A stretch of DNA of 64,000 bases, from positions 1 to 64,000 of IMG/VR virus record IMGVR_UViG_3300042923_000281; one strand, written 5' to 3'. Shown piece by piece: positions 1-64,000 of the stretch (position 1 is the first letter of the stretch; the number at the start of each line of letters is the position of its first letter). Under the pieces are notes generated by a model. The model had not been told where the DNA came from, made no database searches, and worked only from the letters and a program-made list of their open reading frames with translations. The translations under genes were made by a program, and so were the position numbers. Source of the stretch: a virus.

Positions 1-1231
1 CGAGTTCATCCCGTTGCAGGGTACGGTCTTTGCCAACGCCACCCGAAGCAGGACGACGAGGCAGGTCCGACAGGCGTGTACTGACTGCACGGAAGGAGAT
101 GTCTTCCAGTGTGAACACCGGGCCTTCCAGTTGAGTGGTCGTGACGTGGTTACGGTCCAGACGCAGACTGCCGTCTTTGTCGAGGATGTAAACGTCGCCC
201 TTGCCTTCAGCTTCGTCGTTCATGCGCACACGTTCAACGTGAACCTTGCCAGCGTAAGCCACAGGGCCGGTAATCGCCTTGACCACGTAATGGCTCAGGT
301 GCTTGCGTGCCAGCGGTGAGGTTTCACTGTTCAGTACGGCACGGACCAGTTCTTCCAGGTTGTCAGCACCGAACATGTCGTACAGTTCTTGCTCGAAGAG
401 CTTGGACTGAGGAATGAAGTTGGCACCGGCTTCCGGGAAGTCAAACAGGTGAGGCACCACCGGTTTGGCCGTCTGACGTTTCACGTCGCTGACCTTGATC
501 AGTACGTGAGTTTCAGGATCGAGCTTGACAGTGTCGACGATCGGGTCCTTGGCCACAGCGAACATGTCCTTGGATTCGAAGTCCAGACGGAACAGGGTGA
601 CCTGCTCGCCCACGATGACCACCTGCGGAACCAACGAACTTGGATCGCCGATGACTGCGTAGAACTCCAGCTCGAACGCATTCGGTTCACGCAGCGCTTC
701 GATGTTGTGAGCCACGACTGCAATCACGTTGCGGGCGTAGTTCTCTTCAGCACGGAAGTTGCCGAAACGGTCAACGTCGGTTGGGTTCTGGAACACGACG
801 GTTGCGCTCAGACCTTCATGTTGCCATGCGGTCTTGACCGGACCTTCACCCAGCTCCAGTTGGATGATGCGCTCCTGGCCTTGCGCTGCTGGATCGGCCA
901 TGCCGTCTTTCTGCGCTTTAAGACTGGTACGTGTCCAGTTCATCAGCACAGTGCTGCCGATGATTGGATCGACCACGACCAGACCTTTGTTGTCTTCGCT
1001 GATGCCCAGTGGCAGATACGCTTCGCTGTCCATTTCCAGCTCGACGCTCATGGCACCGCGCTGACCACGACGTACGCGGAACATTTCATACGGCTGGAAC
1101 TGAACGAAGTCGCCATTGACACTGGTGAAGCCTTCGACCTGCTGGAGCAGTTGGAAGATCGTGAAGATCTTGCCAGACTTGGTCATGCTCTCTTTGCCCT
1201 GGGTAATTTTCAACTCAGCATTAGGTTGCAT
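1..1231 (-). CDS. Unknown phage protein, C-terminus beyond window
   Basis: The frame is open from an ATG at 1231 to the left edge, giving about 410 visible residues. The start is supported by an AGGAG ribosome-binding site just upstream. The protein begins MQPNAELKITQGKES and has mixed charge with no signal peptide or membrane segment. I recognise no family. Its place next to other minus-strand genes of a head/virion region suggests a structural or morphogenesis role, but this is inference from position. A candidate promoter of the ATACAT type lies at about 1266-1280. Confidence 0.85.
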   Translation of the reverse strand, partial: MQPNAELKITQGKESMTKSGKIFTIFQLLQQVEGFTSVNGDFVQFQPYEMFRVRRGQRGAMSVELEMDSEAYLPLGISEDNKGLVVVDPIIGSTVLMNWTRTSLKAQKDGMADPAAQGQERIIQLELGEGPVKTAWQHEGLSATVVFQNPTDVDRFGNFRAEENYARNVIAVVAHNIEALREPNAFELEFYAVIGDPSSLVPQVVIVGEQVTLFRLDFESKDMFAVAKDPIVDTVKLDPETHVLIKVSDVKRQTAKPVVPHLFDFPEAGANFIPQSKLFEQELYDMFGADNLEELVRAVLNSETSPLARKHLSHYVVKAITGPVAYAGKVHVERVRMNDEAEGKGDVYILDKDGSLRLDRNHVTTTQLEGPVFTLEDISFRAVSTRLSDLPRRPASGGVGKDRTLQRDEL

Positions 1232-1265
1232 TGCGTCACTCCTTGGTGGGATAGGTTACTCAACA

Positions 1266-1280
1266 GTATCATGTATCGCT
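1266..1280 (-). promoter_or_regulatory. Candidate phage promoter (GCGATACATGATAC)
   Basis: On the minus strand this reads GCGATACATGATAC, matching the RATACATNAT motif seen upstream of several minus-strand genes in the window. It is about 40 bases before the start at 1231. Upstream of it the sequence TTGAAACTTT loosely resembles the AATTTATTT block of the best copies. No experimental support. Confidence 0.4.
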
Positions 1281-1310
1281 ACAGAAAGTTTCAATCGAGT
1301 GGGCATAAAG

Positions 1311-1327
1311 GGAGGGCTAGGCCCTCC
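1311..1327. terminator. Hairpin terminator
   Basis: GGAGGGC-TAG-GCCCTCC is a 7-bp GC-rich stem just past the stop of the minus-strand gene ending at 1330. Read on the minus strand it is followed by CTTTATGC, the same tail found after other hairpins in this window. Confidence 0.7.
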
Positions 1328-1329
1328 GT

Positions 1330-1698
1330 CTATTTACGCACTTCAATCTGTGGATCAACGAAGTAGTCCAAGACGATCCATCCTTTACTGGAGGAGATCT
1401 TGAAGTGGTTCGTTTGCCACCCTCGCTTGACATCGCGTTGGTAGGGTGTGGTGTATTCAACAGGCTTACCGGGGAACTTATTGAGGTCCAACTCGAACCC
1501 CGGGTCCCGGATCAACTCACGCAGAGCCTGAATGCTCTCCACGTGTGCCATAGCGCGTAAATCGATGTTCTGGTCAACAGAGTATGCTGGTACGTTCGTG
1601 TCGCTCTCTACGGCCCTTATAGCAGCCTCTAAAGCGACATGGTTGTACTCGCTGTCATTGCTGATACCGTGCCCGATGTAATCTTCGAGCACGTCCAT
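1330..1698 (-). CDS. Hypothetical protein, 122 aa
   Basis: An acidic N-terminal half is followed by a short basic C-terminus ending QIEVRK. No recognised domain, signal peptide or membrane segment. The start ATG overlaps the stop of the upstream gene by one base (TAATG), so the two are translationally coupled in one minus-strand unit. It is the last gene before the hairpin at 1311-1327. Function unknown. Confidence 0.75.
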   Translation of the reverse strand: MDVLEDYIGHGISNDSEYNHVALEAAIRAVESDTNVPAYSVDQNIDLRAMAHVESIQALRELIRDPGFELDLNKFPGKPVEYTTPYQRDVKRGWQTNHFKISSSKGWIVLDYFVDPQIEVRK

Positions 1699-2210
1699 TA
1701 CTGGACCACACGGAACTGTGACTTACGCAATGCCCGAGCTTCAAGAGCCTCTTGAGTCTTCTTCAACTCTTCAGCATGTTCGACTTCCAGTTTGGCACAC
1801 AGGTCAAACACGGCCAACGCCTGAATCACACTGCCCACATCCATGAGATCGGAGTAGGGCGGGTGAGGGCATTCGCACGGGTGAGTCAGCAGACAGCCAC
1901 CGGTGATGGTGTTGATGTCCAGGACAATGCCACCAGCCTCTTCGATTTCTTCACCGTCCACCGCATCGAAACCCACAATGATGGTGAGGTTGAACCCATC
2001 GGTTGCTGAAGGATGGAACGACAACTTGATCAAGTCGTTGTCCGAATCCACCGAATCGCGGATGGTGTTGCCACCACTGTACACAGGGAAGTTACCGAAC
2101 TGGTAAGTCCAGGTCTCCTTCTGTTGAATTGCGGTCTCGATGCGTGACTCCATGACCCGGAGGATTCCAACCAACGCACCGGCCATAGGGGCCAGAAAGT
2201 CCATAGACAC
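1698..2210 (-). CDS. Hypothetical protein, 170 aa
   Basis: Starts MSMDFLAPMAGALVGIL and contains a cysteine-containing stretch (GGCLLTHPCECPHPP) near residue 110, followed by a helical, charged C-terminus. The CxC and His residues could bind metal, but this is a guess. It sits between two unknown genes, one base from the upstream stop region and coupled to the downstream gene by TAATG. No family recognised. Confidence 0.75.
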   Translation of the reverse strand: MSMDFLAPMAGALVGILRVMESRIETAIQQKETWTYQFGNFPVYSGGNTIRDSVDSDNDLIKLSFHPSATDGFNLTIIVGFDAVDGEEIEEAGGIVLDINTITGGCLLTHPCECPHPPYSDLMDVGSVIQALAVFDLCAKLEVEHAEELKKTQEALEARALRKSQFRVVQ

Positions 2211-2211
2211 C

Positions 2212-2739
2212 TCAGTTGACGTGGTGGCGGATGGTAGTGAACTTACGCTTGCCTGAGGTCGCCACTTGGCCTGCCAGGACTTTAGGGATTGCCGCAGCTT
2301 TGTGGGCTACGTCTTTCGGATTCGTGCGCTTGACACGGTCTTCACGTGGGGTGTGTTTACGTTCACTCACGTAGAAGCCGGAGCAGCAATTCTTGAACAG
2401 GATCAGGTTCGCGTTCTGCGCCTTATCCTCGACTACTTCGATGCCAAACTCATCCCAGTTCGGTTCACCGCCAGCAATCACCTCGAGCAATTGAGGCTTG
2501 TAGTTGCGGACCAAGTTGTCGATACGGCTTTGCAGCGCAGTACCTACACAGAGCCCGTAGAAGAAACCGTTGTCCTTGTCCACTTGGCCAAGCCAGTTCA
2601 GGCCAGCTTTAGCGCGGTCACGGATGTCGTGCATGTTGTCGATGTCGTCGCTCATGATCAAGCGGAAGTAGACGCCAGTCTTGCGGAGGTCGCTACCAAT
2701 GGCTTCCAGCTCATCTTTCAAATACTGCAACTTGCTCAT
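2212..2739 (-). CDS. Hypothetical protein, 175 aa
   Basis: Starts MSKLQYLKDELEAIG after a good ribosome-binding site (AAGGAGCGACC on the minus strand). It has a charged helical N-terminus, a paired cysteine (KNCCSGF) near residue 119 and a basic C-terminus ending TTIRHHVN. No known domain. It is the first gene of a three-gene minus-strand unit (2739 to 1330). Confidence 0.75.
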   Translation of the reverse strand: MSKLQYLKDELEAIGSDLRKTGVYFRLIMSDDIDNMHDIRDRAKAGLNWLGQVDKDNGFFYGLCVGTALQSRIDNLVRNYKPQLLEVIAGGEPNWDEFGIEVVEDKAQNANLILFKNCCSGFYVSERKHTPREDRVKRTNPKDVAHKAAAIPKVLAGQVATSGKRKFTTIRHHVN

Positions 2740-2804
2740 GGTCGCTCCTTGTTATTGCGCGGTGTATATTCTTGGTTTAGACAGAAAAAAGATCGCTGAC
2801 ATAA

Positions 2805-2830
2805 CCCAGCAGCCGGTGAAGGCTGCTGGG
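2805..2830. terminator. Hairpin terminator
   Basis: CCCAGCAGCC and GGCTGCTGGG form a 10-bp stem around a 6-base loop, directly after the gene ending at 2851 on the minus strand. The minus-strand tail reads TTATGTC. Confidence 0.75.
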
Positions 2831-2850
2831 CTGGCCGGGCTACGCAGGTG

Positions 2851-3315
2851 TTACTTGTTGAACTGGGCAGCGAAGCTTTCGGAGACGTGAGTCACGATGC
2901 GCTTCAGGTCGCCACGCTTGGCAGCGGCGCCGGAGTCCAGCTTGAGGGAGACGTTGCCGAACTTCGGCTTTTCTTCGGACGAACCCGGGGCACGGACCAT
3001 GATCTTGCGATCGACGCTTGCGCGGATGGTGTTGTTGCCGTAGTCGATCGAACCGGTTACACGGTCGCAGCCAGCTTGTGCAGTCATGTGCACTTGAGCA
3101 GCGTTGCCCAGGCCCAGAGCCAGAGCACCGGCGAAGGTGGCTTCTTGATCTTGAACGAGCTTGACGGTTTCGAGGCTCAGTTCGGCAGGCAGGTTGTCTT
3201 TGACGAAGGTTTCAGGCAGGGTCGCGGCACCGTCGTCGTCGAAGGTGATGGAGTCCTGGATCTTTACGCCGAGGTCTTTGATGGACTGGCTGACTTTGTT
3301 CAGAGCATCGCTCAT
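2851..3315 (-). CDS. Hypothetical structural-type protein, 154 aa
   Basis: I chose the ATG at 3315 (MSDALNKVSQSIKDLG) because AGGAG lies at the right distance upstream; an in-frame start at 3366 lacks this. The protein has a helical N-terminus and alternating short beta-like segments, with a basic patch (AAAKRGDLKR) near the C-terminus. It is a single-gene unit with its own hairpin downstream and an ATACATTAT-type promoter candidate upstream, which suggests strong separate expression. Function unknown. Confidence 0.8.
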   Translation of the reverse strand: MSDALNKVSQSIKDLGVKIQDSITFDDDGAATLPETFVKDNLPAELSLETVKLVQDQEATFAGALALGLGNAAQVHMTAQAGCDRVTGSIDYGNNTIRASVDRKIMVRAPGSSEEKPKFGNVSLKLDSGAAAKRGDLKRIVTHVSESFAAQFNK

Positions 3316-3417
3316 GGTGTAACTCCTAAGGGTGATGAAGGATTCATTCGACGTGTGTAGTCGCACAGTAAGCGCCGCCTACGTTTTTATTTACGCAAGT
3401 GGTTCATTGTACACCTT

Positions 3418-3432
3418 GATAATGTATTATCG
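3418..3432 (-). promoter_or_regulatory. Candidate phage promoter (GATAATACATTATC)
   Basis: On the minus strand this reads CGATAATACATTATC, one of the clearest copies of the RATACATNAT motif and itself palindromic (GATAAT/ATTATC). It lies about 100 bases before the start at 3315. Confidence 0.45.
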
Positions 3433-3461
3433 TAGATCCCTTGAATGGAATGGAAACAAAC

Positions 3462-3490
3462 AAAGAAAAAGCCACGAGGGCCTTTTCTTT
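3462..3490 (-). terminator. Rho-independent terminator
   Basis: A GGCC/GGCC-type short stem is flanked by A-rich and T-rich tracts (AAAGAAAAAG ... CTTTTCTTTTT), immediately downstream of the minus-strand gene ending at 3496. Confidence 0.7.
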
Positions 3491-3495
3491 TTGGG

Positions 3496-3810
3496 TCACG
3501 CCTTCGCAGTCCCTTGAGGACGCTCAGGGTGTTGGTACTCAGGATTGAGCAGGGTCTCTTTCGGATCGGCCGATGCAGCAGCCTCAGGGGCCGCTACAGG
3601 CGTGATGATGTCTGCCAGAGTAGCAGTGGGGGCTACGGCAGGAGCAGCCGCTTTAGCAGCCTTGTGGGCGCTCCAGCGACGCTTGGCATAAATGCCACCG
3701 CCGACCACCACCAGGCTACCACCGCCGATAGCGGCAGCAGCGACTGGGTTTTCTTTGATAGCTTCAACAGCGGTGCCAGCGAGTTCTTTCAGGGTGTCGA
3801 GGAAGGACAT
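3496..3810 (-). CDS. Small membrane protein, 104 aa
   Basis: After an amphipathic N-terminus (MSFLDTLKELAG) comes one hydrophobic, glycine- and alanine-rich segment (about residues 23-41, AAAAIGGGSLVVVGGGIY). Positively charged KRRW then suggests the C-terminus stays inside. The rest is a flexible Ala/Pro-rich tail. It starts a run of very small membrane proteins (3496-4162) whose pattern is repeated at 62.0-62.9 kb. Function unknown. Confidence 0.8.
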   Translation of the reverse strand: MSFLDTLKELAGTAVEAIKENPVAAAAIGGGSLVVVGGGIYAKRRWSAHKAAKAAAPAVAPTATLADIITPVAAPEAAASADPKETLLNPEYQHPERPQGTAKA

Positions 3811-3875
3811 GGTGTATCTCCGGTATCAGGTGTAGCGAATGAGGGTTGGGGTGTTGGTCTAGCAGGGTGTTGCAA

Positions 3876-4013
3876 TTAGCAGCGGGTAGCACCGCGCAGC
3901 TTGGACTTCTGACGCTTGTCGTACGAGTGGCCGATGAAGCAGATGACCGCCAGTACCGCAAGAGTACCAACGATGACTGCGGCGTCGATCCATGGGTTAA
4001 AACCGATCATCAT
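3876..4013 (-). CDS. Small membrane protein, 45 aa
   Basis: A very short gene starting MMIGFNPWIDAAVIVG, with one hydrophobic helix (about residues 9-27) and a basic tail (KRQKSKLRGATRC). The start is set by GGAGATGC six bases upstream and by a 4-base ATGA overlap with the gene above it. The tight overlap and clean membrane-protein composition argue it is real despite its size. Function unknown. Confidence 0.7.
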   Translation of the reverse strand: MMIGFNPWIDAAVIVGTLAVLAVICFIGHSYDKRQKSKLRGATRC

Positions 4014-4162
4014 GCATCTCCTTTCTTGGCAGCTTCTTGTTCACGCAGTTTGGCCATCAGCAGGGTGTTCTCTTCTTTCAAGCGCTTACGCTCGTTAGAA
4101 GCGCCACGCAGCCAGAAGCCGATGGCGATGCCGGTACCGATGAGAATAGCTTCTTTAAACAT
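4010..4162 (-). CDS. Small membrane protein with coiled-coil tail, 50 aa
   Basis: Starts MFKEAILIGTGIAIGFWLRG: a short hydrophobic helix followed by a charged helix (NERKRLKEENTLLMAKLREQ) with heptad-like leucines. It overlaps the next gene by 4 bases (ATGA). The shape, one membrane helix plus a short cytoplasmic helix, matches other phage membrane micro-proteins. Function unknown. Confidence 0.7.
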   Translation of the reverse strand: MFKEAILIGTGIAIGFWLRGASNERKRLKEENTLLMAKLREQEAAKKGDA

Positions 4163-4186
4163 GGTTACATCTCCAATGATCAGGGG

Positions 4187-4471
4187 TTAGTTGGGAACCC
4201 AACGGCCGGTGCGGTTTATCACGTCGGCAATGAATTCCCGTTGGAACTGGACGTCATCGTTCAAGCCGATGACTTGGATCTCGATCTTGGTCCCTTTGAC
4301 CCAGGCCAAGATCTGGACGCATTCGAACTTCACGTGATCTTCACGATACGCGACGCCGAATGCATCTTCCAATTCCCTACGGACGAAGGAGTACTTGGCA
4401 TCCTTGTCACTGCCGAAGTTATCCTTGGCGTGCTTGATCGCGTCAAGCAGTTCTACGATGTCATGTTGCAT
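4187..4471 (-). CDS. Hypothetical protein, 94 aa
   Basis: A small soluble alpha/beta-looking protein (MQHDIVELLDAIKHAKD ... INRTGRWVPN) without membrane segments. It is the first gene of the unit that continues into the small membrane proteins. A strongly conserved promoter-like element sits 58 bases upstream (4529-4558). Function unknown. Confidence 0.8.
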   Translation of the reverse strand: MQHDIVELLDAIKHAKDNFGSDKDAKYSFVRRELEDAFGVAYREDHVKFECVQILAWVKGTKIEIQVIGLNDDVQFQREFIADVINRTGRWVPN

Positions 4472-4528
4472 GGTGTGTCCTCCTAAGGACTGGTAAGGTA
4501 AGTTTATTGCTTGGATCTCACTGGAATC

Positions 4529-4558
4529 ATGTATTGTTGAAATAAATTCGAATCACAT
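4529..4558 (-). promoter_or_regulatory. Extended promoter-like element, copy 1
   Basis: On the minus strand: ATGTGATTCGAATTTATTT, two variable bases, then ACAATACAT. The same 30-base element occurs at 62942-62971 with 27 of 30 positions identical, also on the minus strand and at nearly the same distance from its gene start (58 versus 61 bases). The two-block form resembles a promoter with an upstream AT-rich box and a core ACAATACAT. Confidence 0.6.
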
Positions 4559-4566
4559 CGAAACGG

Positions 4567-4598
4567 CATAGAGAGCAGCCCTAGGGCTGCTCTCTATG
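4567..4598. terminator. Palindromic terminator (32 bp)
   Basis: A perfect 32-bp palindrome CATAGAGAGCAGCC/GGCTGCTCTCTATG centred on CTAG. It lies between the minus-strand gene ending at 4604 and the promoter element of the next unit. It has the CATA/TATG flanks common to the other strand-switch hairpins here. Confidence 0.75.
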
Positions 4599-4603
4599 TT
4601 CTA

Positions 4604-5851
4604 TCAGCTACGGGAGTTCTTGCGAGCATCCTTCGCCACACGTTCAGCCGCGAGGTTGATCTCACGGATGATGAAGTACAGCACGGTCACGGCGCCGTTC
4701 AGGCACTGCCAGCCGAGACGAGAGGTCTCGATGATAGCGCGTTGTACGCCTTGCGCATCGCCAGAACCTTGCACGTCTTTCTTCATGCGCACGGTCAGTG
4801 CTTTGTGCTCAGACCACTTCTTCGGTGAGTTGGAACGCATCTGCTGGGTAGCACTGGCAGCAGCCAAGAACTTGTCCAGCGCGCCGGTCAGCTCTTCTAC
4901 CTTGATGACCCGCTTACGAGAGCCCTCAACCACCATCACGACGCCCGGATCGAAGATCATGTCCACCAGGGTGCTCTTCGGCCAGCTCACGTTCAGCGAG
5001 CCACCAGTGGCCCAGTTCTTCAGGCCATCAGGAGCGCCTTTGATGTCGAACTTCTTCACGTTCAGGCGACGGTTGCCCATGGTGAAGGTCTGGTCGAAGC
5101 GACGGTACACTTCAGCGATGTTCGGGTTGATGCCGTTGATCGCACTGATCGCCTTGTCAGCGGAAGCCTGGTCTTTCCAGTCAGCACGCATGGCAATGTC
5201 AGCCGCTTTCTTGGCGTCGTCAACCAACTGGGTGCCGTACTTGATCAGGTCACCGATGATGCCAGCGGTTTCACCAGCAGCCTTTGGAATGTTGTCAGGC
5301 ACGGAACCATCAACACGGAAGGCGTACACCAGCGAACGACCGAAGGCCGGTGTGATGGCCAGCTTGGCATGAGACGAGGCGTAGTTCTTCAGGACAGAGA
5401 CGTTGTCCTTCAGGTTCGGCACTTCACGGTTCAGCAAACCGATCTTGTCCCACAGGTCGGTCATGGAGTAGCTTTCCATGGCCACGGTGATCTGACCTTC
5501 GAGCGAGGCATTGATGCCACGGATCTGAGCAGCCAGTTCTTTGGCCTTCAAGCCCGGCTCAGCCGATTCCAGCGACGCGGTGTTCACGGTAATGCCGTAG
5601 CGACCCATGACGGCCGAAACCAGCGCAGCAGCGTTGTCCAGCGACTCCTGGCTGACCAGGGTGTCACCGTCGAGAACCACGGCAGTTTCTTCGAGCGTCC
5701 CCATGTCCTGCTCGAGTTCCAGCCGATCTTCCACGTAGCTGTCGGCCGATACCGGGTTCGGATCATCGCGGAGCTGGTCCAGCAGCTCTTCGCTGTTATC
5801 AACGCTTTCCTGCGACACTTTCAGTGCGGCAGTAAGAACGGAGTTTTTCAT
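4604..5851 (-). CDS. Head/inner-body-type structural protein, 415 aa
   Basis: A soluble helical protein whose first 100 residues are acidic and hold several Ser-X-Glu sites (SQE at 13-15 and 67-69, SLE at 93-95). In phiKZ the morphogenetic protease cuts head and inner-body proteins after (S/A)-X-E, so this region looks like a removable propeptide. The body (about 100-415) has no enzyme motif I recognise. It sits two genes below the prohead protease and next to a similarly built 430-residue protein. Structural role is inferred from the protease sites and neighbours. Confidence 0.75.
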   Translation of the reverse strand: MKNSVLTAALKVSQESVDNSEELLDQLRDDPNPVSADSYVEDRLELEQDMGTLEETAVVLDGDTLVSQESLDNAAALVSAVMGRYGITVNTASLESAEPGLKAKELAAQIRGINASLEGQITVAMESYSMTDLWDKIGLLNREVPNLKDNVSVLKNYASSHAKLAITPAFGRSLVYAFRVDGSVPDNIPKAAGETAGIIGDLIKYGTQLVDDAKKAADIAMRADWKDQASADKAISAINGINPNIAEVYRRFDQTFTMGNRRLNVKKFDIKGAPDGLKNWATGGSLNVSWPKSTLVDMIFDPGVVMVVEGSRKRVIKVEELTGALDKFLAAASATQQMRSNSPKKWSEHKALTVRMKKDVQGSGDAQGVQRAIIETSRLGWQCLNGAVTVLYFIIREINLAAERVAKDARKNSRS

Positions 5852-5860
5852 GGTCTTTCC

Positions 5861-7153
5861 TTACTTGGATTTCTTGAGGACTTCGTTGGAGATGATGGTG
5901 ATATTGCGGTACACGTAGGACGCATGGTCCTCCATCATGGTGGCGATGGCTTTGCCCAAGAACATGTACTGCGACACACTGCGGCGAGCCGAGCGGTACA
6001 GGGCACGAAGAGTCCTCAAACGAACGATGTTGTCGTTCATCTGCTTCTCGTCGTTGACGAAGCGATAGGCATCATCCATGTCGCCTGTCAGTCGAACAAT
6101 CCGCTCAGACATCGTTGCAGCCATCTGAGCAAACTTGACGGTCTGGTTGTTCAGGTTGATGGCCTTATCCACAACGGACATGAAACCACTCACGTCTGTC
6201 TCGCCACCAGTGGATTTGACCTGAGCCAACACCTGACGCTTGGCAGCCACGGCGTTCATACCAAGTACACCGGTGACTTCCTTCAGAGGACCACCGACAC
6301 TGAACCCATGGATCTGCTTCTTGGCGAGTTTGGTCTTGAGACCATTCTCATCGGAGTCCTTATTGGAGAACTTCCAAGGACTGCCATCCTTCTTGAACTG
6401 CGGGAAGCCCCGTTTGTCCAAGTAGACCGTACGGTTACCCAGCAAGTGGAATGCCGTCAGGTCTTCAAACTCACTGCGGTCGATCAAATGCTCGTCGAAG
6501 TAGTCGACAGCGCTACGGATTGCAGCATCGTCGTCTTCGTTGCACGCTTCACGGAACCGCTTGGCCAGATCTGTCGAAGTCTCGAACAGTTTCTGGTAAT
6601 GCTTCATGGCCGTGTCGATGAATTTGAGGTCTTCATCAATCGAACCCACCAACTTGACCGGTTTGTTGTCCCGAGTCAAGAAAGCATAAGAAGCAGCCGA
6701 GTCCAGGAGCACCGGACTGGCAGAGATCGCCGCCTTGTTCTGACCGATCTTGGACTTGATGTCAATCAGGTCCTTACCAAAGGTCTTCAAAGACAACGTC
6801 ATGGAACCGAAGGTGCGCTTGAGTTGCTGCACCAGATCAGATTCCATCGAGGGGCTGTTCAGCATTTCCATGGTGACACGGATCTCATCGACCAATGCAT
6901 CACCTGTCATCGCACGACCACGGATGACATCGTGGTGATCAGCACGCCAATCCAGGTAGGACTGCTCGGCTTCCAAGACATCCACCGTTGAACCGTCTGC
7001 CATGGTCAGTCGCTCGACGCATTGCTCGAGAACCATGCGACTGTCAGCAATATCTGCCATGTCGGAAATAACCGAAAGCGCAGGAGCCAGAGACGCCTCT
7101 GACTCCATTCGCTCAACAGCACCCACCAACGCTTCGTTGATGGTGTCTTGCAT
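5861..7153 (-). CDS. Head/inner-body-type structural protein, 430 aa
   Basis: Built like its 415-residue neighbour: an acidic N-terminal 110 residues with a Ser-Met-Glu site (SME at 102-104), then a helical basic body ending EVLKKSK. It lies between that neighbour and the prohead protease, with gaps of 9 and 0 bases, so the three are co-transcribed. The pattern fits phiKZ-like inner-body proteins that are trimmed during head maturation. The exact component is not identifiable from sequence alone. Confidence 0.75.
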   Translation of the reverse strand: MQDTINEALVGAVERMESEASLAPALSVISDMADIADSRMVLEQCVERLTMADGSTVDVLEAEQSYLDWRADHHDVIRGRAMTGDALVDEIRVTMEMLNSPSMESDLVQQLKRTFGSMTLSLKTFGKDLIDIKSKIGQNKAAISASPVLLDSAASYAFLTRDNKPVKLVGSIDEDLKFIDTAMKHYQKLFETSTDLAKRFREACNEDDDAAIRSAVDYFDEHLIDRSEFEDLTAFHLLGNRTVYLDKRGFPQFKKDGSPWKFSNKDSDENGLKTKLAKKQIHGFSVGGPLKEVTGVLGMNAVAAKRQVLAQVKSTGGETDVSGFMSVVDKAINLNNQTVKFAQMAATMSERIVRLTGDMDDAYRFVNDEKQMNDNIVRLRTLRALYRSARRSVSQYMFLGKAIATMMEDHASYVYRNITIISNEVLKKSK

Positions 7154-7951
7154 TTACCACCTCCAGGCGCTAGGAACGTACACCCGGATTGGGCGCTCGA
7201 TCTCAGCAATAAGGGACATCATGTTCGCACCGGACTCAAAGCCCACGCCTGCACCAACGCCGACTGGGTTAGCCGCTGCTTCTTTACGCAGTGCATCAGC
7301 GTAGAAGACGGTTTCCAGTTCAGCTTCTGGCATGTGGATCAGGCCACCGGCAGCAGGAGCCGATTCCAGCGACGGTGTGGCGTACTTGGACGAGTTACGG
7401 ATGCCCGGCTCGTTCACAGTGTCCCACGTCACGATCTTCTTCAAGAACTTGGTCTTGACACCACCGACGATCTTGTCTTCGGTGAAGGAGCGGATGGAGA
7501 AGCAGACGTTCTCATCACGGTTCTCCAACTGACGGTCAAACCACGCACTTTCTTTACCCGACGCACGGACTTCACCGAGCACCATGGTAATTGCACGGCC
7601 ACGTTCGTCCTTCGCAGGATCGAGCATCAGGCGGCGCATGTGGAAGCAGACGTTCGGCTCGAAGATGTCGTTCACACGACCGAACCAAGCGAGCTGGTTC
7701 ATGCCAGCCTGGAAGCGCGGGTGACCGCACTCGCCACGCAGGGCGTTGTTCTGGTTGATCATCCGCATCAGGCCGGCAGAGCCTTCCATCAGTTGACGAC
7801 CTTCGCGCTCGTTGTAGAGCCAGCCAGCCTCGTTGAATGCACCGAGTGCACCCAGGCGGACTTCGTAGTAACCGTTGTCGAGCTTCTTCAGGTCCCCAAC
7901 CTTATTGATGCCCTTCAACACGTTACACTGATAAATGATTCTTTGATCCAT
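7154..7951 (-). CDS. Prohead maturation protease (T4 gp21 / phiKZ gp175 type)
   Basis: The motifs of the herpesvirus-like phage head protease family are visible. A GEcgHP box carries the likely catalytic His77 (family form GELDHP). A second block, FSIRSF with candidate nucleophile Ser152, is followed by a VTWDTVNEP strand (family form F-D-x-V-x-x-P). The C-terminal third has SLE (TPSLESAP) and FES sites, as expected for self-cleavage. It would cut scaffold, inner-body and perhaps virion RNA polymerase proteins after S-X-E. In phiKZ the protease gene is likewise near the virion RNA polymerase genes. Confidence 0.85.
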   Translation of the reverse strand: MDQRIIYQCNVLKGINKVGDLKKLDNGYYEVRLGALGAFNEAGWLYNEREGRQLMEGSAGLMRMINQNNALRGECGHPRFQAGMNQLAWFGRVNDIFEPNVCFHMRRLMLDPAKDERGRAITMVLGEVRASGKESAWFDRQLENRDENVCFSIRSFTEDKIVGGVKTKFLKKIVTWDTVNEPGIRNSSKYATPSLESAPAAGGLIHMPEAELETVFYADALRKEAAANPVGVGAGVGFESGANMMSLIAEIERPIRVYVPSAWRW

Positions 7952-7961
7952 GGCGGAATCC

Positions 7962-8693
7962 TTACGTTCGGAGTACCATCTCGGTCCGCTCTACGCGATC
8001 GCCAGGGTTGACGATGGCGGAGGTCATGCCTTCATCGAAGCGGGAACCGGTAATCTTTGCGATGGTGTTAGTCGCACCGTAACTCACGTTACGAAGCGGG
8101 ATGATGGTCGGCGGTGTATACCGGATGTCTTCGTAGGTTTCTACCGATTGACGATAGTAGCGACGCAAGTCGCCTGTGTCACGGCAGATAACGCTGGCAA
8201 TGATTTCCATCACCGTCGGGGTCTTACCTACCCGAACGCCCGCATGTTTCAGCGAGGTTTGGAAGATCCCACCGAGTTCAGGGTAAAGGACGTACCAAGG
8301 CACGCGACCCTTTGCAATGATCTCGTCGTAGATCCGATAAAGCAAGTTGTCGATCATCACCAATTCGTCAGCCACGATGACCCGGTCACCGGGTTCGTAA
8401 TGCATCTCGATGTACTCGACATCGTCGATGACGGCGGTGTTGACCAGTGATGGTTCACTGCGGATGGGGGCACAAATACGGGACGCCATGTAATACTGAT
8501 CGTCCAACACTACGGCACAGATACCAACGAACGTGATCTCATCTTCGAACGTGGCCAGGTCGCGCTGAGGGAACCGAGAGGGAATGTACACCTTCAACGG
8601 CTTTAGTGCCACCATAGAACCTTCGGCGGTTTTCTCCCAGGCTTTGTGGACACGGGCAGCGTCTCGGGTGAACTTGCTCGATTTGATACTCAT
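7962..8693 (-). CDS. Conserved-type phage protein, 243 aa
   Basis: A soluble alpha/beta protein (MSIKSSKFTRDAARVH ... VERTEMVLRT) with no catalytic motif that I recognise. It sits directly upstream of the prohead protease. By position it would correspond to the unknown gene beside the protease in phiKZ-like genomes, so a head-assembly role is plausible but unproven. Confidence 0.8.
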   Translation of the reverse strand: MSIKSSKFTRDAARVHKAWEKTAEGSMVALKPLKVYIPSRFPQRDLATFEDEITFVGICAVVLDDQYYMASRICAPIRSEPSLVNTAVIDDVEYIEMHYEPGDRVIVADELVMIDNLLYRIYDEIIAKGRVPWYVLYPELGGIFQTSLKHAGVRVGKTPTVMEIIASVICRDTGDLRRYYRQSVETYEDIRYTPPTIIPLRNVSYGATNTIAKITGSRFDEGMTSAIVNPGDRVERTEMVLRT

Positions 8694-8711
8694 AGCGAAC
8701 TCTCGTTGATA

Positions 8712-8733
8712 GCTGGAGGGTCACCCCTCCAGC
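8712..8733. terminator. Hairpin between gene units
   Basis: GCTGGAGGG-TCAC-CCCTCCAGC, a 9-bp GC-rich stem between the gene ending at 8745 and the start at 8693 on the minus strand. No U-rich tail, so it may be a weak terminator or a processing/attenuation site. Confidence 0.55.
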
Positions 8734-8744
8734 AGATGTGGGTG

Positions 8745-10097
8745 TCAGGCTTGTGCCAAGCCGAGTTGACGGCACAGCCAGAAGTTCACGTACTTGATGG
8801 TCGCCATCAGAGCCACTTCGCGAGGATCGGTGTCCTGAGCGAGGGTAGCGCCAACGCGGTTCATCAGACGAATGAACGTCAATGCATCGGTACGCGGGTA
8901 GAACACTTCGCAGACCAGTTCGGTCACGAGGGTGTTCAGGTCATCGCAGTTCTTTTCGTTGACCTTGCTCACCATCTCGATCAGACACTTGTTGGCGTCA
9001 ACCGAGGCTTCACCCAGATCACGAGCAGCGAGCTCGGTACCGAGGATACTACGCAGCGCATCACGAACGATGCTGGCCATCGAGGTTTGCACCTTGATCG
9101 CTTGCAGGTTCATTTCGCGGTTGTAGATGGTTTCGAGAATGGTTTTGTTCTCGATGAGCTGGCCTTGAGTGAAACGACGACTGGCCATTTCGTTGCCGAT
9201 CAGGGCTTCAGGAGTCAGGCCCTTTTCCAGCAGTGCACGGTAAGCTTTACCCATGACCACGATCTGGGTCAGGGATTCACGCCCGTCAGTGCTGTACAGA
9301 ACGCCCAGCTTTTCAGCTTCGGCATAACGCAACATGGCACCGCGCAGCAATTGGGCGCACTTGCCCAGCAGGCGGTTGACGTTGTCGTTGTACTCGACCA
9401 AGGTCAGGTTCACACCCGGCTCTGGTTCGTCGTAGATCGACTGAGCAGCGACCAGGACACCCGGGAGGTAGTCTTGGTTGATGGCTTGAACACCGACACG
9501 GCCTTGCAGCACGTCCATGACGGCGGCGTAGCCTTCGTTGTTCTTCATGCTGAGGGACAGGTCCAGTTCAGCGTCGAAACCAGCCATGCCGGTCTTGACG
9601 AGTTCCTTGACGCGATCCAACGTGACCGGAGCCAAGTTACGAACCACGTAGTCCAACTGCGATGGGGTTGGGTAACGATCCGCCAGTTGACGCAGGGCAG
9701 GGTTGCTGTAGACCGCAGGGATTTCTTTCATCACTACGGAATAAGGCAGCGAAGCCTCGAGACGACGGGCATTGACGTATTCCTGCACCTTGCCAGCCAG
9801 CTCTTTAATGGCAGGCAAGACTTGGTTGCGGGAGATGTCATGCAGACGGGACACCGATGCAGAGGCCAGACGGATGATGTCAGCCTTGGCAATACGGTGA
9901 GCCTCATCGCCAGCGCGTGATTGCAGGACGCTGATGATGTCAGTGTTTTCTACCAGGCTACGGTCGACCAGCGTGTTGTCAACCGCGAGGGTCAACGACA
10001 TCAGGGGACTGTTCTGGCTCGGCAGGATGCGGAGGCCACGCTCATCCAGACGCTGGGCAACCGGGAATGCTGCCTCGATGGCGATACGGTTAAGCAT
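8745..10097 (-). CDS. Conserved-type phage virion/assembly protein, 450 aa
   Basis: A predominantly helical soluble protein (MLNRIAIEAAFPVAQRLDE ... LCRQLGLAQA) with no recognised motif or membrane segment. It lies between the RNA polymerase beta gene with its small neighbour and the protease region. This mirrors the unknown genes between the protease and virion RNA polymerase in phiKZ-like phages. Its start overlaps the upstream 63-residue gene by 8 bases. Role unknown. Confidence 0.8.
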   Translation of the reverse strand: MLNRIAIEAAFPVAQRLDERGLRILPSQNSPLMSLTLAVDNTLVDRSLVENTDIISVLQSRAGDEAHRIAKADIIRLASASVSRLHDISRNQVLPAIKELAGKVQEYVNARRLEASLPYSVVMKEIPAVYSNPALRQLADRYPTPSQLDYVVRNLAPVTLDRVKELVKTGMAGFDAELDLSLSMKNNEGYAAVMDVLQGRVGVQAINQDYLPGVLVAAQSIYDEPEPGVNLTLVEYNDNVNRLLGKCAQLLRGAMLRYAEAEKLGVLYSTDGRESLTQIVVMGKAYRALLEKGLTPEALIGNEMASRRFTQGQLIENKTILETIYNREMNLQAIKVQTSMASIVRDALRSILGTELAARDLGEASVDANKCLIEMVSKVNEKNCDDLNTLVTELVCEVFYPRTDALTFIRLMNRVGATLAQDTDPREVALMATIKYVNFWLCRQLGLAQA

Positions 10098-10281
10098 TAT
10101 CGCGACCCTCGATGACGTTGTTGATGTCCGCAGCTGCGATGGCAGCGATGGTACGGTCGTTCAGCGGGACACCATCCAGATAACTGGAGATCTGGTTCCC
10201 CGCGACGTTTGCCACGATCTCTACCGAGAGGTCAATGGCATTCGCGACGAGCGCGAGGTTGTCAAAAGTAGTGGTGCTCAT
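10090..10281 (-). CDS. Small hypothetical protein, 63 aa
   Basis: Starts MSTTTFDNLALVANAIDL at an ATG preceded by AGGA; an in-frame TTG two codons upstream is less likely. It ends IEGRDNA and overlaps the downstream gene by 8 bases, which suggests coupled expression. Mostly helical, without membrane segment. Function unknown. Confidence 0.7.
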   Translation of the reverse strand: MSTTTFDNLALVANAIDLSVEIVANVAGNQISSYLDGVPLNDRTIAAIAAADINNVIEGRDNA

Positions 10282-10321
10282 GAGCAAGTTCCTGTGAAAT
10301 TTCGAGGCGCTGTAAAGGAAG

Positions 10322-10348
10322 GTCCGGGAACCCTAGAGGCCCCCGGAC
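10322..10348 (-). terminator. Hairpin terminator after RNA polymerase beta gene
   Basis: GTCCGGG and CCCGGAC pair across a 13-base loop just downstream of the beta stop at 10354. The minus-strand tail is CTTCCTTT. Confidence 0.55.
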
Positions 10349-10353
10349 TTCGA

Positions 10354-13300
10354 CTACTTGGTATCGTTGCTCATCCACATCTCTGCGGCCTTCTCGCCAA
10401 TGGCGCGTTGGACAGAGATAGACATGCCGATCAGCAGGGCCGAACTTACGATACGGTCCATGACCGACTTGGCGCCGAAGATGGCATTGATCCGTGCCCC
10501 AGATTTGGTTTCGTTGATACCGCTCAAGCGATGACCAACTACTGTCTTCATCTGGTTACAGAACACTGCCTTGTCACCGACACCCATGCCTTCACGGTGA
10601 GTGATGTAGACTTTGATCGCAACGTGATCGAGTTCCAGACCGTTCCCGTCAATACGAAGGGATTGGTCGACCTGACCTGTGACAACCGGTTTGCCGAGAC
10701 GTTTGGCCACCTTACGACGTTGTTTGTCGTGGGCAGTGACCAGCTCCAGTAGCGAGTCCGACATGTCGTCCGGGTCACCATGGTAGAACACCTCGATCTT
10801 CGAGACTTCGCCAACCGCACCTGCAAGAGGCGCCGCTGAGCCCATCTTGCGAAGGGTTTCAAGGTCTTCGTCCGAGAACAGTCCAGCTTCCGCCGTTACA
10901 GCATCTTCAATCGTGCATAGAATACTCGAGATGTCCGTGTGATCCCCCTGTTTGACCAGGTTACGAACTTGCTGCCCGAACTGTGCAACGATGGTCTTGA
11001 CCTTTGTAACTTCCGACCCCATTTGACCCGACAACCAATCGTCAATGGCAGAGGAGTCTTCCAGTGTGTAGGAAGCTTCCATCAAAGCCGTACGAGCAAT
11101 CACCCCAGCCTTCCACTGCACCTGGCGTGGTTCGAACCGGCTCGGCTTAAAGAAGCCCGAGTTATACTTCAAGATGTCGCCTACGTTGACTTTGTCACCC
11201 AACTGGAAGGTAGAGTCTTGTTTCTGCGGGTAGACCGAACCGGCGGAGATGCCGTACTGGGTGGTCAGGTCCAGATGCTCGAAGGTACCGTCATCGTACG
11301 CCACGACCATGTGAGTGTCGGTGCGTTCAATCACTTCACCCGACTTGGTAGCCGGGACAGCAAAGATCTCATCCACACGGTGGGCCAAGACATGGTCATA
11401 GCCGGTGGAGATTGGAGACTCACGATAACCTTCAGCGGAGATGACGTGAGATTGCTGGATACCGATGAAGTTCACCCGCTTAGGGTCGTCTCGGTCAGCG
11501 TAAGGACTGATCAAAGCGGAGGTCGATACAATGTTAGCCGCACCATCCTTCTCTTTGTCATACGCCCGCACCGTACCGCGCACACTGGTAATGTTCGCGT
11601 TTGGAGACATGTAGGTGATAACCGCCACGTCGCCGGAGTCTACGGTACTTTCCGAGATGAAGCCAATGTCGGATTCCTTGTACAGTCGCGCCTCGGCAGT
11701 CATCGACCGTCCACTGCGGCCACCACGGCCACCGTAGGTGATGATTTCTTTCTGCTTGAGGTTTTGAATCGGGTTGATGTCGTCGACAATGGCAGAAGCC
11801 GGGTCTTGAACGATGTTCGTCCAGACTTCGTGAGGCTTCATGGTCACTTGCGAACCAGAGCCTGCATTGCGAGAGTTGTAGACCCGGATAGACCGGACCA
11901 GCTCGGCGTAGATGGCACCCGGGATACGTTCATAGCCCTTGGCACGTTCTTGCCCATCAACCAACCCATCAGCGCCTTCAACCTTCGTCGGCACGTGACG
12001 GGTGACCAGCATTTCCACAGCACGCAACAGCAGCGGGATGTACTCGGTCGGCTCCTTCATCCACTCAAGGACGCCTTTGGTGATCGGGTCGACCCACATG
12101 GCGTTCATGAGATCGAGTTCACGCAAGTAGCGCAGCCCGATGCCGTTGGCCTCCAGGATGTTGAAGTACACGTCCTTGTCGTTGAAACTGTGACGCGAGA
12201 ACTGACGCACGGCTTTGTGGTATTGGAGGAAGCCAGCAAAGATCATGCTGTTCTTCACATCCGACTTGTCCATGATCAGCGTTTCATCGAGGAACTTGAT
12301 GGCGTACTCATCGTCCGACATCTGCACCCGGGTACCCAACGGCACAGCCCGGAACTTAGCCCCCGTCATCGTCAGCAGACCGTTCAAGCCCAACAGGTAC
12401 GCCAAAGCGATACCGACTGGCATGGTCTTACCGAAGATGCTGATCTCGGCCATGGAGACCGGTGACTTGTCCTTGTTCAAACCAAGGATGTCTTCGATCT
12501 GACCCAGTTCACTGACCTGGTTGTTCTTACTGTCCACCAGATAGAACGCACTCTCACGGTCCACCATGATGTAACGCTGGCCACGACGACCAACCACCAC
12601 CATGCCTTTGTGTTCCGTTTCCAGTGTCTCTACCAGCTTCATGTCGAACAGACGGCTGCGATCCCGGTTCTTGTAATCGAACCAGTAGTGGCCGTTGGAC
12701 TCAAAGCTCATCACCCGACTACCGATCACGGTGTACGCAGTCGGCAGATCCAGCGAGTAGTCTGCCACGTTGGCAATCTTCACGTTGGTGATGGAGGTGT
12801 CAGCGGGGTCCATGCCTTTAGCGATGATCTGCTTGGCAATCCAGTTGTCGTAGTTGAACACAGCACGTTGCGAACGCTCAATGAAGAGCTTGCTGTAGTA
12901 CGACGTCAGCGCTACCCGAATGGCACTGACCTTGCGGATCGGCACATCGGACTTCTGAGTACGCAGGCGGTACTTCTGACCGTTGGAGGTGTACGAGCCA
13001 CGTTTGTCAACCACCGGCACTCGGAACGAGATGGTCGACGGTTTACCAGTGACCGGAGTCAACTGGACTTTGTGGATCTCGTAATGACTGACGGCATCTT
13101 GCACGACTTCTACATCGTACCCTGTCACAGCCACACCCGCTTTCTGCACGGACATAACGGCGTTCAGGATGTCAGCCTTCATCACCTTCTCGATGTACTG
13201 GCTGTCCATCTTCTCGACGGTAGACTGCAACATCGACTTGTCACGGACCGATTCCATTTCAGGATACGGTTCAGACTCTTGAAGCACCAAGTCTTCCTGC

Positions 13301-14742
13301 TTGATGTCCAAGGACCCTTCAATGGTCTTTGACTTGTCCCACGGGTCTGGCATCGTCTTGTAGGACTCTGACAGGCGTTGCATGCGGCGATACTGAGCGG
13401 CAGTGATGATGTCCTTTTCCACCAGCTCGTCAATCTTGCTCTGGATCGAACTGGTCAGGGTGTGTTCCGTTGCCCCGTCCGCTACGATCTGAGACACCTG
13501 AGCAACAGGTTCAGCCCCGGTCTCAATGATCAGCTCACCGTCTTCATCTTCCATGATCGCATCAGAAGTCGAGACAGCCGGTTCGTCCAAAGACTCAGCC
13601 AGTTCTTCCTCTTCTTCTACCAGCATTTCATCCGCACCCGATTCCTTACGGGCTTGGACTTCCTGCTGCTGGTCTTCAGCCGCTTCCGCTGCATCGTCTG
13701 CTGCGGTGGCTTCTTGTTGCGCTTCGACTTCTTGCTGATTGACCACGGCTACCGGGTTGGTTTGGTCAATGACTTTAGCCAACAGCTTCAGGAAGCGCAC
13801 CTGCATGATCTTTGGATCAAGACCATTACCTGCTTCCATCGAGACGCCCATGTCAGGATCGAGGGTGTCATCCCCCAACTCTTCCATGGAAACATAGCGC
13901 TGGTAAGTGTCTTCGAAGTTGAAGTCCTCACTGACAGGCTGTTCGACGAAGGATTCCATCGAGACGCCTACGCCCTGTTTACGCCAACCGTTGAGCAGGC
14001 CAAGGTTCAGGCTGATCCAACCGCCGTCCTTACGGATGACCAGTTCGATCTCAGTCAGACGGGATTCGTCCAGCCGCGACATCGGTGCACGTTGACGGTT
14101 CTCACCCAACCACATGAAGAGGTCAAGCAAGTCCAACCGTTCACGGGTGTTGAACACCTGCATCAACGTTGGCGTCATGCCACGCTCAGCTTTACGCAGA
14201 TCCGACAGCGCTGGGAGCGTCTGAGGCACATCAAACAAGACGATGTGATGTCGTTCGTGCGTGGTCTTCAGCTGATTGAACTTCTCCCACTGAGTGGCTC
14301 TCAGGTTGCGCCAGTTCCACCAGCGACTCAAGGCCGACCGTTGGTACTTGTACATCTGAGCGACCATGGCGTAGTTCACCACGAGCATGGTCAGAGGGTC
14401 TTTCGCTGCCGCTTCATAATCCCGCATTGGGCGGATGTTCATGTTCTCGCGGCGGTACTGCTGCATCATCGGAGCGATGAGCTTGAACGTTGGACGGGGG
14501 TTGCCCTCCTTCGACAGCAGGTCAGGAACGTGGTCGATGTAGACCAGTCGCTGTGCTGCCTGAATGATCTGGCTAGAAGCAGCCGGACCCAGTTCAGTTT
14601 CATTCATCGGCATGTAGTGGACGTTGGCACCACGAGGCAAACCGAATCGTGCGATTGGTCGTACTCGTGGATTCTCCAACTCTCCCAGCCTACGGATGCC
14701 GAACAGTTTCATGTAGCGGTCATACAGAAACATTACGGCCAT
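10354..14742 (-). CDS. RNA polymerase beta-like subunit (virion RNA polymerase type), 1462 aa
   Basis: Beta-subunit features appear in order in the C-terminal two thirds. A protrusion/lobe block around GSYTSNGQKYRL is followed by VPIRKVS. Next comes a fork-like INPIQNLKQKEIITYGG. Near the end lies REGMGVGDKAVF, matching the cellular QVGDKMAGRHGN catalytic region. The N-terminal 320 residues are phage-specific and hold three Ser-Met-Glu sites (261-263, 285-287, 301-303), followed by an acidic, glutamine-rich linker (about 325-400). The clamp-binding C-terminus of cellular beta is missing here and is encoded separately at 29717-30418. It would pair with the beta-prime fragment just upstream (23-base overlap). 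By analogy with phiKZ gp178 this is the packaged early-transcription polymerase; that part is inference. Confidence 0.88.
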   Translation of the reverse strand: MAVMFLYDRYMKLFGIRRLGELENPRVRPIARFGLPRGANVHYMPMNETELGPAASSQIIQAAQRLVYIDHVPDLLSKEGNPRPTFKLIAPMMQQYRRENMNIRPMRDYEAAAKDPLTMLVVNYAMVAQMYKYQRSALSRWWNWRNLRATQWEKFNQLKTTHERHHIVLFDVPQTLPALSDLRKAERGMTPTLMQVFNTRERLDLLDLFMWLGENRQRAPMSRLDESRLTEIELVIRKDGGWISLNLGLLNGWRKQGVGVSMESFVEQPVSEDFNFEDTYQRYVSMEELGDDTLDPDMGVSMEAGNGLDPKIMQVRFLKLLAKVIDQTNPVAVVNQQEVEAQQEATAADDAAEAAEDQQQEVQARKESGADEMLVEEEEELAESLDEPAVSTSDAIMEDEDGELIIETGAEPVAQVSQIVADGATEHTLTSSIQSKIDELVEKDIITAAQYRRMQRLSESYKTMPDPWDKSKTIEGSLDIKQEDLVLQESEPYPEMESVRDKSMLQSTVEKMDSQYIEKVMKADILNAVMSVQKAGVAVTGYDVEVVQDAVSHYEIHKVQLTPVTGKPSTISFRVPVVDKRGSYTSNGQKYRLRTQKSDVPIRKVSAIRVALTSYYSKLFIERSQRAVFNYDNWIAKQIIAKGMDPADTSITNVKIANVADYSLDLPTAYTVIGSRVMSFESNGHYWFDYKNRDRSRLFDMKLVETLETEHKGMVVVGRRGQRYIMVDRESAFYLVDSKNNQVSELGQIEDILGLNKDKSPVSMAEISIFGKTMPVGIALAYLLGLNGLLTMTGAKFRAVPLGTRVQMSDDEYAIKFLDETLIMDKSDVKNSMIFAGFLQYHKAVRQFSRHSFNDKDVYFNILEANGIGLRYLRELDLMNAMWVDPITKGVLEWMKEPTEYIPLLLRAVEMLVTRHVPTKVEGADGLVDGQERAKGYERIPGAIYAELVRSIRVYNSRNAGSGSQVTMKPHEVWTNIVQDPASAIVDDINPIQNLKQKEIITYGGRGGRSGRSMTAEARLYKESDIGFISESTVDSGDVAVITYMSPNANITSVRGTVRAYDKEKDGAANIVSTSALISPYADRDDPKRVNFIGIQQSHVISAEGYRESPISTGYDHVLAHRVDEIFAVPATKSGEVIERTDTHMVVAYDDGTFEHLDLTTQYGISAGSVYPQKQDSTFQLGDKVNVGDILKYNSGFFKPSRFEPRQVQWKAGVIARTALMEASYTLEDSSAIDDWLSGQMGSEVTKVKTIVAQFGQQVRNLVKQGDHTDISSILCTIEDAVTAEAGLFSDEDLETLRKMGSAAPLAGAVGEVSKIEVFYHGDPDDMSDSLLELVTAHDKQRRKVAKRLGKPVVTGQVDQSLRIDGNGLELDHVAIKVYITHREGMGVGDKAVFCNQMKTVVGHRLSGINETKSGARINAIFGAKSVMDRIVSSALLIGMSISVQRAIGEKAAEMWMSNDTK

Positions 14743-16414
14743 GTTTGAATCGTCCTGTCAGGTTGGTTACGACGTACTTGATGGTGTCGTACTCGTAGGA
14801 AGATGTAAGGTTGCCCCCTGCATCGATCCAGTGGTTACGTGACCTGAGGATACGGTCATTCTCAACCAGAGCCTCTTGAGACATTACCAGTGTTGCTGAG
14901 CCAGTGTCACCGTCGAAGTCCGCTGCCAACCCAACCAGTTTGGTCGAGTGTGGGGACTGAGTGTCCATAAAGGAAGTCGATCCCGTTTTAGGGAACTCCT
15001 GCGCCACATGCTCGTCATCGTCATACGGTTGCCAGTTGTCATCCAGCTCCACACGGCGTTCACCGACCACAGTGGTCTTGACATAAACACGCGATGGGTA
15101 GATCGACCCCAAGCCCGAGATCGGGTAACGACAGATCTGTGCATAGTAGCGGTTCCAATATTGGTAACCACACAAGTACAGCAGCTCAACGAGGTTGATC
15201 GGGTGCACGTCATTGCGGTTCAGGTGAGCCGGCATGTCGTGGATGTCGAAGAACACCTTGAACGTGTTGTCCGGACCTTTGTAGATGAGGGCCAGGTAAT
15301 GACCTTCAATCTCCACAGGACGGGTACGCATCTCGGTCATCTGGTACCGGTCGATCACGCTGGTCAAACCATCACGGGTCGACCATTGGTCACGGGTATC
15401 GGGCGACAGACTCACCCACGTAGGACGCAGGGTCTTCGGATCGATCAACTGTGCTTGACCTTCACCGTTCTGAATCAGGTGCCCGAAGGTCCGACGCAGG
15501 TGGTGGATGGTCAACGGGGTCAAGCCTTTGATGACTTGGAACAACCCGAGGGTGGTACTATCAAAACCTGGAGCGTTGGTGTCGTTGAGGTTGGCAATGG
15601 AGGTGTCCATCACCGTCAACACGTTCCGCGTACCGTAGACCACTTTACGAGAGGCCCACTTGTCCAGGATAAAACCGTTCTTGCCTGCCAGCATGCCTTC
15701 AATGAGGTCATAGATCTCAGCAAGGCAGTTGGTCAGAGCGTTCCGAGCAATGTTGAGTGCCGGAGATTCCATGTCGCTGGTGATCGGGATCGTGTTGGAG
15801 ATCGACAGAGCCCGGTAGTACAGGTCGTGGATCTCGTTCTTGGTCGTCACACCGTTGTCATCGACTTCAATGTCGCGCATGCCCGCAGGCAGCACCGGAA
15901 TAAAACGAGTCAGGGCGAATTGACGCCACTGTTCGATGAACTCCACCCGAATACGACGGGTCGGTGACTTGGACTTACGCAGTTCCAGTTCAGGAAAGTG
16001 CTTCACAAAGAAAGCATAACCGGTTTCGGCTTTCTCAGAACTGTCTGCGATGAAGTCTTTGGTCACCGGGTCAAAGATCGCTGTCTCACGACCGGCCACA
16101 ATGGCACGATAGATGGACTTGAGGCTCATGAGGTCACGGAAGATCTTCGGGTGGAAGATTTGGACCTTCAGATCAATGTAAGAAAACGCGTTGTCACGTT
16201 CATCCGAACCCACGCGTCCGAAGATGGTGGTGGAGTACAAGCCTTGGTCGTGGAACTCAGCACTCGCCCCGTCATAAATGTCGAGACTGGTCACTGGAGT
16301 CATGCGGGCGACCCGTTCCCGAGTCAGCACCATTGGCCAGACCTTGGCGGGAGTCTGGGCGTATCGAATGCCCGAGCTAGAGTCTGTCATGAGACTCCGT
16401 GCTTCAGTGGTCAT
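14720..16414 (-). CDS. RNA polymerase beta-prime N-terminal-like subunit, about 564 aa
   Basis: Carries the beta-prime active-site loop ADFDGD (about residues 498-503), whose three Asp bind catalytic Mg, followed by a typical ALVENDRIL helix. Upstream, an early GLYSTTIFGRVG resembles the beta-prime GLFxxxIFGP zipper/clamp start, though the zinc cysteines of cellular enzymes are absent. The beta-prime C-terminal half is not in this window. I place the start at ATG 16414, after a promoter-like CATACCAACTG (16445-16457). An in-frame TTG at 16504 would add 30 residues but overlap the divergent gene. phiKZ gp180 is the expected counterpart. Confidence 0.85.
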   Translation of the reverse strand: MTTEARSLMTDSSSGIRYAQTPAKVWPMVLTRERVARMTPVTSLDIYDGASAEFHDQGLYSTTIFGRVGSDERDNAFSYIDLKVQIFHPKIFRDLMSLKSIYRAIVAGRETAIFDPVTKDFIADSSEKAETGYAFFVKHFPELELRKSKSPTRRIRVEFIEQWRQFALTRFIPVLPAGMRDIEVDDNGVTTKNEIHDLYYRALSISNTIPITSDMESPALNIARNALTNCLAEIYDLIEGMLAGKNGFILDKWASRKVVYGTRNVLTVMDTSIANLNDTNAPGFDSTTLGLFQVIKGLTPLTIHHLRRTFGHLIQNGEGQAQLIDPKTLRPTWVSLSPDTRDQWSTRDGLTSVIDRYQMTEMRTRPVEIEGHYLALIYKGPDNTFKVFFDIHDMPAHLNRNDVHPINLVELLYLCGYQYWNRYYAQICRYPISGLGSIYPSRVYVKTTVVGERRVELDDNWQPYDDDEHVAQEFPKTGSTSFMDTQSPHSTKLVGLAADFDGDTGSATLVMSQEALVENDRILRSRNHWIDAGGNLTSSYEYDTIKYVVTNLTGRFKHGRNVSV

Positions 16415-16443
16415 AAAGGCGTCCCGTAAGTTTAGGAGTCGTT

Positions 16444-16482
16444 TCGACAGTTGGTATGAAGGAGGCTTAGTATAATAAGCCC
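16444..16482. promoter_or_regulatory. Divergent promoter region
   Basis: The short space between the divergent beta-prime and giant virion genes holds CATACCAACTGTCG on the minus strand, like the ATACCATT variants elsewhere. On the plus strand it holds TAGTATAATAAGC, a -10-like box about 20 bases before the start at 16498. Prediction only. Confidence 0.4.
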
Positions 16483-16497
16483 ATTTGGAGAATTTCG

Positions 16498-19400
16498 ATG
16501 GCAAAGAAAGATGTCGATTTGGACAATCTCGACCTCGACGATTTCGACTTTGACATCCCTGAGTGGAAGTCTGATACCGACATCGACGACAGTTCGAGAT
16601 CTCCCGTAGACCGAGTCACCAAAGGCGCTATCTCCGGGATTAAAGATGAGCTGACCAGCAAGAATGCCTTGCGCAAAGCCTTGACTCTGGCTTTGCCCTC
16701 GGGCTATGGCTTGGCCGCAGACACCATTGAGAACGTCGCAACCGACGCACGATCGCTATACGATAAGGTGACTGGCGACTCGCCGCAACTTGTTCGTGGT
16801 AGTAAAGCGTTCGGTCGTAAAGCCATGCAGTTGGTGGGTAACAAGCTTCTGACCAAGAAGGCTTCGGACCGCCTCAACTCTGCACTGGAAGATGACGACG
16901 ACAGCCCTGTTAAATCAGCGGCCCAATACCGTAAGGAACAAGAAGACAACGACCTCGCCCAGTTGGCTGAGATCTTCAAGGCCAAGACTGGCGCAGATGA
17001 AGAGCGTTTGAAGAAAGACGCTGCTGACAAGCTGGAAGATAAAGCCCTCGACCAGGTTCGCTTCAAGTCCAACATCCAAGTCCTGACTGCTATCAACCGC
17101 TCCATGGCGCGGATGGTTGGCTATCAAGACAAGATCACTGCCAAGTACCAGCAGAAGATGCTGGAACTCAACTACCGTCAGTTTGCGACTCAAAAGCAAC
17201 TGCTGGATGTGATGGCAGAAGCCACCCAGAAGCAAGCTCAGATCCTTGAAGCCATTCGCCACAACACCGCGCTCCCTGAGGCAGTGAAGATCCGTGGCAG
17301 TGAGATGTTCAAGCAGATGGCTCACCAGCGTCTGATGGGGAAAGGTCTCAACACCATCTCCAACTGGTCGCAGAACTACACCAAGCAGATCATGGACAAC
17401 GTCCAAGGTTTGGTTCAGGGTGTGGTTCAGCCGCTGACTGAAGCCCAAGGCATGACCGAAGGGATGGACATCGACAAACACGAGATGGGTGGTCGTGTTG
17501 TAGGTTCGATGATCGGTTCTGGCATCCGTGATCAAGCGTCGATGCACATTGCACCGTGGCTGAACAAAAGCAAGACCATTGCCAAAGGCGGTGAGATCCT
17601 GCGTAACAAGTTCACCGGGCTTCCACAGAAGGTCAACGAGTACGCACAGTCTGAAACCCAAGGCACTGGCTTCAAGTCTGTCATGACGCAGATGTTCAAA
17701 ACCTTCTTGCCGCAGTTCTCTTTGGACTCTCGGCCGGGTGGTGAAAGCGTCGACAAACTGGATGAGATTGGCACGTTCGACAAGATTGCTCGTCGTTCCC
17801 TGATCGAGATCATCCCGGGGTACCTGTCTGAGATTGCTCACTGGTCCAAAGTGGCAGTCACTGGCGAGAAGGATTCCGAGAAGCAAGTCTACAACGTGGT
17901 CCGTGGTGGCTTTACGTCCCAAGGTGAAAACCTGAAGGATGTGGGTCGTCAGATCATGAGCCGTTCGGAACGTGATTCGCTTCGTACTGCCGCTGATGAT
18001 TTCATCAAGCAGATCGGTGGCGACACCATGTCCTCCAAGGCCCAGCGTGCCCTCAAGAAGAAATTGCTTGACGAGCTGGCCAACGGTCGTGACCTTGTAC
18101 CTAAACGTCTGGTCGATCCTGCCGAATACCCTAACGTTGACGTTGGGATTGTGGATGAGATCACGTCTCTGATTGCGGACACCTTCAACCTGGATTACAA
18201 CGGTAACCAGCAAGATACCTCCGCTGAAGGCGCTGGGCGATTCAACGATATCCGTGACAAGTTCCTGAGCATGGCCAGTATGATCCCCGCTGCTGGTGAT
18301 CGTATTCGCATCTTGGGCGATGTCCTCGGCAAAGACTCCTTGCGCAAGCTGGGCTATGTTGAGCGTCAAGGCCGTGACGACCGGATCAACTACGACAAGA
18401 TCTGGGGGTCAGTACTCGATGAAGATGACGAAGACGGCGCAGGCGGAGCTCCGCAAGGTGGCCCGGATGCTGATAATCTCGGTGGTAAGCGTTCTAATCG
18501 TGGTTCTCGGTCTTCTAAAGGTCGTCGCGATCTTTCCCGTCGTGCTGATCGAGCTGATCGCATGGGGGGTGCTCGGAATTCGATCCGACAAGGAGCCTCC
18601 GGCCTAGAACAGTACCTGGGTGACAAGTCGACCCTCATTACCCTCATCACTCAGTCGCGTGACTTCCATTCGGAAACGGTGGAACTGCTCAAGCAACTGG
18701 CAGCCTGTGGTTGCAATCACGGTGAAGGTGGTGGGTCGCGTCAAGGCCGTCGGGTCGACTGGGACAAGGTGTCGAAGCGCCTGAAGGCCAAAGGCACTCA
18801 GGCTCAGTCCTGGGGGCAGGAGAAGTTCAAGCTGGGCCAAGAGAAGTACGGCACGGCTAAACAACTCGCCACGGACATCTGGATTCAGGGTGAAGATCAC
18901 CCACGCCTGCAAGAAGCCAAACTGAAGGCAGGTGAGTACCGCGACAAGGCCACCAACGAGGTGATCAAGAAGTGGGAAGACATCCAGGGTGACGTGGTCG
19001 ATCTCAAAGGTCGCACCGTAGCCCGTTATAACGAGATCATGGATGAAGGCGTTATTGCGGACTATAAAGGAAAGGTCAAGTCTACCTTTGCTGAGAAGTT
19101 CGGCAAGCTCAAGAACAGCGGTGCAGGTCTGTGGGCAGCCGGTGCTATCACTGGCGGTCGTAACCAGCTCAGCAAGATGGGCGGTGCTCTCAAGGACATG
19201 AAGGGCACAGGCGGGGCCAATGAGTTCATCGACAACCTCGGTCGTCGAGTGTCTGATAAAGGCGCCTCGGTCTCGAAAGAGCTTCAGCAACAACGTCGTA
19301 AGTTCAAGCCTCGTGTTAAACGCATGATGTCTCGATTCACTGGCGGTAAGGTGGGGGCGGATGTCACCAGCGAACTGACCGGCGATCAAGAACAAGACAT

Positions 19401-22400
19401 GCTGACCCTGACGCTTCGTTCTGTGCAGTTGCAGTACGAAACCTTGAAAGAGGTCACCAAGGAAAAGGTGCGTAAGGGTTCGTTCATGGAGATCAACTCC
19501 AAACGAGACGAGATGCTGAACAAAGCCAAGGAAATGGCGAAAGAGAAAGGTCAAGCGGTCCAAGGGTTGTTTGGTAAAGCAGGAGGTCTTGCCGGCCTCA
19601 TGGCAATGCTGAGCGGCAAGAAGGGCGGTCAAGACGAGGAAGATGGTGAAGGTGGGGGCGGGATGATGGACGGCCTCATGGACATGTTCGGCGGAGGCGA
19701 AGAAGGGAAGAAGCGCCGCGGCGGACGCACTGCTGCTCGTCGTGCAGGCCGTGTGGGCAGATTGGGCAAGATTGCCAACTGGGGTGGACGTACACTGGAC
19801 AAGATGGGTACTGCTGGTAAGATCCTGAAAGGGGGTTTGAAGGCAGGCAAGGGCGTGGCCAAACTCGGATGGTGGGGCGCTAAAACCGCCGGTCGTCTGG
19901 GGATGGGTGCGTTGCGGTTGGGCGGCAGTATCTTGACCAACCCTCTGACCCGGATGGCAGCAGGCTTCGCTGGCCGTATGGCCATGGGTGCTCTGCTCGG
20001 GGCTGCTGGTCTTGTCTCGGCACCAGTGCTTGCAGGTATCGCGGTTGTAGGCGGTGCTATTGCAGTCGGTGCGTACATCTACAGTCGCAACAAGGATAAG
20101 TTGCCTCCACTGACTCGTCTTCGCATGGTTCAGTACGGGATCAAACCCAAGACTGACAGCGATGAGCTGAAGACCCTGTTGGAACTGGAGAAGATCTTCG
20201 TTTCGCAGACTGCGGTCGACTCGGAAGGTAAAGCCACGGTTAACTCCCAAGGCCTGCCTCAAGACAAGATCATGCAGCTGTTCAAGATCGACACCAGCAT
20301 CCCAGCAGAAGAGAACGAAACGTACGGGCGACTGATCAAGTACCTGACGGGTCGTTTCTCCGCTGTCTTCCTTCAGCACGTCTCCAACATGCACGCCCTA
20401 ACCAAGTCCATGGACCTGAGTCAAATCGACGCCAAAGTAACCGGTAAGGCTGCAATGGGCTTCGTCGACAAAGTTGCGATGGCTGATCGTCAGGAAGTCT
20501 TCAATGCCATGGTCGGTCCTTTCGAGGACGAGAAACTGGACATGGACTCCGGTGACGTGAAAGACACCGTGGAAGAAGTCAAGGGAGAAATCCAGGAGTA
20601 CATCAATGAAAACAAAACCGGGCAGGAAAAGGCCGACCAGAACATGGTCGATGCTGTGGCCGCTGCTGGTGGGATCAGTGCTGCTGCTGTTGCTAAAACC
20701 GCAGCCAATGCTGATCGGCAGTCAGGCGCGAGTACAGCTGCCACGAAGCCATCCGGCGCTGGTATTGGCGTAGAAGCCACCAGCAAGACCGCCAGCGTTG
20801 CAGAGACTGTGGCTCAGACCAATGCATGGGCGGTGAAGGGTGCGGGTATCGGTGGTGTCGTTGCTGCGGCTTACATGACGACCGGTAACCGGGACGGTGA
20901 GATCGACGATGGCAAACCTGTTCGGTACCGTGTCTACGGTCTGACAGAAATGCTGATGATCAAAGTCGGTCAGTTGGACAGACTGGAGGGGGCTCTGTTC
21001 CCGATGGTCACGTACGACAACGAGAAGCAGGCGTTCTTCAAAGACCCAAGTGCTGCGTACGCCATTGCGGAGGCTTTGTTCTCCCCGATTGGTGCAGAGG
21101 CTGATGCGGTCTACGTCTGGTTCTACCGCCGGTTCATGCCAACGTTCCTGACATTCTGTTCTTCGGTACGTGCGCGGGCTAACATTGACGCCAAGGATGC
21201 TGCTGAACGTCTGAAACCGCAAGACCTGTTGGAAGTCCTGAGGGAAACCGCTAACGCCCGTGATAACGCCGGTATCTCCGTGTGGGATATTTCGGAGTCG
21301 CCATGGCCGGGCTACTACCTCAACGATGATGAAGAGACCGTCAAGGAACCTCTTTACATGCTGTCCACCAAAGTCAAAGACAAAACGCTGACCGAGAACG
21401 CTTCGGCGGTCGCAGCGCAAGTCCGAGACAAGGATGGCAAGATCATCGAGCAGGACGCCACCCAAGTCAACCGTCCTGCTTCGGCAGATGGTCAGGGTGG
21501 TCAATCCGCAGGCTCCGGTGGTCCTCAAGGCGGGAAGGAAGAGCAAGGCGTATTCTCCAGCATGTGGAGCGGCATCAAGTCCGTCTTCGGTGGTGGGGAA
21601 GAAAGCAAGGCTCCTCAGCAAGGCAACGTCAGTGCGTCCGGTCAACCGTCTAACGGTGCTTCTGGTCCAACGACCATGACACCGGGTACGCCACTCACTC
21701 ACCCGGGTGGTGGTTCAGGCGGTAACATCAACGACGTGCCAGCACCTACCGGTGATGGTTGGGCGGCTACACGCGCCACCTTGATGTCGGCGGCGAACAT
21801 GGTAGGGGTCGACCCTAATCTGGCAGCGTCTATTGCCGGTGTGGAATCGAACTTCAAGCCTAACGCCATTCCGTACAAGAACCCACGAAACCCAGGCGCA
21901 GGGGTTCTCTCCTCCGCAGCGTCGTTCTACCAGGTGATTAAAGGCACTTGGAAGTCGCTCATGGGCAAGTACGGTGCGAAGTACGGGATCAACCCGAACA
22001 CCACTCAGCATGACCCTCGGGCTAACGCCTTGCTGGGCCTTGAGTACATCAAGGAAAACATCGACGTCATCAAGAAGGTGAAGAGTAACGTCACGGATAC
22101 AGACGTCTACCTCGCTCACTTCCTGGGACCGTATGGAGCCAAGCGCTTCCTGTCGGCCCCTCCTGGTGATCCGGCGATCAACCACGTTGGTCCTGAACAA
22201 GCTGCGGCGAACCCGTCTATCTTCTACGATAAGAACAGGAACCCTCGTACCGTAGCAGCGGTGTATAACGACTTCGATGGGAAGTTGCAGAAGCACCGTC
22301 AAGCTGATGCCATGCAAATCGCCAGTTCCATGAAAGGTGGTGCGCCAATGGCAGCAGGCGGTCCGGATACCTCGGCCGCAGGACCTTCCACCGCAGCAGA

Positions 22401-22863
22401 AGAGCAAGCAGCCCCGCAATCGAGCTTGGCAGCCACTGGACCGTCTGTACCGTCCATGGTGAAACCGGCCGATGGAGGCACACCAAATACTGTGGCTGAA
22501 AGCCCAGCTAACGCTGACACGGCCGGGATGGCGGATAAAGCGGACGCCCGTCAAACGCAGAACACCACTGCGTCCTTGGCGATGGCGGCTAAAACGGCTG
22601 AGGTTCAAAGTTCCAGTCAGACCGCTGCGAACACCAACACCTACGGTGGCGCAGACAAGATGATGAGCCGTCTGGTTGAAGTCAACGAGGGTCAGCTTGA
22701 ACAGTTGATCTCCTTGGTGGAATTGATCAGGAACGGGGGTACTACGATGCCGAACGCTGCTCAAGGCGCTGACACGCCAAAGGTAGCCCAGACAACGCAG
22801 AACCCATCGATCAACACCCCTAAAGCTGCAAACAAGGGGACGGTCTCAGTCGGTCGGGTGTAA
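16498..22863 (+). CDS. Giant virion protein with lytic transglycosylase domain, 2121 aa
   Basis: Starts MAKKDVDLDNLDLDDFDFD, a very acidic N-terminus, then long coiled-coil-like charged helices. A Gly/Arg-rich segment is followed by a hydrophobic stretch near residues 1165-1190 (LAGIAVVGGAIAVGAYIY). Linkers are rich in Gly, Ser, Ala and Gln. Near residues 1760-1930 lies a transglycosylase domain with catalytic Glu1783 in AGVESNF, then SSAASFYQVIKGTW and VYLAHFLGPYGA. It is probably a tail or injected protein that cuts peptidoglycan at genome entry. A protein of this size lies beside the virion RNA polymerase genes in phiKZ (gp181), which supports the assignment. Confidence 0.85.
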   Translation: MAKKDVDLDNLDLDDFDFDIPEWKSDTDIDDSSRSPVDRVTKGAISGIKDELTSKNALRKALTLALPSGYGLAADTIENVATDARSLYDKVTGDSPQLVRGSKAFGRKAMQLVGNKLLTKKASDRLNSALEDDDDSPVKSAAQYRKEQEDNDLAQLAEIFKAKTGADEERLKKDAADKLEDKALDQVRFKSNIQVLTAINRSMARMVGYQDKITAKYQQKMLELNYRQFATQKQLLDVMAEATQKQAQILEAIRHNTALPEAVKIRGSEMFKQMAHQRLMGKGLNTISNWSQNYTKQIMDNVQGLVQGVVQPLTEAQGMTEGMDIDKHEMGGRVVGSMIGSGIRDQASMHIAPWLNKSKTIAKGGEILRNKFTGLPQKVNEYAQSETQGTGFKSVMTQMFKTFLPQFSLDSRPGGESVDKLDEIGTFDKIARRSLIEIIPGYLSEIAHWSKVAVTGEKDSEKQVYNVVRGGFTSQGENLKDVGRQIMSRSERDSLRTAADDFIKQIGGDTMSSKAQRALKKKLLDELANGRDLVPKRLVDPAEYPNVDVGIVDEITSLIADTFNLDYNGNQQDTSAEGAGRFNDIRDKFLSMASMIPAAGDRIRILGDVLGKDSLRKLGYVERQGRDDRINYDKIWGSVLDEDDEDGAGGAPQGGPDADNLGGKRSNRGSRSSKGRRDLSRRADRADRMGGARNSIRQGASGLEQYLGDKSTLITLITQSRDFHSETVELLKQLAACGCNHGEGGGSRQGRRVDWDKVSKRLKAKGTQAQSWGQEKFKLGQEKYGTAKQLATDIWIQGEDHPRLQEAKLKAGEYRDKATNEVIKKWEDIQGDVVDLKGRTVARYNEIMDEGVIADYKGKVKSTFAEKFGKLKNSGAGLWAAGAITGGRNQLSKMGGALKDMKGTGGANEFIDNLGRRVSDKGASVSKELQQQRRKFKPRVKRMMSRFTGGKVGADVTSELTGDQEQDMLTLTLRSVQLQYETLKEVTKEKVRKGSFMEINSKRDEMLNKAKEMAKEKGQAVQGLFGKAGGLAGLMAMLSGKKGGQDEEDGEGGGGMMDGLMDMFGGGEEGKKRRGGRTAARRAGRVGRLGKIANWGGRTLDKMGTAGKILKGGLKAGKGVAKLGWWGAKTAGRLGMGALRLGGSILTNPLTRMAAGFAGRMAMGALLGAAGLVSAPVLAGIAVVGGAIAVGAYIYSRNKDKLPPLTRLRMVQYGIKPKTDSDELKTLLELEKIFVSQTAVDSEGKATVNSQGLPQDKIMQLFKIDTSIPAEENETYGRLIKYLTGRFSAVFLQHVSNMHALTKSMDLSQIDAKVTGKAAMGFVDKVAMADRQEVFNAMVGPFEDEKLDMDSGDVKDTVEEVKGEIQEYINENKTGQEKADQNMVDAVAAAGGISAAAVAKTAANADRQSGASTAATKPSGAGIGVEATSKTASVAETVAQTNAWAVKGAGIGGVVAAAYMTTGNRDGEIDDGKPVRYRVYGLTEMLMIKVGQLDRLEGALFPMVTYDNEKQAFFKDPSAAYAIAEALFSPIGAEADAVYVWFYRRFMPTFLTFCSSVRARANIDAKDAAERLKPQDLLEVLRETANARDNAGISVWDISESPWPGYYLNDDEETVKEPLYMLSTKVKDKTLTENASAVAAQVRDKDGKIIEQDATQVNRPASADGQGGQSAGSGGPQGGKEEQGVFSSMWSGIKSVFGGGEESKAPQQGNVSASGQPSNGASGPTTMTPGTPLTHPGGGSGGNINDVPAPTGDGWAATRATLMSAANMVGVDPNLAASIAGVESNFKPNAIPYKNPRNPGAGVLSSAASFYQVIKGTWKSLMGKYGAKYGINPNTTQHDPRANALLGLEYIKENIDVIKKVKSNVTDTDVYLAHFLGPYGAKRFLSAPPGDPAINHVGPEQAAANPSIFYDKNRNPRTVAAVYNDFDGKLQKHRQADAMQIASSMKGGAPMAAGGPDTSAAGPSTAAEEQAAPQSSLAATGPSVPSMVKPADGGTPNTVAESPANADTAGMADKADARQTQNTTASLAMAAKTAEVQSSSQTAANTNTYGGADKMMSRLVEVNEGQLEQLISLVELIRNGGTTMPNAAQGADTPKVAQTTQNPSINTPKAANKGTVSVGRV

Positions 22864-22870
22864 CTACGAG

Positions 22871-22908
22871 AGGTGAGTGGGGTGATCCCTGCTCACCTTT
22901 TCTTTTAT
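22871..22908 (+). terminator. Rho-independent terminator
   Basis: AGGTGAG and CTCACCT with an inner GGG/CCC pair form a stem followed by TTTTCTTTT, directly after the giant virion gene. It would reduce read-through into the next plus-strand gene. Confidence 0.75.
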
Positions 22909-22921
22909 CAGAGGTCAAGAC

Positions 22922-24997
22922 ATGGAAAACATTCTGGATGACAGCTGGGTAAAATCATCGTTCCTGCTGCCCTCCGATCAGATCATGGGTGGTAACCAGG
23001 CGGCCATCAATCGCATCTACTCCACGTCGATGCAGAAGGCTACTGATACGACCCTGGGTGGTAACTTCGTCATTAACCCACTGCCTCAATTCACGCGTTA
23101 CTGTGACCTGAAGCACAACATCCTCACCAAGCCTGAAGCCCGCGGTAAGAACACCTTGATTCCAAAGGTAAGTCGTTCTACGGGTACCAGTGCGAACTCG
23201 ACCAACGGCATGGGTCGGGTGTACAGTGAGAAGTTCGACGACAACATGCAGGTGGTCCACTTCCGGTGTGGTTATCCGCAGTTCAACAGCTTGACTTCGT
23301 TCTATGCCAACTACTACTCGATCCCCGCTGCCTCGATGGCACGTTCGGGTCGGGCCCCTGGGTTCTTCTATTCCTTGGGCTGGGCCGTTGGCTCGGTAGC
23401 CACCATTGGTCTCTTGCCGTTCATCATGGCCGGTAAGGCGATCAAGTTCTTCCTTCGTCGTCCTGCGTCGAAGTACTATTACCTCAAGCCGTCGATGCTG
23501 CCTTACTGGGGCGCTGTAAGCTCGATGGTCAACGCCATTGCTGCCAACATGGGCATCATCCCTCGACCTATCTACGAGGGCGCTAAGGCGCTCTACGAGA
23601 AGGAGAACGGGATGGATCAGACTGACGTCGATGCGTACCACCGTTTGATCCCGTCTATCTACCGTGCGAATGGCGGTATTGACGTGTTCGCTGTGGCTCA
23701 GCGTGGACAGAAGCTGGTTAACCATCGCCGGATGCTGTTGGACAAGCAGTTGAACAAGATCACCAACAAGGCTGAGATGCGTGCTGCATTCCAGAAACGC
23801 TTGTACGGTGAAGACATGGGCGACGTGTACGCCATTGTCAACAAGATCGACACCAGCTACGAAGCCTACGTGGACATCTGGAAGAACTCGGAGATGATGG
23901 GTCAGATCTCTGAAGCCGACACCAAGAACGAAGCGGTGGTGGAGAAGACAGGTCGTCTGGACGAAGGTCTGTGGGAGCGCACCAAGGCAGCCTTCAAATC
24001 TGAAGCCTCCATGGCCTCGGAGTTCATCAGTTTCCGTGTTGACCACACCGGTACTCAAACCGAGTCGTTCAGTAACGGCACGAAAGAGCCTTCCATCCAA
24101 GGTCAAATCAACGGCATCTCGGCATCTGCCCGTGAAACACGCTTCAGTATGTTCGATGGTAACATTGAAGGTTCTGGTATCGTTGCGGGTGCGTTGGGGG
24201 CCGTGAAAGACTTTGCATTGGGTGTGGGTCAAGGGATTGGTATTCAGGGTCTGGCGCAGTTGGCCGGTTCGGCGTACGTGGACATCCCGAAAGTCTGGGA
24301 CAGTTCAAGTGCTGAATTCAACAAGCTGTCCTTGAACATCCCTCTGCGTTCTCCGTACGGTGATCCACTGTCTCGGTTGCAGAACCTGATCCTGCCGATG
24401 TGTTGTCTGTTTGCCATGTCTGTTCCTCTGTCGACCGGTAAGCAATCGCACACCGCACCGTTCTTGATTGAGTACTTCGCTCAAGGCCGTGCTCACTCTC
24501 GGCTGGCCATTGTGGACAGTCTCACCATCACACGGGGTGTGGGTGACGTAGGGTGGAACAACACCGGTGGTTTCTTGGGTGTGGACATCCAACTTGGTTT
24601 GCTGGACTTGACCAACGCGGTCAACATGCCTCTGAATCCTGCGTTCGAGATCTCTGACCGGGTTATCCAAGCAGCGGGCTACGGCGTCGGTGCAGGCATT
24701 TCTTGGCTCGGGGGTGGGACAGCCTCCACGGGTGGTGAAAACGGCGTAGCGGTCTCCTCAGCCATGCTGGGCTCCACTTACGACGACGATAACAACTACA
24801 CGGACTACTTGGCCATCTTGGCAGGCATTCCGCTGGAAGCTGAAATCAACGGCCTACGCAAATGGGCAGTTCGATTGGCACGTCAACAGGCAGCGTTCGA
24901 CGACATGAAGTCGCCAGAGCGGATGTCCATGTGGGCGATGTCGGGAATGGCAGGCGAGGTCTGGAAAAGTCTCGGTCAAGCTACCGATCGTCAGTAA
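22922..24997 (+). CDS. Virion structural protein, 691 aa
   Basis: Starts MENILDDSWVKSSFLLPSDQ after an AGAGG ribosome-binding site. It has a hydrophobic stretch at about residues 152-172 (LGWAVGSVATIGLLPFIMAGKAI) and glycine-rich segments around 425-450 and 585-610. The rest looks beta-rich. No enzyme motif. It follows the transglycosylase-bearing virion protein, as a second virion gene does in phiKZ-like phages, so a tail or DNA-ejection component is the likely role. Family assignment rests on position and general composition. Confidence 0.75.
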   Translation: MENILDDSWVKSSFLLPSDQIMGGNQAAINRIYSTSMQKATDTTLGGNFVINPLPQFTRYCDLKHNILTKPEARGKNTLIPKVSRSTGTSANSTNGMGRVYSEKFDDNMQVVHFRCGYPQFNSLTSFYANYYSIPAASMARSGRAPGFFYSLGWAVGSVATIGLLPFIMAGKAIKFFLRRPASKYYYLKPSMLPYWGAVSSMVNAIAANMGIIPRPIYEGAKALYEKENGMDQTDVDAYHRLIPSIYRANGGIDVFAVAQRGQKLVNHRRMLLDKQLNKITNKAEMRAAFQKRLYGEDMGDVYAIVNKIDTSYEAYVDIWKNSEMMGQISEADTKNEAVVEKTGRLDEGLWERTKAAFKSEASMASEFISFRVDHTGTQTESFSNGTKEPSIQGQINGISASARETRFSMFDGNIEGSGIVAGALGAVKDFALGVGQGIGIQGLAQLAGSAYVDIPKVWDSSSAEFNKLSLNIPLRSPYGDPLSRLQNLILPMCCLFAMSVPLSTGKQSHTAPFLIEYFAQGRAHSRLAIVDSLTITRGVGDVGWNNTGGFLGVDIQLGLLDLTNAVNMPLNPAFEISDRVIQAAGYGVGAGISWLGGGTASTGGENGVAVSSAMLGSTYDDDNNYTDYLAILAGIPLEAEINGLRKWAVRLARQQAAFDDMKSPERMSMWAMSGMAGEVWKSLGQATDRQ

Positions 24998-25008
24998 AGC
25001 GGCATAAA

Positions 25009-25032
25009 GGCCAGGGGCAACTGCCCCTGGCC
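25009..25032. terminator. Bidirectional terminator
   Basis: GGCCAGGGGCA and TGCCCCTGGCC form an 11-bp stem with a 2-base loop between two convergent genes. It is flanked by CATAAA and CTATG as in the other strand-switch hairpins. Confidence 0.8.
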
Positions 25033-25041
25033 CTATGTCCG

Positions 25042-26049
25042 TTAGGTCAGTGTCGTGACCATTCGAGGGAACTGTTTGCGGATGACTTCTTCCACGCTCA
25101 GTTCTGGCACAATCGGCGCTGCAATGGCGTAACGACCCAACACCGCGTGCAATTCAAACAACTGCAAGGCGTCTTGACTGGCAATGGTCAGGTTCGTGAA
25201 GTCCACGATGCGCTGATCAGGTCGCCGGTCGTACATGTACCAGTTGGCATCCAGTCGAGACAGAGTGTCCACCAGGTCATTACAGTAGGCCTCACGGGTC
25301 ACTGTCAACTCAGCGGGCATCTTGAACTGTTGCAGGAACGACTTGATGAAGTCAGGCTTGGTAGACATCACCACATCGGGCGTCATCTCCTTCAAGAGTT
25401 CCTTGACCGCTTCCAATGAGCCTGAAGTGGAGACCATGGGCACACTGTAGATCAACGCTTGTTGATAGACAGCCGGGTCAATGTACTGCTTCACGTCACC
25501 AATGTACTGGTACTGGCCGTACTCGATGGATTTGGAGATCGCTGAACCGAAGACCGCAGACTCAAGCCCTAGGTTAACGTAACTGGCCCATTTCTCATTG
25601 CCAGTCAGCTCACCCAACAGAGAAGTCAGTTCACCGTAGTTGGTCAGGTCACTGGGATCGCCGTATTGCAACCGACCAAAGAGTTGTTCACCGGTCCCTT
25701 TGATCTTGCTGACGGTTTCAGGGTTCAGGTCAATGAACTCAGCAGCCTTATCGAAGATGCCGTTACCAGCGGTCTTCAGGATACCCATCGTACTGGTGCC
25801 GAACATCCCGAGACCTGCCTCGAGCATCTGCTTACCGGTCGCGCCAGACTTCTTGGCACTGATCAAGCTCTGGATGCCCGTGGCAATCCCTTGACGACCC
25901 CCAAGGCGATCGTAGACGTTCTTAGCCCCGTCTTTGGCTGCGTCGTAGATCTTGTTGATGGGGCGGGAGTTTGAGATGTCGTAGGAGTCTGCCGCCTCGA
26001 GCTTCTCAGTTTTGTCCGTCTTAAAGAACGGGGTGGAAATCAAAGACAT
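25042..26049 (-). CDS. Hypothetical virion-type protein, 335 aa
   Basis: I chose ATG 26049 (MSLISTPFFKTDKTEK) because an earlier in-frame ATG at 26088 lies inside the terminator hairpin of the upstream gene and has no ribosome-binding site. The protein has glycine-rich amphipathic helices in the first half (e.g. LGGRQGIATGIQSLI) and a helical C-terminal half. No recognised motif. The setting, facing the virion genes, hints at a structural role. Confidence 0.75.
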   Translation of the reverse strand: MSLISTPFFKTDKTEKLEAADSYDISNSRPINKIYDAAKDGAKNVYDRLGGRQGIATGIQSLISAKKSGATGKQMLEAGLGMFGTSTMGILKTAGNGIFDKAAEFIDLNPETVSKIKGTGEQLFGRLQYGDPSDLTNYGELTSLLGELTGNEKWASYVNLGLESAVFGSAISKSIEYGQYQYIGDVKQYIDPAVYQQALIYSVPMVSTSGSLEAVKELLKEMTPDVVMSTKPDFIKSFLQQFKMPAELTVTREAYCNDLVDTLSRLDANWYMYDRRPDQRIVDFTNLTIASQDALQLFELHAVLGRYAIAAPIVPELSVEEVIRKQFPRMVTTLT

Positions 26050-26086
26050 GTCGGCCTCGGACAAAGAAAAAAGAAAGAGGGAAGTC

Positions 26087-26108
26087 ATGAGGACCCGAAG
26101 GTCCTCAT
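26087..26108 (-). terminator. Rho-independent terminator
   Basis: ATGAGGACC-CGAA-GGTCCTCAT followed on the minus strand by a long pyrimidine tract (CCCTCTTTCTTTTTTC). Classic stem, tetraloop and U-rich tail after the gene ending at 26118. Confidence 0.85.
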
Positions 26109-26117
26109 GCGATCACA

Positions 26118-26687
26118 TCACTCAGCAACCTTTGGACTTTTCGGGTTGTCGAGGTGGTACTTGATCGACTCTTCCAGCTCGTTACGAATCACCTCGAGAG
26201 AGCCGGTGTTGATCAACGTACTGCGCAGCAAGATCCAGAAGTCAAGCTGCCACTGGTGGCGATCGAGTTGCATGATCTTCTTGCCACCGCCGTACGAGTA
26301 GTAGTGGGCCAGTGGCTTGTCGTTCTTGATCAGCTCCTGGATCAGCGCAGGGTTGCGCTCCAGTTTCACCAGCATGCCCAACTTGAACATCTTGTTGAAC
26401 AGTGGGTACGGTTCTGTTGGCATTGTCTTGCCCAGGTCACGGGCTGCCAGACCTTTCAGGATGCGGAACTGGTCATCCTTGAAGTTGGTCTTCATGTAGA
26501 ACCACAGGCCTTCCAGTGTGCGGAAGTGGCCGAAGTAGGGGTGTTCGATGTTGCATTCAGAGAGGTTGCTCAGACCTCGACCCAATGGTGTAGCGCCACG
26601 GGAGTAGACGTTGATGTGGGTAACGCCATCGTCCTCCGGCCGGTAGGGGAGTGTATTCTGAGGTTTCGCTTGGGTGTCAGTAGACAT
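26118..26687 (-). CDS. GP30.3-like / NADAR-superfamily protein, 189 aa
   Basis: Family features of the T4 gp30.3 group (NADAR superfamily, YbiA-like) are visible. There is an early INVYSRG strand, then a LGRGLSNLS loop, then TLEGLWFYMKT in place of the usual S-V-E-x-Y-x-x-x-K box with its conserved Glu. AARDLGK and HYYSYGG follow. NADAR proteins are N-glycosidases acting on riboflavin-pathway intermediates or ADP-ribosylated guanine; which substrate, if any, applies here is unknown. Possible counter-defence or nucleotide-metabolism role. It has its own terminator downstream. Confidence 0.7.
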   Translation of the reverse strand: MSTDTQAKPQNTLPYRPEDDGVTHINVYSRGATPLGRGLSNLSECNIEHPYFGHFRTLEGLWFYMKTNFKDDQFRILKGLAARDLGKTMPTEPYPLFNKMFKLGMLVKLERNPALIQELIKNDKPLAHYYSYGGGKKIMQLDRHQWQLDFWILLRSTLINTGSLEVIRNELEESIKYHLDNPKSPKVAE

Positions 26688-26726
26688 GGCTGTGTTCCTG
26701 TTATACCTGGGTAGACGACCGAGGAC

Positions 26727-27323
26727 CTAGTCTTTGACTTGGGTCGTGTTCGTGCTAGCAGTCGAAAGAACTCGAGCTATGCGTGCACGTTTGTCGGGAC
26801 TGCGATGTGGATACACCGGACTTTGAATCTGATGAATCATCTCATCAACAGCTTCGTCAGTGATGTCGGGATCGGTCTCGTCATCGTCATAATCGACGTT
26901 GTCGTTCTCCGGGTTCAACCCTCTGCCTGTCACGACTGCATTGAGCGAATCGATCTGGGAATAGGGGTTGTTAATCATCCCGGTGGAGACTGTCACCTCT
27001 TTACCATCGCGCATGATCATGGTAATGCTCATAGAATACTTGAGCGGGCCCAGAATCTGGATGGCTTTCTGAAAGGTCTTGAACGTAATGTGTCGCTTCG
27101 CAATAGCTCGGTTGAAGTTATTGCGCTCTTGACCGATGTCTTTGGCGTTCTTGGGAACACGTGACAACGGGCTCTGAAGGAACGTGGTGAGGCGACGGTT
27201 CCACGACTGCGTTTCGACACGCATTTCCTTTAGAACACGACGGAACAGATTCGTCAGCGGGTTACCCGCTTCCTTAATCAGTTTATCGTCGTCGTTCATC
27301 ATGCGAACTTGTTCTTTACTCAT
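26727..27323 (-). CDS. Hypothetical protein, 198 aa
   Basis: Starts MSKEQVRMMNDDDKLIKEA after AGGAAT. The N-terminal half is basic and helical. The middle has a small beta region (SITMIMRDGKEVTVST). The C-terminus has an acidic DYDDDETDPD stretch. No known domain. It is co-oriented with its neighbours over short gaps. Function unknown. Confidence 0.75.
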   Translation of the reverse strand: MSKEQVRMMNDDDKLIKEAGNPLTNLFRRVLKEMRVETQSWNRRLTTFLQSPLSRVPKNAKDIGQERNNFNRAIAKRHITFKTFQKAIQILGPLKYSMSITMIMRDGKEVTVSTGMINNPYSQIDSLNAVVTGRGLNPENDNVDYDDDETDPDITDEAVDEMIHQIQSPVYPHRSPDKRARIARVLSTASTNTTQVKD

Positions 27324-27341
27324 GATGGGATTCCTGGGTGG

Positions 27342-27821
27342 TTATCTCAGACACTCCCGACTGGCTTTAAGCAAGGCAAGAAGGTCTTCGACTACGAAGT
27401 TGCATTTACGTTGGTAGTAGTCACGATCTGCGCTGTCCATTTGGAGGAACGCATCCAGTAACTTCACGATGTACAGCTTATGTTGGATCACCCAGTCAAT
27501 GGGGTGGACCAAGGCATTAGCCTCTGAGATGAAAGACTCGAGGGTACCCAACTCGTATTGAAGCGCCCGAGTGGTCCATCTGCCCGCTAGCGAATCGCCT
27601 TTGGTGATGGTCACGGATGCATCAATCAGATAGTCGGACAAGTCCTCTAGGTTGACCGTCGCCGTCCTGAGAAGCACGGTGCGGGTCTTGGGTAAGTTGA
27701 ATCCACGTTTGGCTATTTCATCGATGTCTTCCAGTTGGTTGAGGAGGGTTTCGTAGATGTTCTCGCCTTCCAAAGGCAAGGGTTCTTTACGCCGACACCA
27801 GGCGAAAAACTGCTTGAGCAT
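27342..27821 (-). CDS. Hypothetical protein, 159 aa
   Basis: An all-helical soluble protein (MLKQFFAWCRRKEPLPLEGE ... LLKASRECLR) with no catalytic motif or membrane segment. It is the first gene of the minus-strand unit that runs to the GP30.3-like gene, and diverges from the gene at 27886. Function unknown. Confidence 0.75.
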   Translation of the reverse strand: MLKQFFAWCRRKEPLPLEGENIYETLLNQLEDIDEIAKRGFNLPKTRTVLLRTATVNLEDLSDYLIDASVTITKGDSLAGRWTTRALQYELGTLESFISEANALVHPIDWVIQHKLYIVKLLDAFLQMDSADRDYYQRKCNFVVEDLLALLKASRECLR

Positions 27822-27885
27822 GTGTGGGCCCTTATTCGCACCACTGATCCTATGAACCTATACCTTTTCCTAACGGAGTGGAGCT

Positions 27886-28428
27886 ATGAACTCTATCAAT
27901 CCGCTCGAAGGCGAATTCCTCGCTAGAGGCGATTTGGACCCTGTACAAGATGGGGAATACCTGGGTGCTGATCAAGCCCCCATCCATATCAATCAGTCAG
28001 TTGATCCCAGTGATGTGATCAAGACCACCCAAGGCATCCGCTTGAGAATCCTCAAGAGTCGGTTCGCCAAGGGCATCCCGTCTGACGACAAAGAGCTGAG
28101 CCTGAACATGCAGCTGCTGCGTGACTTGGACTCGGCTGCACTCACCACGCGGAAGATCGACGTGGAAGAGATGGGTGTCAACGAATCCGAGCGCTTGGCC
28201 AACGCCAACAACGAACTGCTCCGTATCCTGGGTGGCAAGAACCCGTTTGCTGTGGATGTGGGCACCATGCCTACAACCGTGCAACGTGCAGCTCCGGTAC
28301 TGCCAGAGCCACAACTGGTTCCTGACATCACCACCCAGGGCACTCAGCCGGTGGAGTACGACGACTTCGTTCAGTCTGTCGAAGCTTCTGAACGCGCCAT
28401 GCGTGAAGACCGCGACAAAGAGGACTGA
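27886..28428 (+). CDS. Hypothetical protein, 180 aa
   Basis: A lone plus-strand gene among minus-strand genes, starting MNSINPLEGEFLARGD after an ACGGAG site. It is acidic, with a Pro/Thr-rich stretch (residues about 128-158) and a charged end (AMREDRDKED). No family recognised. Its last 58 bases overlap the 3' end of the convergent gene at 28371, so the two mRNAs would be complementary there. Confidence 0.75.
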   Translation: MNSINPLEGEFLARGDLDPVQDGEYLGADQAPIHINQSVDPSDVIKTTQGIRLRILKSRFAKGIPSDDKELSLNMQLLRDLDSAALTTRKIDVEEMGVNESERLANANNELLRILGGKNPFAVDVGTMPTTVQRAAPVLPEPQLVPDITTQGTQPVEYDDFVQSVEASERAMREDRDKED

Positions 28429-29189
28429 GGGTCTTCCATTTCCTCTTCTTCATCCGGCAGCTTGTACGTCCGCGGCAACAAGAAGCAAAAGTCAGACACG
28501 GGAATGTGCTCGATGTGGAGGAAGTCCTCCATGATCAACTCGAGCAGCCCGTGTTTGTCCATGTCCCGAAACGCCTCGATCTCATCGCCCACTAACTCCT
28601 CAGGCTCTTTCTTAAAGAGCTTGGGGGTTATGCACGCAACCTCGTTGATCGGTATACCCAGCAACTCTTCTTTATGAAGTGTCAGCCACGTGTCATGATC
28701 GTACGTGATCCACCCGTTGTAGTGCTTCTTCAAGAAGGTGGGGGTCATGCTCTCGGGGGAGTGACGGCACATGTTCACGTTCACGTACGTGGGCAGGAGA
28801 ATACGCAGGCAGTTTTGCAACGTGTCAGCGATGGGTCCTGGAATCACGTACGGGTACGAGTTGATGTCAACCGAAATAGAGCTGACATCGACACCCCGGA
28901 AGAATCGCTCCTTCAGGCTGTCGATGTAGTTCATCAAGACTGGCACCATCCCCGTGATAATGCACCGTTTAAGGGTCGCCAAGTCACGCCGAGCATATTG
29001 CTCGTTGAACGCCTCGGTGGTGATCAGACCGCCGGTTAAGGTTGTCCAATCATCCATCGTGCGTTGGCGGTACTGCGCAAGCGGGAGAATCTGAGCGATG
29101 TCATCCCGCATCCGTAACAGCGTCCCCATGCGGCTATCGTACATCGCGTCCAAATCGAACATGAGGTTGAAAGCACTGGATTTCTGCAT
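28371..29189 (-). CDS. Hypothetical protein, 272 aa
   Basis: A soluble protein starting MQKSSAFNLMFDLDAMYDS. It has an acidic stretch (DEEEEMEDP) near residue 250 followed by a Ser/Arg-rich tail. The tail-coding region is the part overlapping the convergent gene, so it may be less constrained. No known domain. A motif close to ATACATTATC (minus strand) lies about 20 bases upstream. Confidence 0.75.
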   Translation of the reverse strand: MQKSSAFNLMFDLDAMYDSRMGTLLRMRDDIAQILPLAQYRQRTMDDWTTLTGGLITTEAFNEQYARRDLATLKRCIITGMVPVLMNYIDSLKERFFRGVDVSSISVDINSYPYVIPGPIADTLQNCLRILLPTYVNVNMCRHSPESMTPTFLKKHYNGWITYDHDTWLTLHKEELLGIPINEVACITPKLFKKEPEELVGDEIEAFRDMDKHGLLELIMEDFLHIEHIPVSDFCFLLPRTYKLPDEEEEMEDPQSSLSRSSRMARSEASTD

Positions 29190-29203
29190 GGTATTGTCTC
29201 AAG

Positions 29204-29220
29204 GATAATGTATTGCTGAA
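29204..29220 (-). promoter_or_regulatory. Candidate phage promoter (GCAATACATTATCC)
   Basis: On the minus strand: TTCAGCAATACATTATCC. The core and its upstream TTTTTTCAG match the extended element at 4529-4558 and 62942-62971 closely at the ACAATACAT side. It is about 20 bases before the start at 29189. Confidence 0.45.
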
Positions 29221-29227
29221 AAAAGGA

Positions 29228-29713
29228 CTACTGGAGATCTAGCATGGACAGCAGGATCAGGAACACAGCCCAGTGGTTGCCCTTGAGGAACGCTTCGATC
29301 TGATCCTGCTTGGCAGCATACTGACGGATGTCATCCGGCACCAGCTTGCAGCGCGCCATCCATGACAGGTTGGTGGCCAAGTGGGTGATGAACGCATCGT
29401 AGTTCTCGGTCGACGTTGGGTTGTTCAACCAGATGTAGGATGCTCCGGTCACGTAGAAATCGAACACGGTTTCCTTGAGCTCACCTTCAAGCTCGGTGTT
29501 CTCCACGTAACGCTGCCACAGCTCCGCAGCATGGACCTCATCGTGCATCGCGTACCACCGCACACGCCGCAACTGAGGCATGTCGTTGTTCATGATCTGC
29601 TCACGCAGCCCAAGCGCAACGTTGGTGGTCTCAGCGAATTGGATCTGGGCCCACTTGAGCAGGGTCTGGTTCAGTCCTTCCAGCGTGCTGCGGTCTGTTT
29701 CAGTTGCAGACAT
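29228..29713 (-). CDS. Hypothetical protein, 161 aa
   Basis: A helical, aromatic-rich protein (MSATETDRSTLEGLNQTLL ... FLILLSMLDLQ). The C-terminal 15 residues are hydrophobic. No motif recognised. It follows the RNA polymerase beta C-terminal gene by 3 bases and is probably co-transcribed with it, so a link to the polymerase is possible but unsupported. Confidence 0.75.
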   Translation of the reverse strand: MSATETDRSTLEGLNQTLLKWAQIQFAETTNVALGLREQIMNNDMPQLRRVRWYAMHDEVHAAELWQRYVENTELEGELKETVFDFYVTGASYIWLNNPTSTENYDAFITHLATNLSWMARCKLVPDDIRQYAAKQDQIEAFLKGNHWAVFLILLSMLDLQ

Positions 29714-29716
29714 CTG

Positions 29717-30418
29717 TTACACCTCGTCAATGTCGGTATCAATCATCATGCCCCGGAACAGTTTACCCACAGTCGACGTGGACGTGGTCACACCACCGCC
29801 CGCGGTGACATCGACGATGCTGGCTTCCCCGTTCTCGATCAACTGACGATCGAATTCTACTTGTGCGGCACGGTCACCGCCTCGCACCTTGATCTCTTCG
29901 ATCAAAGTGTGCTCAAGCCCTTGGGCGAGCTGTGCCTGTAGTTCAGGGAACGAAATCTTGGAGCCTTTCGACTTCCCGGTCACCTGGCCTGACATCTCAT
30001 CGACGTGGCGCGAGTTCTCCGGGATCGAAGACTTCTTGGTGAGCATCTGGGCCTGACGCCTTACGGTCATGTCAAGCACGAGATACTTCTGAGGGGTGAG
30101 GAATACCCGACCTGTCTGCGGGTCTGTCAGCCATAGCTGTTCAAAGAACTCAAAGCCGATCATGTCTGCCACCTTCAAGAGGTTAGGCATTGTGACCCGT
30201 GGATCTTTCAGGTTAGGAGAGTAGAACGGCAGGATTTCCTGCGTCGCAATCCCTTCTTCAGTCGTTGGCTTCGCCAGTGCACGCACGTACTCATCGAACT
30301 CTTCATCCGACATGGCGTCAAGGCGCTTCTTGGTCAGGTCGCTGTTATAGGTGTCACCCGGAATAATCTCCGCAATGGCCCCTACAATAAACGCAGTGAC
30401 TTCTACACGACTGGCCAT
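29717..30418 (-). CDS. RNA polymerase beta C-terminal fragment, 233 aa
   Basis: The central part aligns by eye with the end of bacterial beta. PQTGRVFLTPQKYLVL matches the GEPFDRPVTVGYMYML strand. GQVTGKSKGSK then SFPELQAQLAQGL matches the [23 protein letters not shown] region that contacts beta-prime. EFDRQLIENGE matches the KMYKNIVDGN end. These segments are absent from the 1462-residue beta at 10354-14742, so the two together rebuild a full beta. phiKZ-like polymerases are split in this way (gp149 is the likely counterpart). Confidence 0.75.
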   Translation of the reverse strand: MASRVEVTAFIVGAIAEIIPGDTYNSDLTKKRLDAMSDEEFDEYVRALAKPTTEEGIATQEILPFYSPNLKDPRVTMPNLLKVADMIGFEFFEQLWLTDPQTGRVFLTPQKYLVLDMTVRRQAQMLTKKSSIPENSRHVDEMSGQVTGKSKGSKISFPELQAQLAQGLEHTLIEEIKVRGGDRAAQVEFDRQLIENGEASIVDVTAGGGVTTSTSTVGKLFRGMMIDTDIDEV

Positions 30419-30428
30419 CTAACGTACC

Positions 30429-30713
30429 TCAGTGAATGGTGGGCAGATCGTGCGAGACGATCGTTGGCAGCACCAGTTGTTCAAAATGACGCAGCCAATC
30501 ACGCGGGGCCACTTCATCAACCAAGCACGTACGCGCCGAGATGGTCGAGGAGTGAAGACGAATCAACTGGTCACGCCAGTAACGATTCAGTTCACGGATT
30601 TCATCGCGCTCATCGCCAGGGCGGACATTGAAGTCCCGGGCGAAACGAGTCGCTGCATTAGGGTTACGGTCCGCCAGCATATCAACGACGGCGGACACAA
30701 TCGAGTTGCTCAT
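30429..30713 (-). CDS. Hypothetical protein, 94 aa
   Basis: A small helical, charged protein (MSNSIVSAVVDMLADRNPNAATR ... VSHDLPTIH) between the UvsX-like and beta C-terminal genes, in the same unit. No known domain. Confidence 0.75.
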   Translation of the reverse strand: MSNSIVSAVVDMLADRNPNAATRFARDFNVRPGDERDEIRELNRYWRDQLIRLHSSTISARTCLVDEVAPRDWLRHFEQLVLPTIVSHDLPTIH

Positions 30714-30740
30714 GAGAGTGCCTCCAGGGATTGTGAGATA

Positions 30741-30769
30741 GAGGCCGGCGGCTTGCGCACACCGGCCTC
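30741..30769 (-). terminator. Hairpin terminator
   Basis: GAGGCCGG and CCGGCCTC, an 8-bp GC stem with a 13-base loop, right after the UvsX-like gene on the minus strand. No clear U tract. Confidence 0.55.
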
Positions 30770-30775
30770 AGATGA

Positions 30776-32338
30776 TTAGGAAACTTTCGCGTCCTGACGG
30801 GCAGCGATCTTCTTCAACAGATCAGCGCCTGTAACGGGCTTCGGAAGGTCCGGTTGCTGCGAAGGTGCAGCGGCTGTAGCCACAGCCTTGGTAGCGATGC
30901 CTTTAGCTTTCAGGGCAGCGTCGTACCAGTACGGACGGTAGGTGCCGGCACGCATGTTGAGCAGGTCCATCGTCGACAAGAACGGAATGTCGGCGTAGGT
31001 GCCTTTCTCTTCAAGCGGCAGCCAGAAGCCACGGGTGTCCAACAACAAGTCCCAATCGTACCCAGCGGCGATAATGCTGTCGTAGAGTTCTTTCGGGGTG
31101 CACAGCAGGTCCTCTGGCAGGTCGTGCCACAGGTTACGCATCATGCACAGCTCAGCAGTGATGTTCATGGCGCGTTGCAGACGCGAATTGGTTTCCAGCA
31201 GCATGCGGACCGTTTTACGCGTGAGGTTTTGTTGCGGGTACAGATCAAGGCGGAAGTTTGGTTTGCCCTTCGCCTTGTTGCCGTCTTTGTCCGAGATACC
31301 AAAGTACTCGAAACCTTTGCAGTAGCTGAACTCGGTCAGCTCTGGCTTGAGGCCTTCCGACTGAGACACCACCACTTCGAACGGGATACCGGACGGCCCG
31401 GACTTCCCGCGCAGGTTCACCAACGTGATGCAGATCAGGTCAGTGTCGCCCTTCAGATCGTCTTCATCGTCACGTGGGTATTCAGGCTGCTTGTCGCCAT
31501 CGAGCAGAGGCTGGAGGGACACGCAGTACCAGCAGTTCGCCGTGAGGAAGGAGAAGTTCTCTGGGACCTTCTTCATCTTGAGGTCGCCTTTCAGGAACTT
31601 CAAGCGCTTCACGTTCGGCTTGTACATGTCGAGCTGGTATTCCTGACCGACGTGCGCAGTCATGGTCAGCAACAGGCCCGAACCACTGGTCACCGAAGTG
31701 ACTTGGTCGATCAACTGGCTCTTCGCACCGGCAGCCTTCATGGCCACCATGTTCAACTCTTTGTTACCGATGTCGCCCTTGTCGTACATGTTCATGACGC
31801 CTTCAGTCTGGAGACCAGACAGGGAGTCAAGGAACGAAAGGGTTGGACTCGGGATCTTGATGAGCTCACCACTCGACTCATCGACGAATGGCGTGGTGAT
31901 CAGGATCGACTTGTCCTTGCGACGGCTTTCACCGTACTCGCGCATGACGTTCCACCATTCGTTACCGTTGTACACGGTAGCGTCGGTGAATAGGAGGCGG
32001 CCCTGCTCGACCAGATCGATGCCGAACAGTTCAGGGAACTGACGGAATACGTTCATGATACGGCCGGGGGACAGCGTATTCTCTGAGTCATGCGCCATCA
32101 TAATGGCCAGTGAGACTCGGTTCAATACGGAACCTTGCTGAAAGAGCGAGATGACCGTCTTGAACATGTTGGGCAAGCCTGCTACGCCGGTGAAGTGGTT
32201 GAGACCACCGCACAGGATCGATTCGCCGTGCTTGCCCTTATAGTACTTACCGGTCTGGATGTCGAAGAGCGCGCCGATGTTCCACATGGGACGAATCGAC
32301 GGAGCCTTCTTGAACATGGCAAAAGGGTTGTTGGACAT
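30776..32338 (-). CDS. UvsX/RecA-like recombinase, 520 aa
   Basis: The ATP-binding P-loop reads GLPNMFKT (residues 54-61). The second glycine of the Walker A motif is replaced by Phe, as in T4 UvsX (GPSKSFKS), which is why I prefer UvsX to a helicase. After it come a RecA-like core with LLFTDATVYNG, FLDSLSGLQTEG (likely Walker B, Asp in LDSLS) and SGLLLTMTAHVG, then a long C-terminal domain with an Ala/Lys-rich tail. It would bind single-stranded DNA and drive strand exchange in phage recombination. The start ATG 32338 follows GGAATAGAG; the frame stays open further upstream but only over the antisense of the next gene. Confidence 0.7.
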   Translation of the reverse strand: MSNNPFAMFKKAPSIRPMWNIGALFDIQTGKYYKGKHGESILCGGLNHFTGVAGLPNMFKTVISLFQQGSVLNRVSLAIMMAHDSENTLSPGRIMNVFRQFPELFGIDLVEQGRLLFTDATVYNGNEWWNVMREYGESRRKDKSILITTPFVDESSGELIKIPSPTLSFLDSLSGLQTEGVMNMYDKGDIGNKELNMVAMKAAGAKSQLIDQVTSVTSGSGLLLTMTAHVGQEYQLDMYKPNVKRLKFLKGDLKMKKVPENFSFLTANCWYCVSLQPLLDGDKQPEYPRDDEDDLKGDTDLICITLVNLRGKSGPSGIPFEVVVSQSEGLKPELTEFSYCKGFEYFGISDKDGNKAKGKPNFRLDLYPQQNLTRKTVRMLLETNSRLQRAMNITAELCMMRNLWHDLPEDLLCTPKELYDSIIAAGYDWDLLLDTRGFWLPLEEKGTYADIPFLSTMDLLNMRAGTYRPYWYDAALKAKGIATKAVATAAAPSQQPDLPKPVTGADLLKKIAARQDAKVS

Positions 32339-32419
32339 TGACTCTATTCCATCTGAAAGAGGTTCGGTTGTGCGCAAACGATATGAAAAACTACTTTCTT
32401 TTAACACGGAGCCATGTGG

Positions 32420-33250
32420 ATGACCACCGACTACCAAACCGCCCTCGACACCGTATCCATGGAAGATTTGACGAACCTTGCTCGCGTCATCTCCATGGAA
32501 CACGCCACCGTACCCACCTTCACCATTGACTCGAAGCAGCGCTTCGGCCAGTTCTTCAAGCGGGCAGGCACCTTCTTCAACGCAATGAAGATGCCGTTCC
32601 TCGCTGGCGTCAAGTTGTTCTCCAATGACATGGATGGTCTCGTCGGCAAAGTCGGCTTCGTCGATGCGGCCAGCAAGAACATCATTGTCCCTGAAGGCTT
32701 CATCGGCCTGTGGCTGCCTTACTCTGCCCTCCTCAACGAGGCCATGGGTCGTGCGGTCAAAACCGAATACATGATCCGTAGCTTCAACGAGACACTGGGC
32801 CAGTTGGCAAATGACCCGATGCTGCTCGAATCGGCTTCCGGTATCGGCTACAGCGGTCCGACCGATCTCGGCCTGACCACCAGCATGCAAGACGTAGGCA
32901 AGACCTACTTCGATGGCAACAGCAACAACATCACGCGCACCCTGGGTGCTGTGGTTGAGCGTGCTGCTGACATCCGTGCGGTGCACAACAACATCAACGA
33001 TGCCATTGCCAAGGACAAAGCTCACCCAGCGTCCAAGTCGTTGGCTGCGGTGCAGCGCTCCATGGAGTTGTCTGAGAAGCTCATGCCTTACGTGGAAGGT
33101 AACTCCCGCGTGTCCAAGGCATCGATCCAAGAGCTGATCGACATCACCTTGCAGATCGCCAAAGAGATGGAATCGTACGGCGTCTTGCTGTTCCGTATCC
33201 GCCAATTCTCCGAGGCCCTGAAAGACAGTGTCAAAGAGCTGAAAAAGTAA
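32420..33250 (+). CDS. Inner-body/head protein with propeptide sites, 276 aa
   Basis: The start is ATG 32420, eight bases after CGGAG; an ATG two codons earlier is too close to the site. Two Ser-Met-Glu protease sites (13-15 and 25-27) lie in the first 30 residues, as in phiKZ-like inner-body proteins trimmed by the head protease. The rest is a mainly helical body with a Lys-rich end. Two further in-frame features, FKRAGTFFNAM and HNNINDAIAKD, look structural rather than catalytic. Lone plus-strand gene with a hairpin behind it. Confidence 0.75.
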   Translation: MTTDYQTALDTVSMEDLTNLARVISMEHATVPTFTIDSKQRFGQFFKRAGTFFNAMKMPFLAGVKLFSNDMDGLVGKVGFVDAASKNIIVPEGFIGLWLPYSALLNEAMGRAVKTEYMIRSFNETLGQLANDPMLLESASGIGYSGPTDLGLTTSMQDVGKTYFDGNSNNITRTLGAVVERAADIRAVHNNINDAIAKDKAHPASKSLAAVQRSMELSEKLMPYVEGNSRVSKASIQELIDITLQIAKEMESYGVLLFRIRQFSEALKDSVKELKK

Positions 33251-33265
33251 CAGCCGCATAAAGTC

Positions 33266-33292
33266 GATGGGAGGGCACGAGTCCCTCCCATC
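33266..33292. terminator. Bidirectional terminator
   Basis: GATGGGAGGG and CCCTCCCATC form a 10-bp stem between two convergent genes, flanked by GCATAAAG and TATGC like the other strand-switch hairpins. Confidence 0.8.
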
Positions 33293-33301
33293 TATGCTGC
33301 G

Positions 33302-33682
33302 TCATGCCAATCTTTCGTGGTGCTGCGACTGACGAAGAACACGTTCAACGTCACGGCACATGGTTTCCCTGTCCAAGTAACGCAACCATTTAGGCATGGT
33401 TCCATAGACCAGTTCAACCGCCTGTTTATAATCGCCTTCCTCACAGCACTTAACGATCTGGTCGACATTCTTACCCTTCCAAAGCATCCGAGCAGACATC
33501 GCTGGGAAAGAAAGGGTCGTTGGGTCATTGACCAGGTAGAAAAGCTTGTTGAACTCTGCAAGTAGGGAATCGTCAGGGTCGTAGTTCCGAATCAAACGGA
33601 AGTACAGACTTACCACAAACACAATGCGTTTGAAGGAAGTCCAGAACCCCATTGACTGGTTTATCGCAACAGATCGGTACAT
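33302..33682 (-). CDS. Hypothetical protein with N-terminal hydrophobic segment, 126 aa
   Basis: Starts MYRSVAINQSMGFWTSF, then a hydrophobic stretch (RIVFVVSLYFRLI, about 19-31) that could anchor it in a membrane or be a buried helix. The remainder is charged and helical. It follows the RNase H gene by 10 bases in the same unit. Function unknown. Confidence 0.7.
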   Translation of the reverse strand: MYRSVAINQSMGFWTSFKRIVFVVSLYFRLIRNYDPDDSLLAEFNKLFYLVNDPTTLSFPAMSARMLWKGKNVDQIVKCCEEGDYKQAVELVYGTMPKWLRYLDRETMCRDVERVLRQSQHHERLA

Positions 33683-33692
33683 AGCCGAGCCC

Positions 33693-35192
33693 TTAGTTCA
33701 CAAGTTTGAAATTGCCGAACGGGTTGGCCCAGATCCCAATGTCGTGCTCTGTCTCGATAATGGTTGCGTAACGGATCACCGAATCAGACTCACGCCAGGT
33801 CAGAGCCACCACTCGCTTGACTACATCCGCGAGCGCCGACAGCGCATTTCGACCAATGATGTCGGAACCCACGATGAGTCGGACTTTCGCCTTCGTCGTC
33901 GGGACCTCGTCCATCGCCCTCAGCTCGCGGGCGAAGCCAGTGTTGTAATCCACGTTCACATCAAGGTGTTTCACCGCTGAGGTGATTTCCTTGCGCAACT
34001 TGCGCGTGACCACTGCCTTCTTTTCCACGGCTTCATATAGTAGGTCGGTCAAATCGGTAGCGATCACCGACTTGTCACCCTCCATGAACTGATCAAGGAT
34101 GATCGACATACATTCCAGGTTGTCTACGTTGTAGTAGGACAACCCGGTGGGTGTAACGTGATGGATGACCGGGATCTTCTTCTCCGTCTGAAGACTCCAG
34201 TTGGCCTTGTTCCGCCTGAGCACGTCCATACCGAAACGCAAGATGTCTTCGGTGGTGTTCACGTTCAGGATGTTACGCAAGGCACCTACAAACAGGTGAC
34301 CTTCTTGGTTCTTGTCCATCTCGACAAAGTGTTGACGCACTTTTCTCAAGACTTCAACGTCGTCTTTCAAATAAAGAACAGCGTTGCTTGAGTCAGACTG
34401 CGGCTTCGCAATGTCTTCATCATCCCCATGCTGACCCGTCCAGAAGACGTGGCGACCATCCTTTGAGACCCTGCGCTCCATAGCGTCGGAACTGAAATAC
34501 CACTTAGGCTGGTCAAACATGCGGTTGTAGGTACCGGATGACTTCCAGTAACCTTCCGGCTTTTGCTCGATCTTGTACGTGAGCTCATAGCCATTGAGGC
34601 CCAGACTGTTGCCCTTACCGGCCCAGCCGTCTGCTTTCTCATTCCCGGTGTGGCCGTTGTGCCCTTTGATCCACGCCAGGGTGACTTTGTTCTCTTTGTC
34701 GCGCAACTGACCCAGCAGGGTATCCACAGCGACCCAGTCAGCCTTGTTGGCCACTTCTTCGCCGTCCTGCTTACGCCAACCGGTTTGCTTCCATTTGTTC
34801 AGGTACTGGTTAACACCTTTGACCACATACTGGGAATCCGAGTAGATGATCGTTTCAGTTAACCCTTTATCGAGGACGTACGATAATGCCTCCTTTGCAG
34901 CGAGTAGCTCAGTGTGGTTGTTGCTGCCTGCTTTAGGCACCCCACCGAAGCTGTCGATGTAATTGAGAACGTTGACGGCTTTCTGCTCATCCTTCGTGTC
35001 GGAGTAGCCATTAGCCGTAGGTGTCGATCCTGGTACACCACTGCCACGGGTCTTGTCCGGTAACGCGTCTGCCGTGTACACGTAACCGTGCAAGCCCCAC
35101 CCCCCAGCGCGTTCACTGCTATAAAACCCACCGTCGGCGTACAATACCCCATTGTAGCCTACGGGTGCCGGGCTTTCCTTAACATCCGTCAT
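33693..35192 (-). CDS. RNase HI with long C-terminal extension, 499 aa
   Basis: The N-terminal 190 residues carry the RNase HI acidic active site in order: YADGG (Asp20), NNHTELLAAKEAL (Glu), YSDSQYVVKG (Asp), and GHNGHTGNEKADGWA (His and final Asp). It would degrade RNA in RNA-DNA hybrids during phage replication. The loop after the first strand is unusually long (about residues 40-80). The C-terminal 300 residues are unlike ordinary 155-residue RNase HI; I see no motif there, and they may bind DNA or a partner. It lies in the unit with the spanin pair and the small gene at 33302. Confidence 0.85.
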   Translation of the reverse strand: MTDVKESPAPVGYNGVLYADGGFYSSERAGGWGLHGYVYTADALPDKTRGSGVPGSTPTANGYSDTKDEQKAVNVLNYIDSFGGVPKAGSNNHTELLAAKEALSYVLDKGLTETIIYSDSQYVVKGVNQYLNKWKQTGWRKQDGEEVANKADWVAVDTLLGQLRDKENKVTLAWIKGHNGHTGNEKADGWAGKGNSLGLNGYELTYKIEQKPEGYWKSSGTYNRMFDQPKWYFSSDAMERRVSKDGRHVFWTGQHGDDEDIAKPQSDSSNAVLYLKDDVEVLRKVRQHFVEMDKNQEGHLFVGALRNILNVNTTEDILRFGMDVLRRNKANWSLQTEKKIPVIHHVTPTGLSYYNVDNLECMSIILDQFMEGDKSVIATDLTDLLYEAVEKKAVVTRKLRKEITSAVKHLDVNVDYNTGFARELRAMDEVPTTKAKVRLIVGSDIIGRNALSALADVVKRVVALTWRESDSVIRYATIIETEHDIGIWANPFGNFKLVN

Positions 35193-35249
35193 TTACTGCA
35201 CCCTATAAAGTGTTAGGCACTTGTCACAGTGCTCATGTGATACACCGGA

Positions 35250-35618
35250 TTATTTCTGAAAAACAGGACTCGCGGTCCGACCACATTTCATGTTGTGTCG
35301 GTTGATGTCTTCGCGCAAATACTGCTCTTCATGATCGATGTATTGCTTGACCTTTTCGGTGTGGGCAAGGAGCACGTCATTGATCTCATCCGGCGTGAGC
35401 TTGGTGATGTCGACCTTGGGGAATTGGGGTCTGACGTGCTGTAGGTAGACGGTGCGTTTGAATTCACCGCAGGGTTGCTCAGCGGTCTCGTCCGTCAGCT
35501 GGAAGGAGAAGACAGTGGTGCGGTTGTCGATGGTCTGCACTACGCTGCACGAACCAAGGAACACAAATATCCAGCACAGGTGGAAGATCCGGCTTCCTTT
35601 CAGTAAACCAGTAACCAT
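35250..35618 (-). CDS. Putative outer-membrane spanin (o-spanin) lipoprotein, 122 aa
   Basis: A basic, hydrophobic N-terminus (IFHLCWIFVFLGSC) ends in a lipobox, L21-G22-S23-C24, so the mature protein would be lipidated at Cys24. It follows, by 10 bases, a gene for a single-pass protein with a coiled-coil periplasmic part. That order (inner-membrane then lipoprotein) matches Rz/Rz1 spanin pairs that disrupt the outer membrane at lysis. The proline-rich content expected of Rz1 is absent here, so another lipoprotein role is possible. Confidence 0.6.
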   Translation of the reverse strand: MVTGLLKGSRIFHLCWIFVFLGSCSVVQTIDNRTTVFSFQLTDETAEQPCGEFKRTVYLQHVRPQFPKVDITKLTPDEINDVLLAHTEKVKQYIDHEEQYLREDINRHNMKCGRTASPVFQK

Positions 35619-35628
35619 GGTGGTGAAC

Positions 35629-36066
35629 CTATTGGCTAAGCCGTTTCCAACGTTCGACGAGATCGTTGTTCGGCGGGCGAATGATAACCGGCTTTTCTTC
35701 CGGTGACTTGGGTTGGGGTTTGCGTGGCTCTGGAGGGCCAGTGGTGGTTGGGGTTTGAGGAGTCTTGGACTTGAGTTCGTAATAGCGATCGCGGTACCAC
35801 TCCATTCTCTCTTTGAGATATGGAATCTGTTCGTCGATCTCCTTCTTCATGGCAGCTTGAGTTCGCTCGTGTTCAGCGATGACATCTTCTTGGTCGAGTA
35901 CGATCAGATAGACGTGGATGAACATGAGAGTCATGATCACGAATCCCACCGTCGTAACGATTAATGAAAGGTTGTCTCGGACAAACTGTCGGAAGGTACG
36001 ATCACGCAGCCAAATCTCCCGGACAAAGCGGAAGAGTGCTTTAAGCACCTTAAAGAGCGTTATCAT
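35629..36066 (-). CDS. Putative inner-membrane spanin (i-spanin), 145 aa
   Basis: A basic N-terminus is followed by one transmembrane helix (about 33-57) and a charged coiled-coil-like helix (about 58-95, VIAEHERTQAAMKKEIDE). A Pro-rich segment (TPTTTGPPEPRKPQPK) ends the protein with a C-terminal basic helix. This is the Rz-type plan. Topology and the adjacent lipoprotein gene are the evidence; there is no strong sequence signature. It may instead be a membrane-linked structural protein. Confidence 0.55.
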   Translation of the reverse strand: MITLFKVLKALFRFVREIWLRDRTFRQFVRDNLSLIVTTVGFVIMTLMFIHVYLIVLDQEDVIAEHERTQAAMKKEIDEQIPYLKERMEWYRDRYYELKSKTPQTPTTTGPPEPRKPQPKSPEEKPVIIRPPNNDLVERWKRLSQ

Positions 36067-36078
36067 CTTATTCCCTGG

Positions 36079-36095
36079 AAATGGTATGGACGTTC
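36079..36095 (-). promoter_or_regulatory. Candidate phage promoter (CCATACCATTTCC)
   Basis: On the minus strand: GTCCATACCATTTCC, a relaxed copy of the ATACATTATC motif, about 15 bases before the spanin gene start at 36066. Confidence 0.35.
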
Positions 36096-36110
36096 CGAGT
36101 ATTCTTTAAC

Positions 36111-36135
36111 GATTGTCATAGAGTACGTGACAATC
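36111..36135. promoter_or_regulatory. Inverted repeat upstream of divergent genes
   Basis: GATTGTCA and TGACAATC, perfect 8-base arms with a 9-base spacer, between the divergent genes starting at 36066 and 36151. The position fits an operator. It could alternatively be a short 5' hairpin in the plus-strand mRNA. Confidence 0.4.
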
Positions 36136-36150
36136 AGCACGGAGATAGAC

Positions 36151-37506
36151 ATGTATAAACTCAAGGCTTTTTGCCAGATCGCCGCGTTGATTGACAACAC
36201 GGTCGACATCGTGGCACCGATCGGGGAATTGTCCGATCGTGGATTTACCTACGGTCGGAATAAAGAGAAGTTGAACTCGGCAGCCTCCCCTGGCTACACC
36301 TTGATTGGCTTCTCCAGCAAACGTGATGGCACCGATGAGCAGATCAATGGCATCTTGGCTCAAGACCTGCTGGCCGTCTGCAAGTGGGCCTACGAATCGG
36401 CCCTCTCTGGCAAGTTCAACGCGACCAGCGAAAGCTTCCGCGTAGCGTTCGTTCAGAAGTGGAACGCCAAGTACTCCATCTACACCACCGGTTCCATGCT
36501 GGCCGCCTCTCAGGGCGTCTGGATGCCTACGGTCATTGAGATCCGTGACATCGCCAACGATGAACTCCAGTACAAGCTGTGGTTCGCCTCAGACACCTTC
36601 GAGCAGCAATACGACGAGTACCATATCGAAGTAGTGCCGCCGGTGGAAGAACTGGACGTGTTCTTCTTGGGTCGCCAAGCGGTCATCACTGCACTGGCTG
36701 CTGAAACCCACGAAATCAAGATGGAGAAAGTCCAGGCCATCCGTGAAGTCTACCCTGAGTCGTTCATCAGCGGTCCGATGTACGAGTGGTACGACCCGAC
36801 TGACCCGTTGGACAAGACCCGTCGCATTGCCACCTACTGGACCCCATTGGTCTACGGCATTGCCGGTAACAACGTCGACGCGATCAAAGAGGCTCTGCGC
36901 GATTACATCCTGAGCCATTCCACCCACACCAAGGATGAATGGGCAGCGATCTTCCCAGAGATCTTCACCTCGACAGAGTTCGTCTTTGTTCCGATGTGGA
37001 AGAAGTACTCCATCCCCAACCGTGAACTGGCCACCGGTCTCTACAGTTCGGTGGCCAACCTGAACTACGCCAAGGCAGAGCTGATCCGTCTGGTGCGGGG
37101 TGAGGGCTACACGGACACCTACCTTGACGCTAACGCTGAGATCTTCGGTGCAAGCCACAAGGCAATCACGGTCGCTGTAGCCGGTGGTCCTCACAACCGT
37201 GACGGCGTCACCAGCTTCGTGCAGCGCTACTACGACTACATCAACGTGGACTCGGTCTCCTTGGACTTCATGCGAATGAACCCAGAGACTCGCCGCATGG
37301 TGTTGGCGTTGGCAGAGATGCTGGCTGTGGCGGAGGACATGACACCTGACTCGGCTGTTCCGGTCAAGTTCACTCGTCTGGTGCGTGACGGTGTGCTGTA
37401 CGTCTCCTACACCTTGGATCGTTTCCAGTTGATCGTGACGTCCAAGTGGTCGGCAGAAGACGCCACCCTGCAAGGCAACGGCACTGAAGAGCCAGTGCTG
37501 AACTGA
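36151..37506 (+). CDS. Conserved-type phage protein, probably virion, 451 aa
   Basis: The start is ATG 36151 (MYKLKAFCQIAALIDN), after CGGAGATAG; an in-frame GTG 24 bases earlier lies inside the inverted repeat and is less likely. It is a large alpha/beta protein without a recognised catalytic motif. No membrane segment. Its lone strand orientation and flanking palindromic terminator suggest separate expression. Function unknown. Confidence 0.75.
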   Translation: MYKLKAFCQIAALIDNTVDIVAPIGELSDRGFTYGRNKEKLNSAASPGYTLIGFSSKRDGTDEQINGILAQDLLAVCKWAYESALSGKFNATSESFRVAFVQKWNAKYSIYTTGSMLAASQGVWMPTVIEIRDIANDELQYKLWFASDTFEQQYDEYHIEVVPPVEELDVFFLGRQAVITALAAETHEIKMEKVQAIREVYPESFISGPMYEWYDPTDPLDKTRRIATYWTPLVYGIAGNNVDAIKEALRDYILSHSTHTKDEWAAIFPEIFTSTEFVFVPMWKKYSIPNRELATGLYSSVANLNYAKAELIRLVRGEGYTDTYLDANAEIFGASHKAITVAVAGGPHNRDGVTSFVQRYYDYINVDSVSLDFMRMNPETRRMVLALAEMLAVAEDMTPDSAVPVKFTRLVRDGVLYVSYTLDRFQLIVTSKWSAEDATLQGNGTEEPVLN

Positions 37507-37509
37507 CAG

Positions 37510-37542
37510 CATAGAGAGCGGGCCAATGGCCCGCTCTCTATG
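37510..37542. terminator. Palindromic bidirectional terminator (33 bp)
   Basis: A perfect inverted repeat CATAGAGAGCGGGCC-AAT-GGCCCGCTCTCTATG, the longest stem in the window (15 bp), between the convergent genes ending at 37506 and 37548. Confidence 0.85.
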
Positions 37543-37547
37543 TCGTT

Positions 37548-37889
37548 TCACCGAGGACAGCCTAATGTATCGAGGATCTCATCCTTGGACTCCTTCAGGT
37601 AGACTCCTGGAGAAGCTGCCAACAACGCGATCAACTTACCTTCACCGAAGTGCTTGGCAAAGTCATCCACTTTCATCAAGCGCATGCCCTGCCCTTCAAC
37701 GAATGCCACCATGCAGCCCCAAGCCCGCCAATCGGCAATGCTCGGTTCAATTGAGCACGACCGACCGGGAGCCCACTGTCGACGATAGAGGAAAGGCAAG
37801 TCACGCCCTGGGGCAGACCACTTGCCCTTCCCTTCACCCATCGTTCCAGCTCCCATAAAGAACTGTACCGTGTGATCCTGAATCCTCAT
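37548..37889 (-). CDS. Hypothetical protein, 113 aa
   Basis: The start ATG 37889 shares a base with the stop of the SMC-like gene (TGATG), so translation is coupled. GGAGATTGC supplies the ribosome-binding site. It starts MRIQDHTVQFFMGAGTMG and has several Trp and Gly residues. No known domain. Coupling to a recombination ATPase hints at a partner role, though T4 gp47-type nuclease motifs are absent. Confidence 0.7.
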   Translation of the reverse strand: MRIQDHTVQFFMGAGTMGEGKGKWSAPGRDLPFLYRRQWAPGRSCSIEPSIADWRAWGCMVAFVEGQGMRLMKVDDFAKHFGEGKLIALLAASPGVYLKESKDEILDTLGCPR

Positions 37890-40372
37890 CACGCAATCTC
37901 CACATGTTCGTTGTACGTCCGCGTCATGGAGACATGTGTATCGTCCATTACCACGATCTGACTGTTAGGGTAACTATTCTGGCTCTCGAAGGAGTGACTG
38001 ATGAAGAACACCTGCGAATAGGTGTCATCGTCAATCAGGTCTTTGATGGCCAGTGTCAGGTTCAGGCGGTGGACTTCATCGAACGTGCGACCCAATTCAT
38101 CGAGATACAGCGGGAATTGCTGCAACTCAAGGAACTTGTACACCACCAGAATGAACGCTTGGTTGACAATGTCAACTTGGCTGTCTGACCCATACTTGAT
38201 GTCAGGGATCAGGTTATCCGAGGAGTGCACGTAGATCGGGAACTTGTAGTCCAGCTCGCCCCCTTCAAGGTTGCAAGTGTCCAACGCAAGGTTGTAACCC
38301 CATACCTTAGCAATAACGTCGTTGATCGCGCCAATGAAGGTATTGATGAAGACCATGATCTGTTCAGCGATGATCCCATCTTTAGGGGACAGGAGTCGCT
38401 CCAACTGGATCAGGGCTTCTTCTTCATCACGGGCATCCTCGAGTGACCGGTTAAGGTCATTGATGATGCCCATCTGGACTTCAGCCTCAGCCAACGACTG
38501 TTCCAGCATACCGAGTTGGACTTGGTGACGCTTGACCTGTGCCTCAACTTCTTCCACGGCCACGAACTTGGTCATGTTGTCCATCAGTTCATTGAGGCGA
38601 GCCATGCCCATCTCAACGGTCCGACTGATTTCACGTGCCTCGATCATGCGAGCGTGGAATTGCTCGACGTCCTTCAGTGTTACCCGAGCGTCCATCAGGT
38701 GTTGTTTCAGGTCCAAGACCCGATCACCCAAGGAGTTGGCCACTTCACGCAAATGACCGGACTTGTCCATGCGTGCCAAAGCTGCTTCACGTTCCCGCAG
38801 AGGATGTAACTCACGCTCAAGGTCAGCGATGGCCATGTTGGTCTTCACGTCACCCATGAACTGCGTGCAGAGTGGGATCAGACCACGCCCTACACGGAAG
38901 CCACCATTGCGGTTAATGACATCCCACAGTGCATCGAGGTCAGGGTTGCGATCACGGAGCTGCTGAACGGCGTACAAGCCTTCGCCAACGGTGTTCGCTT
39001 CCTGAATCCACGTACCAATGCTGTCGATCTTCTCCTGCATCGACTGACGGAACGCATAGCCCTTAGACAACGAGGCTTTGATCTCGTCTTCCTCACTGAC
39101 ATTCACGCCTTCTTTGAACGTGTGGTTGCAGTTTGGGCACAGCGTGGACTTGCAGTTGCGGATGTGCTCGAGGCGGTACTCCAATTCCCCGATCCGAGAC
39201 TGACCTTTCATCATGTTGTTCTGATGATCGGCCAGTTCACGCTGCTTGGCGACGTAGATGTTGCGATCCAAGTACGTGTCGTCTTGAATGTTGACCTGAT
39301 GGAGCAGGTTCATCACTTCGTTGATGGTCGAGAAGCAGTATTCGCTCACTGGGAGACGACTGCCTTCGGTCACCAACTTGAAACGGGCTATCAAGTCCTG
39401 TTTCTTGTCGCACAGTTCCGTGATTCGCTCGGCCAGTTCCTTCGGATTGATCTCCTCCAGCTCTGTCAGGTCATGCAACTGCTTGTCGATCTCGTGATGA
39501 CGCTCTGAGACCTCCTGTAAGGCCGCCTCAAGCATTTGCACACGGGACTTGAGGCTATCCTTGAGTTGGACGACCTCATCGTTACCGGTGTCTGTGACGA
39601 TCGCAGGCGCTGAACCCTTCAAGTACTTGGTGCGTTGTAGCAGACCGTCAATGTCAGCCAGCAACTCATGGTACTCGCGCTCGTAATGAGCGAAGGTTGG
39701 AGCCAACCCATCCCGACGAGAGACCTGATGCAGCTTCATCAACCGATCGTAGACTTCTGCTGACTGTTTACGCAGGGTCTGGAAGGTATCGTCGTCGATC
39801 TTCTTCGCAGTCTCGTTAACCAATCGGCCAGAGAGGTGCTTGATGACCGCGTTAGTGTCTCGGACAGCCCGCTTGATCCGACCGTGCAGTTTAATGACGT
39901 AGTCGAAGTCCGCAGAAGAGAGCAGAGTGATCCACTCACGACGTTGGATACTGCTCATCTCAGTGAACTTGAGCTGACCGGTCAGCACTTCATGCAACGC
40001 GTTGGTCATGCCGAAGTGTTCACGGACCAGTTCACGTTGAACCGCCCCCGTGTGACCTTCGTTCAGCTCTTCGAACTCTTCCTCGTTGAGCCAGACCTTG
40101 AAACTGTGGGACATGGCCTTACCGGCGTATTCGCTACGCAGTTCGTACATGCGACCATTGTTGAACACCTTGACGTATTTGTAGCCACCTTTCTCAAAGT
40201 CGTCTTTCTCGCCTGGGAGGACACTGAAGCCTACCTTGAGTAGACTTGACTTACCCGAACCATTGGTACCCAGTACAATCTGGGTCTTGAGGCTTGGGGT
40301 GATCCTCAGGGTCTCAATGCCCTTGAGATAAAAACGATTGCATCGGTGTAAGACCATTTCAGAAATAAACAT
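37889..40372 (-). CDS. SMC/Rad50-like recombination ATPase (T4 gp46 / SbcC type), 827 aa
   Basis: The N-terminus has a Walker A P-loop GTNGSGKS (35-42). Two long coiled-coil arms surround a zinc-hook CPNC near the middle (in the STLCPNCNHTF stretch). The C-terminal head has a Walker-B-like LYLDELGRTF and a following FFISHSFES strand. This is the layout of Rad50/SbcC/gp46, which with a nuclease partner processes DNA ends. The usual partner nuclease is not adjacent, and the coupled 113-residue gene lacks its motifs. Confidence 0.8.
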   Translation of the reverse strand: MFISEMVLHRCNRFYLKGIETLRITPSLKTQIVLGTNGSGKSSLLKVGFSVLPGEKDDFEKGGYKYVKVFNNGRMYELRSEYAGKAMSHSFKVWLNEEEFEELNEGHTGAVQRELVREHFGMTNALHEVLTGQLKFTEMSSIQRREWITLLSSADFDYVIKLHGRIKRAVRDTNAVIKHLSGRLVNETAKKIDDDTFQTLRKQSAEVYDRLMKLHQVSRRDGLAPTFAHYEREYHELLADIDGLLQRTKYLKGSAPAIVTDTGNDEVVQLKDSLKSRVQMLEAALQEVSERHHEIDKQLHDLTELEEINPKELAERITELCDKKQDLIARFKLVTEGSRLPVSEYCFSTINEVMNLLHQVNIQDDTYLDRNIYVAKQRELADHQNNMMKGQSRIGELEYRLEHIRNCKSTLCPNCNHTFKEGVNVSEEDEIKASLSKGYAFRQSMQEKIDSIGTWIQEANTVGEGLYAVQQLRDRNPDLDALWDVINRNGGFRVGRGLIPLCTQFMGDVKTNMAIADLERELHPLREREAALARMDKSGHLREVANSLGDRVLDLKQHLMDARVTLKDVEQFHARMIEAREISRTVEMGMARLNELMDNMTKFVAVEEVEAQVKRHQVQLGMLEQSLAEAEVQMGIINDLNRSLEDARDEEEALIQLERLLSPKDGIIAEQIMVFINTFIGAINDVIAKVWGYNLALDTCNLEGGELDYKFPIYVHSSDNLIPDIKYGSDSQVDIVNQAFILVVYKFLELQQFPLYLDELGRTFDEVHRLNLTLAIKDLIDDDTYSQVFFISHSFESQNSYPNSQIVVMDDTHVSMTRTYNEHVEIA

Positions 40373-40437
40373 TAGCTAGGTCCTTCCCCTAATTCTGTAG
40401 GATAGGTCGTGGTGTTTCATTTTAACAAGAGGTGTCT

Positions 40438-41235
40438 ATGGCAGAACAATCCGCCAGTATGTTCCGTTTGGTGGCTGTCGGGACAGCTGCTGAAAACCTC
40501 AAGCTGGGGTCCGTCGAATTGATGGTCAACCCGCACGAGAAGCTGGGCTTCCAAGACGGTGAGACCGTCGATCGCGTCGACGCTATGGAATACGGTCACC
40601 AGAACAGTGACGGTAAAGAAAGCAGTGGTGTAGCGTTTGTGTCCGGTAACCATCCGGCCACATGGATTCCAGACAGCAACCGTAAAACCCCACCGAACAT
40701 CCGTCGGGGTGAGCGGATCAAGATCTACCAGTTCGGCGCTAACGAGAAGTACTACTGGCGTGTCTTTGGTCTGGACGATCACCTGCGGCGCTTGGAGACA
40801 GTGGTCTTCGGGATCAATGCCAACCCGGCTGAAGGGCAGGACGGGGCAGATCCAGAGAACATGTACTTCGTTGAATGGTCGGCTCACAAGAAGATGATCA
40901 CCCTGAGCACCAGTAACAAGAATGGTGAGGTGTGTACATACGACGTGCAGTTCGACATGGCTACCGGCAAGATCGTCATTCAGGACGACAAAGGCAACCA
41001 CATTCTGTTTGACACGGCGAACACGCACATCCTCATCAAGAACATGTTGGGGACGTTCATCGAGCTGAACAAGCAGGACATCAATGGGTACGCTCCGAAG
41101 AACATCAGTCTGACCGCTGATACGAACGTCGACGTCAAAGCCAAGAAGATCACCCTCAATGGGGGCGGCAGTATCTTCACACTGCAAGGTGGCGGCACGA
41201 CGCTCAAAACCCCACGTTTCGATGGAGGCAGCTAA
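40438..41235 (+). CDS. Baseplate central spike protein, 265 aa
   Basis: The start is ATG 40438 after AAGAGG. The N-terminal half looks like an OB-fold-type region. The C-terminal 100 residues are repetitive short beta strands (e.g. NISLTADTNVDVKAKK, then ITLNGGGSIF), typical of the triple-stranded beta-helix of T4 gp5/VgrG/gpV spikes. No lysozyme domain is visible, so it is a simple spike. It overlaps the PAAR gene by one base (TAATG), consistent with spike and tip being made together. Confidence 0.75.
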   Translation: MAEQSASMFRLVAVGTAAENLKLGSVELMVNPHEKLGFQDGETVDRVDAMEYGHQNSDGKESSGVAFVSGNHPATWIPDSNRKTPPNIRRGERIKIYQFGANEKYYWRVFGLDDHLRRLETVVFGINANPAEGQDGADPENMYFVEWSAHKKMITLSTSNKNGEVCTYDVQFDMATGKIVIQDDKGNHILFDTANTHILIKNMLGTFIELNKQDINGYAPKNISLTADTNVDVKAKKITLNGGGSIFTLQGGGTTLKTPRFDGGS

Positions 41236-41501
41236 TGAGTAACCCCGTCTCGTTGGTCGGTGTCGATCAAGCCGGTGGAAAGATCCTCGGGCCAGGCAAA
41301 CCTAATTGGACATGGAACGGCATTCCGATGTCTGTCCAAGGCGATGCAGTAGAGCCACACGCTCCGGGACCTCACATGGCGGCTACGATCAAGACCGGCA
41401 GTCCATGGATGAGCATTGATGGCATTCCTGTCACTCGTGCTACCAGTCCGGCCACCTGTGATCACGTTGCTTCAGGTTCTGCGCAGATGTTCATCCCGTA
41501 A
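41235..41501 (+). CDS. PAAR-domain spike tip protein, 88 aa
   Basis: A whole-length PAAR protein. GVDQAGGKILGPG, VQGDAVEPHAPGPH, TGSPWMSIDGIPV and ATCDHVASGS follow the family order. His and Cys residues are placed to bind the metal at the tip (His43/His47 and Cys80-His82 regions, approximate). It caps the beta-helix spike and sharpens it for piercing the outer membrane. Small size equals the domain, so no extra effector is attached. Confidence 0.88.
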   Translation: MSNPVSLVGVDQAGGKILGPGKPNWTWNGIPMSVQGDAVEPHAPGPHMAATIKTGSPWMSIDGIPVTRATSPATCDHVASGSAQMFIP

Positions 41502-41506
41502 TGCGG

Positions 41507-41538
41507 CATAGAGGAGGAGCCTAGGCTCCTCCTCTATG
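41507..41538. terminator. Palindromic bidirectional terminator (32 bp)
   Basis: A perfect palindrome CATAGAGGAGGAGCC/GGCTCCTCCTCTATG centred on CCTAGG, between the convergent PAAR gene and the gene ending at 41542. Confidence 0.85.
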
Positions 41539-41541
41539 TTG

Positions 41542-42837
41542 TCACTCAACCGGTTCCACGATCTCAACGGTGCTGGTGCTCCATTGGATCAGTTCACCCC
41601 GGGCAAAGGTCTGAGGCTGCGAAGAGACTCGCTTCTCATCCACCTTAGGTTGCAAGGTGTAGTCCGTGGTGTTCATGAAGCGGTGCTGGTACAGGTTGTT
41701 GCTGACCCGCAGTACCCAGACGCCATTCTCTTCTTCACTGACGTAGGAAGGCAGAGCCCCCAGTTCAGTGCGCAGTGGCCACAGTGGACGTTCGTCCAAG
41801 TAGAAGCGCCCTGGCAAGTGCGTACGGCCCGTCTGGATGACATCAGTCACCAGATGGTCCACTTCAATACCCACGATGAACGATTGACTCAAGGTCAACA
41901 GTTCCAGCATGCACTCGTTACTGTAGAACCCTTGCAGGTCGTAGTCGAGTTCATTGCCCGCAGCCACTTCATGGAAACGCTCCATGGACGTCTGGTCAAT
42001 GATGTACCGAGACGACATGTAACGCTCAAGGAATGGCAGACGACGCATCTCCACTTTCATGGAGTTGCTACCGATGACCTTGATGTCCTTCGTGGCCAAG
42101 TGCAGGTAACCGCCAATGACGATGCCCATGACCTTGTTGGTCGTGTCGAACGGAACCTTGACGTAGAAGTTGTACGACAGCTTCTTGGCTTCGTCAGGTT
42201 GGTAGACCATCTCAGGAGTGATCGAGGCTGTGTGAACACGCCCCAAGTTCTTGAAGCTGATCAGACCTACCAGAGCGCTCTGTGAACGACGGAATGTAGT
42301 CCCGCCATCCTTGATGTACGCTCCGTCACTGTCGGCATCCAGTCGGTGCACCAGGCCGTTAACCGTTGCCAGGCAATGGCGCTGCACATCGACGTAATCA
42401 ATGTCGATCTCTTGTTTGGCGTCTGCCTCAAGATCACGCTTGAGCCAGATGTCGGTCTTGTCCGCATCCAGCGCGTCGTTGAACGGTGAACCAATCGGTA
42501 GGCACAGGTCGAGCTTGTACCCAGCCTGCCAGGCATCACGTGCCAGTGCAGTATGAGTAGTCGGCTTAGGAATGCCCTTGACCGTAGGTAGTGTCAGGTT
42601 TCCATTTGCCGTCAGCCACTGAAGCACCGTCACGGTTTCCAGAACTGTCGCCAAGCGGTCATTGACGTCGGTCAATTTAAGCGTGTGTTTCTCACCAAGG
42701 ACTGGGTGAGTGAGGATTAGGTAGACTTCGGCATAAATGCGCAGGAGCGACTTTACCGGAATGTTGCTGACGTTCATTTCCTCGAATTTCACGTCAGGCT
42801 TTCGGTGTTTGACCAAAGCGCCTTGGTATTCGTACAT
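41542..42837 (-). CDS. Conserved-type phage protein, probably virion, 431 aa
   Basis: A beta-rich soluble protein (MYEYQGALVKHRKPDVKF ... STSTVEIVEPVE) with no recognised motif. It lies alone on the minus strand between the spike and tail-fibre units, which hints at a tail or baseplate role. An ATACCATTATC motif lies about 20 bases upstream. Confidence 0.75.
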   Translation of the reverse strand: MYEYQGALVKHRKPDVKFEEMNVSNIPVKSLLRIYAEVYLILTHPVLGEKHTLKLTDVNDRLATVLETVTVLQWLTANGNLTLPTVKGIPKPTTHTALARDAWQAGYKLDLCLPIGSPFNDALDADKTDIWLKRDLEADAKQEIDIDYVDVQRHCLATVNGLVHRLDADSDGAYIKDGGTTFRRSQSALVGLISFKNLGRVHTASITPEMVYQPDEAKKLSYNFYVKVPFDTTNKVMGIVIGGYLHLATKDIKVIGSNSMKVEMRRLPFLERYMSSRYIIDQTSMERFHEVAAGNELDYDLQGFYSNECMLELLTLSQSFIVGIEVDHLVTDVIQTGRTHLPGRFYLDERPLWPLRTELGALPSYVSEEENGVWVLRVSNNLYQHRFMNTTDYTLQPKVDEKRVSSQPQTFARGELIQWSTSTVEIVEPVE

Positions 42838-42854
42838 TTATCGAGTCTCCCACG

Positions 42855-42870
42855 ATAATGGTATGCCAGT
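42855..42870 (-). promoter_or_regulatory. Candidate phage promoter (GGCATACCATTATCG)
   Basis: On the minus strand: GGCATACCATTATCG, related to the ATACATTATC motif at 3418-3432 and 29204-29220, about 20 bases before the start at 42837. Confidence 0.4.
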
Positions 42871-42871
42871 T

Positions 42872-42892
42872 GTCTGATATTCAATATTAGAC
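42872..42892. promoter_or_regulatory. Imperfect 21-bp palindrome between divergent units
   Basis: GTCTGATATTCAATATTAGAC: arms GTCT-x-ATATT and AATAT-x-AGAC around a central base, with one mismatched pair. It sits between the minus-strand gene at 42837 and the plus-strand tail-fibre unit at 42983, where an operator for the late plus-strand unit would be expected. No experimental evidence. Confidence 0.4.
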
Positions 42893-42982
42893 AAGCTTCG
42901 TTTTTAAGTAACGCCCCAAAGATTTCACGGCCCCTTTTCCAAGCGGCATCTGAACCGATGGAGATCCCAACGGAGAGCATAA

Positions 42983-45373
42983 ATGAGTACTGTCCTTCCA
43001 CAATACCCTTTCGATCCGACGGGTGTCGCGGCAACAAACAAGGTGACCGAGACCCAATCGATTCGTTCGCGGGGTACATTCGATCATTATTTCATCATTC
43101 CGCGCAGCGGTCCGTTCTACGCCACTGGCGTGAAACTGCGACTGTATCCGCAGGGTGCAAACGTCAACAACCCATCGTTGGGTGTCGACCTTCACGAAGG
43201 CGAACACTACAACTTCGGGTATCACTTCGCTTACGCGTCTCATACCATTGGTTTGCCGGTCTACGGCGCCATCACGTTCTACGACCGCAATCTCGAAGGT
43301 CAGCTCCGTATGGAGTACCAGACCCTCGGTGACGATTGGGTACTGGACGATCAGAAGTTCGCTGAGCTTCTGCTTAATGTGGCGTACAACCCGCGCATTG
43401 CAAACTGGGAACAGGTGGTTGAACTGCCTCGTGAATTCCCGGTGGTCAACCATGACTTCAACATTGACGACTTTGTCGGCATGTCGGAAGTGGTTGATGA
43501 GTTGGCGGACATCGAGAAGGCCTTGCTTCAACAAGGCGTCGGCGGTATCGCAGAACACATCGCTGACAAGTCCAACCCTCACGCGGTGACCAAATCGCAA
43601 GTGGGTCTGGCACTGGTGGATAACTTCCCGACTGCTACAGTAGGTGAAGCAACCGCCGCGGTGGCCAATAACCGTTTTATGACGCCTCTGCGAACCAAGC
43701 AGTTGATCGATGCCGTTGCCACTGCTGCGCTCAATGCGCACATGGCCGACATGAACAACCCGCACCAGGTGACCAAGGCGCAAGTCGGTCTGGGGAGTGT
43801 ACAGAACTTTGCCCTGGCCTCTCAGGCTGAAGCTGAAGCCGGTGCCTCGAACGCCCGCTACATGACTCCCCTGCGGACTCGTGAAGCCATCGAAGCCATT
43901 GTCGGTGGAAAGATCGACACGCACATCGCCGACAAGAACAACCCTCATGCCACTACCAAGGCACAGGTTGGCTTGGGCAACGTCGTTAACATTGGTATCG
44001 CAACCAATGCGGCGGCTTTGTCTGGTGCGGACGACTCCGGCATCATTACTCCACGACTGCTGTCGCTGGTGTTGAGTGAAACAGTGGGGTCGGGTGTTAC
44101 TGACCACATCAACAACTTCAACAACCCGCACGGCACCACCAAGTCTCAAGTAGGCTTGGGTAGCGTTGAAAACTTCGGTATTGCCACTCCTGCTGAAGCC
44201 GCTGATGCCACGGCCAACAACAAGTACATGACTCCTCTGGCGGTTCGTCAGGCGATCAATGCCTTGGTGGGTGACAGTTCGAATGCTCACGTCAGTGACT
44301 TCAACAACCCGCACAAGGTGACCGCGGCTCAGGTGGGTACCTACACCGAGCAAGAGATCGATGCGCTGTTGCTGGACAAGCTGGACGTCAACACAGCGGC
44401 GTCTAACGCCCTGAAGGTCTACGGCTTGACGCAGCCTCAGTTGGCAGCGTGGGTCGGTCAGCAGAAGGCAGGTGACTCCCTCCTGTTCGACGGCAAGACC
44501 TACATCGATGTCATGAACACGTTCCTCGCCAGTAAGGTTGCTGACACGTCGAAGTTTGACGGTAAGACCTACGCTGAAGTGAAGCAGGACATGGCAGGCC
44601 AAGTGGCGGGCAGCAAGATCCAATACGCTGTCCCAGAAATGCCACTGTTGATCGACGGCACAGGTAATGAAGTCCCTGCTCCGGTCCACTGGATCTTGCT
44701 GGGTAGCTTCAAGGCTCCAATCAATGGCCTGCATGCAGATCTGACGTTGATGCTGACCGGTGGTCGTAACGACGAATCCCTCAATGCCGATAAGCAACAC
44801 ACGGCGCTGCTGGAGATCGGTGCGACGTACGATCAGGAAGGTGGTGTGGGTGACTTCACTCTGCATCCTCGTGGTGCGGCAGTCAAACACATGTCGGCTG
44901 GTGCGTACCCAATGACCTTGGGCTTTGTGGTGACAGGTACCAACCTGAACTCGAAGATCGATGTCTACCTTAAAGGTGTAGGGCAGCGCAACCCGATCAA
45001 CATCACCGAGCTGTCGGACAAGCTCTGGATTCCGGCTACGTTCCCGGCGTGGGAAGATCTGGCTGACGTCGTCACTGTGGAACCTGCTGGGATTGTGTAT
45101 CCAGCGGTCTTCACGGACGGTACTGCTGACATCGCGGCATTGCAGGCTTTCCAAGCCCGTCGTGATAACCCACACGCGGTAACCAAGGCACAAGTAGGAC
45201 TTGGCTCTACGCCGAACTACGCTGCGGCCACCAACGCCCAGGCGGTTACAGGCACTGCAACGAACCTGTTGATGACTCCTGCTACAACCACCGCCAAAGT
45301 CGATGATTCTATCGGCAAGATGTGCGATGAGTTGATTACGGTCATTGATGCGTCGATGCCGCTGTTCGCTTGA
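42983..45373 (+). CDS. Tail fibre protein 1, 796 aa
   Basis: The N-terminal 60 residues (LPQYPFDPTGVAATNK) are shared with the next gene and probably attach the fibre to the baseplate. After them come six copies of a 45-60-residue repeat built on NPH-x-x-T-x-x-QVGLG, with YMTP/FMTP at the end of most units, as in many phage fibres. The C-terminal part (about 530-730) is a separate beta-rich region, probably receptor binding, and a last repeat copy follows near residue 730. Start ATG follows CGGAGAGC. First gene of the long plus-strand unit. Confidence 0.85.
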   Translation: MSTVLPQYPFDPTGVAATNKVTETQSIRSRGTFDHYFIIPRSGPFYATGVKLRLYPQGANVNNPSLGVDLHEGEHYNFGYHFAYASHTIGLPVYGAITFYDRNLEGQLRMEYQTLGDDWVLDDQKFAELLLNVAYNPRIANWEQVVELPREFPVVNHDFNIDDFVGMSEVVDELADIEKALLQQGVGGIAEHIADKSNPHAVTKSQVGLALVDNFPTATVGEATAAVANNRFMTPLRTKQLIDAVATAALNAHMADMNNPHQVTKAQVGLGSVQNFALASQAEAEAGASNARYMTPLRTREAIEAIVGGKIDTHIADKNNPHATTKAQVGLGNVVNIGIATNAAALSGADDSGIITPRLLSLVLSETVGSGVTDHINNFNNPHGTTKSQVGLGSVENFGIATPAEAADATANNKYMTPLAVRQAINALVGDSSNAHVSDFNNPHKVTAAQVGTYTEQEIDALLLDKLDVNTAASNALKVYGLTQPQLAAWVGQQKAGDSLLFDGKTYIDVMNTFLASKVADTSKFDGKTYAEVKQDMAGQVAGSKIQYAVPEMPLLIDGTGNEVPAPVHWILLGSFKAPINGLHADLTLMLTGGRNDESLNADKQHTALLEIGATYDQEGGVGDFTLHPRGAAVKHMSAGAYPMTLGFVVTGTNLNSKIDVYLKGVGQRNPINITELSDKLWIPATFPAWEDLADVVTVEPAGIVYPAVFTDGTADIAALQAFQARRDNPHAVTKAQVGLGSTPNYAAATNAQAVTGTATNLLMTPATTTAKVDDSIGKMCDELITVIDASMPLFA
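43555..44345 (+). repeat. Tail-fibre NPH...QVGLG repeats (gene 1)
   Basis: Five consecutive protein-coding repeats within the first tail fibre, each with H-x-x-D-x-NNPH-x-x-TKAQVGLG. A sixth copy lies at about 45160-45240. The units are diverged at DNA level, so they are protein repeats and not a CRISPR-like array. Confidence 0.8.
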
Positions 45374-45381
45374 TCTTGAGA

Positions 45382-45414
45382 CACGCTGCGTCTAACGGCG
45401 TAGCGTGTTGTTTT
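45382..45414 (+). terminator. Terminator between the two tail fibres
   Basis: ACACGCT and AGCGTGT with inner GCG/CGC pairing, followed by TGTTTT, nine bases after the first fibre stop. It may lower expression of downstream genes relative to fibre 1. Confidence 0.65.
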
Positions 45415-45443
45415 CGAAACTATTCGGATGATGGAGTTTCTCC

Positions 45444-46889
45444 ATGAGTGTACCACCGATTATCCAGTACCCTCTTGACCTAGACGGTACGTCACCGACG
45501 AATAAGATCGTTGGTGAGCGACGGGAGATCAGTACAAACACGGCTCGCGCGTTTGTTCCCAAAGCAGGTCCTTTCTACACCAGCTCGTTTGTCATCATCA
45601 ACGCAGACACCGGTAAGCCACTGGTGCCGGTAGACGACTACGTGTTGGTTCAACCGTTCTCTCAGGCTTCCTTGCGAAGCGGTAAGGACGTGCAGTGTGC
45701 GGTGGTCCTTAAAGTGCAGGCCCCTATCACGGTGATCATGGATTACCAAGTGGTCGGCGGTGAGTACTCGTGGAACCTGTCGGCTCTGGCTGACTTGATC
45801 GCGCAACTGAACCTCGATGACCGTCCTATCAAATGGGGTTCCATCATCGGGCGTCCTACGGCGTATCCACCGGCTCCGCACATCCACGACATCGGCGATA
45901 CCTACGGCTGGGAATACGTGGTGTGGCAATTGGAGCGGATCACCAACGCGATTCTGGTCGGTGATGAAGCGTCTCACGATGAACTGCGTCAACAGATGCA
46001 ATTCATTCGGGATCAACTGCAAGCGAACATCGATGCAGTGGACCTGAAGATCGACAATCACCTGAATGACTTCAACAACCCACACCAGACCACGAAAGCT
46101 CAGGTCGGTTTGTCGTTGGTGGAGAACTATCAGGTTGCGTCGAACGCCGAGGCTCTGGCGGGTACTGTGGGCAACCGTTACATGACCCCAACCTTGGTGG
46201 CGATTCTGGCTAACCGTATCTCTCAGGAGATCACGGACGCTCACGAAGCCAAGAAGAACAACCCTCACGCCGTTACAAAGGCGCAGGTTGGTCTGGGCAG
46301 TGTCGACAACTTTGCCACGGCTACCCAAGCCCAAGCAGAAGCTGGTGCCGCGACTAACGTGTTCATGACACCGCAGCGCACGTACCAGGCGATCATGGTG
46401 TTCGCAGGTAACAAGATCAACCAGCACGTGGCGGACATGAACAACCCGCACAACACCACGAAAGCACAGGTTGGCCTTGGCTTGGTTGACAACTTCCAGA
46501 CTGCCACGGCAGCAGAAGCTCAGCAAGGCATCCTGAACGATCGGTTTATGACCCCTGCTCGTACCAAGGCGGCTATTGATGCCATGGTCGGTAACGTCAT
46601 CAACCAGCACATCTCGAACTTCAACAATCCACACAACACGACCAAAGCGCAAGTGGGGTTGGGGAACATCCCTAACAACATCACGCGTGCTCGTGGGTTG
46701 AACTCCGACGATTACCTGTTGACCGCCGGTGGCATGTTCGATCACGTGAACTCCGCTGACCACGATGCCCGTTACGCTCCGAAGAACGCTGCGGGTGTTG
46801 ACTGCTCGGTGCACTGGAACGGCAACGCCGCCTACATCTGGGGTGGTGGTGCGTGGCGCCAAGTCTGGCCGCCTCTGTGGCAAGACTGA
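45444..46889 (+). CDS. Tail fibre protein 2, 481 aa
   Basis: The N-terminus (IIQYPLDLDGTSPTNKI, then KAGPFYTSS) is paralogous to that of fibre 1. Four repeats of the NNPH-x-x-TKAQVGLG type follow at residues about 205-415. A short C-terminal domain has YAPKNAAG and a Trp-rich end (WGGGAWRQVWPPLWQD). The shared N-terminus suggests the two fibres dock on the same baseplate site type. Start ATG after ATGGAGTTTCTCC. Confidence 0.85.
   Translation: MSVPPIIQYPLDLDGTSPTNKIVGERREISTNTARAFVPKAGPFYTSSFVIINADTGKPLVPVDDYVLVQPFSQASLRSGKDVQCAVVLKVQAPITVIMDYQVVGGEYSWNLSALADLIAQLNLDDRPIKWGSIIGRPTAYPPAPHIHDIGDTYGWEYVVWQLERITNAILVGDEASHDELRQQMQFIRDQLQANIDAVDLKIDNHLNDFNNPHQTTKAQVGLSLVENYQVASNAEALAGTVGNRYMTPTLVAILANRISQEITDAHEAKKNNPHAVTKAQVGLGSVDNFATATQAQAEAGAATNVFMTPQRTYQAIMVFAGNKINQHVADMNNPHNTTKAQVGLGLVDNFQTATAAEAQQGILNDRFMTPARTKAAIDAMVGNVINQHISNFNNPHNTTKAQVGLGNIPNNITRARGLNSDDYLLTAGGMFDHVNSADHDARYAPKNAAGVDCSVHWNGNAAYIWGGGAWRQVWPPLWQD
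46059..46690 (+). repeat. Tail-fibre NPH...QVGLG repeats (gene 2)
   Basis: Four protein-level repeats in the second tail fibre, homologous to those of the first. They could recombine with the first gene's copies to swap receptor-binding ends. Confidence 0.75.
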
Positions 46890-46917
46890 TGTAAAACTAC
46901 CGCTTGAGGACTGCATC

Positions 46918-47424
46918 ATGTTTCAACGAATGGAAAACCTGTTCACTGAAATCAGTGAAGAACTGCTGGACCTCGATGTCCTGATGATGAGTCCTCATGT
47001 GTACGAGCAGGGCTTGGTGAAGTTTATCAAGAACGGCGGTAGTCACGATGTTTTCACTATTTCTGATTACCTTGAGATCGACGACTGTCCTGTCAAGGTA
47101 GAAGGCATGGAACGCCTCAACAGAACCATGTGGAACGTCTGTAAACGGTTGGCAGATCACTTCGGCCATGATGGCCCGGTGACCTGTCACCTGTTTATCT
47201 CCCCAAGGGACGGGGTAAGTTTCCCTATGCACACTGACTTGGACGATGTGGTTATCTACATGGTCACAGGACAAAAGACTTTCGAGTCACTGGACGGGTC
47301 GATGGACCTTGTAGCCGGTGACGCTATCTACATCCCGAGAGGTACGGAACACCGTGCCATCAACACTGACAGTTCCTTGATGCTGAGTTTCGGCCTGGAA
47401 CTCTTCACGGAAGCTAAACTGTGA
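46918..47424 (+). CDS. Cupin/JmjC-like Fe(II) oxygenase, 168 aa
   Basis: A double-stranded beta-helix protein with the metal triad visible: His105 and Asp107 in FPMHTDLDD, and His145 in PRGTEHRA, after the LVAGDAIYIPRG strand. This HxD...H pattern and the length fit small 2-oxoglutarate/Fe(II)-dependent hydroxylases of the cupin_8/JmjC type, or a non-catalytic cupin. Start ATG 46918 follows TTGAGGA. It overlaps the next radical-SAM gene by 4 bases (GTGA), so the two are made together and probably act on the same target. First enzyme of the modification cluster. Confidence 0.75.
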   Translation: MFQRMENLFTEISEELLDLDVLMMSPHVYEQGLVKFIKNGGSHDVFTISDYLEIDDCPVKVEGMERLNRTMWNVCKRLADHFGHDGPVTCHLFISPRDGVSFPMHTDLDDVVIYMVTGQKTFESLDGSMDLVAGDAIYIPRGTEHRAINTDSSLMLSFGLELFTEAKL

Positions 47425-48458
47425 ATCAAAAGACCATTTACGTCAAGACCACCGGTACTTGCAACCTGAACTGTCAGCACTGTTTCACCAACGGGAAGAA
47501 CGGGGATAAGACCCACTTCAACCCAGAGGCGACAGTGGCCTGGATCAAAGACTTTATGTCTCGGTATCCGGAAGACACTCATTACCACATCGAATTCCAC
47601 GGCGGGGAGCCTTTCCTTGTGCCGCTGGAGAAGATGAAGATCGTAGCCGATGCGTTCATTGAACAAGAGAACGTGTCCATGTGTGCCAACAGCAACTTGA
47701 CCTTCAAGCTGACTGACGCGCACATCGACTTCATCAAGCATTATTTTGGTGGTTACATTGGGACCAGTTGGGATCATTGGATTCGCTGGAGCAACGAGAA
47801 GCAGGTGAACCTGTGGAAGAGTAATCTTCGGTTGCTGAACTCCCACGACATTGACATTGGTCTCAAGGTGTCTGTCAGTCGTCCTCTTATCGAGACCACG
47901 CCTGATTGGTTCCTCGATCAGATGGAGGCCATTGCGGTGGACGATGTGTCACTGGAGCGTTTGACCCATGACGGCAGTGCTGAGGTCAATCCAGACATCT
48001 TCCCCAACAACGAGGCTCAGGATAACTGGTACCTCGCGCTTTATTTGCGTTACAAAGAACGGAACCCACGCGTAAAGATTCGCACCTTGGACATCATCGA
48101 GCAAAAGCTCAAGATGAAGATGGTGAAGGTCGACACCAACTGCCGTAACTGTGAGCAGAACCTTGTGACCATGAACCCAGACGGGTCGTTGTCCGGTTGC
48201 CCTAACGCAGCCACCAAGCTTCACCATGCCAAGTTAGAACAGGGCGTCGATGCGTTCCTTCAATCCGAATCTCGGGTCGAAGAGATCGTGACTGAATTGA
48301 CGTGGGGTGATACGTGCATTACGTGCGACGTGTTCGATCTATGTGGGGGCGATTGTCATCGACTTCCATGGCAGAAAGGCCGTTGTGGTGGTCTCAAGAA
48401 CACCCTTCGTTTTTTGTCGGGTCGAACTCAACAGTCCAACCTGATTATAAAGGTGTGA
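47421..48458 (+). CDS. Radical SAM/SPASM peptide-modifying enzyme 1, 345 aa
   Basis: The 4Fe-4S/SAM motif CNLNCQHC (Cys14, 18, 21) opens the TIM-barrel-like domain. FHGGEPF (61-64) is the SAM-binding GGE motif. Near the C-terminus SPASM cysteines include NCRNC, a later GC, CITCDVFDLC (CX2CX5C) and GGDC, room for auxiliary iron-sulphur clusters. SPASM proteins modify peptide or protein side chains (thioether, C-C crosslinks, or formylglycine). It starts at GTG 47421, overlapping the oxygenase, and ends one base before the CHTS-repeat protein, its most likely substrate. Confidence 0.88.
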   Translation: MNQKTIYVKTTGTCNLNCQHCFTNGKNGDKTHFNPEATVAWIKDFMSRYPEDTHYHIEFHGGEPFLVPLEKMKIVADAFIEQENVSMCANSNLTFKLTDAHIDFIKHYFGGYIGTSWDHWIRWSNEKQVNLWKSNLRLLNSHDIDIGLKVSVSRPLIETTPDWFLDQMEAIAVDDVSLERLTHDGSAEVNPDIFPNNEAQDNWYLALYLRYKERNPRVKIRTLDIIEQKLKMKMVKVDTNCRNCEQNLVTMNPDGSLSGCPNAATKLHHAKLEQGVDAFLQSESRVEEIVTELTWGDTCITCDVFDLCGGDCHRLPWQKGRCGGLKNTLRFLSGRTQQSNLIIKV

Positions 48459-48459
48459 T

Positions 48460-48996
48460 ATGGCCGAAGTAATTACTCGGAACCGGATGGCCGTCAATGC
48501 CAACTCCATTCTGAAGAACAACATGAACAGTGGGATCAGTTGGGGTACGAATAACTACCCTGCCAACTCCCTGCCGGGCTGGTTTGCTGGAACGACTGCT
48601 GGGGTGGACTTCACTGCCGTGGCGGGTCACTTCCAAGCCGGTAAGCCCAGTGCGTCTCAGACAGTAGCTGTGCTGCGTAACATCGCTAACACCTTTGGTG
48701 GTGTGCGGACTACGCGGATCGTCATCTACTACAACAACAACGGGAACCTGCAAGTCCAGTACGATGGAACTGCGGTGGCCAACACTATATACGGTGTAGG
48801 TGATTTCGCCTCCCAAGCCAACCTTGCTGGCCTTGGAGTGAATACTCCATTGTCCTTGAACATGTTCAACGCTGCCTGTCAGGCGCTCTGGAACGTGTAC
48901 GTGGCCAACTGCCGGAACCAAGTCCTTACTCTGACCAACACCGTTTGCCACACGAGCTGTCACACCAGTTGCCACTCGTCCCGCGGTCGTCGGTAA
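48460..48996 (+). CDS. Candidate modified virion protein with Cys-His-Thr-Ser repeat tail, 178 aa
   Basis: A soluble body of about 155 residues (MAEVITRNRMAVNANSIL ...) rich in Asn, Gly and Val is followed by a C-terminal tail of three tetrapeptides, CHTS-CHTS-CHSS (163-174), then RGRR. The encoding codons differ at synonymous positions between copies (TGC/TGT, ACG/ACC, AGC/AGT/TCC), so the repeat is kept at the peptide level. Two more cysteines lie nearby (AACQ, ANCR). It starts one base after radical SAM enzyme 1. I infer that the tail is the substrate of one or more cluster enzymes. A structural (fibre-associated) role for the body is possible but not shown; simple metal binding by the tail is the main alternative. 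Confidence 0.75.
   Translation: MAEVITRNRMAVNANSILKNNMNSGISWGTNNYPANSLPGWFAGTTAGVDFTAVAGHFQAGKPSASQTVAVLRNIANTFGGVRTTRIVIYYNNNGNLQVQYDGTAVANTIYGVGDFASQANLAGLGVNTPLSLNMFNAACQALWNVYVANCRNQVLTLTNTVCHTSCHTSCHSSRGRR
48946..48981 (+). repeat. Triple CHxS tetrapeptide repeat
   Basis: Three 12-base coding units: TGC CAC ACG AGC, TGT CAC ACC AGT, TGC CAC TCG TCC. Peptide identity is almost complete while silent positions differ, including AGY and TCN serine codons. This excludes recent slippage and indicates purifying selection for Cys-His-x-Ser. Confidence 0.85.
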
Positions 48997-49013
48997 TCAT
49001 CAAGGAGAACATC

Positions 49014-49823
49014 GTGGATCAGACTACCGAAGTGGAAGTCAAGAAAGAGCCTAACAAGCTACCTGAACCGCGCTTTGCAGCCATCGAAGGCCCGCAGGTT
49101 GTCATCGAGACAACCGTACCTGTACCTATCGCCATCATGCGCCGCAAGTTCAGTGAGAACATCAAGTTCATCGTGGACTACGACAACAGTCGCCACAAGG
49201 GCAAGGTGTTCATCACGTACCTCACCAACTTGAACGTTGAGTGTGAGCTGCGCTTTGGCTCAGTGGAGTCGAAACTGGAGCTGGTGAAAGAGTACCTGCA
49301 CATCACCTCCATGGTCGACCTGCCTCAGCTGGAAGACATCGTGATCAACCTGTTGCTGGCAGCGACGGGCAAGCCGTACCACTTGGACTTCAATCCTCTG
49401 GACTTCATTCTGGAGAACGAAGCGATCCTTCAGGTATGGATGCGTAACTGCTGCATGATCCCGACGTACGCCTTGCACAGTTACCCGCCGACTGAAGAGT
49501 TGGTAAAGAACTACGAAGAGATCCCAGGCGAAGACCTGACCGGTATCAACTTCGTGCACTTGGCCAGCCACCTGATGTTCCCGATGCTGATTTCCGACGT
49601 CCCTGAAGAGCACTGGTGCTGGAACAAGACGTTCTTCAAAGAGTACTGCTTCGGTGGTCACAACCTGTTCTACTACACGCAGTCGGAGAACAACCCGTTC
49701 TTCATGGCGTTGCTGGTGGTCAGTGAGCCGGAAGCAGTGGGTGATCTGGGGATTGCAGCGGCCACTATCCTGCAAGAAAACCACACTTACCTAAAGGGCC
49801 TCGAACATGTACCATCTGCTTAA
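49014..49823 (+). CDS. Unknown protein of modification cluster, 269 aa
   Basis: I chose GTG 49014 because AAGGAG lies six bases upstream; earlier in-frame codons run through the previous gene's tail. The body is alpha/beta with CC (RNCCMI) and several other Cys and His residues (EEHWCWN, KEYCFGGHN). No known domain. It overlaps the next gene by 17 bases. Given its place between radical SAM genes it may be a maturation partner or second substrate; that is inference only. Confidence 0.75.
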   Translation: MDQTTEVEVKKEPNKLPEPRFAAIEGPQVVIETTVPVPIAIMRRKFSENIKFIVDYDNSRHKGKVFITYLTNLNVECELRFGSVESKLELVKEYLHITSMVDLPQLEDIVINLLLAATGKPYHLDFNPLDFILENEAILQVWMRNCCMIPTYALHSYPPTEELVKNYEEIPGEDLTGINFVHLASHLMFPMLISDVPEEHWCWNKTFFKEYCFGGHNLFYYTQSENNPFFMALLVVSEPEAVGDLGIAAATILQENHTYLKGLEHVPSA

Positions 49824-50862
49824 CCAGACGTACGTCGATACTGAAACACGGATCGACCGTACGGCCAATACGATCACCATCTCCCCGCAGGTGGGCTTCG
49901 AGTACATCCCTCAGGCCAATGAGAAGGTCGGCACCCATTTGGGTTACGGCACCAGTCTCGATGCGTTCACGCCTGAGCAGTTCCTCGACCTCATGATTGC
50001 CGCGCGTGATCTGGAAGAGAAGGTCGTCATCTACACTGATGGTAAGACCTACGCTCGCATGTACGCCATGTTGATCAAAGCGGTGTTTCCAAGCATCGAC
50101 TTCGAGAACTTCCGCTGGTTCATGCTCTGCAAGAAGGCCACCTTCAACTCGATCATCGTAGCCATGGGTGAACCCCGTGTTGACGTGCTCTCGAGTGTGG
50201 TCATCAACACAGCGCTGTGCCAAGAGCTGTTCGATAAGGAAGAGGCTCTGCAAGAGGTCTTCAACGAACTGGTGGCAGAAGACGCCGATGCACTGTCGCT
50301 GGAATGGCACATTGCTCGACTGCGTACCGAAGACATTGCGGGAAAGATCCCTAAGGCAACCAAGACCATCCTGCGTCGTATCGCTCTGTCGAACGCCCAT
50401 GATGCCATGGATGTCTGGGCACGTCACTTGACCCGTCCTGAGTTCTGGGACATGGCCGGTGCTGACATGGAAACGTTGCTCAATGCACCGTCCGTGTTTG
50501 AAGGCTGCTTGGGTCTGCCTCACCTGGCCTCTCAGCAGTTGCTGCGTCCTGGCCTGTACGACTTCCGTCCGAACGATACGTGGATCAAAGGCATGCTGCG
50601 TGAAGCAGTGGACCTGATGCACCGTCTGGAAGACGACTCGTCGGCTGACCGTGCGGCTGAGATCCTGCGCTTGCTGGAAGACGACCGGAACATGGTAGAG
50701 GCAGCTAACTGCCTTGATCGTGTCAACCGGATGTTCAACGGCGAGATGCGGATTGCGTTGGCCATGCGTGACACAGGCAAGTACGACGAGAACCTCATTC
50801 GTCACATCCTGAACATGGAGCTGTCGAGCCTCAAGGCAGCTTTGGAAGGAGCGGCCTGGTAA
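49807..50862 (+). CDS. Unknown protein of modification cluster, 351 aa
   Basis: A mainly helical protein (MYHLLNQTYVDTETRIDRT ... AALEGAAW) with a beta N-terminus and no recognised motif. It overlaps the gene before by 17 bases and shares one base with the start of radical SAM enzyme 2. Tight overlaps suggest the set 49014-51857 is one functional block. Role unknown. Confidence 0.75.
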   Translation: MYHLLNQTYVDTETRIDRTANTITISPQVGFEYIPQANEKVGTHLGYGTSLDAFTPEQFLDLMIAARDLEEKVVIYTDGKTYARMYAMLIKAVFPSIDFENFRWFMLCKKATFNSIIVAMGEPRVDVLSSVVINTALCQELFDKEEALQEVFNELVAEDADALSLEWHIARLRTEDIAGKIPKATKTILRRIALSNAHDAMDVWARHLTRPEFWDMAGADMETLLNAPSVFEGCLGLPHLASQQLLRPGLYDFRPNDTWIKGMLREAVDLMHRLEDDSSADRAAEILRLLEDDRNMVEAANCLDRVNRMFNGEMRIALAMRDTGKYDENLIRHILNMELSSLKAALEGAAW

Positions 50863-51857
50863 TGGAACTGATCCCTGTAGTGAACATACTCAGGGAGAAG
50901 AAGGGTCGCCGTAAGGAGGCCCATCTGATCCTGTTCGAATGGTGCAACCTGCGGTGTTCCTTTTGCCATCAGGACCATGATTCCAAAGTGGGCTTCGATG
51001 CAGTTGACATGATCCGGAAAGCACAGACACTGATTGATTCGGTGGACAGTGAATCCGAGATCGTGATCAACATCACCGGCGGTGAACTGTTCATGGACGA
51101 TGTACCGGACTGGATGTTCGGCTACTACCTGACGATTGGCAAGATGCTGCTCGAGAACTTCCCTCATGCCAAACTGGTCTGGGGGACGAACTTGATCTTC
51201 AAGGACGTCTGGCGGGTAGCGCGGTTGATCCACATGCTGAGACCGTATGGCAAAGTCGTTCTGGCTACATCGTACGATCCGGCTGGCCGTTTCAATGAGA
51301 TGCAACGAGTCCGCTTCTTCGAGGTGCTTGAGGAAGTGGCTCCGTTGGTTGAAACTGTCAACGTGGTGATTACCAAGCAGAACATCGAATCGTTCCTTGC
51401 GGGGCGTGAAGGTCGTGAGGTGGCTTGGCTCTGTGAACAGTTCGACGTGTACTTCGACCACTACATCCCTAGCCAGATGTACGAGTACATTCAGCCGGAT
51501 GAAGAGCTCATCAGTGCGCTCTACCTGCACCTCAACAAGAAGTACCCCAACTCCTACCCGATCAAGGACTGGAAGGCTAACGTGATCAATGAGACCACGT
51601 GCCGCTCCACCAAGATCATCAACAAGGACGGCGTTGTCAGTACTTGTTGGTCTGAGGCGGGCAAGGGTGCGATCTTGGATGAGGCTGAAGGTCTGCGGGC
51701 TAAGGATGAAGCAGAGATTGCGTTCGTGGAACATTACGACTGCTTCTCCTGCGAGTACTACACCCGGTGTGGCTTGCGGTGCTTCCTCCATGACACTGTC
51801 TTGGGTGAGAAGTCCAAGGTGTGCAGCATCAAGACCATGTTCAAAGCAATTCTGTGA
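50862..51857 (+). CDS. Radical SAM/SPASM enzyme 2, 331 aa
   Basis: CNLRCSFC (Cys28, 32, 35) is the radical SAM cluster motif, and NITGGEL carries the SAM-binding GGE. The C-terminal SPASM region has TTCRS, STCWS, CFSCEYYTRC (CX2CX5C) and GLRC, then a final Cys in VCSIK. It starts at ATG 50862 with the stop of the preceding gene overlapping (TAATG). A hairpin (51877-51899) follows. It is probably a peptide-modifying enzyme acting within the cluster; the reaction cannot be read from sequence. Confidence 0.87.
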   Translation: MELIPVVNILREKKGRRKEAHLILFEWCNLRCSFCHQDHDSKVGFDAVDMIRKAQTLIDSVDSESEIVINITGGELFMDDVPDWMFGYYLTIGKMLLENFPHAKLVWGTNLIFKDVWRVARLIHMLRPYGKVVLATSYDPAGRFNEMQRVRFFEVLEEVAPLVETVNVVITKQNIESFLAGREGREVAWLCEQFDVYFDHYIPSQMYEYIQPDEELISALYLHLNKKYPNSYPIKDWKANVINETTCRSTKIINKDGVVSTCWSEAGKGAILDEAEGLRAKDEAEIAFVEHYDCFSCEYYTRCGLRCFLHDTVLGEKSKVCSIKTMFKAIL

Positions 51858-51876
51858 CACGACATACGGAGCATAG

Positions 51877-51899
51877 GGAGATGACATGGCGTCATCTCC
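51877..51899. terminator. Hairpin terminator inside cluster
   Basis: GGAGATGAC-ATGGC-GTCATCTCC, flanked by GCATAGG and ACTTATGC, after radical SAM enzyme 2. It divides the cluster into two transcription units and matches the other flank pattern hairpins. Confidence 0.7.
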
Positions 51900-51914
51900 A
51901 CTTATGCCGTTTTC

Positions 51915-51994
51915 TACACTTGGCCATACTAAACGTCCAGTGGTTATTTTTTTACATGAGGCATCTCTATGAATATATCTGGAGGGTAGCACCC
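51915..51994 (+). promoter_or_regulatory. Probable promoter region of second cluster unit
   Basis: Between the hairpin and the next start lies an AT-rich stretch (GGTTATTTTTTTACATGAGG) with no coding potential of its own. It is the only place in 46.9-59.8 kb where a new promoter would fit. No clear consensus box. Confidence 0.35.
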
Positions 51995-52207
51995 ATGACC
52001 GATTCCATCTTGCCAATACGTCGCCGTACGCCACTCGTGCCTCGTATCTCCCGTAAACTGGGCGATGATGCGTGGCTTCGTGAGAAGCTCAAAGAAGCGC
52101 AGTGTCCAGAAGCAGAGCAACGCCGACGTGACTACCTCGGTCAATGGACCGCCCAGCCTGCTGATAAGGAAACGCCCGATGGACCTGATCGTCAAGCCGA
52201 CCGTTAA
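51995..52207 (+). CDS. Short basic peptide gene, 70 aa
   Basis: Starts MTDSILPIRRRTPLVPRISR at an ATG nine bases after GGAGGG. It is rich in Arg and has one Cys (EAQCPEAEQ). The C-terminal half is charged and polar. It overlaps the start of radical SAM enzyme 3 by 29 bases, an arrangement common for small substrate or leader/partner proteins of peptide-modifying operons. It could also be a small regulator or spurious; the good ribosome-binding site and overlap favour a real gene. Confidence 0.6.
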   Translation: MTDSILPIRRRTPLVPRISRKLGDDAWLREKLKEAQCPEAEQRRRDYLGQWTAQPADKETPDGPDRQADR

Positions 52208-53267
52208 ATGTAACTTCAAGTGCACGTTCTGCTCGAGCACCCACCTCTCTGAAGATCCGAAAGAGATCGTAGAGCTGGAACAGATCGAGCGGTTCGTGCA
52301 ACGCTTCAATGTGAACACCATCATCGTCAACGGCGGTGATCCTCTGATGATGCCTCCTGAGTACTACTGGAGCCTCATCGAGATCCTAGACCGTAACGAC
52401 AGCGATGCGTCGATCAGCTTCACGTCCAACCTGTGGCCGTTCTACGTCAAGCCAGAGAAGTGGGAAGAACTGTTCAAGCATGAGCGCATGGGTGTCACGA
52501 CCTCCTTTCAGTACGGCGACAAGCGTCTGAAGGGCGATGGCAGTGTCTTTACCCAAGAAGACTTCCAGAAGGTCTCAGACCTCTTCCTGGAGCGCATTGG
52601 GTATCGTCCAGAGTTCATTGCGGTCATTGATCGGGACAACGAGCACACCGTGCTGGATACCGTGCGCCTAGCTAAGGAGATGGGCGTGGTGGCTAAGGTC
52701 AACTACGTCATGGGTTCAGGTCCTGAAGTGGTCCGGGGTGGCATCACCATCGGTGGACAGAACCAGTTCTTCACGCAGGCGGACATGTACGGTCACTACA
52801 TCGAGATCTACGACGCGGGTCTCATGGAGTGGGAAAGCAACACCAAGCAGATGGCCAAGCGACTTCAGCACAAGCACACCACGTGTCCACTGGCCCGTAA
52901 CTGTGATGAAGGTATCCGCACTCTGCAACCGGGTGGTGGGTACTTTTCCTGCGGTGCCTTTGCTGATGACGGCGCGTACCCGATTGACTTCGAGAAGGAG
53001 ATGACGACTGACGTGATAGCGTTGCCTCTGCGTTACGAAGCCGATCTGGATTCCATGAAGGAGTCGTGCTACACCTGCCCTATGTTTTCCATCTGCAATG
53101 GCTGCCGTAAGACCGTGGCTGACACCAAGCGGTTTGGGCTGGTTGAACACCACTGTCGCAAGATGAAAAGCCAAGCTGCCAAGATCATCGAAATCAATGG
53201 CATGTCCGCTCACCTAGAGCCGACGCCGTATGAAGACGAATCACTTCCTTTGATTGCGCGAGGTTAA
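52179..53267 (+). CDS. Radical SAM/SPASM enzyme 3, 362 aa
   Basis: CNFKCTFC (Cys11, 15, 18) starts the domain, and VNGGDPLMMP is the GGE-type motif with Asp in place of Glu. SPASM cysteines: TTCPLARNC, YFSCGAF, CYTCPMFSIC (CX2CX5C), NGC and HHC. Start ATG 52179 follows AAGGA and removes 38 in-frame upstream codons that overlap the 70-residue gene. Likely peptide-modifying. It is followed by a 71-residue gene one base later. Confidence 0.87.
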   Translation: MDLIVKPTVKCNFKCTFCSSTHLSEDPKEIVELEQIERFVQRFNVNTIIVNGGDPLMMPPEYYWSLIEILDRNDSDASISFTSNLWPFYVKPEKWEELFKHERMGVTTSFQYGDKRLKGDGSVFTQEDFQKVSDLFLERIGYRPEFIAVIDRDNEHTVLDTVRLAKEMGVVAKVNYVMGSGPEVVRGGITIGGQNQFFTQADMYGHYIEIYDAGLMEWESNTKQMAKRLQHKHTTCPLARNCDEGIRTLQPGGGYFSCGAFADDGAYPIDFEKEMTTDVIALPLRYEADLDSMKESCYTCPMFSICNGCRKTVADTKRFGLVEHHCRKMKSQAAKIIEINGMSAHLEPTPYEDESLPLIARG

Positions 53268-53268
53268 C

Positions 53269-53484
53269 ATGTCCGTCCCTATCCTGGATCAAATGGCGTT
53301 CTTCCCACCCGGTCATGAACTCAAGCTTCAGATCCCTGAGGTCTTGAAGAAGATCGTGCTCAAGCGCTGTGTCGAAAGCGTTGACGACTTCCTCGACGTC
53401 GTGAGCGATTCCCGGGGTATTAAACTGAGCCCTTACCAGCGAGATTTCTACAAATGCCTAAGTCAAGAATCAACGTCTCGCTGA
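53269..53484 (+). CDS. Short protein of modification cluster, 71 aa
   Basis: Starts MSVPILDQMAFFPPGHEL after GCGAGG. A mostly helical small protein with two Cys (KRCVES, YKCLSQ). It overlaps radical SAM enzyme 4 by 31 bases and starts one base after enzyme 3, so it is embedded between them. It could be a recognition-element or substrate protein; I see no clear RRE (PqqD-like) signature. Function unknown. Confidence 0.65.
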   Translation: MSVPILDQMAFFPPGHELKLQIPEVLKKIVLKRCVESVDDFLDVVSDSRGIKLSPYQRDFYKCLSQESTSR

Positions 53485-54386
53485 ACCCGTGGTACTACTG
53501 CAACTTTCGGTGTGACTTCTGTTACCTCACTGAGCAGCAGTTAAGCGACAAGCGATTCATTCCGCTGGACGTCTTTGAACAACGCATTGATGAACTGCTG
53601 GAGCACTTTGAGATTGGCCACATCGACATCTACGGTGGGGAAGTCTTCCTGTTGCCTCAGCAGTACTTGATGGACATCAAAGACATTCTGCACATGCGAG
53701 GGATTGATGACATCGTCGTCGTGACCAACCTGTCGCACGTACCGGACATCGTCCACGACCCGGCATTTGACATCTCGGTGTCGTATGACTTCGGGGCGCG
53801 TGAGAAGCACGATCAGGTGTTGCAGAACATCTTCCAGCTCAGCAACAAGTTCAACATCCTGACGTTGGCAGGCCGTACGTTCTTGGATCTGGTGACTCCT
53901 GACGAGTACGTACAGACCATGAACGGGTTCCCACATCTGAAAGGCTGTGAGATCAAACCGTACAGTGCCAACCAAGCCAACGATCAGGACATCTCGTTCA
54001 AGGAGTTTGAGGAGTTCGTCTGGGCAGTCATCACCCACCCAGAGCGTAAGTTCTATTTCGAGAACGAGACTCAGGTCAAGGAAGCCGTAGAAGGCAGTCG
54101 TAATGCTTTCTCTGATGACCACATCTACATCACTCCGACTGGCGATTTCGCTGTACTGGAGTTTGACAAGGATGATCGTGAGTTCTTCCTGACCGTTGAT
54201 GGGGTTGAAGGTTACCTCAACTGGTGCGGACAAGAGTATGAGCGAGTAGCGGACAATCCGTTCTGTGCATCGTGTACGTTCCACGGCGGGTGTCTGTCTG
54301 AGCACTTGCGGGAAGTCACAACCCTTGAGAACTCCTGCAATGGGTTCAAGGGTCTCTTGTTAAAGTGGGTGGAGCATGGATCTTGA
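53454..54386 (+). CDS. Radical SAM enzyme 4, 310 aa
   Basis: CNFRCDFC (Cys16, 20, 23) and IYGGEVFLL (GGE) mark the radical SAM core. The C-terminus has a reduced cysteine set: CASCTFHGGC (CX2CX5C) and a final NSCNG. It is shorter than a full SPASM protein, so it may hold only one auxiliary cluster. It starts inside the 71-residue gene and overlaps enzyme 5 by 11 bases. Confidence 0.85.
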   Translation: MPKSRINVSLNPWYYCNFRCDFCYLTEQQLSDKRFIPLDVFEQRIDELLEHFEIGHIDIYGGEVFLLPQQYLMDIKDILHMRGIDDIVVVTNLSHVPDIVHDPAFDISVSYDFGAREKHDQVLQNIFQLSNKFNILTLAGRTFLDLVTPDEYVQTMNGFPHLKGCEIKPYSANQANDQDISFKEFEEFVWAVITHPERKFYFENETQVKEAVEGSRNAFSDDHIYITPTGDFAVLEFDKDDREFFLTVDGVEGYLNWCGQEYERVADNPFCASCTFHGGCLSEHLREVTTLENSCNGFKGLLLKWVEHGS

Positions 54387-55413
54387 ATTTGTAGAGCACC
54401 GGCAGCGGTTGGAAATCACCCTCGACATCTTTCGGGGGTGCCAACACCATTGTTCAGGGTGCATGATCGATAAGCAGTTGGGTGGGGACGTTGATGACAT
54501 TCCTCAACTGGCTGCTATGATCAAGGAAATGATGGAGGCTGGGTACGTGGCCTTTGACATGGGGATCGGTCCTACCGACTACATGTCCTCGGACAACACC
54601 AGCGACGTCATGAGTCATCCTGTCTTCCAAGAGATGGCGCAATGGTTCCATCAAGTGACGTTCAACGCAGCGTTCCTTGAGAAGGACATGGACAAGTACA
54701 AGGTGATGTGTGAGGAGATCGATGCCTCCATCCCCGGTAAGGCTGTCCGCTTCCTGATGCCGGCTGCTCCGCACTTCTTCAAGAGCGACAAGTTCGGCAA
54801 CATGATCACCGAGAAGCTTGAGTTCGTCAAAGAGCACCTGAAGGTCGCTTACTTGAACGAAGCGGGCTTTGTGGTCAACTGCACACACGAGACTGTGGGT
54901 GAGGATTTCGATGACTTGATGAAGAATGGGTTCGCTGTGGATTTCCCAGTGGACAAGGACGACATCTTGAACATCCCGTATGGTCGTCTCAAGGTCAAAG
55001 ACCTGATGACTGCTCAGCGGATCACCCGCATGTCTCACCGGATCACGCAGTTCTACTCAGGCCTCAATGGGACTGATGAGCGTCGTCGTAATCCTGACCT
55101 CTGTTACCACACCGGAACGATGGTCAATCTGCTGTACACCGGCGGTAAGCTGTATTGGGTGCCTTTTCTTAAAGACGACTGTCCGTTCCTTGAGGACGAG
55201 TTCGTCGTTCCTCGCCCCTGGTCTATGGATAACCTTCTGAACACCCGTCAGAAGGCCATGGAGCGCGCTATGGAGTATCTTAAAGACACTCCGTGCATGA
55301 GTTGCGTCTACATGAGTAGTTGTAGCGAAAAGGGGATCATCAATATCATGGAACGGATGCAGATCCGTGAATGCCTCGTGGGGTTGCAGTATGTCGACAA
55401 TGATTCAGAGTAG
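54376..55413 (+). CDS. Radical SAM enzyme 5 (paralogue of 6), 345 aa
   Basis: CQHHCSGC (Cys22, 26, 29) is the cluster motif, with two histidines in the CX3C loop. Instead of a clear GGE it has MGIGPTDYM at that place. The C-terminal region has TPCMSCVYMSSC (CX2CX5C). DEFVVPRPW and similar segments are shared with enzyme 6, so the two are tandem paralogues. Overlap with the next gene is 23 bases. Atypical SAM-binding motif; activity is inferred. Confidence 0.8.
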   Translation: MDLEFVEHRQRLEITLDIFRGCQHHCSGCMIDKQLGGDVDDIPQLAAMIKEMMEAGYVAFDMGIGPTDYMSSDNTSDVMSHPVFQEMAQWFHQVTFNAAFLEKDMDKYKVMCEEIDASIPGKAVRFLMPAAPHFFKSDKFGNMITEKLEFVKEHLKVAYLNEAGFVVNCTHETVGEDFDDLMKNGFAVDFPVDKDDILNIPYGRLKVKDLMTAQRITRMSHRITQFYSGLNGTDERRRNPDLCYHTGTMVNLLYTGGKLYWVPFLKDDCPFLEDEFVVPRPWSMDNLLNTRQKAMERAMEYLKDTPCMSCVYMSSCSEKGIINIMERMQIRECLVGLQYVDNDSE

Positions 55414-56416
55414 AGCGTTCAACCTGACGCTTGAGATTCTACAAGGCTGTAAGTTCCAATGCGTCGGCTGTATGGTGGACAAGGACTTCGATCCCGGTCC
55501 CTTCAATAAAGACCGGCGTGAGCTGCTGGACATGGTCGATGACATGAAGGCTGCGGGCTATCGCCTGCGTGAATTCACCATCGGGCCTGTAGATGTGATC
55601 GCCTCCAAGGCCGGGGTGGACATCCTTGACCACCCGTTGATCTTCCAGTTGGCTCAGCGTTACGATTCGATGGTGTTGCCGCTGGCTCTGTTGACGGACG
55701 ACGGACTGGAGGAGCTGTGTGAGAAGGTCAACTTCCTGATGAAAGGGAAGTCCTTCACGATTGCCACCCCGTTCCCACTCAAGAGCACGTACAACCCCAA
55801 GCACCAAGAGCTGATCAACCGTCGTGTGCAGTACGTCATTGACCACCTGCCTGATGTGAAGTTCGAACTGCTCTACCTGACCGTGAACATGACCGGTGAC
55901 TCCATTGACCAGTTCAGTGTCGAGACCAATCAGGCCATTCATGAGTTGGACTTCGGGGTGAAACGGCTGGTGGAGTACGTGTTCCCTCATGTACGCAAAG
56001 GGTTCGATGACCTGATGAACCGTTCTGCCTTCCTGAGGGCTTTTGGGAAGTTCTGTGACGTGATTCACGCATGTAAGGACACAGAGTTCACCCGGTACCT
56101 GATCAAGCCTCTGGCGGACTCTCTGGAGGCCACGTATCGTTCGGGCAAGTTGTACTACACACCGACCTTGATCGAGAAGTTCCCGATCTTCCATCATGAC
56201 TTTGTCGTGCCGAAGCCATGGTGCAACGCAACCATCGAGCAGTTCGAGGAAGATCAGTACATGGAGCAGTTGGTCAACAACAGCAACAACCAACCGTGCA
56301 GCGATTGCATGCACTTGGACCGTTGTGCTCGCGGTGATGTTCAAGCCATCATGGCACACCTGTGCAGCACTGACTGCCTCGTCGACATGAAAAACCGTTG
56401 GGATGTGCCTGTATGA
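55391..56416 (+). CDS. Radical SAM enzyme 6 (paralogue of 5), 341 aa
   Basis: The start is ATG 55391 (MSTMIQSRAF), preceded by GTGGGG. CKFQCVGC (Cys20, 24, 27) opens the domain, and FTIGPVDVI stands at the place of the GGE motif. HDFVVPKPW matches DEFVVPRPW of enzyme 5, and CSDCMHLDRC (CX2CX5C) sits near the C-terminus. Tandem duplication followed by divergence is the simplest origin. It overlaps the next oxygenase-like gene by 4 bases (ATGA). Confidence 0.8.
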   Translation: MSTMIQSRAFNLTLEILQGCKFQCVGCMVDKDFDPGPFNKDRRELLDMVDDMKAAGYRLREFTIGPVDVIASKAGVDILDHPLIFQLAQRYDSMVLPLALLTDDGLEELCEKVNFLMKGKSFTIATPFPLKSTYNPKHQELINRRVQYVIDHLPDVKFELLYLTVNMTGDSIDQFSVETNQAIHELDFGVKRLVEYVFPHVRKGFDDLMNRSAFLRAFGKFCDVIHACKDTEFTRYLIKPLADSLEATYRSGKLYYTPTLIEKFPIFHHDFVVPKPWCNATIEQFEEDQYMEQLVNNSNNQPCSDCMHLDRCARGDVQAIMAHLCSTDCLVDMKNRWDVPV

Positions 56417-56859
56417 TCAATGATAAATGGTGGGTCGATAAACGTTACAAGGTGGAGATCCCTGAGTGGCTTTTGGAACAGGCGTTCTGTGAAGTCAACA
56501 AGGAGTACATCGAAACTGAAACAGTTGTTGACTGGGCGCTGGAGAACATCCTGCCATTTGCTCAGAAGATGATGAGCACCCAAGACATCACAATCTGTGC
56601 CAACCATTTCCACATGGGAACGGCTGGCCTTACCCCTCATGACCACTTGCCTCATGCGTTCACGTCGATCCTGTATCTGACAGACGCTGAAGGTGAGCTG
56701 GTCATCCATCTACCGGACGGAAAGTTCATGCACGTCACACCAGAAGCAGGGTTGCTGGTTACGTTCCCTGCCCACCTGGTGCATCACGTCGAACAGTCCC
56801 CTTTTGACGAGCTTCGTGTCTCGTTGGCGAGCAACTATGAATTCACAACACCCGTATAA
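56413..56859 (+). CDS. 2-oxoglutarate/Fe(II)-oxygenase-like protein, 148 aa
   Basis: TPHDHLPH (76-81) followed by FTSILYLTD, then FPAHLVHHVE (His121-His125) and LRVSLASNYEF give the metal and 2-oxoglutarate-Arg (R135) pattern of small prolyl-hydroxylase-like folds (the H-x-H/D ... H ... R order). Start ATG 56413 is inside the preceding stop (ATGA). It overlaps the next gene by 23 bases. It could hydroxylate a residue in the cluster's substrate; substrate unknown. Confidence 0.7.
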   Translation: MINDKWWVDKRYKVEIPEWLLEQAFCEVNKEYIETETVVDWALENILPFAQKMMSTQDITICANHFHMGTAGLTPHDHLPHAFTSILYLTDAEGELVIHLPDGKFMHVTPEAGLLVTFPAHLVHHVEQSPFDELRVSLASNYEFTTPV

Positions 56860-57271
56860 AGACTATCAGCGCCTCTACAACGAGATGGTGACTGATCACC
56901 CCGACGCATTTGCCAACATGGAGATCGTCGAATCCGAAGAGCTGGTGGACAACGCGTTGCATTACTTCCGTGAAGCGACGTTCCCGTTGTACTACCCGGC
57001 CAAGTCGTACTCGGTCGCGATCATCTACGCGTTCAAGCTGTTTGAACTCTACGGGATCGGGATCTACGACGCCTTGCGTGACGAAGACCTGTTCTTGGGT
57101 CAAGACCCTTTCTTCGTGCCGTACGACGAAGACCCAGACACCTACGACGCTATCCTGATTGGGTTGCAACAGATCCCGAACTGGATCGAGTCGGGCTGGG
57201 CACCGCAGACCGTCAAGTACTTCATGCTCGAGTGCACGGAGGAAGGGGTTCAATCCGTCCTTGGAGGTTAA
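56837..57271 (+). CDS. Unknown protein of modification cluster, 144 aa
   Basis: Starts MNSQHPYKDYQRLYNE, acidic and aromatic-rich, with helical middle and no known motif. It overlaps the preceding oxygenase gene by 23 bases and lies one base before the next one, so it is almost certainly expressed with them. Its compact, acidic nature would suit a binding partner or small substrate-recognition protein. Confidence 0.7.
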   Translation: MNSQHPYKDYQRLYNEMVTDHPDAFANMEIVESEELVDNALHYFREATFPLYYPAKSYSVAIIYAFKLFELYGIGIYDALRDEDLFLGQDPFFVPYDEDPDTYDAILIGLQQIPNWIESGWAPQTVKYFMLECTEEGVQSVLGG

Positions 57272-57272
57272 C

Positions 57273-57830
57273 GTGGAAATCATCCAGCCCTGGAAAACCG
57301 AAATCGCTCGCATCAACGTCAGGGATCAGTTCGACATGGAGGCCTTTTCCAACGAGGTCTTCATGATGTACTCCATGACGCAAGGGGAAGCCAACTCGCA
57401 GGAGAAGATCAACGCTGAGAACTTCCCTGTCACGATGGACATGCGGGACAACCTCATCACCCCTCTGATTCAGAAGTTTGCCAAGCGCTGCTTCGACACG
57501 ACCTTGGACGACTTCTACGTCGAGACCAATGGCAAGTGGATAGAACCGGGTGAAGGCCTGTTCCCGCACTACCATCCAGGCTCTGTGGTATCCGCGATCT
57601 GCTACCCGTGTGACTCGAACAATGGCATGACCATGTTTGACCCACGGGGCAATGCGTGTCGCGGATACCCAAAACCTATGCGACAAGCCCACTTTGGCAA
57701 TTTCACGATCTCGCCACGGGCAGGGGACATCTTCATCTTCCCCAGCTATATCCAACACAGTGTCCCTCATGTGACGGAGGACATCAGACTGTCCCTGCTA
57801 CATGAGTACTACGTCACTCGAAACTTATAG
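57273..57830 (+). CDS. 2-oxoglutarate/Fe(II) oxygenase-like protein A, 185 aa
   Basis: Starts at GTG 57273 after GGAGG (MEIIQPWKTEIARIN). HYHPGSVVSAICYP (His99, His101), MFDPRG, then FPSYIQHSV (His162) and IRLSLLHEYY (Arg172) follow the order of the phage/bacterial 2OG-Fe(II) oxygenase group with N-H-P-x-S and F-x-D-P-R motifs (TIGR02466-like). It is clearly paralogous to the next gene over its full length with the same residue numbering. Probably a tandem duplication. Confidence 0.75.
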   Translation: MEIIQPWKTEIARINVRDQFDMEAFSNEVFMMYSMTQGEANSQEKINAENFPVTMDMRDNLITPLIQKFAKRCFDTTLDDFYVETNGKWIEPGEGLFPHYHPGSVVSAICYPCDSNNGMTMFDPRGNACRGYPKPMRQAHFGNFTISPRAGDIFIFPSYIQHSVPHVTEDIRLSLLHEYYVTRNL

Positions 57831-57841
57831 AAGGCTCGATA

Positions 57842-58393
57842 ATGAACATCATCCAACCTTGGAAGATCGAGATCGCCCAAATCAACCTGCTGGATAAGGT
57901 TGATAACGACGAACTCGCCAACGAGATTCACATGCTTCATTGCTTGTGTCCTCGTAGCAGCCAAACACCTCTGGACGTGACGCCTGAGCAGTTCCCTGCA
58001 TTGGCTCACTTCCGTGATGAGATCCTGCGTCCGATTGCTGAAGAATACATCCGTCGCTGCTTCGGTGTTGATCCGAAAGAGATCACCATCGACACCTTTG
58101 GCAAGTCGTTCGAGAACGGTGAATCCCTGGGGTCTCACCTGCATGGCAACAGCTGCCTGACCAGTGTGTACTACCCGGAAGATTCGAAAGCCGGTATGTC
58201 ACTGGTCGATCCTCGCTTCAATGCCTCGCGTGGTTATCCGCGTGCTGTGCGTGACACTCACTTCGGTGAGCATTACGTAGCGCCGAAGGCTGGTGACCTG
58301 TGGCTGATGCCAAGTTACATCCAACACAGCGTTGAAGCCAACCCGGCTGACATGCGTCTGTCCCTCATCAACGACTTCCACTTCAAGGCGTAA
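57842..58393 (+). CDS. 2-oxoglutarate/Fe(II) oxygenase-like protein B, 183 aa
   Basis: IIQPWKIEIAQIN at the N-terminus, HLHGNSCLTSVYYP (His99, His101), LVDPRF, FNASRGYP, MPSYIQHSV (His162) and MRLSLINDFHF (Arg172) align one-to-one with oxygenase A. The Gly/Asn/Ser at the HP position differs (HGNS versus HPGS), so substrate choice may differ. Catalysis as a hydroxylase is inferred from the metal triad and Arg. Confidence 0.75.
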   Translation: MNIIQPWKIEIAQINLLDKVDNDELANEIHMLHCLCPRSSQTPLDVTPEQFPALAHFRDEILRPIAEEYIRRCFGVDPKEITIDTFGKSFENGESLGSHLHGNSCLTSVYYPEDSKAGMSLVDPRFNASRGYPRAVRDTHFGEHYVAPKAGDLWLMPSYIQHSVEANPADMRLSLINDFHFKA

Positions 58394-58395
58394 TC

Positions 58396-59049
58396 ATGGC
58401 TGACGAACAACCTCTTTACCTGGGTGCGGATCGTGGACACTTCCGTACCATGCGTTTGATCGACAACGCAGGTGTGGTACTGCGAGCCAACTGCCGGATC
58501 AAAGAAGCCACGGTCTTCAACTACCTGAGCGACCTTCAGTACGCCATCGTGGGTTACTCCATTGAATGGTGGCCTGAACAAGACCCTGCTCCGCACTTGG
58601 GTGGTGAAGCGCATCCGTACATCCCGCGCAATCGCCCGAACGTGACCAAGCTGTACTTCCGCATGAAGACCTCGGCCACCTCGAAGATGCTGCATCTGGA
58701 AGACGCGATCATCAACGACTTCCTGAACAGCAAAGTGCTGGCAGAGCCGATGACGTTGCAGTCCTTCTCTCAAGAAGCGGCTGAGCAGATCACCAGTTCC
58801 AGTAAATGGCGCGTGTTGCAGAAGTCCCAGTGGGATTACTCCAACGCCGTGCACATCACCAAGTACGAAGCGACCTCCAACGCTCCGTTGACGCTGGTGC
58901 AAGAAGGGCTGCGCTTTGACTGGCGTCTGACTGGTCGTGATGATCAGATGGAAGCGGCGCAGATGAGCAACTATCCCTTCGCCAAACTCCGGGACTGCTA
59001 CCCGGCCATGCAAACCTACCTTGAAGGGCTCCACAATGGCAGCAACTAA
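58396..59049 (+). CDS. Hypothetical phage protein, 217 aa
   Basis: A soluble protein (MADEQPLYLGADRGHFRT ...) with many aromatic residues and no recognised motif. It starts two bases after oxygenase B and overlaps the endolysin by 14 bases. It may be a lysis accessory or structural protein; the overlap with the endolysin suggests co-expression. Confidence 0.75.
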   Translation: MADEQPLYLGADRGHFRTMRLIDNAGVVLRANCRIKEATVFNYLSDLQYAIVGYSIEWWPEQDPAPHLGGEAHPYIPRNRPNVTKLYFRMKTSATSKMLHLEDAIINDFLNSKVLAEPMTLQSFSQEAAEQITSSSKWRVLQKSQWDYSNAVHITKYEATSNAPLTLVQEGLRFDWRLTGRDDQMEAAQMSNYPFAKLRDCYPAMQTYLEGLHNGSN

Positions 59050-59758
59050 AGAACAACTGAAGGAACTCCAGCGTAACCTCAAAGCGCTGGGTTTCTACAC
59101 GGGCATCATCGACGGTCTGTGGGGCGGTGCCTCTCACGGTGCTTTCCTGAACGCTCGCCGGAAGGCCGTGAACATGTCGAAGCCGTCTACGGCTGCCGAC
59201 GGTATCAATGGCTTGCTGTTTGCTTACTGCAAGGCTCCTGCGTGGTCTGTCAAGGTCTCCGATGAGTTCCTGCGCAAGACCAACAAGATCGCGACCGATC
59301 TGGCCCTGCCATGGGACGGTACTGACACCCTGATGGCCTGCATGGCGTTCGAGAGTGGCTTCAGTCCGACTATCCAGAATGGTGCAGGTGCTCCGTTCTA
59401 CGGTCTGATCCAGTTCGGTGCCGCAGCAGCCAAGGACTCGGGTACCACGATCCCTGCGCTGTTGAAGATGTCGGCCGAGCAACAACTCGACTACGTCTAC
59501 AACTTCTTCAAGCCGTACAAGGGCAAGCTGAAGACCCTCAGCGACATCTACATGCGCATCCTCCTACCTACTGCTGTGGGCAAGCCGGAAGACTACGTGC
59601 TGTTCAGCGAAGCGAACACCAAGTCCAAGGCCTACCTTCAGAACAAAGGGCTGGATGCCAACCGTGATGGTCTGATCACCAAAGCGGAAGCCGCTGCCAA
59701 GGTAGCGCAGAAGTACGTCGACGGTCTGCACCCGAACAACCTGCGCATCGCAGCGTAA
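59036..59758 (+). CDS. Endolysin (phiKZ gp144-type lytic transglycosylase), 240 aa
   Basis: Two domains: an N-terminal peptidoglycan-binding region (about 5-60, LQRNLKALGFYTGIIDGLWG) and a C-terminal SLT-like muramidase (about 70-235). The catalytic Glu is Glu106 in ACMAFESGF, followed by the AAG/QFG loop (GAPFYGLIQFG). This is the layout of phiKZ gp144, whose domain order and length agree. It degrades peptidoglycan at lysis. Start ATG 59036 overlaps the preceding gene. Confidence 0.88.
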   Translation: MAATKEQLKELQRNLKALGFYTGIIDGLWGGASHGAFLNARRKAVNMSKPSTAADGINGLLFAYCKAPAWSVKVSDEFLRKTNKIATDLALPWDGTDTLMACMAFESGFSPTIQNGAGAPFYGLIQFGAAAAKDSGTTIPALLKMSAEQQLDYVYNFFKPYKGKLKTLSDIYMRILLPTAVGKPEDYVLFSEANTKSKAYLQNKGLDANRDGLITKAEAAAKVAQKYVDGLHPNNLRIAA

Positions 59759-59779
59759 CAAAGAAAAAAGAAAGACGTG

Positions 59780-59803
59780 AGAGGGAGCCCTAGGGCTCCC
59801 TCT
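59780..59803. terminator. Palindromic bidirectional terminator (24 bp)
   Basis: A perfect palindrome AGAGGGAGCCC/GGGCTCCCTCT centred on CTAG, between the convergent endolysin and ATP-grasp genes. The plus-strand flank is TTATGCCG. Confidence 0.8.
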
Positions 59804-59811
59804 TATGCCGT

Positions 59812-60552
59812 TTAGCTGATCAACTGGTCCCAACGGGCCTGGATTACTTCCCAGTACACGGAAGGCTCGATCCCGTCGTACGCCCCGATGGAGAAACCGT
59901 CATTGAGTTCAACCAATGCAGTCTGTCCTGTAGAGAGTACACCGAAGTCCACTGCGTAGCCTGCTGGTGCAGCACTTTCAGTCAAGTCCCGGACAGCGTC
60001 TAAGATGATGCCGCGATTGGGTTTGATGTTACGGTCCCCGCCGTGATCCGCAAAGCGAATGTCCAGCAAGCAACCGTTGGCCACGTAGCAACGCCATTCA
60101 CTGACGAACTCTACGACCTCACCGACCCACACTGGCAGCTTATCCGACGCCCCATTGAACCGAGGGTCCATGGAGTCACAAGTAACAAACCCTGTGAAAC
60201 GTTTCAAGGCAACCGGTTTGACGAAATGTGAACCCACGTCTTCGATCAGGTTCTTTGCATCACGCAGCGTGAACATCTTGGCGACGTTACGATGCAGGTG
60301 ATGGTACAAGCACTCTGGATAGCAGTCCTCGTCAGGCAGTACTTTATCAAATTGACGCAGAGCGTGCTTCATGAACGGTACACTGCCAGCCACCAGATCC
60401 GTGGCGTACAATGGGATCTGGTTACGGGACATCTGTTTCTCGTAGCAGATCAGCACCGGGATGTGATGTTCTTCTGCATGACTCATGAGAAGTTGTTCTT
60501 CTAGACCGAGCCGCCCGTTACGACGTTCGATGACTAAGCGTTCTGGCTTCAT
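59812..60552 (-). CDS. ATP-grasp protein (R2K-like clade), 246 aa
   Basis: The C-terminal half has an ATP-grasp pattern. EVVEFVSEWRCYVANG is followed by IKPNRGIILDAVRDLTE. Then AGYAVDFGVLSTG and LVELNDGFSIGAYDGI give the Asp/Glu/Asn metal-binding end. Conserved features of the phage/R2K-type ATP-grasp group are the short N-terminus and the ELNDG-like end. ATP-grasp enzymes ligate carboxylates to amines, and R2K members have been predicted to act on peptides or proteins, so a link to the modification cluster across the endolysin is worth testing. Start ATG 60552 follows TAGGAATCACC. Confidence 0.7.
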   Translation of the reverse strand: MKPERLVIERRNGRLGLEEQLLMSHAEEHHIPVLICYEKQMSRNQIPLYATDLVAGSVPFMKHALRQFDKVLPDEDCYPECLYHHLHRNVAKMFTLRDAKNLIEDVGSHFVKPVALKRFTGFVTCDSMDPRFNGASDKLPVWVGEVVEFVSEWRCYVANGCLLDIRFADHGGDRNIKPNRGIILDAVRDLTESAAPAGYAVDFGVLSTGQTALVELNDGFSIGAYDGIEPSVYWEVIQARWDQLIS

Positions 60553-60572
60553 GGTGATTCCTAAATGATGAA

Positions 60573-60600
60573 AAAGAAAAGAACCCGAAGGCTCTTTTCT
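60573..60600 (-). terminator. Rho-independent terminator
   Basis: AAAAGAACC-CGAA-GGCTCTTTT stem with the minus-strand tail TTTTCTTTTTC, after the gene ending at 60608. Confidence 0.75.
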
Positions 60601-60607
60601 GTAGGTG

Positions 60608-60991
60608 TTAATCGAACGGCCACTGTCCTTTCGACGGAGGGATCTCAATGACCGTGATGTTTTCTTTTGGTTGTTTCTCCACCGCCTCGAAGTACTCCTG
60701 AGCAGCTTTCGCTTGCTCGGGGGTCGGAGGTGGGAAGAAGACCTCATCGATGATCTGACTGATCTCACGAACGTCGCGCTTGTTACCTTCAGCGTCAATG
60801 AAGTAGCCAGTGACGCCTTTAGGACCCGGTGTGCTGTCGTTCAACCCCTCGACCACGTCACGCAGTACCGCTTTGCAGTACTTGAGTTTCATGGTCAGTG
60901 AGGCATTGTTCAACCGCTGACGGACATTCGACAGGTCTGGTTTGATTTTCATCTTGGCTTGCATGTCCAAGACTTCTTGACTCAGGCTCAT
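60608..60991 (-). CDS. Hypothetical protein, 127 aa
   Basis: A helical N-terminus (MSLSQEVLDMQAKMKIKP) and a small beta region (TGYFIDAEGNKR) are followed by a Pro-rich end with PPPTPEQ and GQWPFD. No recognised domain. It is in a minus-strand unit with the 126-residue gene upstream (10-base gap). Confidence 0.75.
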   Translation of the reverse strand: MSLSQEVLDMQAKMKIKPDLSNVRQRLNNASLTMKLKYCKAVLRDVVEGLNDSTPGPKGVTGYFIDAEGNKRDVREISQIIDEVFFPPPTPEQAKAAQEYFEAVEKQPKENITVIEIPPSKGQWPFD

Positions 60992-61001
60992 GTCGCGCTC
61001 C

Positions 61002-61382
61002 TTAGTAGGTCATGACTTCGAGGCCGTGCTTAGCGCCTTCTTCCCACGCGATGTCAGCCAACTTCATGGCCATCTCATCGCTGTTGAACGGGATGCCCAC
61101 CAACTTGTTACCGATGACTTCTTGTGGCAGCTTGTCACAGACGTCCAGTGCGTAGAGTGCCTTCTTGGCATCCTTCGGAACACCTTCCACGTTCATGCGC
61201 TTGACGATCTCGCCAATAGCACGAGTGCGGAAGGACAGATCCGATTCACCGTGGATCTTACGGCCAAAGCTAGCAGCGATCTGCTGCATGCACTTGGAGA
61301 TCCCACCAGCCATCTTGTCTTCCCATGCGGTACGGACAGCGATTTGAGTGCGGATCTGGTTAACAGTCAATACTTGTGCCAT
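61002..61382 (-). CDS. Hypothetical protein, 126 aa
   Basis: A helical protein (MAQVLTVNQIRTQIAVRTAW ... EGAKHGLEVMTY) with no known motif, in the same unit as its 127-residue neighbour. Function unknown. Confidence 0.75.
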   Translation of the reverse strand: MAQVLTVNQIRTQIAVRTAWEDKMAGGISKCMQQIAASFGRKIHGESDLSFRTRAIGEIVKRMNVEGVPKDAKKALYALDVCDKLPQEVIGNKLVGIPFNSDEMAMKLADIAWEEGAKHGLEVMTY

Positions 61383-61408
61383 GGTTCTACTCCGGAGTAG
61401 CGGTTAGG

Positions 61409-61951
61409 TTATTGATCAGCGGCAGCGGCCGCAGCTGCGGCAGTTGCGACACCGATGATTACGGTAGCAACACCCAGTGCCAACCAACCACGTTTGGTCG
61501 TTGGCATCTTGATGGGTTGTACAGGACGGCTGTAGTTCGGGGTGGAGCGATTGCGGTGACCACTGACAGCGAACTCTTCAGCAGTGTCCCAGTTCGATGC
61601 GTGACGCACCGGCTGAGGCTGTGGGGAGTCGATGATGATCGTGTGGGTGATGCCAGTCACGGCGCCCAGGGTGATCACTTCAGAACCCACCTTCACCGAG
61701 GTGATGTTCAGCAACATCATTGCTGCAACCAGCATGACGTTTTCTTCGTGGCTCAACTCATCCACCTTGCTGGTGAACATGAAGAGGCTCAGGTCGTAGT
61801 CGTCACGGATGCGGGACAGCTCGTAACCCATACCGCGACGGCTGAAGGTCACGTCAGAACCGCTGTTGAACTCCACGGTCAGACCGCGGACTTTACCGAT
61901 GCGGGTCAGAGCGATACAAGCGGCGGTAGGGTTGTAAGTGAAAACTTTCAT
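61409..61951 (-). CDS. Tail-anchored membrane protein, 180 aa
   Basis: A soluble N-terminal two thirds (MKVFTYNPTAACIALT ...) is followed by a basic segment (KMPTTKRGW) and a C-terminal hydrophobic, Ala-rich helix (about 155-178, LALGVATVIIGVATAAAAA). This is the shape of a tail-anchored protein with the N-terminus in the cytoplasm. Function unknown. It sits in the second cluster of small membrane proteins. Confidence 0.8.
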   Translation of the reverse strand: MKVFTYNPTAACIALTRIGKVRGLTVEFNSGSDVTFSRRGMGYELSRIRDDYDLSLFMFTSKVDELSHEENVMLVAAMMLLNITSVKVGSEVITLGAVTGITHTIIIDSPQPQPVRHASNWDTAEEFAVSGHRNRSTPNYSRPVQPIKMPTTKRGWLALGVATVIIGVATAAAAAAAADQ

Positions 61952-62027
61952 GGTGTATCTCCTGTGATACGGGGTAGGGGTAATTGGATCATGTGAAAGC
62001 TCTCGGTTAGAAAGCCTTCAGACTGAT

Positions 62028-62147
62028 TCAACTCGGGGTGTTAGGTGCTTGGGTTTCGAAGCACTTCTTGGCGATCGCATGGAGTGCCAGGTTGGCGGCT
62101 ACACGAACGGTGACGATAACAGCAACAGCAACGATGAAATTACGCAT
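62028..62147 (-). CDS. Small membrane protein, 39 aa
   Basis: MRNFIVAVAVIVTVRVAANL is a single hydrophobic helix with an Arg, followed by a short polar tail with one Cys. GGAG lies at the right distance. It resembles the 35-residue protein encoded next (same VAVIVTVRVA-like core), so the two are probably paralogues. Function unknown. Confidence 0.65.
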   Translation of the reverse strand: MRNFIVAVAVIVTVRVAANLALHAIAKKCFETQAPNTPS

Positions 62148-62205
62148 GGTGAAACTCCTGGTTTCGAATGGGGGGTAAAGCTAGGGGTGTTGCCACCCCC
62201 AGTTG

Positions 62206-62313
62206 TTACGAGTTGCGGGTCATCAGTCGTTGCCGAAACTTCGACGTCGAGTAGATATCCATGGCGACACGGATAACGATGACTGTTGCAACGGTGGTCA
62301 GGATACGAGCCAT
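62206..62313 (-). CDS. Small membrane protein, 35 aa
   Basis: MARILTTVATVIVIRVAMDI is a hydrophobic helix interrupted by Arg, like the 39-residue gene beside it; a basic tail follows (KFRQRLMTRNS). It begins after GGAGG. Tiny but with clean membrane composition and a good ribosome-binding site. Function unknown. Confidence 0.65.
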   Translation of the reverse strand: MARILTTVATVIVIRVAMDIYSTSKFRQRLMTRNS

Positions 62314-62323
62314 GATGGCCTCC

Positions 62324-62881
62324 TTACTTTTGCATTGCGCTGATGAAGTCTTTGAACTGCTCAACAGTGAGGCTGCCGTTTGGCAGTTGGTCACGGTATT
62401 GAGTAGCCGAGTTGTGCACCACCACGAATGGGCCATGGCCCAGAGTGAAGCGTTCGAAGAACACAGCAGTTCCGAACTCAGTGCCGATCAGGATCAAACG
62501 ACGGCCACAGTCGCCAGTCGCTTTAGCCATGTTGCCATTGGCCAGGCCGACAGTCTGAGCACCGTTGAAGTAACCGGTGCCATTCTTCCAGCGAGGATCG
62601 AAGTCCAGCAGGGTGTCGATGTTGGCGTAGACGTGATCGAAGGTAGCTTCGAGTGGGCTACGGTCACCAGGGCCACGACCGGACTTGGCTTTCAGGTTGT
62701 TGATCAGTTCGTTGTTCGCATTGATGCGAGACAATTCAACAGCCGTTTTGGCAGTCGCTACGAGTTCAGGAGTGACGGCCTTCTTGGCGACCATCTTCGA
62801 GATCGTGCGTTTTGCCAACCAGCCCAGACCTGCAACAGCAGCGGTACCGGCAACAGCAACAGCGATTTGTTTAGCTTCCAT
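62324..62881 (-). CDS. Membrane-anchored protein, 185 aa
   Basis: An N-terminal hydrophobic Ala/Gly-rich helix (about 5-22, QIAVAVAGTAAVAGLGWL) is followed by a basic stretch and a soluble domain of about 130 residues (LLDFDPRWKNGTGYFNG ... KDFISAMQK). The promoter-like element lies 61 bases upstream, the same spacing as at 4471. It heads the second small-membrane-protein unit. Function unknown. Confidence 0.8.
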   Translation of the reverse strand: MEAKQIAVAVAGTAAVAGLGWLAKRTISKMVAKKAVTPELVATAKTAVELSRINANNELINNLKAKSGRGPGDRSPLEATFDHVYANIDTLLDFDPRWKNGTGYFNGAQTVGLANGNMAKATGDCGRRLILIGTEFGTAVFFERFTLGHGPFVVVHNSATQYRDQLPNGSLTVEQFKDFISAMQK

Positions 62882-62941
62882 GGTGTTTCTCCTACAAGGT
62901 TAGTATTGGCAAGTAGATTATTCTCCTTGCTCACTGTAACT

Positions 62942-62971
62942 ATGTATTGTCCAAATAAATTCGAATCGCAT
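62942..62971 (-). promoter_or_regulatory. Extended promoter-like element, copy 2
   Basis: On the minus strand: ATGCGATTCGAATTTATTT, then two bases, then ACAATACAT. 27 of 30 positions match copy 1 at 4529-4558. It stands 61 bases before the start at 62881. Confidence 0.6.
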
Positions 62972-62990
62972 TTAAACAAAGAAAAAAGAA

Positions 62991-63012
62991 GCCTAGGGAA
63001 TTACCCCTAGGC
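62991..63012 (-). terminator. Rho-independent terminator
   Basis: GCCTAGGG-AATTAC-CCCTAGGC, followed on the minus strand by TTCTTTTTTCTTTG. It ends the unit of the gene at 63020-63739 and lies just before the promoter-like element of the next one. Confidence 0.8.
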
Positions 63013-63019
63013 CTTTATG

Positions 63020-63739
63020 TCACATCATGAACGATGGGAACGTTTGTACAATGTGTTTCTCGCCCTTGTGCAGATCGAACGTTGAACCCCCTGCACCGTG
63101 TGCACGGATGCGCAGATGACGATCACCCACCAGCCCTGTCATGGCTTTGCAGAAGCCAGGCACGTCAGCCAGTGCCAGACCCAACGGATACATGGCCACC
63201 AGAGCCACCTGCCCATCTTCGCAGAGCAACTTCACAGTGCCGAGACCGTGCTTGATCATGAGTGGGATTACCTGCTCATGAAGTTCAGCCAAGTCTTTGT
63301 GCTCTGGGGTGTCTTCGTAGTCCGTGGACGCTCCCCATGTGGCGGCGTTGCCGGGCTGGGTGAAGACATTGATGTCGCGGTCCTGAATACCCAGCTCTTC
63401 ACAAAGTTGTTTGATGGTGAGCTGTTTATCACCGTACCACGTCTTCATCAACGGAGCATCTTGCGGGAAGTCTTCGAGGTACTTCCCATCTTTGTCATTG
63501 ACCAGCAGCCGTGACAGAGACAGCGTACCCAATGGGTCAAGTTTGCTGTATTCGATATACGGAGTCCCCGGTGACAAGTAGCCGATGAAGCGGACGCAGT
63601 GCTCTTGCCATTCGAACTGGATGTGCACTGTGTACAGGACTTGATCGTAGTTGATGTCAGGAAACGACGGAGGTTGTTTCTTGAATGGCGGTTGAGCTGC
63701 CATGTCGACACGGGTAGTGATTGCTTTGGGTTTCGGCAT
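63020..63739 (-). CDS. Hypothetical protein, 239 aa
   Basis: A beta-rich soluble protein starting MPKPKAITTRVDMAAQPP, with a Pro/Lys-rich N-terminus (PPFKKQPPSFP). The end carries GAGGSTFDLHKGEKH and a hydrophobic tail. No recognised domain. The RBS GGAGGACATC stands before the ATG. Function unknown. Confidence 0.75.
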   Translation of the reverse strand: MPKPKAITTRVDMAAQPPFKKQPPSFPDINYDQVLYTVHIQFEWQEHCVRFIGYLSPGTPYIEYSKLDPLGTLSLSRLLVNDKDGKYLEDFPQDAPLMKTWYGDKQLTIKQLCEELGIQDRDINVFTQPGNAATWGASTDYEDTPEHKDLAELHEQVIPLMIKHGLGTVKLLCEDGQVALVAMYPLGLALADVPGFCKAMTGLVGDRHLRIRAHGAGGSTFDLHKGEKHIVQTFPSFMM

Positions 63740-63765
63740 GATGTCCTCCTGGTGATTGTGCGGTG

Positions 63766-64000
63766 TTACAGTAAGAATGTCGGCCAGCGGTAAGTGCCGC
63801 TACGACCGTTGTTGACGTAGACCAATGTCTCACCACCCACGCTGGTCTGGATGTTCAGTCGGACGTCGGGCAGGACTTCTAGCTTATCGAGCATGGCAGC
63901 GATGCCCATGTATGACATCGTCCCTACTGTGCCGACGGAGATAGCATCCCATGAACCGCCCTGCATACGGAACTCACCACTCAAGAGGTTGTTCACGATG
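63766..64000 (-). CDS. Hypothetical protein, N-terminus beyond window
   Basis: The frame is open to the right edge, so the true start is probably outside; an in-frame GTG at 63996 is not convincing. The visible C-terminal part has GTVGTMSYMGIAAML and ends RSGTYRWPTFLL. No family recognised. Confidence 0.65.
   Translation of the reverse strand, partial: IVNNLLSGEFRMQGGSWDAISVGTVGTMSYMGIAAMLDKLEVLPDVRLNIQTSVGGETLVYVNNGRSGTYRWPTFLL

Follow-up and report, generated by a model that had tools for sequence, protein, structure and literature searches.

The bacterial Hxs system (HxsA-HxsB-HxsC-HxsD), the His-Xaa-Ser system that was reportedly described by Haft and Basu in 2011, combines a repeated His-x-Ser sequence with more than one adjoining radical-SAM enzyme. 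The phage locus analyzed here shares that arrangement but differs from Hxs in having a Cys ahead of each His, in the replaceability of both the His and the Ser, in being phage-borne, and in carrying four core radical-SAM genes. The triceptide enzymes (XncB, OscB, MscB, HaaB, and YhhB) are also SPASM radical-SAM proteins and, as may be the case here, work with a geometry of an aromatic residue i and the β-carbon of residue i+2. According to the published rule, residue i (Trp, Phe, Tyr, or His) is joined to C-beta of residue i+2, and among the three-residue cyclophane enzymes there is precedent for His as the donor and for Ser as the acceptor: HaaB and YhhB form the cyclophane on His, and MscB joins Phe to Ser (PMC11002830). 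However, triceptide systems modify small bacterial peptides, usually with one radical-SAM enzyme, and have no invariant Cys ahead of the aromatic residue, whereas the candidate substrate in the phage is the C-terminal tail of a folded protein, encoded with four core radical-SAM enzymes and oxygenases, and the enzyme score is far under the YhhB cut-off. The ranthipeptide enzyme PapB and QhpD are likewise SPASM enzymes that link Cys to another side chain close by, PapB doing so in repeated units; their thioether acceptors are Asp, Glu, Thr, and Asn (PMC11002830). In the phage tail, in contrast, Cys is followed by His, there is no acidic acceptor, and the enzyme score again lies far under the cut-off.

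In published phage genomes, genes of PHROG 1802 are listed as enzymes, with neither a substrate nor a tag, whereas in the present analysis a particular tail is associated with them. The radical-SAM, 2-oxoglutarate (2OG) oxygenase, and cupin genes of phages FLC6, SURPRISE13, and RP12/RP31 are listed without a role, and the same group of reports includes a TARA T4-like genome with 12 radical-SAM genes (PMC8066314, PMC11898562, PMC5468394, PMC5332604). Searches of the openly licensed literature with the tail string and for phage radical-SAM enzymes returned nothing relevant, and no description of the tag or the cassette was found there. The window, a stretch of 64,000 nucleotides from a 277-kb virus record, probably contains a previously undescribed maturation cassette for the C-terminal tail of a virion protein. 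Family tests would place its mode of action within radical-SAM peptide maturation but outside the Hxs, triceptide, and ranthipeptide families, and there is a serious chance that the cassette merits a class of its own.

The Tagged Protein and Its Neighbors

The tag protein is encoded at 48460–48996 (+) and comprises 178 residues, the last of which read VCHTSCHTSCHSSRGRR, with a folded body (residues 1–163) and the C terminus CHTS-CHTS-CHSS-RGRR. A single base separates its start from the end, at 48458, of a radical-SAM/SPASM open reading frame. The tag itself (48946–48996, +) consists of three units (48946–48957, 48958–48969, and 48970–48981) followed by RGRR (48982–48993) and the stop codon (48994–48996). 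The units read TGC CAC ACG AGC, TGT CAC ACC AGT, and TGC CAC TCG TCC, and the codons after them are CGC GGT CGT CGG TAA, so that the synonymous differences, including those between AGY and TCN serines, are real. Between this protein and its relative in locus L002/DT01, pS in the tag is 0.91 and pN 0.027, as against a pN of 0.324 in the body; purifying selection on the tag is strong at the protein level and absent at silent sites. The sequence-only reading had given the open reading frame, its length, coordinates, C terminus, and one-base gap exactly, and its further statements, that the units differ in synonymous codons and that selection keeps the peptide, are borne out by the codons and by these substitution values.

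Two tail-fibre-like genes with NPHxxTKxQVGLxxV repeats (42983–45373 and 45444–46889, +) lie just upstream of the cassette. The first cassette gene, c3 (46918–47424, +), encodes a cupin/JmjC_2 protein with HxD...H residues (Pfam JmjC_2, 36.1 bits; cut-off 22) that is likely, as judged from its sequence, to be an Fe(II)/2-oxoglutarate hydroxylase; c3 occurs in 43 of 47 loci, usually two genes ahead of the tag. It is followed by rSAM-A (47421–48458, +; phrog_1802, 2.5e-52), which adjoins the tag gene. Downstream of the tag are two accessory proteins, the cassette-specific c2 (49014–49823, +; phrog_20767; 44 of 47 loci) and c6 (49807–50862, +; 61 of 62 loci found with c2), then rSAM-B (50862–51857, +), rSAM-C (52065–53267, +; reciprocal best match in 41 loci), the true start of which is probably about 100 bases downstream of the called start, and rSAM-D (53454–54386, +), which has Cys residues for one auxiliary cluster. 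Two divergent, lineage-specific enzymes with CxxxCxxC motifs come next: rSAM-E (54376–55413, +), identified by our own profile with no Pfam match, and rSAM-F (55367–56416, +), identified by our own profile with a weak PF04055 match of 20.9 bits. Three 2OG-Fe(II) oxygenases of family PF13759 are located at 56398–56859 (+; 29.4 bits, cut-off 27), 57159–57830 (+; 45.5 bits, true start probably downstream), and 57842–58393 (+; 44.8 bits); together with the cupin they are likely, from their family assignments, to add 2OG-dependent hydroxylation. A small conserved protein, c4 (56837–57271, +), has no Pfam match and is present in 36 of 47 loci and in 49 of the 62 c2 loci. An R2K-type ATP-grasp ligase (PF18299, 102.6 bits) is encoded just past the cassette at 59812–60798 (−), as it is in Pseudomonas phage pPa_SNUABM_DT01, and is possibly a further peptide-modifying enzyme.

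DT01 is the nearest annotated genome and has the gene order of the window: fibre-like genes, cupin, radical SAM, tag gene, further genes, more radical-SAM genes, and 2OG oxygenases. Clustering across loci gave the recurring order c3, rSAM-A, tag, c2, c6, rSAM-B, oxygenases, rSAM-C and rSAM-D, c4. Two arrangements are found, with either a single tagged gene right after rSAM-A or two tandem tagged genes; c6 and c11 occupy equivalent positions in these two types, and homology between them could not be demonstrated. One IMG/VR record of 151329 bases (G035, from which loci L058 and L071 derive) contains both types about 18 kb apart, with the tag of the single-tag cassette at 30709 and the tandem tags at 48460 and 48846. 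In Burkholderia phage cassettes, two genes annotated as dihydrofolate reductase lie between radical-SAM genes (L145:21403-22580).

The tree of the radical-SAM proteins resolves four orthologous clades, A to D, each with one copy per locus in 24–25 of 25 sampled loci; rSAM-E and rSAM-F are extras found in fewer lineages. The four core enzymes of the window all match PHROG 1802. In rSAM-A the CxxxCxxC motif is present in 33 of 33 sequences, and eight auxiliary-cluster Cys residues are conserved (C244-x10-G255-x4-C260, C299-x2-C302-x5-C308-x3-C312, and C322), in agreement with the SPASM pattern Cx9-15Gx4C - Cx2Cx5Cx3C - C. With a TIGR04085 score of 27.6 bits (cut-off 27), this cysteine pattern identifies rSAM-A as a putative SPASM-type maturase. 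Its best partial NCBIfam matches are the peptide maturases YhhB, PapB (second), DarE, and AmcB, but none of the cyclophane-maturase cut-offs tested was reached (YhhB, 51.1 of 445 bits; AmcB, 42.4 of 425; FxsB, 39 of 370), which places rSAM-A in a separate family. The similarity to YhhB, in particular, is partial, at 51 bits of a 445-bit cut-off. The Hxs radical-SAM families were not reached either (HxsB, TIGR03978, 28.3 of 370 bits; HxsC, TIGR03977, 24.1 of 267.9 bits), and membership in Hxs is ruled out by these scores. No HxsA-type His-Xaa-Ser protein was recognized: the tag protein has no NCBIfam match and its repeat is C-[H/F/Y]-x-[S/N/A/Q/R].

Association of the Tail with Radical-SAM Genes

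A DNA pattern for the tail, in which the last two Arg codons and the stop were left free, matched at least 120 stretches in IMG/VR. An exact RGRR end was present in at least 131 non-redundant proteins from these stretches and, because all 131 end in RGRR-stop, the tail is far beyond chance; conservation and the codon data rule out chance or an annotation artefact as its origin. The sole exception among the non-redundant pattern-matched proteins listed, L051, is a false pattern match that has no RGRR. With the body as query, all eight relatives retrieved, at identities down to 36%, carried the tail. No match was obtained when the 34-residue tail alone was run with tblastn against phages, for which the low-complexity filter is probably responsible, and two marine-type tag proteins used as queries matched no phage isolate. 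The cassette is carried by many marine phages as well as by jumbo phages that infect Pseudomonas, Burkholderia, Agrobacterium, and Sinorhizobium. The sequence-only reading had taken the system to be this phage's own, which does not hold because the tail recurs across many phages; searches for other phage proteins with C-terminal CHxS repeats and radical-SAM genes, of the kind that it had proposed, yielded many, and the co-occurrence holds.

The tail pattern also matched 13 stretches in assemblies of bacteria and archaea, ten of which were real tags, all on contigs with at least one radical-SAM gene nearby. Four of these ten loci (L138, L140, L141, and L142) are in contigs of metagenome-assembled genomes, three of them labeled Bdellovibrionaceae, Halobacteriovoraceae, and Bacteriovoracaceae; we read them as phage contigs in bins or as prophages.

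PF04055 matches were found in 50 of 50 records behind the tag loci, of which 49 are true tag records, and mostly numbered 4–6 per record, even with 20-kb fragments included. An in-house radical-SAM profile identified one to nine genes in each of 47 tag loci of about 20–30 kb. The nearest radical-SAM gene is immediately upstream of the tag in single-tag loci, L187 excepted, and usually immediately downstream in tandem-tag loci. Searches from the side of the neighbors agree: with c2 as query, 62 loci were obtained, every one with the tag and at least one radical-SAM gene, and with rSAM-C as query, 58 loci, comprising 46 with the strict tag, three with variant tails, and nine whose contigs break off short of the tag region; the two sets share contigs and are only partly independent. 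Among isolated phages, rSAM-A retrieved DT01, FLC6, FLC8, SURPRISE13, Atu_ph07, and Phosso, and in DT01, FLC6, SURPRISE13, Atu_ph07, and Phosso the gene after rSAM-A ends in the tag, with RGRR or RSRR. The central idea of the earlier reading, that the tail goes with the phage's radical-SAM enzymes, is strongly supported by these figures, and a tail retained after loss of all radical-SAM genes was encountered neither in these records and loci nor in the ten from assemblies.

As SbcC, tried as a control query, returned only three loci, the control set was instead composed of 80 loci related by a large tail protein whose gene lies ahead of many of the cassettes. In 69 of these, tag and radical-SAM genes were both absent, in three both were present, and in eight there was a radical-SAM gene without a strict tag. 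Two of the eight end just past the cupin and rSAM-A, one is L295 (see below), and the other five lack any core gene and hold one or two radical-SAM genes. Core cassette genes are nearly absent from the control loci, indicating that the cassette and the tag are gained or lost together.

This linkage bears on the possibility that the tail is an unmodified ligand of a metal, Fe-S cluster, or haem, by way of its three Cys and three His, with the radical-SAM genes serving something else nearby. Spaced Cys and His make good ligands, and His-crosslinked copper-binding ribosomal peptides are reported (PMC10206099). Near-perfect linkage to four radical-SAM orthologs argues against such a role, as does a variant in which Phe, which is not a ligand, replaces His. 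The tail also lacks CxxCH, the motif of c-type haem proteins, and has C-x3-C-H spacing only. We regard a purely ligating tail as very improbable.

Enzyme conservation provides a further constraint. Conservation is much the highest in rSAM-C, with a mean pairwise identity of 63% across unrelated phages and a median of 55% outside its own clade. The bodies of the tag proteins, in contrast, range from about 120 to 310 residues in length and, in other lineages, mostly show 21–36% identity to that of the window, a disparity that would be predicted for enzymes acting on the constant tail. The conserved tail sequence would be compatible with a docking signal as well as with modification, and the enzyme complex might bind CHxS-RGRR and modify another target instead, such as the tag protein's own body or an adjacent tail fibre. 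The tail is near-invariant in the manner of a recognition element, tail-fibre-like genes are directly upstream, and the tag gene lies amid enzyme genes. Against this, bodies and fibres are too divergent to account for such conserved enzymes, the fibre type varies while the four core enzymes stay the same, and the tail itself offers repeated oxidizable Cys and His residues resembling the substrates of radical-SAM enzymes. A tail that serves for docking alone is therefore an unlikely explanation, and we favor modification of the tail, which we consider likely from the pattern of linkage and conservation. The proposal of a new maturation system is thus partly supported: the linkage to radical-SAM enzymes holds, modification of the tail is probable, and the system is distinct from Hxs.

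Tail Variation and the Candidate Chemistry

Eighty distinct C termini were collected from searches made without the tag as bait and counted with a matcher for three CHxx units, so that invariance of Cys and His in this count is built in. The fourth unit position is mostly Ser, with some Asn, Gln, Arg, and Ala, and never Gly, a count to be read with the relatedness of the tails and their predominance of Ser at this position in mind; at the third position, after the His, Gly occurs in 47 of 240 units. In three cassette loci (L372, L373, and L380), the His of one unit is replaced by Phe or Tyr and the Cys is kept. L380:8572-9950 (−) encodes two tandem proteins ending in CHSSCHSNVTCYNSRGRR, and L372:4744-5436 (+) and L373, which are identical in sequence, have the tail CHYSCFTSSCHFSRGRR; the cassettes are otherwise complete. 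The CHxS motif as first proposed therefore stands with respect to the Cys and the repeats but not to an invariant Ser, and His-x-Ser gives way as a shared feature to Cys followed by an aromatic residue.

The tails end in RGRR, RSRR, or RARR at all loci but L295, where the tag protein near base 14881 has the tail CHSNCHGSCHGS, ending in YCHSNCHGSCHGSL, and lacks RGRR, either because the motif was lost or because of a frameshift in sequencing; its neighbors nevertheless include c2, c6, and two radical-SAM genes. Because RGRR is nearly always kept and has no obvious reactive residue, it is probably the end at which an enzyme docks.

The proposed substrate is thus the 16-residue tail (C-[H, rarely F/Y]-x-[S, never G])3-R-G-R-R, on which the four core radical-SAM enzymes, the JmjC-type cupin, and the 2OG-Fe(II) oxygenases would act, with c2, c6, and c4 as accessory proteins, perhaps for substrate handling. 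The tail agrees with the triceptide pattern: residue i is His or otherwise Phe or Tyr, and residue i+2, which supplies C-beta, is never Gly in the 80 tails. The exclusion of Gly at i+2 and the restriction of His replacements to Phe and Tyr fit the i to i+2 cyclophane rule. By analogy with these enzymes, three-residue cyclophanes joining a ring carbon of His to the β-carbon of residue i+2, to which the other enzymes would add hydroxylation or thioethers at Cys, would be the single most likely chemistry, one that we put forward only tentatively. Cyclophanes alone leave the invariant Cys and the need for four core enzymes unaccounted for; one of the other core enzymes might form thioethers at the Cys. 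On a broader view, for which we see a somewhat better than even case, a transferable cassette of four radical-SAM enzymes and oxygenases, present in unrelated tailed-phage lineages, would hypermodify (C-aromatic-x-S)3-RGRR to form a RiPP-like polycyclic tip on virion proteins. A substrate is thereby proposed for radical-SAM genes that are listed unexplained in jumbo and marine phages, which become one conserved cassette. Were the tail indeed modified and part of the virion, the cassette would also supply novel enzymes for crosslinking peptides, together with a genetic tag that is ready for use.

Location of the Tag Protein and Fate of the Tail

In Atu_ph07, most of the virion proteins detected by mass spectrometry are encoded by CDS 31–76, 170–215, and 284–329 (PMC6102473). 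CDS 170 is the tag protein and is the first CDS of the cluster 170–215; CDS 215 (gp215) is the major head protein, which confirms that the numbering agrees. The C-terminal tryptic peptide of gp170 ends in ...CHSSCHASCHNSR. From the position of gp170 at the boundary of the cluster defined by mass spectrometry we infer its detection in the virion, and the tag protein is probably a virion component. A fibre-associated role, as first suggested, is plausible because tail-fibre genes precede the cassette and the tag gene falls within a cluster defined by one published virion proteome. The matured tip would be exposed on the virus particle, with the tail or fibres as its most likely site, and would probably function in attachment or stability. 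Should the virion indeed carry a modified tail, phages build part of the particle by radical chemistry, probably for host attachment, and no earlier maturation system with multiple radical-SAM enzymes would be known for virus particles. Infection by SURPRISE13 requires host flagella (PMC11898562); nothing connects the tag to flagella.

The AlphaFold2 model of the tag protein, computed from 35 sequences, has a mean pLDDT of 87.5, with values of 66 and 51 for the blocks of the tail. The predicted body is a confident α/β domain whose last strand (residues 156–163) leads directly into the low-confidence tail. The tail is flexible or disordered in the model and would project from a body that is folded and evolves fast.

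A variable body with a constant tail also suits a scheme in which the modified tail is cleaved off to give a small peptide or cofactor-like product (RiPP or PQQ-like) directed against the host or competitors, with the body as carrier. Cassettes with multiple radical-SAM enzymes and oxygenases usually yield peptide products. However, no protease or exporter was recognized among the recurring cassette genes, of which c2, c4, and c6 are uncharacterized; the body is predicted to be a confidently folded domain; the tag protein of Atu_ph07 opens a cluster of virion proteins; and the cassette is placed among tail genes. Release of the tail is accordingly quite improbable compared with its retention on the virion protein.

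The model of c2 has a pLDDT of 81. Sequence and fold searches of the PDB with the tag body and c2 gave nothing significant, with no fold match below E 0.18 for the tag body or below E 0.1 for c2. The only close structural relatives of the tag body are other phage proteins, including a 296-residue protein of Atu_ph07, which is also the length of the tag protein of that phage. Three BFVD entries of 504–660 residues from Myoviridae sp. ctijX18 (A0A8S5USJ7, A0A8S5USJ8, and A0A8S5USV2) have the fold of the tag protein at low sequence identity.
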